From: a virus
DNA length: 22,078 bases
Virus record (IMG/VR): IMGVR_UViG_3300003690_000454
Span: 1 to 22,078 of that record
Strand: one strand, 5' to 3'
The position numbers were made by a program, and so were the translations under genes. Below the pieces are notes generated by a model. That model saw only the letters and a program-made list of their open reading frames with translations, ran no database searches and was not told the origin of the DNA. Shown here in pieces: positions 1 to 22,078 of the stretch (position 1 is the first letter of the stretch; each line of letters starts with the position of its first letter).

Positions 1-2
1 TG

Positions 3-803
3 ACGCCGACGATGGTCAGTGCCGATGACGCGCAACTGCTCGAGTCGATGATCTACTCGGTGCAGGATGTCGCCCGCTGGTTCCGCATCCCGTTGCATAA
101 GATCGGCGAACTGACGCACGCCACATTCTCGAACATCGAACACCAGGCGCTCGAGTATGTCAGTGACACGCTGATGCCCTGGTGCGTGGCGTGGGAAGAG
201 GAGTTAGGCCGCAAGCTATTGACACCCGCCGAGCGTGCCGACGGCATCGAGATCAAGTGCAACCTGGACGCACTGCTGCGGGCAGACTCCAAAAGCCGGG
301 CAGAGTTTCACCGCGTGCTATTCAACATCGGCGCCAGGACGCCTAACGAGATCCGGCGCTTCGAGGGGCAGAACCCGAATCCAGATGAAGCATCGGACAA
401 ATATTACATCGGTGCAAATATGCTGCCGCTCGATGTGGTATCCGAGAGCGGCAATATATCCGAGGCATCGCAGGCGGCGCCGATCACCGAGGCCAGCCGA
501 CAGGCGCGGGCAGACGACCTTTGGGTCGTGATGATCGAGGCGTGCGACCGCGTGACGCGCAAGCAGATGAAAGCCGAGGAGGCAGCGCAGAAGAAGCCGC
601 AGTACCATTCCTGGTCGGATCATTTCTACGGCGAAACCTTCCCGGCATTCATGCGGCAGAACCTCACCAGCATCGCGATCGCTATCGATCCGGTGGCCGG
701 CGAGCGCATGGCGCAGGAATACATCGACCAATACTGCGAGTACCGCAACACAGTGACGCCGAAAAGCATGGCCGAACAACTGATAGGGAGACTAATACAA
801 TGA
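3..803 (+). CDS. Phage portal protein, HK97 family (C-terminal part, 5' end outside window)
   Basis: The reading frame is open from the first bases, so the gene begins upstream of the window; the first in-frame ATG is at 12 but is internal. The protein would form the dodecameric portal ring through which DNA is packaged and to which the tail is joined. The segment with SADDAQLLESMIYSVQDVAR followed by FRIPLHKIGELTHATFSNIE is the conserved clip/stem region of HK97-type portals, and LMPWCVAWEEELGRKLL is the long C-terminal helix of that family. The last 110 or so residues are family-specific and rich in charged and Ala residues. The stop overlaps the start of the protease gene (ATGA at 800-803), as in the usual portal-protease-capsid order. 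Confidence 0.9.
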   Translation, partial: TPTMVSADDAQLLESMIYSVQDVARWFRIPLHKIGELTHATFSNIEHQALEYVSDTLMPWCVAWEEELGRKLLTPAERADGIEIKCNLDALLRADSKSRAEFHRVLFNIGARTPNEIRRFEGQNPNPDEASDKYYIGANMLPLDVVSESGNISEASQAAPITEASRQARADDLWVVMIEACDRVTRKQMKAEEAAQKKPQYHSWSDHFYGETFPAFMRQNLTSIAIAIDPVAGERMAQEYIDQYCEYRNTVTPKSMAEQLIGRLIQ

Positions 804-1690
804 TACCGCACACACCTGAATGTTTTCAGAATCACCTCGGCGCCTGGGCCATCGAGCCGGCCTGGTTCAGTGGTTCGCTGAACTGGCTGCGAACGGCGGG
901 ATTCACCGCTGCAATCATTCACCGCCGGGCCGATGGTGCGCAGGCCGCTGCCGCTGGTGATCGACGATTCACCGCTTCCGGCGGCATCGCGATGATTCCG
1001 ATCTACGGGAGCATGATGAAGGGGGAGAGCAAGTTCGGCGGCACCTCGACGCAGGACACCCGCCGCGCCATCACCGCCGCTGCTGGTGACAAGTCGATCG
1101 ACGGCATCATGCTGCACATCGACTCGCCCGGCGGACACGTCGCCGGGACACAGGAGCTGGCCGACGACATCGCCGCTGCCGATAAGGTCAAGCCGGTTCA
1201 CGCGCACATCGATGACCTGGGCGCGTCGGCCGCGTACTGGGCAGGATCACAGGCCCGCAGCCTGACGATCAACGAAGCAGGCAGCGCCGGGAGTATCGGC
1301 GTATTCGCGGTGCTGTATGACACATCGGGAGCAGCCGAGGCCGAGGGCGTGAAGGTTCACGTCGTCAGCACCGGCGAGCATAAGGGCGCCGGCATCGAAG
1401 GCGCACCGATCACCGATGACCAGTTGTCCGAGTTCCAGGGGCAGGTCGATGGGATCAACGAGCTATTCCTGGCAGCGGTCAAGCGTGGCCGCAACCTGCC
1501 GATTAGTCAGGTGCGTGACCTGGCCGATGGCCGGATGCTGATGAGCCACCAGGCGCAAGCCGCCGGCCTGGTCGATGGCGTGATGCCGTTCGAGGCGGCG
1601 GTGCGCAAGCTGCAGGCGGTGGTGCGCGGCGAGAAGCGCAGCAATACTGCAGCGGCAAAGATCGCCCTGGCGAAAATCACAGGGACATAA
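800..1690 (+). CDS. S49-family (SppA/ClpP-like) prohead protease
   Basis: A 296-residue head maturation protease that would trim the capsid N-terminal region and other head proteins in the procapsid. Visible motifs are the oxyanion-region HIDSPGG (about 107-112), the nucleophile motif GASAAYWAGSQA with Ser143, and Lys195 in TGEHKGAG as the likely general base, giving the Ser-Lys dyad of signal peptide peptidase A. GSAGSIGVFAV (161-171) is also typical of phage S49 proteases. I chose ATG 800 because it overlaps the portal stop and follows AGGGAG at 785-790; the frame is open further upstream, but that part lies inside the portal gene. Position between portal and capsid supports the role. No separate scaffold gene is visible, so scaffolding may be supplied by the capsid N-terminus. 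Confidence 0.9.
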   Translation: MIPHTPECFQNHLGAWAIEPAWFSGSLNWLRTAGFTAAIIHRRADGAQAAAAGDRRFTASGGIAMIPIYGSMMKGESKFGGTSTQDTRRAITAAAGDKSIDGIMLHIDSPGGHVAGTQELADDIAAADKVKPVHAHIDDLGASAAYWAGSQARSLTINEAGSAGSIGVFAVLYDTSGAAEAEGVKVHVVSTGEHKGAGIEGAPITDDQLSEFQGQVDGINELFLAAVKRGRNLPISQVRDLADGRMLMSHQAQAAGLVDGVMPFEAAVRKLQAVVRGEKRSNTAAAKIALAKITGT

Positions 1691-1691
1691 T

Positions 1692-1720
1692 TTGCAATCG
1701 TTTTTTTGCTAACGTAGTGT
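1692..1720 (+). promoter_or_regulatory. Weak sigma70-like promoter candidate upstream of the structured leader
   Basis: TTGCAA at 1692-1697 and TAGTGT at 1715-1720 are separated by 17 nt. Matches to the consensus are 4/6 and 3/6, so this is a suggestion only. Transcription would start near 1727, just at the first hairpin. Confidence 0.25.
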
Positions 1721-1727
1721 AGAGACA

Positions 1728-1762
1728 ATGCGGGCGGGCGTGCAAAGTATACGCCGCCGCAT
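1728..1762 (+). other. GC-rich stem-loop in the protease-capsid intergenic region
   Basis: The left arm 1728-1741 (ATGCGGGCGGGCGT) pairs with the right arm 1751-1762 (ACGCCGCCGCAT) as 12 base pairs with two bulged G residues, around a 9-nt loop. The stem does not end in a T run, so it is not itself a terminator. Together with the terminator downstream it fills the only long gap in the head operon. Confidence 0.55.
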
Positions 1763-1790
1763 CCAAGGAAAAAACAACCCGGCTCAAAGT

Positions 1791-1835
1791 AAGCCTGCAC
1801 GATACACACGGTGTGTCGTTCGCAGGCTTTTTTTG
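1791..1835 (+). terminator. Rho-independent terminator upstream of the capsid gene
   Basis: AAGCCTGC (1791-1798) pairs with GCAGGCTT (1822-1829), and the inner arms CGATACAC and GTGTGTCG pair with one G-U around a three-base loop. The hairpin runs straight into seven T residues (1828-1834). It lies 28 nt before the capsid start, so capsid expression must come from read-through, antitermination or a promoter not seen here. Confidence 0.75.
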
Positions 1836-1862
1836 TGTCAAAACCACGAACGGAGAACTACA

Positions 1863-3221
1863 ATGCTGACGGAATTGCGACAGCAGATGACGGCTGCACT
1901 GGATGCCGCGCAAGCGATCCAGACGACGGCCGAAACGGATGAACGCGATATTTCAGCGGATGAACTGGACACGATCCAGGGCCATCTCGATCGCGTCGAG
2001 ACACTCAAGGCACAGGTGACGACTATCGAGCGGCTGGACGATGCAGCGGCATCGGTGACCGCACCGCGCACGCCGGCAACGGTACAGGATACGGTCACTG
2101 CCGTAGGTGACGCCGCCCAGGAATTGAGCGGCAATATCCAGACACACGACTGCCGGGCCGACAATCCGACGCATGAGTTCAATCATATGGGCGACTTCGC
2201 AACCGCTGTGTTTTCGGCAGCGCAACCCGGCACGATGGCCGATGAGCGCCTGTCGTTCTTCGCTGCTGCTGGTGATGCAAGCGGCATGAATCAGACAGTC
2301 GGTGCAGACGGTGGCTTCGGCGTTCCGCCGAGTTTCGCCAATGCGATCTGGGACGGCCTGAACGCACGTAACGACAACCTGCTGGCCCGTACCGATCAGC
2401 TCACCGTCACCGGCGAGTCGATCTCCATCCCGGCAAATGCAGAAACGTCTCGAGCTGCCGGCTCACGTTATGGCGGCGTCAGAGGCTACTGGATCAGCGA
2501 AGCCGAATCCATCACATCGTCGAATCCGACGCTGCGCATGGTCAAGGTCGAGCCGCAGCAGTTGGCTGTGTTGGTCTATGCGACGAACAAGCTGCTGACC
2601 AATAATACGGTCGCACTCGATCAGTATATCACCCGCGCCGCAATTGAAGAAATCAACTTCATGACCGGCGACGCGATTGTGAATGGTTCCGGCGCTGGCC
2701 AGCCACTCGGCTTGCTTAATTCCGGCAGCCTGGTGACGGTCGCGAAGGAGGGCAGTCAGGCGGCGGACACGTTGCTTGCGGCGAACATCGACAAGATGTG
2801 GTCGCGGTTGCATCCGAATAGCCGGGTGAATGCCGTGTGGTTGATCAATGTCGATTGCGAACCGCAACTGCAGTCACTCGTTCAGGATGCGAACGGCGGC
2901 GTGCCGTTGTTCCGCCCGGCCAACGGGATAGTCGGTCAGCAGTTGGACACGCTGAAGAACCGCCCGCTGATCCCGGTCGAGTTCTGCGCGACCATCGGCG
3001 ATGCCGGCGACATCATACTGGTTGACTTGTCCGCATACGTCAGTGGCGTGCGCGGCGGGATCGAGCAGGCTATGTCCGTGCACCTGAAGTTCGACAGTGC
3101 GCAGAGTGCCTTCCGCTTCATCTTCGAGGTGGACGGTCAACCGTACTTGAACTCGGCACTGACGCCGCTCAAGGGCAGCAACACGCTGTCCACGCACATC
3201 AACCTCGCCGTCAGAGCGTAA
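1863..3221 (+). CDS. Major capsid protein, HK97 fold
   Basis: A 452-residue capsid subunit. Residues 1-65 or so are charged and helical (MLTELRQQMTAALDAAQ onward), matching the delta/scaffolding domain that the S49 protease removes; a low-complexity Ala/Thr linker follows. The HK97 core begins near residue 140 with GMNQTVGADGGFGVP, followed by the A-domain and spine pattern, including SIPANAETSRAAGSRYGG and RGYWISEAESIT. The repeated capsid signature QPLGLLNSG is at about 278. I chose ATG 1863 because GGAGAA lies 5-10 bases upstream; the longer frame back to 1728 runs through the two hairpins and is not credible as protein. The gene follows the protease after a terminator and precedes a decoration-like gene. 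Confidence 0.92.
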   Translation: MLTELRQQMTAALDAAQAIQTTAETDERDISADELDTIQGHLDRVETLKAQVTTIERLDDAAASVTAPRTPATVQDTVTAVGDAAQELSGNIQTHDCRADNPTHEFNHMGDFATAVFSAAQPGTMADERLSFFAAAGDASGMNQTVGADGGFGVPPSFANAIWDGLNARNDNLLARTDQLTVTGESISIPANAETSRAAGSRYGGVRGYWISEAESITSSNPTLRMVKVEPQQLAVLVYATNKLLTNNTVALDQYITRAAIEEINFMTGDAIVNGSGAGQPLGLLNSGSLVTVAKEGSQAADTLLAANIDKMWSRLHPNSRVNAVWLINVDCEPQLQSLVQDANGGVPLFRPANGIVGQQLDTLKNRPLIPVEFCATIGDAGDIILVDLSAYVSGVRGGIEQAMSVHLKFDSAQSAFRFIFEVDGQPYLNSALTPLKGSNTLSTHINLAVRA

Positions 3222-3244
3222 CCACAAACACAGGAGACAATGAC

Positions 3245-3718
3245 ATGAGCGCACGTTTCAGCGAGACAGTTCATATTGTTAACGGTCTGCCGCCAGTGGC
3301 TGACGCCCTGGCCGGCACGACCAATAGCGACATCGTGAATATGGAGGGATATGGAAAATGCACCTTCATCGTTCACGGCGGCATCGGCACAACCGGCACC
3401 TCGGTATTCACCGTGCAGGCCAGCGACGATGTCAGCGCCTCGAATACGACTGCAATCAAGTTTGCATACCGTCAGATCACCAGCGGTGACACGCACGGTG
3501 CGTTGACGAATGCGAGCACATCCGGCTATACGAACACGGCGGGCAGTAACGACATCGAGATAATCGAAGTCAGCGCCGAAGACTTGAGCAGCACTGGCTA
3601 TAGCTATGTCAGGCTGCACGCAGTCGAGTCAGCGAATGATCCGGTACTGGCAGGGATTCTAATCATCCTGTCCGATCCCCGGTTCCCGCAAAGCGTGACA
3701 GATAGCGCGATCACGTAA
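3245..3718 (+). CDS. Small head protein, probable capsid decoration or head-associated protein
   Basis: A 157-residue protein directly after the capsid gene with a good AGGAG site (about 3231-3235). It is rich in Thr, Ser and Gly and reads as alternating beta strands (for example CTFIVHGGIGTTGTSVFTVQ); there is no signal peptide or TM segment. Proteins of this size and place in HK97-type phages are commonly decoration, cement or minor head proteins, so the role is inferred from position and composition. I do not recognise a named family. The gene is followed by a hairpin (3731-3778). Confidence 0.55.
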   Translation: MSARFSETVHIVNGLPPVADALAGTTNSDIVNMEGYGKCTFIVHGGIGTTGTSVFTVQASDDVSASNTTAIKFAYRQITSGDTHGALTNASTSGYTNTAGSNDIEIIEVSAEDLSSTGYSYVRLHAVESANDPVLAGILIILSDPRFPQSVTDSAIT

Positions 3719-3730
3719 ACGCAAAAGATC

Positions 3731-3778
3731 GCCGGAGTATCCTGTGAAAGGGCGTAGCCTGAGTAGCAGGACTCCGGC
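3731..3778 (+). other. Stem-loop after the decoration-like gene (weak terminator or mRNA structure)
   Basis: GCCGGAGT (3731-3738) pairs perfectly with ACTCCGGC (3771-3778), continued by CCTG and CAGG across a 2-nt bulge. The sequence after it is only moderately T-rich (ATTTATT), so termination would be partial; it could instead act as an mRNA boundary that sets capsid-gene transcript levels. Confidence 0.5.
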
Positions 3779-3804
3779 ATTTATTGTCACTGGAGGGCGG
3801 AAGC

Positions 3805-3990
3805 ATGGCAGCGAGTGTTTTTACATTCAAGAAGCGGTACACGCCAGATGCCGGCGGGCGCGAGTTCTCGGCCGGCGACAAGATCCCGGTCAAGGATATC
3901 ACGCCGGAACTCGCGAAGGTGCTGATCGATGGCGGCTACTGCACGGCCCCGAAAAAGCGGGCGGCAGCGAAGAAGACAGCGACCACATGA
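3805..3990 (+). CDS. Small hypothetical head-region protein with Lys/Ala tail
   Basis: A 61-residue protein. A TTG start 21 bases earlier is possible, but ATG 3805 follows GGAGGGCGG at 3792-3800 with good spacing. The N-terminal 45 residues form a compact pattern (ASVFTFKKRYTPDAGGREFSAGDKIPV, then LAKVLIDGGYC), with SH3-like turn residues. The last 14 residues are Lys/Ala (KKRAAAKKT), a tail often seen on small phage head proteins. Its stop overlaps the connector start. Function is not known. Confidence 0.7.
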   Translation: MAASVFTFKKRYTPDAGGREFSAGDKIPVKDITPELAKVLIDGGYCTAPKKRAAAKKTATT

Positions 3991-4808
3991 ACCTGCATCA
4001 ATCGCAGCTCGCGACCTGGTCGCCGGTCACGCTGGACGATGCGAAGCAGCATAGCCGGATCGACATCGACGACGACAACGCGCTGATCACCGCGCAACTG
4101 TCGGCAGCGGTGGTGCGTGGTGAGCATGTGACCAATCGGCAATTCGCGCCGGCGACATGGGTGCTGAAGCTCGACGCCTTTCCTGGCACCGACACAATCG
4201 AGCTGCCGAAGCCGCCGCTGCTATCTATCTCATCGATCCAGTACGTCGATACCGACGGCGCAACGCAGACATTCAGCAGCAGCGACTACAGCGCCGACCG
4301 AACAAGCGAGCCGGGACGGGTGATACTTGGCTACAGCAATTCTTGGCCGTCGGCCCGAGCGCAGCCGGACGCGATCACGATCACCTATATCGCCGGGTAT
4401 GGTTCGGTCGTGACGGCGGTCAATGCGACGAATGTCTTCACGATCGCCAGCGGCGGCAGGACGTATGCCGACAATATGCAAGTGCGGCTATTCTCGGTCG
4501 GCGGCGATGTCCCGACCGGCCTGACTGCCGACACCGCATACTACATTCGCGACGTGAGCGGCTCGACATTCAAGCTGGCGCTGACCGCCGGCGGCACTGC
4601 GATCAGCATCAGCACGGACGGAACCGGCACGATCTACATCGACGAGGTGCCGGAAATCATCAAGGCCGCAATCAAGCTGGAGGCCGCGCAGCTGTATGAG
4701 AATCGAGAAAGCTACCTGTCCGATGTTCAGGGCGCTACGCCGGTGACCAATCCGACAGCGGACGACATCTACCGACAGTTACACATTCACACGACGGAGT
4801 GGACATGA
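3987..4808 (+). CDS. Head-tail connector, HK97 gp6-like, with an inserted beta domain
   Basis: A 273-residue protein. The flanks match the phage gp6-like head-tail connector: WSPVTLDDAKQHSRIDIDDD and DNALITAQLSAAV at the N-terminus, ITITYIAGYG near 131-140, and VPEIIKAAIKLEAAQLYENR at 221-240, which in ordinary family members follows the AGYG segment directly. Here about 75 residues (about 142-218) interrupt that junction; they look like a beta-sandwich module with VPTGLTADTAYYI and STFKLALTAGGTAI. The family normally has 100-200 residues, so the insert explains the extra length. The protein would form the ring under the portal. It overlaps both neighbours by 4 bases. The insert resembles the beta domain of the next three genes. 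Confidence 0.8.
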   Translation: MNLHQSQLATWSPVTLDDAKQHSRIDIDDDNALITAQLSAAVVRGEHVTNRQFAPATWVLKLDAFPGTDTIELPKPPLLSISSIQYVDTDGATQTFSSSDYSADRTSEPGRVILGYSNSWPSARAQPDAITITYIAGYGSVVTAVNATNVFTIASGGRTYADNMQVRLFSVGGDVPTGLTADTAYYIRDVSGSTFKLALTAGGTAISISTDGTGTIYIDEVPEIIKAAIKLEAAQLYENRESYLSDVQGATPVTNPTADDIYRQLHIHTTEWT

Positions 4809-5515
4809 CGGCGATACAATATGCGACATCGCGCCGGCTCGATCAGATAATAGACAGCCAGGGTGACGGCACCGGAACAGTCAATCAAGCGCAGGGCGCG
4901 AAGACAGTTTCGGGTGCGACCAACGCCACACCGATCGTCGTGACGGCAACCTCGCACGGATACAGTGATGGTGATTTCGTGAACATTACCGGCGTCGTGG
5001 GAAACACTGCCTGCAACGATCTGCACATCATCCGAAATAAGACATCGAACACGTTCGAGCTGACGACGCCAGCGGGTGCAAACGTCGCCGGGAACGGTTC
5101 ATACTCGAGCGGCGGTGCGGCACATCTGTCATTCACCTGCAAGCCGGCAGCTGGTGAGCAGTTCTGTTTACATAAATTTACTGGATACTTTCTCGATAGC
5201 GGCATAACGGACGATCTTTACATGGCCGAGGCTGCACTGTCCGTCGGAATTAAAATCGAGATACGGCAGAACACAACGCTGGTACATACGGTATCACCGA
5301 CACCGATTAAGACGGCACCCGTCGGCTGGTCATTGGGTGCATTGCCGATGCAATTTGCCGAGTCACTGGGGAGTGCAGCGCATTCATTCGCTTGGCGTTT
5401 TTCGAGTTGTTTTATCAATCTCGACGGCGACGCAGATGATTTTTTTGTGGTTCTTCACAGCGATTCCATTGCAATCGAAGAGCAGGTAATGAGCATCCAC
5501 GGCGAGACGATATGA
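4805..5515 (+). CDS. Structural protein with E1-FCCH-like domain, tandem paralogue 1
   Basis: A 236-residue protein. ATG 4805 is used because of the ATGA overlap and the GGAG just upstream; a GTG two codons earlier is possible. Domain one (about 33-107) carries TATSHGYSDGDFVNITGVVG and then NTFELTTPAG, the pattern that phage proteins share with the FCCH domain of ubiquitin-activating E1. In phages this is a structural beta barrel and says nothing about ubiquitin. Domain two (about 108-236) contains AALSVGIKIEIRQNTT and TPIKTAPVGWSLG and ends in MSIHGETI. It is the first of three adjacent paralogues. Its N-terminal half is nearly identical in DNA to the second copy. Placement in the neck operon suggests a neck, collar or head-fibre protein; that is inference. 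Confidence 0.7.
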   Translation: MTAIQYATSRRLDQIIDSQGDGTGTVNQAQGAKTVSGATNATPIVVTATSHGYSDGDFVNITGVVGNTACNDLHIIRNKTSNTFELTTPAGANVAGNGSYSSGGAAHLSFTCKPAAGEQFCLHKFTGYFLDSGITDDLYMAEAALSVGIKIEIRQNTTLVHTVSPTPIKTAPVGWSLGALPMQFAESLGSAAHSFAWRFSSCFINLDGDADDFFVVLHSDSIAIEEQVMSIHGETI

Positions 5516-6216
5516 TCGCATATAGTCCATCCAGGCGGCTCGACCAGGTACTCGACAGCCAGGGCGACGGCACCGGAACGATTAACCAAGCACAGGGCGC
5601 GAAGACAGTTTCGGGTGCGACCAACGCCACACCGATCGTCGTGACGGCAACCTCGCACGGATACAGCGATGGTGATTTCGTGAACATTACCGGCGTCGTA
5701 GGAAACACTGCCTGCAACGATCTGCATATCATCCAGAACAAGACATCGAACACATTCGAATTAACCACACCGGCAGGAGCAAACGTCGCCGGGAACGGTT
5801 CATACTCGAGCGGCGGTGCTGCGCACTTATCGTTCGCGTGTAAGCCAGCAGCTGGTGAAACATATTGCGTGAATAGATTCACCGGATACTTCATCGACTC
5901 CAGTTCGAGGGACGACTTTTACATGAACGAGGCTGCACTGAGCGTCGGCATCAAAGTGCAGGTGCGGCAGAATACGACGCTGGAGTATACGGTATCGCCG
6001 ACACCGATCAAGACGGCTCCGGTCGGCTGGTCACTGGGTGCATTGCCGATGCAAGTGGTCGATGCAATGGGCGGCGCCGCCTATTCTTTTAATTGGATTT
6101 TCTCGAGCTGTTTGATGAATCTTGACGGCGATACAGATGATTTTTTTGTAGTCCTTCACAGCGATGCAATCGCAATCGAACAGCAACTTATGAGCATCCA
6201 CGGAGAGTCGATATGA
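5512..6216 (+). CDS. Structural protein with E1-FCCH-like domain, tandem paralogue 2
   Basis: A 234-residue paralogue of the gene before it, starting on ATG 5512 within the previous stop. From 5593 to 5734 it differs from 4892-5033 at only three bases that I can count, so this half was duplicated or converted recently. The C-terminal domain has diverged more (SSSRDDFYMNEAALSVGIKV against the first copy's SGITDDLYMAEAALSVGIKI). It keeps the shared PIKTAPVGWSLGALPMQ and IAIEQQLMSIHGESI segments. Differences cluster in the surface-like stretch before the YM(A/N)EAALSVGIK segment and in the stretch after GALPMQ. Confidence 0.7.
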   Translation: MIAYSPSRRLDQVLDSQGDGTGTINQAQGAKTVSGATNATPIVVTATSHGYSDGDFVNITGVVGNTACNDLHIIQNKTSNTFELTTPAGANVAGNGSYSSGGAAHLSFACKPAAGETYCVNRFTGYFIDSSSRDDFYMNEAALSVGIKVQVRQNTTLEYTVSPTPIKTAPVGWSLGALPMQVVDAMGGAAYSFNWIFSSCLMNLDGDTDDFFVVLHSDAIAIEQQLMSIHGESI

Positions 6217-6917
6217 TCGCATACAGTCCATCCCGCCAGTTGAGCCAGGTACTCGACAGCCAGGGCGACGGCACCGGCACGATCAACCAGGTATTCGCAG
6301 CGAAATCTATTACCGGCGCGACCAATGCCACACCGATCGTCGTCACTTCATCGAGTCATGGATACAGCGATGGTGACTTCGTGAACATCACCGGAGTCGT
6401 CGGAAACACTGCGTGTAACGATCTGCACATCGTCGCGAATAAGACGGCAAACACGTTCGAATTAACGACGCCAGCGGGTGCAGATGTCGCCGGGAACGGT
6501 TCATACTCGAGCGCCGGTGCGATACATCTGTCATTCGCCTGCAAGCCGGCGGCTGGTGAAACATTCTGCTTGCATAAGTTGAACGGATATTTTATCGATT
6601 CCGCTGCCACTCACAATCTATACATGGCCGAGGCTGCACTGAGCGTCGGCATCAAAGTGCAGGTGCGCCAGAATACGACGCTGATACATACGATCTCACC
6701 GCAGCCGATCAAGACTGCACCCGTCGGCTGGTCACTGGGCGCCGATCAAGGATCATTCGACGAAGGCATCAGCGGCGAACCGTATCAGTTCGTGTGGAGC
6801 TTCGAGGACTGCATCGTGAACATGACCGGCGATGCCAACGAGTTCTTTGTCATTCTGAATTCCGATGCGATCGCAATCGAGCAGCAGATAATGAGCGTCC
6901 ACGGAGAGTCGATCTGA
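6213..6917 (+). CDS. Structural protein with E1-FCCH-like domain, tandem paralogue 3
   Basis: A 234-residue third copy, again in ATGA overlap. It is the most diverged of the three: VFAAKSITGATNATPIVVTS replaces the AQGAKTVSGAT start of the beta domain, and the C-terminal region has GADQGSFDEGISGEPYQFVW where the others have GALPMQ. It keeps the HGYSDGDFVNITGVVGNTAC core and the ending IMSVHGESI. Its stop overlaps the ATG of the joining protein (TGATG). Confidence 0.7.
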   Translation: MIAYSPSRQLSQVLDSQGDGTGTINQVFAAKSITGATNATPIVVTSSSHGYSDGDFVNITGVVGNTACNDLHIVANKTANTFELTTPAGADVAGNGSYSSAGAIHLSFACKPAAGETFCLHKLNGYFIDSAATHNLYMAEAALSVGIKVQVRQNTTLIHTISPQPIKTAPVGWSLGADQGSFDEGISGEPYQFVWSFEDCIVNMTGDANEFFVILNSDAIAIEQQIMSVHGESI

Positions 6918-7252
6918 TGCCGTCCGCAGGGCAAATGCGAAACCGGGTCGAGGTGCAACAGGCGCAGGAAAGTGCCGACGCGCACGGGCAGACCTCTCGC
7001 GCCTGGACAACGATCGCGACACGCTGGGCATCGATTTCGTCCGAGGCCGGCGATGAAGTTCTCGAGGGCGGGCGCCAGGACGTGCGCAACACGCACAGCA
7101 TCCGAATGCGTAGCTTCCCGGCGGTGCAGGCTGACACGCACCGGCTGATCGTGCGCGGCATTGTCTACGACATTAACAGCAGCACGCACGACCGTGCCGG
7201 CAAGCAGCGCACAACTGCAATCGCAGCGACAGATACAGGCGAAACGGCATGA
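6917..7252 (+). CDS. Head-tail joining (head closure) protein
   Basis: A 111-residue protein with the pattern of the phage head-tail joining family (SPP1 gp16 / HK97 gp7 type): MRNRVEVQQAQESADAHGQT and RAWTTIATRWASISSEAGDE near the start, then TRH-like RNTHSIRMR, and RGIVYDINSSTHDRAGKQR as the final strands. It would cap the connector and retain DNA. ATG 6917 is supported by the TGATG overlap; the open frame extends upstream only as a shadow of the previous gene. Confidence 0.85.
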   Translation: MPSAGQMRNRVEVQQAQESADAHGQTSRAWTTIATRWASISSEAGDEVLEGGRQDVRNTHSIRMRSFPAVQADTHRLIVRGIVYDINSSTHDRAGKQRTTAIAATDTGETA

Positions 7253-7674
7253 CATTGAAGGACGAAATCACGCGCTATTTGAAAGGCAATGCCGGCATCG
7301 CCGCCGCTGTGGCCGGGCGCATCTTTCCCGGCCTGGCGCCGCAGTCGGCATCGCGGCCCTATTTGCTGTGGTCACGCATCGCCGATGCACCGGGGCATCA
7401 CATCGCTGCTGCATCTGATATGTCATCTGCGCTGATCCAGGTGGACGTGATGGCAGACAGCAGCATCGCAGCCGAGACAGCAGCCGAGGCGGTGCGCGAG
7501 GCGGTGGACGGTTACCACGGCACGCTGAACGACGAGTTCCAGATCGACTCGATGTGGCTCGATGCCGAGGCCGACTTCGTCGAGTCGAAGGGTGACGGCA
7601 GCGACGACAACACCTATCAAATTTCCTTATCAATCACAGTCAACTATCGGCGCACGGTGCCGGTATTCACATAA
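7249..7674 (+). CDS. Tail terminator / tail completion protein, DUF3168-like
   Basis: A 141-residue protein fitting the DUF3168 family (SPP1 gp17-like tail completion): MTLKDEITRYLKGNAGIAAA, then GRIFPGLAPQSASRPYLLWSR, then the strand ALIQVDVMAD, the helix AAETAAEAVREAVDGYHGTL, and a final YQISLSITVNYRR strand. It would form the ring that ends tail-tube growth and docks to the head. It sits immediately before the tail-tube gene, as expected, and overlaps the joining protein by 4 bases. Confidence 0.8.
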   Translation: MTLKDEITRYLKGNAGIAAAVAGRIFPGLAPQSASRPYLLWSRIADAPGHHIAAASDMSSALIQVDVMADSSIAAETAAEAVREAVDGYHGTLNDEFQIDSMWLDAEADFVESKGDGSDDNTYQISLSITVNYRRTVPVFT

Positions 7675-7690
7675 CCAAGGAGAATAGAAA

Positions 7691-8122
7691 ATGCCTGGAG
7701 AATCATCTCGATCCATCATCGGCGCAACAGTCGTCTTCGGTACGTCGTCGTACTCTCAACGGATCACCAGCGTCGGCATCAGTGGTGCCGGCCGCACGGC
7801 TATTCCAACCTCGCACCGCACGACCCTGGCGACCTCGGGAAAGTTCGGTAATATGACATTCCGAGCAAGCGACCTGGTTAATCCTGGCACGCTCGATCTG
7901 GGCATTCATTACGATCCCGACGACGTGCCTATCATCGACACCGCCGCTGAGACTTGCACGATCACGTGGAAGACCGTCTCGGGTGACAGCAGCGGCTCGA
8001 TACTCGCGGCTTCGTATTTCGCCACGGACTTCTCGTTCAGCGGCAGCGTTGATAGCGAGCTGTGCGAAGGTTCGATCACGGGTCAGTTGACCGGCAATGT
8101 GACCAGGACAGCTGCAGGCTAA
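7691..8122 (+). CDS. Major tail tube protein
   Basis: A 143-residue protein, preceded by AAGGAG at 7677-7682. The length, place between the terminator and chaperone genes, and beta-rich sequence (TVVFGTSSYSQRITSVGIS, then GTLDLGIHYDPDDVPIIDTA, then ETCTITWKT) fit the gpV/gp10-type tail tube fold, including the YFATDFSFSGSVDSELCEGS segment near the C-terminus. It would polymerise into hexameric rings around the tape measure. The ending TGQLTGNVTR is also typical of tube subunits. Confidence 0.75.
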   Translation: MPGESSRSIIGATVVFGTSSYSQRITSVGISGAGRTAIPTSHRTTLATSGKFGNMTFRASDLVNPGTLDLGIHYDPDDVPIIDTAAETCTITWKTVSGDSSGSILAASYFATDFSFSGSVDSELCEGSITGQLTGNVTRTAAG

Positions 8123-8139
8123 TACAGGAGGGCGAGGCG

Positions 8140-8430
8140 ATGGCGATACTTAATGTGGCAGGCATGACCTGCGAGGGCGTCATACGCCCGGCGACAAAGG
8201 CCGAATGCGGCATCACCGGCGACTGCTATGCGGTCGAGCTCGTGAATGCCGCCGGCGAGCATATCACAGTCATCCGTGATGGCGCACAGCCGGCAGCTAA
8301 TTTGTTGTCAGCGGTGCGCAATCACGGCTACAAGTTAGTGACCATACGGGCAGCGACGAAGGCCGAGCGCGGCCCGGCAGAACCGGCGAAGGAAACAAAA
8401 ACAAACACAATAAAAGGGGCGAAGGGATGA
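8140..8430 (+). CDS. Small hypothetical tail-region protein
   Basis: A 96-residue protein with an excellent AGGAGGG site (8126-8132). The N-terminal 70 residues look folded (MAILNVAGMTCEGVIRPATK, then YAVELVNAAGEHITVIRDGA), and the last 20 residues are a charged Lys/Thr/Ala tail. The gene lies between the tube and the chaperone and overlaps the chaperone by 4 bases, which suggests a tail-assembly role. I do not recognise a family. Confidence 0.65.
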   Translation: MAILNVAGMTCEGVIRPATKAECGITGDCYAVELVNAAGEHITVIRDGAQPAANLLSAVRNHGYKLVTIRAATKAERGPAEPAKETKTNTIKGAKG

Positions 8431-8774
8431 GCGAGCTACGGGGGAGATTGACCAGCGGGAAGTGGCTGCCGAGTGTCAAGGTCGAGGCCGACGAAATCGA
8501 GGACGGTTTGCTGATCCCGGTCAAGTCGATGTCGGCAAAGCTGCGGGCAGAGTGTATCGCATTCACTGACACCGGCAAGGAGAAAAGCGGCGCCGATAAT
8601 CTGGAGTTTCAACGCCGGATAATCGTGCAGACTGCCTGCGAGAATGACGGCACGCCGATCTTCAAGCTCGACGACACCCTGGACGGCGTGCCGGTAGTGA
8701 CGCAGCAGAACCTATTCGACGCCGCGCTCAAGGCGTCGGGAATGGGGAGCGATGACACCGACTCAAAAAACTGA
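8427..8774 (+). CDS. Tail assembly chaperone, G-like (unshifted product)
   Basis: A 115-residue protein in the position of lambda gpG. It has a short strand-rich start and a helical C-terminal half ending QQNLFDAALKASGMGSDDTD, typical of tail chaperones that coat the tape measure before tube assembly. Translation in the first frame ends at TGA 8772-8774, directly after the slippery run AAAAAAC. The alternative product is the fusion described next. Confidence 0.75.
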   Translation: MSELRGRLTSGKWLPSVKVEADEIEDGLLIPVKSMSAKLRAECIAFTDTGKEKSGADNLEFQRRIIVQTACENDGTPIFKLDDTLDGVPVVTQQNLFDAALKASGMGSDDTDSKN

Positions 8775-9145
8775 CCGAGGCCGTCGAGTTCTGGCACGAC
8801 CTTGCCATTGCACTCGGCGGCAGGACGGTGGACGAGTGGCAGCAGGCGATGTCTGCTGTGGAGTTCGCAAGCTGGATGCGATATTGCGCGAAGAAGCCGC
8901 TGCCGGCGCAGCGGGCAGACCTGCGTACAGCCAGGCAGACCACCGAGATCGCCGGCATGATGGGGGCTAAAAATGTCAAGCTATCCGATTTCATGTTCAA
9001 ATTCGATAGTGCCGAGGATGCCGGCAACGGCACGGGCCGGACGATGCCGCAGGAACAAGTATCGCACCTGCTGGATGCTGCAGCCACGCAGCACATCGAA
9101 AGCGGATACGGGGATATGATCGATGGCGATAGTTCTGATCCGTGA
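8427..9145 (+). CDS. Tail assembly chaperone G-T fusion produced by -1 ribosomal frameshift
   Basis: The first-frame codons AAA AAC, preceded by A, form the classical slippery heptamer A_AAA_AAC at 8765-8771, with the stop codon as the very next codon. After a -1 slip the frame continues as LTEAVEFWHDLAIALGGRTV and then DEWQQAMSAVEFASWMRYCA, the pattern of lambda gpT-type domains (Ala-Leu, Gly-x-Thr-Val-Asp-Glu, Met-Ser-x-x-Glu-Phe-x-x-Trp). The predicted fusion is 239 residues, 115 from G and 124 from T. The T frame has a TGA at 8753-8755, so it can be entered only between that stop and the first usable start, and no good start site precedes the conserved WHDLAIALGG. This fits the G/GT arrangement of many long-tailed phages. 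Strength of slippage cannot be judged from sequence. Confidence 0.85.
8765..8771 (+). promoter_or_regulatory. Slippery heptamer A_AAA_AAC for programmed -1 frameshift
   Basis: Six A residues followed by C, in phase with the upstream frame as A AAA AAC and followed at once by TGA. The downstream open frame is exactly -1. Both tRNAs can re-pair on A-rich codons, as in known bacterial sites. Confidence 0.85.
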
Positions 9146-9374
9146 CCTGAATGACTTCGGCGAGCATAAAGCCGACTGCGGCGGCAAGCTGGTACAAATC
9201 TGGTATGTCGATCCGCCGGTGATCCGCAGCAAGTCAGGACGGTGTAAGCGATGCAACGAGGTCATCAAGCTGCCGCCTGGCCTATGGCGCAACAAGCCGA
9301 TTATGATCCAGGGTAAACCGTTCAGTATGATCCGCAAAGCACTGGCTCGGCATGGCCGGTGGCAGGAGAGATAG
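9123..9374 (+). CDS. Small hypothetical protein with possible metal-binding Cys/His cluster
   Basis: An 83-residue protein that starts inside the last 23 bases of the T frame. It has His15-x3-Cys19 and Cys41-Lys-Arg-Cys44, four ligands that could bind zinc, followed by a basic, Trp- and Pro-containing tail (KLPPGLWRNKPIMIQGK). Position between the chaperone and tape measure is where some phages carry a small third chaperone-associated gene. The metal site is inferred from spacing only. Confidence 0.6.
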   Translation: MAIVLIRDLNDFGEHKADCGGKLVQIWYVDPPVIRSKSGRCKRCNEVIKLPPGLWRNKPIMIQGKPFSMIRKALARHGRWQER

Positions 9375-9377
9375 ACG

Positions 9378-11174
9378 ATGGCGAAGATAGCAGACATCTC
9401 GACGAAATTGTCGCTGAACAATCGCGACTTCAAAAAAGGCTTGCAGTCAACCAGCAAGAGTATCGGCAAGTTCCACGCTGCTTTCAAAAACGCAGCCGGC
9501 AGAATCGCGAAAGCCGGTGTCGTGGCCCTGGCCGCAGTCGGCGTCGCGCTGGTTGCCATTGTAAAAAAGACTGCCGAAAAGATCGACCAGATATCGAAGG
9601 AAGCCCGCAAGCTGGATATCACTACCGAGATGCTCGCCGGCCTCGGCCATGCCGCAAAGCTATCGGGCGTCAGCACCGAAAAGATGGGCAAGTCCCTTGT
9701 CAAAATGACGAAGTCCGTCAGCGAAGCGAACGCTGGACTATCCACGCAGGTACGTGCTTTCGGCGATCTGGGATTAGAAGTTGACGACTTGATAAAGATG
9801 GATGCCGGCGAGCAATTCCTGGCGATTGCTGATGCACTGCAGGATGTCGAGAACCATTCGGATAAGGTGCGCATCTCGATGGATGTATTCGGTCGTACTG
9901 GTGGCGATCTGCTGGTGACGATGGAGCAGGGCGCCGAGGGCATCCGTAAAGCAATCGAAGAAGCAAAGCGCCTGGGGATCACGTTTAGTGAAGAGCAGGG
10001 CGCAATGGTCGAGGAAGCGAACGACTCGATGACGAAACTGGGGGCAATCGCCGAAGGTGCGATGAATCAGTTGACGATCGGCGTGGCGCCATTCATCTCG
10101 CTGTGGTCTGATGCGATGACTGAGGCCGCACTCGAAGGCGAAAGCATGACCGATCGAGTTACCGGCGGGATCGAAAAGATCGTGAAGGTGATCGGCGTAC
10201 TTGGCAATGCTGTGAACCTGGTCAAGGGCGTGATTCAATTCGCCTTCGGCGGCATACAATTAGTGATCTTTGGGACGCTTAAAGGCATCAGTGAGTCGCT
10301 GATTTGGGTTTTCGGCAAGATCGATTTAGCATTACGAGCCGCCGCGAAGTTGCCAGGCGCTAAAAAGCTCGGAATCCCGGCAGGGATGGATCCTGCCCTA
10401 ACGCATGAGGAGACTATCGCAAAACTGCGCGGCGCGGCGGTGACAGAATATATCGAGCAGGGGTTTTCCGATGCCAAGGCGAATATCGCCGCCGGTAAGA
10501 AAGCAGTCGTTGCCGGCGCGACGGGATCTTTCGCTGACGACCTGCTCGCCGATTATCACGAAACATTGCGAAAGGCCGCAGTACGTGCGGGAGAAATAAA
10601 GAAGGAACATGAAGCCAGGAAAGCATTGAGAGATGCCACCGCAGCGGCAGAGAAAGCTATCAACGAAGCGAGAGCTGCCGACGCGAAGGCTGCCGCCGCA
10701 GTAAAGCCTGCTGGCGCGGCAGGGCTTCGACTTGTTGAGCCTGCTCCCGGCAAGAAAATTGTCAAAGAAGTTGTAAGGGTCATCGAGGATATCAAGAAAG
10801 CGAACGACGAGGTTGTAAAGGTCGTCGAGGATATCATTGAGGTAGTGCAGCCGCTCGGCAGGAAAGGGAGGTTTATGAAATTCGAAGTAAAGGCCGGCCC
10901 GAATCTGCTCGGCAAGAAAGCGAGGATAGGCGGTTTCGAAGTCAACATTCCGCAACGACGCCTGGAGGAAGTGATCGGAGAAAAGCAATTAAGGGAAGCA
11001 GCAGCGAAAGCGGATATACAGCTCTTGGAAGAACAACTCGCAGCAGGACGAAAGGAAGATATGCAGAATAACAAAGATGCTGCCGCTGCCGCTGAAAAAG
11101 ATAAGACATTGACATTAATTCTCACCGCAGTTGAACAAATCCGCGACTGCAAGTTCGTGGCTTTTGCATCGTGA
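9378..11174 (+). CDS. Tape measure protein
   Basis: A 598-residue protein, preceded by AGGAGAG at 9364-9370. It begins with an amphipathic helix (LSLNNRDFKKGLQSTSKSIG) common to tape measures, then a hydrophobic segment KAGVVALAAVGVALVAIV (about 45-62). The segment LGHAAKLSGVSTEKMGKSLV is a conserved tape-measure motif. A second hydrophobic stretch (about 270-305) and long Ala/Lys/Glu coiled coils follow, with a repeated VVK.VxEDI pattern near 455-480. With the common rule of about 0.15 nm per residue, the tail would be roughly 90 nm before any processing; that is an estimate. It lies after the chaperones as usual, and its stop overlaps the GTG of the gp10-like gene. Confidence 0.88.
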   Translation: MAKIADISTKLSLNNRDFKKGLQSTSKSIGKFHAAFKNAAGRIAKAGVVALAAVGVALVAIVKKTAEKIDQISKEARKLDITTEMLAGLGHAAKLSGVSTEKMGKSLVKMTKSVSEANAGLSTQVRAFGDLGLEVDDLIKMDAGEQFLAIADALQDVENHSDKVRISMDVFGRTGGDLLVTMEQGAEGIRKAIEEAKRLGITFSEEQGAMVEEANDSMTKLGAIAEGAMNQLTIGVAPFISLWSDAMTEAALEGESMTDRVTGGIEKIVKVIGVLGNAVNLVKGVIQFAFGGIQLVIFGTLKGISESLIWVFGKIDLALRAAAKLPGAKKLGIPAGMDPALTHEETIAKLRGAAVTEYIEQGFSDAKANIAAGKKAVVAGATGSFADDLLADYHETLRKAAVRAGEIKKEHEARKALRDATAAAEKAINEARAADAKAAAAVKPAGAAGLRLVEPAPGKKIVKEVVRVIEDIKKANDEVVKVVEDIIEVVQPLGRKGRFMKFEVKAGPNLLGKKARIGGFEVNIPQRRLEEVIGEKQLREAAAKADIQLLEEQLAAGRKEDMQNNKDAAAAAEKDKTLTLILTAVEQIRDCKFVAFAS

Positions 11175-11572
11175 GTGCGAAATTCAAAATCTTCGGAGTG
11201 AAAAAGGCGATGCGCAACCTCGAGGCGCTTGGTGAATCGGAATCGGTCGGCGAACTGGTCAAGCCGGAAGTGACCGAAGCTGCCAATGCTGTACTCGGTG
11301 AAATAAAGGCGGCAACGCCGGAGGGGAAGACGGGAAACCTGCGAAAAGCGAACAAGCTATACGCCACGCGAGTCTCCAAGAACACCGTCACGGCACAGAT
11401 AAAGAACCGATTAGTATACGCACCGGTCGTCGAATGGGGATGGGACGGACAAGGCCGGAACAGTTTCATGCGAGCGACCGTGAAGCGACTACACGAAAAG
11501 ACGCAGAGCGAAATACGCATCGGCGCCATCCAACGAATCGAGCGCAAGGCCGCACAACTGGGGATGAAATAG
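11171..11572 (+). CDS. HK97 gp10-like tail/neck component
   Basis: A 133-residue protein starting at GTG 11171 in GTGA overlap. The sequence FKIFGVKKAMRNLEALGES and the later TPEGKTGNLRKANKLYATRV and YAPVVEWGWDGQGRNSFMRA match the HK97-gp10 family (neck/tail completion), including the conserved 'G-x-L-R' and 'E-W-G' features and a C-terminal helix. In most phages this gene lies between the head-closure and DUF3168 genes; here it follows the tape measure. Confidence 0.8.
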   Translation: MSAKFKIFGVKKAMRNLEALGESESVGELVKPEVTEAANAVLGEIKAATPEGKTGNLRKANKLYATRVSKNTVTAQIKNRLVYAPVVEWGWDGQGRNSFMRATVKRLHEKTQSEIRIGAIQRIERKAAQLGMK

Positions 11573-11573
11573 C

Positions 11574-12359
11574 ATGGCTAAGATCATCGCACGGGACACA
11601 GTACCAGAGAGCGCGCCGTCACTGGCCGACGGCGCCGCCGGCATCAGCGTGACGCGCTCGATGCTTGTCGGCGAGCTGGTCAGCATCGGCCCCGGTCGGA
11701 TATACGAGGCGATCCAGGCGAGCGGCGTCAGACGCGGCGATACCTTGCCGGGCGTGCCGGGCGTGGTATGCGTCGAGCGCAGCGCCACGATGCTTGACAC
11801 CTCGACGGCCAGGGTGATGCTGCAGTACCGCATCGCCCGGCCCGATGACAATCTGATAACGGGCGATATCGGTCAGGTCGAGATCGGCACGATAATCGGC
11901 CAGCGCGAAACTGAGCAGGACATCACCGGCAAGCAGATCGCGGTCGAGTATACCTTCGAGGCGGTCGATGCCACGACCGGCGAAATCACGGAAGACTTGC
12001 AGCAGCAGATCCGAACGGTGACCGTGCCGGAGTCCCGCAGCATCGAGACATTCACCCGCCACGAAGCTGACAACCCACGCGCCACTGTCCGCGAGTATTC
12101 CGGCACCGTGAACAAGACGAAATTTCTCGACCGGCCCGAGCGCACCTGGTTTCTGACAATCAACGCGAGCAGCAACGACGGCGGCAATACCTTCACGGTT
12201 CGCTACGCCTTCGAGAATCGCCCCGAGACATGGGATGCCGAGGTTGTATTTCTCGACCGTGCCACAGGTGAGCCGCCGACCGACATCAAGGCCGGCATCG
12301 GGCGCATCCAGCCACGGATATTAAATGAGAAGGACTTCTGGAATCTGAACCTTGTCTAA
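11574..12359 (+). CDS. Tail-tip-region structural protein, unknown family
   Basis: A 261-residue protein starting one base after the previous stop. It is acidic, strand-rich and without TM segments; recognisable stretches are IYEAIQASGVRRGDTLPGVP, then ARVMLQYRIARPDDN, then QQIRTVTVPESRSIETFTRH. Position just after the tape measure and gp10-like genes suggests a baseplate, distal-tail or hub role. I do not recognise a family. Confidence 0.6.
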   Translation: MAKIIARDTVPESAPSLADGAAGISVTRSMLVGELVSIGPGRIYEAIQASGVRRGDTLPGVPGVVCVERSATMLDTSTARVMLQYRIARPDDNLITGDIGQVEIGTIIGQRETEQDITGKQIAVEYTFEAVDATTGEITEDLQQQIRTVTVPESRSIETFTRHEADNPRATVREYSGTVNKTKFLDRPERTWFLTINASSNDGGNTFTVRYAFENRPETWDAEVVFLDRATGEPPTDIKAGIGRIQPRILNEKDFWNLNLV

Positions 12360-13155
12360 CTATCCGAAATTGCAGCGGTGGAAACCTGGCTTTGTCACGA
12401 AGCTATCAGCCGAGGGCGTGACCGGCGTGAATCGGATCATCGATGCGCTGAACGGCGAGCAGGGTTCGGCGTCGCCGCCGCATATGCTGAATCGGTTTCC
12501 GCCGGGATGGTGGAAGGAAGGCCAGCCCGGCATCCCGCAGCAGGGCCAGGGCGGAATGTTGCAGCAGGGACAGGCCGCTATCCTGGTGATCACATCGAGC
12601 GTCAGCGCCACCGAGTATCTGGCCGATGTATACCTTGATCCCGCCGCAGACGCAACGACCAGGGGCGTGACGCTGAAGCTGTACTCGTCCACGACCACAC
12701 TCGCGACGGGCTATGCGACGATCGGGTTCTTATCCGGCACGACCTGGTGGGCGCAGCCGGCAACTGTCAGCGTGACCGAAGAAGTTTTTCCCTTTGGATT
12801 GACAGTCGATCCAGATACAATCACAAAGCTGTGGATCGGATATACGCGAGCGGTTGCCGGCTACGAGTACAACGATCACATCATCGTCGGCCTCGACAAA
12901 CTGGCGAAGACTGCCGGCGAATACCTGGTCAGCTTTTCATCCGGCGAGAACTGGGTCGGCTATGCCATCACAAAAAGCGGTTCCACGATCACGGCAGCGG
13001 CTCACAAGGCAACCGGCGGTGCGCCACCAGCACAGGCCGACGGCACGGTATATCACACGCTCGGATATGTGACTGCCGACGGTTCCGGCAACCTGTCCAA
13101 CGTCTACCAGACGCATCGCGGCGGTGACATCCATATACCTGCGAGGGTGAGCTGA
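12352..13155 (+). CDS. Tail structural protein, unknown family (TTG start)
   Basis: A 267-residue protein. TTG 12352 lies 8 bases inside the previous gene and opens MSNYPKLQRWKPGFVTKLSA; no ATG occurs before 12484 and the N-terminal part looks genuine. A Gly/Gln/Pro segment (about 58-75: EGQPGIPQQGQGGMLQQGQ) links a helical N-terminus to a strand-rich body. The C-terminus VYQTHRGGDIHIPARVS resembles the ends of many tail-fibre or tail-tip proteins. It probably belongs to the tail tip; no domain name is warranted. Confidence 0.65.
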   Translation: MSNYPKLQRWKPGFVTKLSAEGVTGVNRIIDALNGEQGSASPPHMLNRFPPGWWKEGQPGIPQQGQGGMLQQGQAAILVITSSVSATEYLADVYLDPAADATTRGVTLKLYSSTTTLATGYATIGFLSGTTWWAQPATVSVTEEVFPFGLTVDPDTITKLWIGYTRAVAGYEYNDHIIVGLDKLAKTAGEYLVSFSSGENWVGYAITKSGSTITAAAHKATGGAPPAQADGTVYHTLGYVTADGSGNLSNVYQTHRGGDIHIPARVS

Positions 13156-14525
13156 TGGCATGGGCTGAAGATTGGACAGGCAGCAACGAGCTGCGCGGCA
13201 ACCTCGAGCCGTATCTGGCGGAACTGCAGGTCGCATTGAATGAGCGCGTTGACATCACGAATGGCCGGCAGGACAAGCTCGGTACAATCACGAAACCGGC
13301 GTTCCTGACGACATCGATTCAATCGACAAAGCTGTGGTCAATCAAAACGATAATGACACAGGTCGAGGACTTGGTTGACGATCTGATTCCCGAGTTCGTG
13401 AATACCACGGATGCAGACGAGTGGGAAGGCCAAAGCGCCTCGGCATCGCCACCGATGACGCCCTGGACTGAGGCAGCATTACTGGCGCATATTTCGGAGA
13501 CTCGAATCGATCACTCGGCCCTGAAGGAGTGGACGTGGGATTGGCTGGCACAGCAGCAGAGTATACTTGATAAGCTGCGGTGGACTTGGCAGGAATTGAA
13601 CGACATCAGTGCACCGCCTTCCATCAGTTGTAATAGTTGCTCGCCATCGCTGCCCCTACAATTTACTTTGACGCTTTCAGGGATGGCTGGGACAATCTGG
13701 AACGGCCGCGTCGGGACGCATACTATGACATATTATTCCGGTTGCACTTGGTATGATGCGTATCCAGGCCCACGAATCGCGTTGACTTTTTTCGGCGGCG
13801 ATTGGCTTGTCGATGTTCAAAACGATGTCGGTGAGCGGAGCGGAACGATACAATACACGGGCGGCGATAATCCTTGCTCGGCCCCTGGCGACTTCGGAAG
13901 TCATTCTGGATGCACATCGACGACGGCATCAGACTGTTCGGGCCTGGGTACGACATCCTGCGTCGTGGCAGGTGCTGTCGTCACGCTGGGATTCAAGGGC
14001 GGAGAATACCGGCAAGGCACAGGCGGATCGTTCGCTGATGCGACAACGGCCTGGAATGCTGCATCGTGGGCAACTGGTGACGGTGGCGAGACATCTGAGC
14101 ATTTCGCAAAAGAAGCAAGCGGCACGTTCACGATACATCGGCGCCGCTTTGAATTTGCACCGACGGCAGACGAGGACGAATATGACCTGGACGCACCGAC
14201 GATTACCAAAGATTTCGAGGCCGGCTCACCTACGTCATCACCGAAAAAGACATTCAAGTTCTACGCCGCGCTGACATCACCGGCCAGCGGCACATATCAG
14301 AACAACGACTACGACGGCGACGAGGATGAGTTCTCGATATTCTCGAGTGTCTCGACGCCAACCGATACGGCAACGGTTCCGACTTTATCTATCGGAAATT
14401 TCTCGAGCGTTTCAGCGACCGCACCAGGCACGGGCGCACAGCATGGATGGAAGGCGACAGTACCATTCAACATCTACATCATGTACAAGTGGGACGTACT
14501 CGGCGGCCTCGAAAAAGCATCATAA
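13155..14525 (+). CDS. Tail protein with a cysteine-rich beta module
   Basis: A 456-residue protein in TGATG overlap. Residues 1-150 are helical and Trp-rich (ALKEWTWDWLAQQQSILDK). Residues of about 158-280 form a distinct module that opens with SCNSCSP and contains FTLTLSGMAGTIWNG, then MTYYSGCTWYDAYPGPRIAL, with more Cys at CSAPGDFGSHSGC and DCSGLGTTSC. Such an even set of Cys suggests disulfide bonds, hence an exposed or extracellular domain. The rest is an Asp/Ser/Thr-rich strand region. It is likely a tail-tip or side-fibre protein that touches the host surface; the family name is not known to me. Confidence 0.6.
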   Translation: MAWAEDWTGSNELRGNLEPYLAELQVALNERVDITNGRQDKLGTITKPAFLTTSIQSTKLWSIKTIMTQVEDLVDDLIPEFVNTTDADEWEGQSASASPPMTPWTEAALLAHISETRIDHSALKEWTWDWLAQQQSILDKLRWTWQELNDISAPPSISCNSCSPSLPLQFTLTLSGMAGTIWNGRVGTHTMTYYSGCTWYDAYPGPRIALTFFGGDWLVDVQNDVGERSGTIQYTGGDNPCSAPGDFGSHSGCTSTTASDCSGLGTTSCVVAGAVVTLGFKGGEYRQGTGGSFADATTAWNAASWATGDGGETSEHFAKEASGTFTIHRRRFEFAPTADEDEYDLDAPTITKDFEAGSPTSSPKKTFKFYAALTSPASGTYQNNDYDGDEDEFSIFSSVSTPTDTATVPTLSIGNFSSVSATAPGTGAQHGWKATVPFNIYIMYKWDVLGGLEKAS

Positions 14526-14541
14526 AAACGGAGCAAAAACA

Positions 14542-14955
14542 ATGGCAGATTTAAGCATAACCGCAGCAAGCGTGGTGGGCGTATCATCTATCCGCACCGA
14601 GAAGGTGACAGCCGGCACTACGATCACAGCCGGTCAGGCGATCTACAAAGACGCCGCCGACGATAACAAGGCGAAGCTGACGGATGCCGATGCCAGTGAC
14701 GCGGCGAGTGTCTGCGACGGCATCGCCACGCACGCAGCACTCGACGAGCAGCCTTTGGTGATCCAGACACAGGGGCTGATCAATGTCGGCGCCACGCTGG
14801 TAGTCGGCGAGGTGTACATGGGCAGCGGCACTGCCGGCGGCATCGCGCCGCATGGCGACTTCACGACGGGCGACCGGGCAACGATAATCGGCATCGCGGA
14901 AACAGCGGCGAACCTGCGGCTACACCTGCGATCCAGCAAAACGACGAGGGCATAG
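14542..14955 (+). CDS. Small beta-rich phage structural protein (DUF2190/decoration-like pattern)
   Basis: A 137-residue protein, with CGGAG at 14529-14533 for its start. The pattern TAGQAIYKDAADDNKAKLTD, then VCDGIATHAALDEQPLVIQT, then GATLVVGEVYMGSGTAGGIA and RATIIGIAETAANL is shared with small beta-strand proteins that decorate phage heads or tails, including DUF2190-like proteins. Here it sits among tail-tip genes, not behind the capsid gene, so it may be a fibre-associated cement protein. Assignment rests on pattern only. Confidence 0.55.
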   Translation: MADLSITAASVVGVSSIRTEKVTAGTTITAGQAIYKDAADDNKAKLTDADASDAASVCDGIATHAALDEQPLVIQTQGLINVGATLVVGEVYMGSGTAGGIAPHGDFTTGDRATIIGIAETAANLRLHLRSSKTTRA

Positions 14956-14958
14956 ATC

Positions 14959-16182
14959 ATGGCAGACGTATACTGGGAGGGTGGCGCCGATCCGGTCGCA
15001 CAGGTTAGCACCGGCACGGTCGCAAGCATTGACGGCACCGACAATGTTTTCATCGTGACGATCGGAGGCGTAGCGATATCGGTTACCAGTGCAACGAGTG
15101 TGGCAGCGACGTCTACCGCTTTGCGGACAGCACTGAACGCTTCCACTCATCCATATTTTTCGACGATCACATGGTCAGGGTCTGCCGGATCAATCATCGG
15201 CACAGCCGATACTGCCGGAGTTCCATTCACGGCGGTAATGTCAGAAACTGGCAGCGGCTCAGGTAGCGTCGGTGCGTTCTCCGATGGGACTGCGAGCGCC
15301 AGCCCGAACGATTGGAGCAGTGCTGCGAACTGGAGCGGTAAAGCTGTACCAGGCGCCGGCGATAACGTGTACATAACTGGCGGGCCGTCAATCTGCTGGG
15401 GATTAGCGACGACAAATACAAAGGCCAGCACGACAATCGCCCAGACCTTTACCGGCACGATCGGACTCGATAGCCGCAACTTCGCGACCAGCAGCGACGG
15501 CGCCAACGTCGATACTGCAGCGCCCGAATATCGGGCGGTATACTTGAAGCCGCTGACAACGCTTCTGTCCATCGGCCAGAACGTCGGCCCCGGCAAGCCG
15601 ACCGGCTCGACCAGATTGATGATCGACACCAGCACCACGACCACGACCACGATCATCTACAATACCGCAAAGACAGCCAGGGAGGCATCGATGGCACCGC
15701 TGCGGATGATCGCAGCCAGTGCGGCGAGTGACACCGAAGTGCGCGGCGGCATCGTCGGCATCGGCACCGACCAATGGACTGAGGCGCCGCAGATTGACAA
15801 CCTGCTGGTCAGCGGCGGGCAGGTGTACGCCAGGTGCCGGATCGACGAGGCGAAGGTATCGGGCGGCACTGTGGTGCTGCACCAGCTCACCGGCGCACTG
15901 ACTACGCTCGAGGTCAGCGATGGCACGGTGACGACCGAAGGCACGCAGGGAGTAACCACGCTGCGCATCGAGGGCGGCGTCGTCTTCGGCAATTCGAGCG
16001 GCACAATAGCTACGGCGAATATGCAGGGCGGCACGCTCGACATGAGCCAGGCGAAAGTCGCACGGACGATCACGGCGCTGAACCTGCTCGAAGCCTGCAC
16101 AGTTGTCGCTGACGATGACGTGATAACGATCTCGACGCTGACGGCCAATCTTGACCGGCCCTATACTATCGCAGTGACTTGA
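14959..16182 (+). CDS. Tail fibre-like protein with predicted beta-helix region
   Basis: A 407-residue protein that begins MADVYWEGGADPVAQVSTGT. It carries the NDWSSAANWSGKAVPGAGDNVYITGG segment (about 114-139), a motif frequent in phage and secreted beta-helix proteins. The second half has short repeated rungs (VSGGTVVLHQLTG, VSDGTVTTEGTQG, IEGGVVFGNSSGT, MQGGTLDMSQAKV), which reads as a right-handed parallel beta helix. It is probably a trimeric fibre or spike. There is no visible catalytic motif. The stop overlaps the TTG start of the next gene. Confidence 0.65.
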   Translation: MADVYWEGGADPVAQVSTGTVASIDGTDNVFIVTIGGVAISVTSATSVAATSTALRTALNASTHPYFSTITWSGSAGSIIGTADTAGVPFTAVMSETGSGSGSVGAFSDGTASASPNDWSSAANWSGKAVPGAGDNVYITGGPSICWGLATTNTKASTTIAQTFTGTIGLDSRNFATSSDGANVDTAAPEYRAVYLKPLTTLLSIGQNVGPGKPTGSTRLMIDTSTTTTTTIIYNTAKTAREASMAPLRMIAASAASDTEVRGGIVGIGTDQWTEAPQIDNLLVSGGQVYARCRIDEAKVSGGTVVLHQLTGALTTLEVSDGTVTTEGTQGVTTLRIEGGVVFGNSSGTIATANMQGGTLDMSQAKVARTITALNLLEACTVVADDDVITISTLTANLDRPYTIAVT

Positions 16183-16499
16183 TTGATGACAGCACGAAAC
16201 TTGATATCAACCTGAAATGGTTGCTGCAGATCGTGGCGTTCGTTGGATTCGCCGTCTGGGGATACTTCACGTTAACCAGCCAGATCACGCAGCTCGAGAT
16301 CGAGGTGATGCGGATGCGGGACAACGTCAACATGAACTCGACATTTCGGATCAAGTGGCCGCTCGGCGAGCTGGGCGCCCTGCCGGATGACGCTGAGCAG
16401 AATATGCGGCTGCATCATATCGAGGGCGATGTCGAGCAACTCAATAGATATGTCGATGGTCTACGATTCCAACCACAACCGAGGCGAGGTAACGAATGA
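16179..16499 (+). CDS. Single-TM coiled-coil membrane protein (possible inner-membrane spanin or holin accessory)
   Basis: A 106-residue protein starting at TTG 16179, which overlaps the previous stop. One TM segment (about 14-33, WLLQIVAFVGFAVWGYFTLT) is followed by a short coiled coil (ITQLEIEVMRMRDN) and a second helical stretch ending in RYVDGLRFQ. This layout, together with the adjacent overlapping lipoprotein gene, fits an i-spanin, but the protein is shorter than most i-spanins. A holin-associated or phage membrane protein of unknown role is equally possible. Confidence 0.6.
   Translation: MIDDSTKLDINLKWLLQIVAFVGFAVWGYFTLTSQITQLEIEVMRMRDNVNMNSTFRIKWPLGELGALPDDAEQNMRLHHIEGDVEQLNRYVDGLRFQPQPRRGNE
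16470..16498 (+). repeat. Start-associated repeat, copy before the lipoprotein gene
   Basis: CAACCACAACCGAGG (16470-16484) then GCGAGGTAACGAATG. The first 15 bases are identical to the copies at 19038 and 18544, but the core after GAGG differs. It spans the 3' end of the TM gene and the start codon at 16496. Confidence 0.65.
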
Positions 16500-16756
16500 A
16501 TACGACAAGGGCAATTATCCTGGCGGCAGCTTGCGCGATCGGCGCCGGGTGTGCGTCAGTCGAAATGCCGATTGATGGCGCTGACGGCCAGGTGCTGAAG
16601 TTCCGAGGGTTCGCCAGCAACATGACGATCACGGTGCCGTCGAGCGATCCGACGCAGCCGGCAAGGGTCATCGATATCAGCGCCCACGCCACCGAAGGCC
16701 CGCTGATCGAGGGCGTGAAGTCAATCGCACCATTCGCAGCACTGATGCTGCAGTAG
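16496..16756 (+). CDS. Small lipoprotein (possible outer-membrane spanin)
   Basis: An 86-residue protein with a classic type II signal: Arg5, a hydrophobic core AIILAAACAIG, and a lipobox ending at Cys19 (GAGC). The mature part is about 68 residues, strand-like, with an Ala at position +2 that favours outer-membrane sorting. A lipoprotein directly downstream of a single-TM coiled-coil gene fits an o-spanin; it lacks the Pro-rich tract many o-spanins have. The gene is in ATGA overlap with its neighbour, and its leader carries a start-associated repeat. Confidence 0.65.
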   Translation: MNTTRAIILAAACAIGAGCASVEMPIDGADGQVLKFRGFASNMTITVPSSDPTQPARVIDISAHATEGPLIEGVKSIAPFAALMLQ

Positions 16757-16835
16757 CCAGGAGCAGACGATCAAATACAATCCGACATGGAGTTTTGTAA
16801 CATACTGGGCGCTGATCGGCAAGGGCGACATCGAT

Positions 16836-17201
16836 ATGCCCGACGAGTTCCCGCCGTTCGACGAGTCAGTAGATTGGTGCGGGCCTGCAGACGACCCAGG
16901 CTTCTCGGCGATGGTGCCTGATTACATACTCGGCGGTGCCGAAATCCCCGGCGGCGCATACGTGGGCCACGCCGGCTACCGCCACGACCACGGGTACGCC
17001 ACGCCGGCAGCATTGCGCCCGGCCTGGTGCCGCCGGCAATACCTGTGGCGCCTGCTGTGCGACTGCCGATTCCGTGCCGATCTCAAGCACATAATCAAGC
17101 GCGACATCAAGAGCGCCGCACGCCGCAAGCAGGCCGGAATATGGGTGCGCCTTTATTACTGGTCTGTACGATGTGGCGGGTGGAGGCACTGTGCGAAATG
17201 A
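16836..17201 (+). CDS. Phage protein with a phospholipase-A2-like His-Asp motif
   Basis: At least 121 residues from ATG 16836. The sequence GHAGYRHDHGYATPAALRPA followed by RQYLWRLLCDCRFRADLK and WVRLYYWSVRCGGW matches a pattern found in phage and bacterial PLA2-fold proteins: H-D-x-x-Y, then an Asp-containing helix, then Tyr-x-x-Val-Arg-x-x-Gly-Gly. The His-Asp pair would be catalytic in that fold. Coding sequence probably starts earlier: the frame is open from 16770 (IKYNPTWSFVTYWALIGKGD), right after an AGGAG at 16758-16762, but the codon there is ATC. It could be a lysis-associated lipase or a tail-associated enzyme. Confidence 0.55.
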   Translation: MPDEFPPFDESVDWCGPADDPGFSAMVPDYILGGAEIPGGAYVGHAGYRHDHGYATPAALRPAWCRRQYLWRLLCDCRFRADLKHIIKRDIKSAARRKQAGIWVRLYYWSVRCGGWRHCAK

Positions 17202-17433
17202 AGCGCCAAACGGTGACAAGCTGCGACGCGAAATGGCTGAGTTGAAGACAGCCCTGGCAGTGGCCGCCACGGAACACGACCACCGGCTGAAGGTGTCGCT
17301 GCAACTCGCGACGATCACAGAGCGCCTGGCAACACAGCAGCGAATCATCTGGGCGTGCATGGCGGTGATACTAACTGAGGGCGCCGGCATGGCGATGTAT
17401 GTTTTTCGGACGCTGCTCGCCGGCGCAGGGTGA
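17191..17433 (+). CDS. Holin-accessory-like protein (coiled coil plus C-terminal TM)
   Basis: An 80-residue protein. GTG 17191 is chosen because GGTGGAGG lies just upstream (about 17180-17187); a GTG 18 bases earlier is possible. The N-terminal 50 residues form a charged coiled coil (DKLRREMAELKTALAVAATE), and residues about 55-76 are a TM segment (IIWACMAVILTEGAGMAMYV). This is the architecture of XhlA/hemolysin-type accessory proteins found beside phage holins. It overlaps the next gene. Its position in the membrane-gene cluster supports a lysis-related role. Confidence 0.6.
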   Translation: MRNEAPNGDKLRREMAELKTALAVAATEHDHRLKVSLQLATITERLATQQRIIWACMAVILTEGAGMAMYVFRTLLAGAG

Positions 17434-17789
17434 TGGATGTCGATGCGGCTCACATTGAGGGCATCATCGAATCGGTCGCAGGATTCGCGGCCGGCCTCTT
17501 TGTGCTGGCCGTGCTGGTGCTATTCAGTCGCCAGGCCGTGGAAGGGATCGTAGCTGGCTGGGTGTTCAAATACGGTGCAGAGCTGACGCATGACCAGTGT
17601 GTTTTGATCAGTGGGCGCCCGGCCCGACTCGTTCGTGTGGGTCTGCTGAAGACTACCTTCTACTGCGACGACAAAAAGACAAAGTTGGTGGTACCGAATG
17701 TGCAGTTACACGTTCTGTTCTTGGAAGTGAAATTACCCAAACACATCAACGGCATTCCTGACGACGACGACGACGACGACGACGACTGA
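17433..17789 (+). CDS. Miniature MscS-like membrane protein with poly-Asp C-terminus
   Basis: A 118-residue protein (GTG 17430 is an alternative start). Residues about 9-45 resemble the pore-lining TM3 of MscS channels (AGLFVLAVLVLFSRQAVEGI, then AGWVFKYG). Residues about 50-100 follow the MscS beta domain order: LTHDQCVLISGRPARLVRVG, then LLKTTFYCDDKKTKLVVPN, where Val-Pro-Asn corresponds to the conserved Ile-Pro-Asn. MscS proper has three TM helices and over 280 residues; here only one TM and the beta domain remain. The protein ends PD followed by eight more Asp, encoded by a run of nine GAC codons (17760-17786). No identical design is known to me. It is the last gene before a strong terminator. 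Confidence 0.65.
   Translation: MDVDAAHIEGIIESVAGFAAGLFVLAVLVLFSRQAVEGIVAGWVFKYGAELTHDQCVLISGRPARLVRVGLLKTTFYCDDKKTKLVVPNVQLHVLFLEVKLPKHINGIPDDDDDDDDD
17760..17786 (+). repeat. (GAC)9 trinucleotide run encoding poly-Asp
   Basis: Nine uninterrupted GAC codons end the mini-MscS-like gene. All use the same codon, so the run is prone to length change by slippage. Confidence 0.95.
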
Positions 17790-17798
17790 CAATCCCGC

Positions 17799-17819
17799 TG
17801 CCGGTATCCGCTACCGGCA
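17799..17819 (+). other. Perfect 8-bp inverted repeat stem-loop
   Basis: TGCCGGTA (17799-17806) and TACCGGCA (17812-17819) pair around a 5-nt loop. The stem lies 10 nt after the stop and just before the main terminator. Confidence 0.7.
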
Positions 17820-17826
17820 ACCCCCG

Positions 17827-17866
17827 CCCGGCTGCAGTGTCCCCTTGCTGCAGTCGGGTTTTTTTT
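17827..17866 (+). terminator. Strong rho-independent terminator closing the late gene block
   Basis: CCCGGCTGCAG (17827-17837) pairs with CTGCAGTCGGG (17848-17858) over 11 bp with one G-U, followed by eight T residues (17859-17866). It separates the structural and lysis block from the small-gene block. Confidence 0.85.
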
Positions 17867-17940
17867 GCGCGGGATAAGCGGCGGGATTCGCGCCTGGCGC
17901 GGCGGCAATTCGGCGGCGTTTCTGTAAACCTTTATATACA

Positions 17941-17956
17941 TACTTGCAAGCAAGTA
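17941..17956. promoter_or_regulatory. Inverted-repeat operator candidate overlapping a promoter
   Basis: TACTTGC and GCAAGTA flank a 2-nt spacer (AA), a perfect 7-bp dyad. It covers the -35 element of the promoter described next, where a bound dimeric repressor would block polymerase. The cognate regulator is not identified in this window. Confidence 0.55.
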
Positions 17957-17971
17957 CATACAGCCTATATT
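17944..17971 (+). promoter_or_regulatory. Sigma70-like promoter for the small-gene block
   Basis: TTGCAA (17944-17949) and TATATT (17966-17971, 5/6 match) are 16 nt apart in an AT-rich patch inside GC-rich surroundings, just after the terminator. The start would be near 17978, leaving about 48 nt of leader before ATG 18026. Confidence 0.6.
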
Positions 17972-18002
17972 GATAACATGATAACGAACGCAACAACGCA
18001 AG

Positions 18003-18028
18003 CAACCGACACCGAGGGCAGCACGATG
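18003..18028 (+). repeat. Start-associated repeat, copy 1
   Basis: CAACCGACACCGAGG (18003-18017) then GCAGCACGATG, ending at the start codon of the 18026 gene. It is the first copy downstream of the promoter and lies wholly in the untranslated leader. Confidence 0.75.
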
Positions 18029-18241
18029 ACGATTGAGAAACAAATTGAGTACTTGTGGAACAGTTCATTGGAGAGAGCAATTGGCTCAGGTGTCGCTGAT
18101 CCGTTTGGCTTTGCTGATGCTTCGACAGCATCACTGAATGCCAAGCTCAGGAAAATCAACAGGCTGGAAGTCAACGGCAGATTGCAGCAGGGAAGTCGGG
18201 CAGGACGGAAACAACAGCAAATTATGAGGGCAGCACGATGA
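18026..18241 (+). CDS. Small hypothetical protein
   Basis: A 71-residue protein, first of the small-gene block. ATG 18026 is chosen because of the GAGGGCAG site and repeat; an upstream in-frame ATG at 17978 coincides with the expected transcription start and has no ribosome site. The body is helical (KQIEYLWNSSLERAIGSGVA) and ends in a basic tail QSRAGRKQQQ-like followed by MRAAR, where RAAR is encoded by the repeat of the next gene. No family recognised. Confidence 0.6.
   Translation: MTIEKQIEYLWNSSLERAIGSGVADPFGFADASTASLNAKLRKINRLEVNGRLQQGSRAGRKQQQIMRAAR
18211..18240 (+). repeat. Start-associated repeat, copy 2
   Basis: ACAACAGCAAATTAT followed by the exact core GAGGGCAGCACGATG (18226-18240). 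The A/C part has diverged, but the 15-base core is intact; translated, it gives the C-terminal RAAR of the upstream protein. Confidence 0.7.
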
Positions 18242-18519
18242 AGATTTACAGAGTAAGCTACAGCGGACATACGGCATCCGATCCTGACGCAGTGATGGGG
18301 GGAGCGGGGGAGCCGTTTGAGTATGGATACAGCTATCACGCATCGAAGCGGGAAGCGTCGGCGTGCAGGCATCAATTCATGCTGCGGGAAGGGGGCAATG
18401 ATCCGTTCAGCGAGATTGACGAGTACAGCTTCCCCATCAGAAAGAAGGGAATGCTCCTGGCACTGCAGCAGCTTGCAAGTCATGGCACGGACGGCTACCT
18501 CGGGCGCGAGTCATGCTGA
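18238..18519 (+). CDS. Small hypothetical phage protein
   Basis: A 93-residue protein in ATGA overlap. It begins MKIYRVSYSGHTASDPDAVM, continues with EYGYSYHASKREASACRHQF and has an acidic segment then SFPIRKKGMLLALQQLASHG near the end. This strand-helix-strand-helix layout, with a final 'fPxxKKGmLxxLxxxA' helix, is common among small early phage proteins of unknown role. Confidence 0.65.
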   Translation: MKIYRVSYSGHTASDPDAVMGGAGEPFEYGYSYHASKREASACRHQFMLREGGNDPFSEIDEYSFPIRKKGMLLALQQLASHGTDGYLGRESC

Positions 18520-18540
18520 TCCACAATTCACCACGCACCG

Positions 18541-18572
18541 CAACCACAACCACAACCGAGGGCAGCACGATG
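18541..18572 (+). repeat. Start-associated repeat, copy 3
   Basis: CAACCACAACCACAACCGAG (18541-18560) then GGCAGCACGATG. The CAACCA unit is tandemly duplicated here, giving a longer A/C tract than in most copies. Confidence 0.8.
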
Positions 18573-18812
18573 ACGACGACGAAGACATTCCAAAAACGCT
18601 GTGCTTCACAACTACGGCACTACGGGAACGAAAACCTGACTGCTTGTCCAGATTGGGTGTTTGCCCATTGCGGTTTACCGCAACCCGATTGGGACAGGAT
18701 ATATGGAGCGGCGGATTCTGCGACCTACTCATTAGAAAACCGCAGCTTTCGCGAATACTGGGAAATGCACCGGCATACGACGACACCCACAACCGAGAGG
18801 ACCGCACGATGA
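18570..18812 (+). CDS. Small hypothetical protein, Cys/Trp-containing
   Basis: An 80-residue protein. ATG 18570 is chosen from the repeat; the frame is open from ATG 18513, but that would translate the repeat as TATTTTTEGST. The folded part includes RCASQLRHYGNENLTACPDW, then HCGLPQPDWDRIYGAADSA, and it ends with the repeat-derived TTPTTERTAR. No family recognised. Confidence 0.6.
   Translation: MTTTKTFQKRCASQLRHYGNENLTACPDWVFAHCGLPQPDWDRIYGAADSATYSLENRSFREYWEMHRHTTTPTTERTAR
18786..18811 (+). repeat. Start-associated repeat, copy 4
   Basis: CCCACAACCGAGAGG (18786-18800) then ACCGCACGATG. One extra GA and a GC-to-CC change separate it from the consensus. It lies inside the 3' end of the upstream gene. 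Confidence 0.7.
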
Positions 18813-19066
18813 GAAAAACGCGAGACATGACCAAGATGCAATTCGCCAAAGCCTGTGTGCAGTGCGGATTCGAGCCGAGCAGTTTCGGTGGCGGCTACTT
18901 TTGCATCTACAAATACGCAGGTGGTTCAACAAATAATGTCTATGCCCGCAACGGCGGTGATTCCTACCGCGAGATGCTGGCATATCTCAAAAAGATGCAG
19001 AGACACGATGAAAAGAAAAGAGAAGAAGCCAACGAAACAACCACAACCGAGAGGGCAGCACGATGA
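18809..19066 (+). CDS. Small hypothetical protein
   Basis: An 85-residue protein in ATGA overlap; the frame is open far upstream only as a shadow. It begins MRKTRDMTKMQFAKACVQCG, has the aromatic segment GGGYFCIYKYAGGSTNNVYA, and a charged helix REMLAYLKKMQRHDEKKREE. It ends ETTTTERAAR, which is the in-frame translation of the next gene's start-associated repeat. Confidence 0.65.
   Translation: MRKTRDMTKMQFAKACVQCGFEPSSFGGGYFCIYKYAGGSTNNVYARNGGDSYREMLAYLKKMQRHDEKKREEANETTTTERAAR
19038..19065 (+). repeat. Start-associated repeat, copy 5
   Basis: CAACCACAACCGAGAGG (19038-19054) then GCAGCACGATG; this is close to the consensus plus a GA insertion shared with copy 4. Confidence 0.8.
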
Positions 19067-19419
19067 CGACAACGAAAGCAACCGACGAACTACTGACCAA
19101 GATCGCAGTTCACTTTTTCCCGACCTGCGAAACACTCGAAACGCGCAACAGCGACAGCCTCGACTTCCATGAGACTGCGGTCTGGTCGATCAAGGAAGCA
19201 CTGCAGCAGGCGTTCGAGCTTGGCCGGCAGACGGCTGACGAGACACCGACAACCGAGGCAAGCACGATCGACGACCGTGACCGTGGATTCGCTGGCGGGA
19301 TCGCCGACGCCATCATGGATGCGATCTATGAAACCTGCCGGGGCAATGATGTGCCGGTCGATGCGATGACAGCTATCGGTCGCGAGGCATTACGCCAGGC
19401 GTCCGAGCGCAACGGATAA
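19063..19419 (+). CDS. DUF6900-like small phage protein with C-terminal extension
   Basis: A 118-residue protein. The first 60 residues contain ETLETRNSDSLDFHETAVWS followed by IKEALQQAFELGRQ, a pattern I associate with DUF6900, a small family common in phages and mobile elements and without known function. The part after residue 62 starts with PTTEASTI, encoded by a decayed start-associated repeat, and continues as a separate helical unit (GFAGGIADAIMDAIYETCRG, then VDAMTAIGREALRQA). The gene therefore looks like two former ORFs joined in frame. Confidence 0.7.
   Translation: MTTTKATDELLTKIAVHFFPTCETLETRNSDSLDFHETAVWSIKEALQQAFELGRQTADETPTTEASTIDDRDRGFAGGIADAIMDAIYETCRGNDVPVDAMTAIGREALRQASERNG
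19244..19269 (+). repeat. Decayed start-associated repeat inside a coding region
   Basis: CACCGACAACCGAGG (19244-19258) then CAAGCACGATC. The expected ATG reads ATC, and the copy is translated in frame as part of the DUF6900-like protein. Confidence 0.6.
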
Positions 19420-19420
19420 G

Positions 19421-19452
19421 CAACCACAACCACAACCGAGGCCAACACGATG
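19421..19452 (+). repeat. Start-associated repeat, copy 6 (intergenic)
   Basis: CAACCACAACCACAACCGAG (19421-19440), identical to copy 3 over 20 bases, then GCCAACACGATG. It begins just after the TAA stop of the upstream gene. Confidence 0.8.
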
Positions 19453-19630
19453 ACGAAGACACCGAAGAACCAATCAGGCATTCCGGCGCCTGGTGCGCGA
19501 GTTACCTGGCGAGTCGGACAGCGCGAGAGTGCAAGGGGCCGTGGCGCGTGACCAGCGCGTGCGCGAGCTGCTCGTAGACGAAGACAACTTGGCGATCCTT
19601 ATCGCCAAACTGTCCGAGGTCTACCGATAG
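19450..19630 (+). pseudogene. Small gene with an apparent frameshift
   Basis: ATG 19450 after a start-associated repeat opens MTKTPKNQ but this frame ends after 33 codons at TGA 19549-19551. The +1 frame has protein-like content from about 19475: AFRRLVRELPGESDSARVQG, then AVARDQRVRELLVDEDNLAI and LIAKLSEVYR, ending at TAG 19628-19630. Joined, the product would be about 59 residues and helical. The change of frame must fall near 19470-19483. It may be a real mutation, an assembly error or a recoding site. A GTG at 19493 could start the second part alone, but no ribosome site precedes it. Confidence 0.5.
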
Positions 19631-19655
19631 CTACTGACAGTACGACGTGATGACA

Positions 19656-19741
19656 GGTGTGGGTGGTGGGCCTTTTCCCTTAACTTTTGCCTTATGAAGG
19701 AAAATTATGAAAGTTAGGGTTTCAGCTACACCACCCACACC
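19656..19741. other. Large nested stem-loop in a non-coding interval
   Basis: GGTGTGGGTGGTG (19656-19668) is an exact inverse of CACCACCCACACC (19729-19741). Inside, CCCTTAACTTT (19677-19687) pairs with AAAGTTAGGG (19710-19719) with one bulged T, and CCTT/AAGG close the tip (19690-19700). The region between the SAS-linked small genes and the HTH gene (19631-19870) holds no gene. The stem has no T run after it on the + strand. It could be a structured RNA, a replication or packaging element, or a recombination site. Confidence 0.7.
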
Positions 19742-19750
19742 GCCTATGTG

Positions 19751-19780
19751 AAAAACATTCCCGAGACTACTCTTGGGAAT
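19751..19780 (-). terminator. Hairpin reading as an intrinsic terminator on the - strand
   Basis: ATTCCCGAGA (19757-19766) and TCTTGGGAAT (19771-19780) form a 10-bp stem with one G-U and a 4-nt loop. Read on the - strand it is followed by TGTTTTTC. No - strand gene is recognised here, so the stem may instead serve as an operator or + strand leader structure. Confidence 0.4.
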
Positions 19781-19809
19781 TGACAAATCCGGCCGGTATC
19801 CGTTTGCAT
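19780..19809 (+). promoter_or_regulatory. Promoter candidate upstream of the HTH gene
   Basis: A perfect TTGACA at 19780-19785 touches the preceding hairpin. The best -10 at 18-nt spacing is weak (TTGCAT, 19804-19809); an alternative pair is TTGCAT 19804-19809 with TAATTT 19826-19831. Direction and place fit the gene at 19871. Confidence 0.4.
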
Positions 19810-19870
19810 TTGTTTTTATGCGCGGTAATTTGTCGAGCAATACGGCGAACAACGAAACAAGCGAGGCAAT

Positions 19871-20077
19871 ATGAAAGACGAAAGAAACACGCAATGGGGA
19901 ACGGCAGCAGACGCCGCCGCGATCCTTGACGTGTCGATCGGCACTGTTGACCGATGGATGCGCGAGGGCCGGGTGACGTTCCGCAAGCTGGGGCAGCGGC
20001 TGAGTCTTGAGGACGTGCGGCGCCTTGCGGAAGTCGGCGAGGTGCAGTACATGGCCGAGCGCGAGGTGATGACATGA
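19871..20077 (+). CDS. Excisionase-type / MerR-like HTH DNA-binding protein
   Basis: A 68-residue single-domain protein. The segment WGTAADAAAILDVSIGTVDR followed by WMREGRVTFRKLGQRLSLED is the excisionase-family winged helix (HTH_17): a first helix, the recognition helix with Thr-Val-Asp-Arg-Trp, and the wing Phe-Arg-Lys-Leu-Gly-Gln-Arg. Such proteins act as transcription regulators or recombination directionality factors. No integrase is visible in the window, so I would not call it Xis. It is first after the non-coding interval and the promoter candidate, and its leader (ACAACGAAACAAGCGAGGCA) is a faint relative of the start-associated repeats. Confidence 0.8.
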   Translation: MKDERNTQWGTAADAAAILDVSIGTVDRWMREGRVTFRKLGQRLSLEDVRRLAEVGEVQYMAEREVMT

Positions 20078-20135
20078 AAGCGTGACGAGTCGAGTTCGCA
20101 TTACTGATTCTAAACTATCACAGCAGGGGGAAGAA

Positions 20136-20978
20136 ATGGCGAAGGCAACGATCGAGACAATCAGCCCGAGACAAGCGGAGAAAATGCTGGCAATGAATAC
20201 GGGCAATTTCCGCCCGATCAGCAAGATCCGGACGACCCTATACGCCCAGGAAATGGCGTCAGGGAACTGGGACTGCAACGGCGAGTCGATAAAGATGAAC
20301 GGCAATGAACTGATCGACGGGCAGCACCGGCTTGAGGCAATTATCGAGTCAGGCATTCCGATCACATCAGTCGTCGTGCGTGGTCTGGAATCAGATGGCC
20401 GCACCATTGACCGAGGCCAACCGCGATCAATGGCGCAATGGCTCAGTCATAAGGGGATCAAGAATGGATCCGCCATGCCGGGGCTGGTTCGGTGCTGTAT
20501 AGGATATGAAGAGGGCCTTTGGGGCAGGCAAACGTCTCGGTCTTATACGATCCCAGATTCCGAGATATACAGATTCATCGAATCCCACGAACCGCGATTA
20601 CAGGAAGTGATACAGGTCGTGAGCAAGTCCCGACCACTGATTGCGGGGACTCTCTCGGGTGCGGTTCTGTTCTATGGTTCCGAGCAGATTGAAGACATCG
20701 CAGCGAATCCGACTGTGCGGTGGTTCTTCGATAGGTTGACGGATGGCAAGATGCTCGACGAAGATGATGCCGTCTTCCATTTGCGGAATCGGCTGATCAA
20801 GCATTCGCCATTTACCAAGATTCCGTCATTCATCAAGCGGTCATATATGGTGATTGCCTGGAATAAGACAGTGCGCGGAGAATCCTGCACCTCGCATCAG
20901 ATGACGCTACGCATGACCGGGCCAAACAAGCCGAAGCTGCCGACGACGATCGAACGACTCAGCGAGGTGACAGCATGA
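20136..20978 (+). CDS. ParB/sulfiredoxin-fold (DGQHR motif) phage protein
   Basis: A 280-residue protein; ATG 20136 follows AGGGGG at 20125-20130, and a 54-base upstream extension has no site. The N-terminal domain contains NFRPISKIRTTLYAQEMASG, then NELIDGQHRLEAIIESGIPI with the Asp-Gly-Gln-His-Arg motif (61-65), then TIDRGQPRSMAQWL. These define the ParB-like nuclease/DGQHR fold common in phages and in DndB-type proteins. The C-terminal half is helical with several Arg/Trp residues. It may bind DNA or a nucleotide; its substrate is not known. It is in one operon with a membrane protein, a PAPS-reductase-like protein and a methyltransferase start. Confidence 0.75.
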   Translation: MAKATIETISPRQAEKMLAMNTGNFRPISKIRTTLYAQEMASGNWDCNGESIKMNGNELIDGQHRLEAIIESGIPITSVVVRGLESDGRTIDRGQPRSMAQWLSHKGIKNGSAMPGLVRCCIGYEEGLWGRQTSRSYTIPDSEIYRFIESHEPRLQEVIQVVSKSRPLIAGTLSGAVLFYGSEQIEDIAANPTVRWFFDRLTDGKMLDEDDAVFHLRNRLIKHSPFTKIPSFIKRSYMVIAWNKTVRGESCTSHQMTLRMTGPNKPKLPTTIERLSEVTA

Positions 20979-21220
20979 CGGCGATACCATCACCAGCACA
21001 CCGCGCATATCGCAGGGCGTTGCCCGACGCCTGGGGCCGGTACATCGTCATCGGTGGCCTGCTGCTGGCGCTCATGGTACTGGCGACGACCGTCGCGGCG
21101 ACACGCACCTACGGCGACAACGACGAGACATGGGACGAGGTGCTACCGGCACCGCCGTGCGCCTGGTACTTGCTCGTCGCACCGGAGACACGCCCGCGCA
21201 TTCACTGGCGGTGGGTATGA
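20975..21220 (+). CDS. Small single-TM membrane protein
   Basis: An 81-residue protein in ATGA overlap with both neighbours. A basic N-terminus (RAYRRALPDAWGR) precedes one TM segment (about 23-43, YIVIGGLLLALMVLATTVAA), then an acidic stretch and a Trp/Pro-rich end. Topology by charge is N-in. Function unknown; its coding by overlap suggests it is expressed with the modification-type genes. Confidence 0.65.
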   Translation: MTAIPSPAHRAYRRALPDAWGRYIVIGGLLLALMVLATTVAATRTYGDNDETWDEVLPAPPCAWYLLVAPETRPRIHWRWV

Positions 21221-22014
21221 CAGATGAACTGGCAATCATCGACCTCGCCGTTGAGCAGTACAATCCGAGCCATACCTTCGCCTTGTTTTCGGGCGGTCAC
21301 GACTCGCTCTGTGCCACTCATTTAGCAAGTCAGCATCCAGCCTTCAGCGGAGTCGTACATATCAACACTGGCATCGGGATTGCGGAGACTCGGCAGTTCG
21401 TCCTCGACACCTGTGCTGAGAATGGCTGGCCGTTGAAGGAATATCATCCCGAGAGAAGTTATGAAGACCTGTGCGTCGAGCATGGATTTCCTGGCCCTGC
21501 TGGTCACGGCCTCATGTACCAGCGACTCAAGGAGAGGTGTCTTCGACAACTGGTCAGGGATTCCCGTGATCCTAATGACCGGCGGCGCAAGATTATATTC
21601 ATCTCAGGCCGGCGGCGGAATGAAAGCGCCCGGCGCATGATCACAACGACCGAATCAATAACCACCGGAACGCCCACGCCATCGCCTCGCGTCGTATGGG
21701 TGGCACCGATCATCGAATGGCTATCGGAAGATAAGCGACTCTATATGGAAGCGAATAAACTTCGCAGCAACCTTGTCAGCGACACGCTGTGCATGAGTGG
21801 CGAGTGCCTTTGTGGCGCCTTTGCGAAGGCAAATGAACTGGAAGAGATCCGGCGCTTCTATCCTGCAGCCGCCGCCGAAATTGACCGTATATCGGCACTG
21901 GTCAAGGATGCAGGGAAGCACCACGTTTGGGGTACGCGGCCCGGCAAGCGCATCCATCCTGACCAGGCAGAATTACCGCTGTGCTGGTCGTGTCAGTCGA
22001 AGGCGGAAGCATGA
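21217..22014 (+). CDS. PAPS-reductase-like (PP-loop ATP pyrophosphatase family) protein with Cys cluster
   Basis: A 265-residue protein. The P-loop SGGHDS (25-30) is the PP-loop of the PAPS reductase/ATP sulfurylase family, with His in place of the more usual Lys, as in many phage members. HINTGIGIAETRQFV (48-62) and SGRRRNESARR (130-140) are the next family motifs. Cys192, Cys197 and Cys199 (LCMSGECLCG) plus Cys256 and Cys259 (CWSC) could hold an iron-sulfur cluster, as in DndC-type enzymes. Classical PAPS reductase has a different C-terminal Cys. Likely roles are adenylation or sulfur transfer, possibly in nucleic acid modification. ATG 21217 is set by the ATGA overlap; the frame is open upstream. 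Confidence 0.8.
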   Translation: MTDELAIIDLAVEQYNPSHTFALFSGGHDSLCATHLASQHPAFSGVVHINTGIGIAETRQFVLDTCAENGWPLKEYHPERSYEDLCVEHGFPGPAGHGLMYQRLKERCLRQLVRDSRDPNDRRRKIIFISGRRRNESARRMITTTESITTGTPTPSPRVVWVAPIIEWLSEDKRLYMEANKLRSNLVSDTLCMSGECLCGAFAKANELEEIRRFYPAAAAEIDRISALVKDAGKHHVWGTRPGKRIHPDQAELPLCWSCQSKAEA

Positions 22015-22076
22015 AGCTGACCAGCCTATTCGACGGGATCGGCGGGGTGCTTGAGTTCGACAAAGCGCAAGAATGA
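22011..22076 (+). CDS. Start of a DNA (cytosine-5) methyltransferase gene; frame closes after 21 codons
   Basis: The 21 residues begin MKLTSLFDGIGG, the N-terminus and AdoMet-binding motif I (Phe-x-Gly-x-Gly-Gly) of C5 cytosine methyltransferases. In that family this is followed by a hydrophobic run and an acidic residue; here it reads VLEFDKAQE and stops at TGA 22074-22076, two bases before the window ends. It overlaps the PAPS-reductase-like stop (ATGA). Either the gene is truncated or frameshifted, or the last 35 or so bases belong to a rearranged or misassembled end. The match rests on 12 residues. Confidence 0.5.
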   Translation: MKLTSLFDGIGGVLEFDKAQE

Positions 22077-22078
22077 AC

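Follow-up and report, generated by a model that had tools for sequence, protein, structure and literature searches.

A start-associated repeat before the small genes of an uncultured phage and of its relative

The small-gene region and its repeat copies

The window (the whole 22,078-nucleotide stretch of phage DNA analyzed here, an IMG/VR virus record) carries portal, protease, capsid, head-tail adaptor, tail and tape-measure genes from about 12 to 11,174. Further genes extend from about 11,174 to a terminator-like hairpin at 17826, beyond which lie a promoter-like element and six small genes (Table 1). Promoter-like sites in this region are no more numerous than in shuffled sequence; the element at 17944–17971 is conserved in a relative of the phage. 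This relative, G001 (IMG/VR record IMGVR_UViG_3300032820_000052; 34,465 b), was reached by a motif scan and through the DUF6900 protein. It is syntenic with the window and approximately 71% identical to it at fourfold degenerate sites. Both ends of the G001 contig adjoin in the window (10971–11066), so G001 is probably a near-complete genome that is circularly permuted or terminally redundant. Searches for more relatives with the ParB-like, tail, 121-aa and DUF6900 proteins and with the conserved leader DNA returned G001 only.

Comparison of the small proteins with one another revealed no homology, and gene paralogy was therefore rejected as the source of the repeat described below. The DUF6900 half of gene 5 matches Pfam PF21841 (7.2e-21); its second half found no relative among GenBank phages. 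Gene 6 differs from its G001 orthologue by a short deletion after codon 9 (window 19450–19630), giving an apparent frameshift. The ATG at 17978 coincides with the transcription start expected from the promoter-like element, and in both phages it shares the reading frame of gene 1, so gene 1 may have a leaderless or alternative start there. Between the small genes and a downstream helix-turn-helix gene, a strongly folded element (19656–19741; z = -5.25 in a 161-nt context, with no shuffle as stable) contains a G/U-rich arm, GGUGUGGGUGGUGGG; the element is not alignable in G001.

Table 1. Coordinates of the repeat copies, small genes and neighboring features in the window
Feature	Position	Strand	Description
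Half copy	16470–16498	+	CAACCACAACCGAGG (A/C tract and GAGG); precedes lipoprotein gene at 16496
Terminator-like hairpin	17826–17866	+	Intrinsic type, 14-pair stem then TTTTTTT; closes upstream (structural/lysis) operon
Promoter-like element	17944–17971	+	TTGCAA-N16-TATATT; could drive small-gene operon; nearly identical in G001
Gene 1 leader	17978–18025	+	In frame with gene 1 from ATG 17978 (MITNATTQATDTEGST-M), also in G001
Copy 1	18003–18029	+	Core 18014–18029, ATG 18026; starts gene 1
Gene 1	18026–18241	+	71 aa, no family
Copy 2	18211–18241	+	Core 18226–18241, ATG 18238; tract weakly A/C; overlaps gene 1 stop
Gene 2	18238–18519	+	93 aa, no family
Copy 3	18540–18573	+	Core 18558–18573, ATG 18570; A/C tract fullest of all copies
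Gene 3	18570–18812	+	80 aa; C-terminus TTTPTTERTAR* encoded by copy 4
Copy 4	18783–18812	+	Core 18797–18812, ATG 18809; overlaps gene 3 stop
Gene 4	18809–19066	+	85 aa; C-terminus TTTTERAAR* encoded by copy 5
Copy 5	19037–19066	+	Core 19051–19066, ATG 19063; overlaps gene 4 stop
Gene 5	19063–19419	+	118 aa; DUF6900 half to about residue 61, then unrelated second half
Decayed copy	19243–19269	+	GAGGCAAGCACGATC at 19255–19269; inside gene 5, ATC for ATG
Copy 6	19421–19453	+	Core 19438–19453, ATG 19450
Gene 6	19450–19551	+	33 aa; apparent frameshift relative to 66-aa G001 orthologue (8069–8269)
ParB-like gene junctions compared	20050–20095 and 20940–21000		
PAPS reductase gene junctions compared	21195–21240 and 21990–22050		

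A repeat is present in six intact copies and one decayed copy between 18.0 and 19.45 kb, as the first-pass annotation of this DNA had reported. The intact cores, GAGG-N4-CACGATGA, are all on the plus strand, with none on the opposite strand of the window, and each intact copy ends in a small gene's start codon. None of 100 shuffled sequences contained six cores; a scan that allowed one mismatch still gave six matches in the window, where shuffled sequence would be expected to give 0.22. When a scoring matrix was made from the window copies, the six scored 16.4 to 21.7 bits, compared with 12.4 ± 1.6 bits (highest, 17.6) for the best site in simulated sequence; copy 6, at 16.4 bits, thus falls within the simulated range when taken alone. 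Among the seven training sites, the decayed copy and copy 6 were out of register by one or two bases, leaving the matrix slightly too blunt, and the exact-pattern core counts are independent of it.

In G001 the starts at 7155, 7575 and 7794 each have an intact core. The nine cores of the two phages (six and three) occur at gene starts on the coding strand only, against an expectation of 0.01–0.02 per strand, and the genes behind them are non-homologous. Neither of the two patterns that the first-pass annotation held to count against its proposal, a core lying away from starts or a single duplicated gene family, is therefore seen. Two of the copies it listed are to be read differently. The half copy at 16470 is real as sequence; the lipoprotein gene uses a GAGG of its own, six bases from its ATG, and the half copy is missing from the orthologous start in G001. 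The copy placed at 19244 is indeed decayed, and it lies in frame within the open reading frame of gene 5, where it joins the two halves.

Anatomy of the repeat and initiation of translation

The invariant part of the repeat is GAGG-N4-CACG-ATG. In the form originally proposed, an A/C-rich tract followed by a core, the tract is variable, and the full 26-mer occurs exactly only once in the window, at 18546–18571. Among ten copies, GAGG and CACG are each unchanged at 40 of 40 positions, whereas 7 of 40 positions deviate in the four bases between them (Fisher p=0.006). Identity among the copies drops to 31% past codon 5. The upstream tract is less conserved than the core and is kept mostly as A/C composition (88% A+C in the repeat leaders versus 59% in the other intergenic leaders of the phages). 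Conservation does exceed what a Shine-Dalgarno sequence needs, as had been claimed, but the excess lies mainly in CACG and not in the upstream tract.

The copies contain two to four ACA triplets each (mean 2.3, compared with 0.81 at other starts; p=2e-5). A mild ACA enrichment is seen at other starts as well (0.81 versus 0.49 at random; p=0.006), and in this light the tract resembles an exaggeration of a general preference. The predicted fold of the 80 nt from −40 to +40 averages −7.3 kcal/mol at the repeat starts, compared with −17.3 and −17.1 kcal/mol at the other starts of the two phages and −22.8 kcal/mol at random sites, a low predicted structure that is partly due to the A/C composition itself. 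GAGG itself is predicted to be about as accessible at the copies (0.58) as at other intergenic starts (0.57). At 18238, 18809 and 19063 the start codon overlaps a stop codon as ATGA, and the repeat thus encodes the 3′ end of the preceding gene at these three window starts. No promoter or plus-strand terminator was found at the copies.

We favor the reading that the repeat is a dispersed translation-initiation module that is also where genes are exchanged, and we consider it probable, if well short of assured. The unstructured, ACA-bearing A/C-rich tract would aid loading of the 30S subunit, with GAGG acting as the Shine-Dalgarno sequence at 8-nt spacing. The invariant CACG would follow, and then ATGA, which would start the downstream gene and, one frame over, provide the TGA stop of the gene ending there. 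Copies would have spread by duplication and recombination before unrelated small genes of what appears to be one, possibly early, operon, probably beginning at the promoter-like element. ACA motifs upstream of the Shine-Dalgarno sequence enhance translation in Salmonella, and replacement of all four such motifs of dppA caused an over 100-fold loss (PMC3879156); by this analogy the A/C tract may enhance translation. Copy 2, with its weak tract (18211–18225) and intact core, is a counterpoint. The Shine-Dalgarno element of the repeat is only four bases long. The capsid protein found no relative among GTDB genomes, hence no host was assigned.

The first-pass annotation offered three uses for the repeat. 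The shared translation enhancer is the one favored here, and the shuffling of cassettes is read as an evolutionary consequence; for a regulator site there is no positive evidence beyond CACG. We know of no role for CACG in initiation, and simple ribosome loading therefore does not explain it. Its invariance is what could be expected if a small RNA, or a protein of the phage or its host, bound the A/C tract or CACGATGA in the mRNA and switched the gene set together. Small RNAs are known to target C/A-rich tracts adjacent to ribosome sites, GcvB being an example (PMC3879156), and the authors of the work on cluster K mycobacteriophages leave a bound factor open for the repeats of those phages. 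We nevertheless regard such a site as decidedly unlikely, given that the best inverted-repeat arms upstream of the copies are no better than at random positions, that an Rfam search found no small RNA and no regulator was identified, and that the folded element with the G/U-rich arm cannot be aligned in G001. As a source of antisense RNA to the A/C tracts, that element was set aside because G001 lacks it. CACG and the A/C tract together might instead be a phage-specific signal recognized by a factor, encoded or modified by the phage, that would start translation selectively on these genes, an idea to which we give very little credence; if it were true, a gene acquired behind a copy would join the regulon at once.

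Conservation of the core could also reflect recent spread or homogenization of the copies. In the extreme case, slippage or unequal recombination recently duplicated one leader that functions as an ordinary ribosome site only. The A/C tract is a 6-bp microsatellite, and all copies fall within 1.45 kb, as such an origin would predict. The downstream genes are unrelated, however, the copies are common to a relative about 29% diverged at fourfold sites, and constraint is unequal within the core; we consider this explanation highly improbable.

Gene exchange relative to G001

Within 17978–19480, all four breakpoints of homology between the window and G001 fall inside repeat footprints, which cover 21% of the span (probability 0.002 if breakpoints were uniform). 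At the copy 1 junction, the leader is homologous through the ATG (18028) and the genes that follow are unrelated. Homology of the DUF6900 gene spans from its own copy to the next copy, and the flanks differ on either side. For gene 6, homology begins at the ATG, upstream of which the window has a copy and G001 has another gene.

G001 also carries partial tandem copies before or just inside two of its three repeat-started genes, lengthening the reading frames as MTTTTTTE(D/G). The DUF6900 gene of G001 ends at the position of the decayed copy and is followed by an intact copy, so gene 5 of the window is best read as two small genes apparently joined in frame across a copy. Because the same 25–40 bp stand before unrelated genes and are open in the frame of the start codon, genes appear to have been gained, lost, tandem-extended and fused there. 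Gene C of G001 (7794–8072) has a C-terminus, TTTAADAAAIL, that echoes GTAADAAAIL of the downstream helix-turn-helix gene, which suggests a chimera formed by local recombination.

The breakpoints, the decayed copy at the joint of the apparent fusion and the tandem copies in G001 are what would be seen if the repeat were kept mainly as short homology for shuffling small genes, its ribosome-site content being incidental. Nearly every gene boundary in the operon has a copy, however, so breakpoints at boundaries would hit copies anyway, and the four of four could result either from recombination at the repeat or from selection for intact genes. Moreover, the ParB-like gene (20136–20978) and the PAPS reductase gene (21217–22014) each represent an exact start-to-start insertion or loss relative to G001 at repeat-free ATGA junctions. 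The swaps there are equally precise, leaving promotion of recombination by the repeat undemonstrated. The unequal conservation within the core also points to use at starts, and we think it unlikely that shuffling is what mainly maintains the repeat. Under the favored reading of an initiation module, the shared sequence may still have caused the exchanges rather than merely marking them. The flanks of the ParB-like gene share a ribosome-site-like similarity, GCGAGGTGA..CATGA.

Relation to known start-associated elements

The start-associated sequences (SAS) of cluster K mycobacteriophages have a 13-bp consensus, GGGATAGGAGCCC, and are present in 11–19 copies per genome; about half carry 17-bp inverted-repeat extensions containing putative promoters (PMC3203893; PMC11373665; PMC12699233). 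The parallel drawn in the first-pass annotation holds as an analogy. Both are short direct repeats that lie at ribosome sites, within a few bases of the starts of many non-structural genes unrelated to one another, and both keep a single orientation and are conserved beyond pairing with 16S rRNA; the window copies are all on the plus strand and downstream of the structural genes. In the window repeat, by contrast, the invariant block includes the ATG, an A/C tract takes the place of inverted repeats, and some start codons overlap stop codons. The window contains no match to GGGATAGGAGCCC with up to two mismatches and no 17-bp inverted-repeat extension of the copies. Copies are also fewer, with six intact and one decayed in a 22-kb record that is possibly incomplete and three intact in the 34.5-kb G001. 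We therefore liken the repeat to the cluster K elements in how it may work, and do not assign it to them by sequence, copy number or extension.

The likeness extends to Microbacterium cluster EF phages, which have ten unusually conserved SAS-like motifs, GGGAAAGGACCCC, with an upstream extended motif around GTAGAG. These are again ribosome-site motifs at starts, in genomes little like those of cluster K, so the arrangement recurs (PMC7302621); their sequence is not that of the window repeat. The ACA enhancers of yifK and dppA resemble the repeat in having an ACA-rich, C/A-rich tract directly upstream of the Shine-Dalgarno sequence, where the window copies also have their ACA triplets, but they belong to individual bacterial genes that the small RNA GcvB targets, and not to a repeated phage module (PMC3879156). 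The promoter-early-stem-loops (PeSL) of T4-like phages are a repeated expression element proposed to mediate gene shuffling and consist of a promoter and a stem-loop (as cited in PMC4503421). The window copies have neither; one promoter-like site near the operon lies upstream of copy 1, and the starts are unusually unstructured.

Start-associated repeats are thus known in two actinobacterial phage groups, with their function unexplained. The window adds a further case, unrelated in sequence, in an uncultured phage whose lineage has no close relatives in GenBank. The case points to a specific function open to testing, in which an A/C-rich ACA enhancer is combined with a Shine-Dalgarno sequence and a coupled stop/start, and it comes with a close relative whose gene content differs precisely at the repeats. 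Such a module would help explain how phages add small uncharacterized genes while keeping them expressed.

Beyond the window and G001, no repeat array was found in IMG/VR, GTDB genomes, or GenBank phages or plasmids, and a 41-nt copy matched GenBank phages and plasmids only at E values of at least 0.2. A search of 257 Gb of genomes gave 18 single motif matches, none with a second core beside it at normal spacing. Fifteen of the 18 precede an open reading frame of at least 40 codons, which we do not take as support since the search pattern itself includes a ribosome site and ATG. Separately, a match on a viral contig (L006) is antisense and was dismissed as chance. Hits in L021 (1639), L022 (54), L027 and L035 were rejected as one Pseudomonas-type prophage gene family lacking an array. 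Members of that family share a single near-identical start context, ACAACCGAGGGCAACACGATGA, whose resemblance to the repeat is probably a coincidence.

Follow-up and report, generated by a model that had tools for sequence, protein, structure and literature searches.

The window analysed here comprises 22,078 bases, which is the entire IMG/VR record of an uncultured phage contig. A spacer in its right half carries a perfect inverted repeat, and the question raised by this locus is what such a repeat does there, if anything: whether it acts on a transcript, serves as a DNA site, has been inserted as a small element or is without function.

Results and Discussion

The inverted repeat and its statistics

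The initial annotation described an 86-nt nested inverted repeat in the longest gene-free interval of the right half of the window. Both the coordinates and the exact match of the outer arms were borne out and, judged by eye, the spacer is indeed the longest gap between forward ORFs in this half. The structural features are the following:

19656–19668, no strand assigned: left arm GGTGTGGGTGGTG of the perfect 13-bp inverted repeat
19669–19728, no strand assigned: AT-rich 60-nt spacer between the arms, with an inner stem and tip that are no better than those of shuffles
19729–19741, no strand assigned: right arm CACCACCCACACC of the perfect 13-bp inverted repeat
19757–19780, no strand assigned: second hairpin with a 10-bp stem (one G.U) and the 4-nt loop CTAC, equalled by 1 of 1000 shuffles

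No other perfect inverted repeat in the window is as long as that formed by the two arms; the second-longest has 10 bp. Their chance occurrence was assessed with dinucleotide shuffles, the criterion being a perfect 13-bp repeat with a span of ≤100 nt. Such a repeat was present in 18 of 400 shuffles of the whole window; its occurrence somewhere in 22 kb is a 4–5% event and only mildly unusual for the window as a whole. For its own spacer the repeat is unusual, as shuffling of the 240 nt from 19631 to 19870 produced one in 2 of 5000 cases. Other viral loci, which partly overlap each other and total 156,174 bases, contained a single repeat of this kind, located at a contig start.

When the 121-nt region was folded, z values of -4.15 (plus strand) and -5.17 (minus strand) were obtained and none of 200 shuffles folded equally well. 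The GC-rich 13-bp arms lead to a stable stem on either strand, the fold of the 86 nt being slightly better for RNA of the plus strand (-41.2, 32 pairs) than for that of the minus strand (-38.7, 30 pairs). The nested second 10-bp stem with a tip, as originally proposed, can be drawn in the form of a bulged 10-bp stem with a 4-bp tip but is not better than chance, because shuffled versions of these inner 60 nt fold equally well in 231 of 1000 cases on the plus strand and in 174 of 1000 on the minus strand. It is therefore the arms that carry the fold signal, whereas a nested design is unestablished. The inner 60 nt have a GC content of 37%, compared to 58% in the window. The second hairpin, ATTCCCGAGA-CTAC-TCTTGGGAAT, had been overlooked in the initial annotation and is significant.

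A tRNA cloverleaf is absent, as had been stated before: ARAGORN detects neither tRNA nor tmRNA. At the stem, neither a promoter-like nor a terminator-like site was detected in a simple scan. No Rfam family reaches the gathering threshold for the element, and a lax Rfam search gave weak matches to microRNA and lncRNA models only, which we take as chance.

Gene order around the spacer

The genes of the window are arranged in the order portal, S49 protease, HK97-type capsid, head-tail connector and tape measure, followed by small genes and then by genes for HTH_17/excisionase-like, ParB-like and PAPS-reductase-like proteins. The phage has relatives among viral contigs in which the capsid protein is 88–94% identical; named relatives are distant, the best being a Bradyrhizobium phage with 34% identity. 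The spacer is bordered by two genes and contains a block that differs between the window and its relative:

19450–19630, plus strand: upstream gene, its frame disrupted by a 20-nt gap after 19476 when compared with the intact 66-aa ORF of L004
19656–19777, no strand assigned: 122-nt block missing from the sole comparable relative, which has 3 nt (GCA) instead
19871–20077, plus strand: downstream gene for a 68-aa HTH_17/excisionase-like protein, identical in the relative without the hairpin

Relatives were sought via the ParB-like protein (none found), the DUF6900 protein (one), the capsid (22 loci), the HTH protein (two) and the upstream gene (two). Among the contigs found, the region is present only in IMGVR_UViG_3300032820_000052 and IMGVR_UViG_3300032278_000106, which were counted as one relative because they are 100% identical over their entire overlap of 25,617 bases. 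The larger of the two contigs comprises 34,465 bases and was taken as a complete circular genome because of its 127-base terminal direct repeat. A DNA search with a long query matched 5 of 12 viral records drawn from the 22 loci of the capsid and DUF6900 searches; at this locus the matches were confined to these two contigs.

Twenty ORFs of the relative, 18 on one strand and 2 on the other, were compared with PHROGs; 12 matched, all of them on the strand of the 18, and neither of the two opposite-strand ORFs did. Downstream of the HTH gene, the relative has HNH, recombination and exonuclease genes, a Holliday junction resolvase, a helicase, a replication initiation gene, terminase and portal. 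Past the portal, the capsid search and the alignment with the window place capsid, tail and small genes and then the HTH gene again. Judged by this gene content, on which the terms late and early are based, the spacer marks the place where a putative late block ends and a putative early block on the same strand starts. That these blocks meet there is the main ground on which the spacer may be read as a transcript boundary.

Other features of the phage came to light in the same comparison. A repeated leader, approximately (ACAACC)nGAGGGCAGCACGATGACGA, precedes the start of five or six small genes at 18003–19456 of the window, and similar repeats exist in the relative. Compared to the complete relative, the window has an extra ParB-like gene (20078–20961) and an extra PAPS-reductase-like gene (21221–22010), each of which sits between conserved stretches that are otherwise adjacent. 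Finally, three neighbouring genes (4799–5515, 5512–6216 and 6213–6917) cross-match counterparts in the relative with approximately 69–73% DNA identity; the cross-matching of the genes within 4799–6918 looks as that of a tandemly duplicated gene family would.

The locus in the relative

The flanks of the locus are 91% (left) and 95% (right) identical between the relative and the window. The left homology stops at 19656, where the left arm begins; the absent block reaches 36 nt beyond the right arm. Beyond GCA in the relative and the block in the window, both share AATTGACAAA, after which a second length difference follows. As the relative has closely similar flanks and lacks the block, the element was gained or lost within the lineage. 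The spacer of the relative shows no significant fold (z 0.28). As the relative encodes an identical 68-aa protein and lacks the hairpin, the hairpin is needed neither by the HTH protein nor for phage growth in general and is dispensable. The hairpin is a real, single, lineage-specific one of an ordinary kind.

Search for further copies

Further copies, as expected of the small mobile repeat that had been suggested, were sought in several collections. The arms are single-copy in the phage, and the 12 viral records searched, related or distant, contain none. Among viral contigs, exact patterns of the 13-bp and of the 11-bp arms both gave no match; the inner 10-bp arm pattern gave four, two of which (L144 and L147) lie inside coding frames while the other two were only folded. 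Blastn searches in phages, plasmids and 369 gammaproteobacterial genomes detected no copy with the same arms and a similar interior, 10 of the 369 genomes giving weak partial matches. In a genome collection of 84,980 species the 11-bp arm pattern matched 67 times, according to the record titles in Stenotrophomonas (54), [Pseudomonas] hibiscicola (2), Marinobacter (5) and others (6). When read by eye, none of the 67 carries the full 13-bp arms or a similar interior.

In addition, positions 19653–19678 match adenylosuccinate synthase genes in 25 of 26 nt, with the frame RVGGGPFP, in two gammaproteobacterial genomes and one Piscirickettsia plasmid. Considering the E-values (3e-5 in each of the two genomes out of 369, 0.1 in plasmids) and the low complexity of the arm, this match is probably due to chance. 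A purA-family gene is present in neither phage record.

Chromosomal repeats of Marinobacter and Stenotrophomonas

The arm search turned up palindromic chromosomal repeats of 88–104 nt (L048:2174-2272, L108–L137 and L039–L105). L108–L137 are from Marinobacter, except for L111 and L115 from Stenotrophomonas, and L039–L105 are mostly from Stenotrophomonas. Three Marinobacter genomes gave 21–32 match rows each, a few of which are self-matches of the arms. In these repeats the core, GCCATGGATGGC ... TACANGGANGTA, is fixed, and the outer arms vary from copy to copy with their complementarity kept; among 30 copies, two-sided changes occur at 26 of 36 consensus pairs. A covariance model (R1) was built from these 30 copies, which are the loci returned out of 85 match rows and come from the 4 genomes to which 4 of the 67 hit loci belong. 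When 12 of the 67 loci were scored with it, the forward matches of repeat members reached 63–108 bits. The window element reaches 13.3 bits with an E-value of 0.85, ranking sixth of 28 background matches, and was rejected as a member. Some copies of the repeat do share its outer 11 bp, GGTGTGGGTGG/CCACCCACACC, but their conserved core, which continues from GCCATGGATGGC to TACA-GGGA-TGTA and forms two small GGA-loop hairpins, is missing from the window element.

No Rfam family reaches the threshold in 4 repeat loci, and one repeat copy used as query had no matches in phages or plasmids. The two NGGA loops resemble CsrA/RsmA sites. A crude tally of the gene context of the 30 copies was too noisy for use. 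In those parts of the literature that were accessible to our search, neither these chromosomal repeats nor an element like that of the window is described. This repeat family, in which the core is constant and each copy has its own matched pair of arms, may merit separate study.

A possible chance repeat or inserted element

Two explanations without a role for the RNA follow close behind the transcript-level role that we favour below. The repeat may have no function at all, having arisen by chance or by mutation (e.g. one arm being copied by fold-back) in a spacer that is neutral and changes fast. This would fit the frequency of such repeats in whole-window shuffles, the insignificant inner structure, the absence of the hairpin in the relative, the frame-shift caused by the 20-nt gap in the adjoining gene and the several length differences within the spacer; the rarity of the repeat in shuffles of the spacer and the significance of the adjacent second hairpin argue against it, and we consider it possible but rather unlikely. 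MITEs and other small inverted-repeat elements, on the other hand, possess short perfect terminal inverted repeats. The window element shares such repeats with MITEs, together with an AT-rich interior and its absence from the relative, and might thus be a MITE-like insertion with 13-bp terminal inverted repeats that was moved in trans by a transposase. In favour of this, homology to the relative breaks off where the left arm begins; the phage also differs from the relative by the ParB-like and PAPS-reductase-like genes nearby. Unlike a typical MITE, however, the element has no second copy in the phage, the 12 viral records, viral contigs, phages or plasmids, or among the 67 genomic matches of the 11-bp arms, and no target-site duplication of 4–12 nt is found even with the ends shifted by up to 2 nt. 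The empty-site comparison is mixed: the left edge fits an insertion, but on the right side the relative lacks a further 36 nt, so that the missing block exceeds the repeat. Of the small mobile repeat proposed initially there stands the absence of a 122-nt block in the relative, while a second copy, a duplication and a Y1 transposase are all lacking; we consider an insertion unlikely. A REP/RAYT element was rejected, the element being single-copy and the Y1 (RAYT) transposase domain PF01797 being present in neither of the two records.

A possible leader peptide or DNA site

A possible reading frame overlaps the right arm:

19707–19751, plus strand: putative 14-codon ORF MKVRVSATPPTPPM with AAGGA 5 nt before the ATG

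In this frame the right arm encodes TPPTP, and the frame ends in TPPTPPM with the stop at 19751. It could constitute a regulatory leader (AAGGA-AAATT-ATG ... TPPTPPM stop), the translation of which would open the outer stem and alter expression of the HTH gene. The SD-like motif is properly spaced before the ATG at 19707, SD-ATG sites number 23 on the coding plus strand and 4 on the other, the arm reads PPTPP in frame with the following bases and the second hairpin follows the stop. SD-ATG ORFs of fewer than 20 codons are close to background, though (5 on the plus and 2 on the minus strand), the CA-rich composition of the arm readily yields such codons, and the frame is not conserved, the relative having an identical HTH gene and no leader. 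A leader peptide is possible but unsupported, and we regard it as improbable. The least probable proposal goes one step further: the 3' arm of the hairpin might encode a ribosome-stalling TPPTPP peptide, with stalling setting stem formation at the late/early boundary. If true, this would couple early gene expression to the translation state of the host.

A DNA site, be it a cruciform or a site for regulator binding, attachment, packaging or replication, is scarcely more probable, although the arms are perfectly palindromic and an excisionase/MerR-like HTH protein is encoded alongside. Of the functions originally considered, a replication origin is not supported by the cumulative GC skew, which increases at this position in the window and throughout the complete relative without any switch. 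Nor is a packaging or recombination site supported by the complete relative, which does without the element and yet encodes the identical 68-aa HTH protein. Moreover, no tyrosine or serine recombinase (Phage_integrase or Resolvase match) is present in the two records, of which the window is a partial and the relative a complete genome, and the terminase genes of the relative are approximately 11 kb away. A phage attachment site was rejected on the same basis, neither of these records containing an integrase gene.

A hairpin possibly acting on the transcript

We tentatively favour a hairpin that acts at the level of the transcript, as a stabiliser, a processing site or an insulator at the late/early boundary, while giving this reading less than an even chance. 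Forward transcripts would run over the spacer that separates the last late gene from the first early one, and the GC-rich 13-bp stem would fold in the RNA, thereby marking the boundary of the two units. It could do so by blocking 3' exonucleases, by serving as a substrate for a double-strand RNase or by shielding the early leader from late read-through. We infer transcription across the hairpin, its action as RNA and its role at the boundary from its setting: a lineage-specific stem-loop, followed by a second small one, would lie in an untranslated spacer of a phage whose recognised genes are on one strand.

The points that count for this reading are that none of 200 shuffles fold equally well, that the plus-strand fold is slightly better, that the element occupies a gap between forward genes and that the second hairpin is significant. 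Against it count the lack of significant structure at the junction of the relative, which indicates that the boundary needs none, the lack of a recognised RNA family and the 4–5% chance in the whole window. A structured RNA, as listed in the initial annotation, is thus compatible with the stable stem, while the insignificant inner structure and the relative without the element do not speak for it.

Two known kinds of hairpin invite comparison. Intrinsic (Rho-independent) terminators also have a GC-rich stem in an intergenic spacer, but the window element, stable as its stem is, has a 60-nt loop region and no T run after the stem on either strand, as had been noted before, and was rejected as such a terminator. 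The intergenic processing hairpins of phages, the RNase III sites of T7 among them, are stem-loops between genes transcribed in one direction and do not require a U-tract. The window element resembles them in being a stem-loop between genes of one-direction transcription and in lacking a U-tract; in contrast to the T7 sites, its inner helix is insignificant and it is not conserved even in the nearest relative.

The hairpin by itself opens no large question. If it acts on the RNA, it would provide another case in which a transcript boundary has been changed by the gain or loss of a single stem-loop between close phages.
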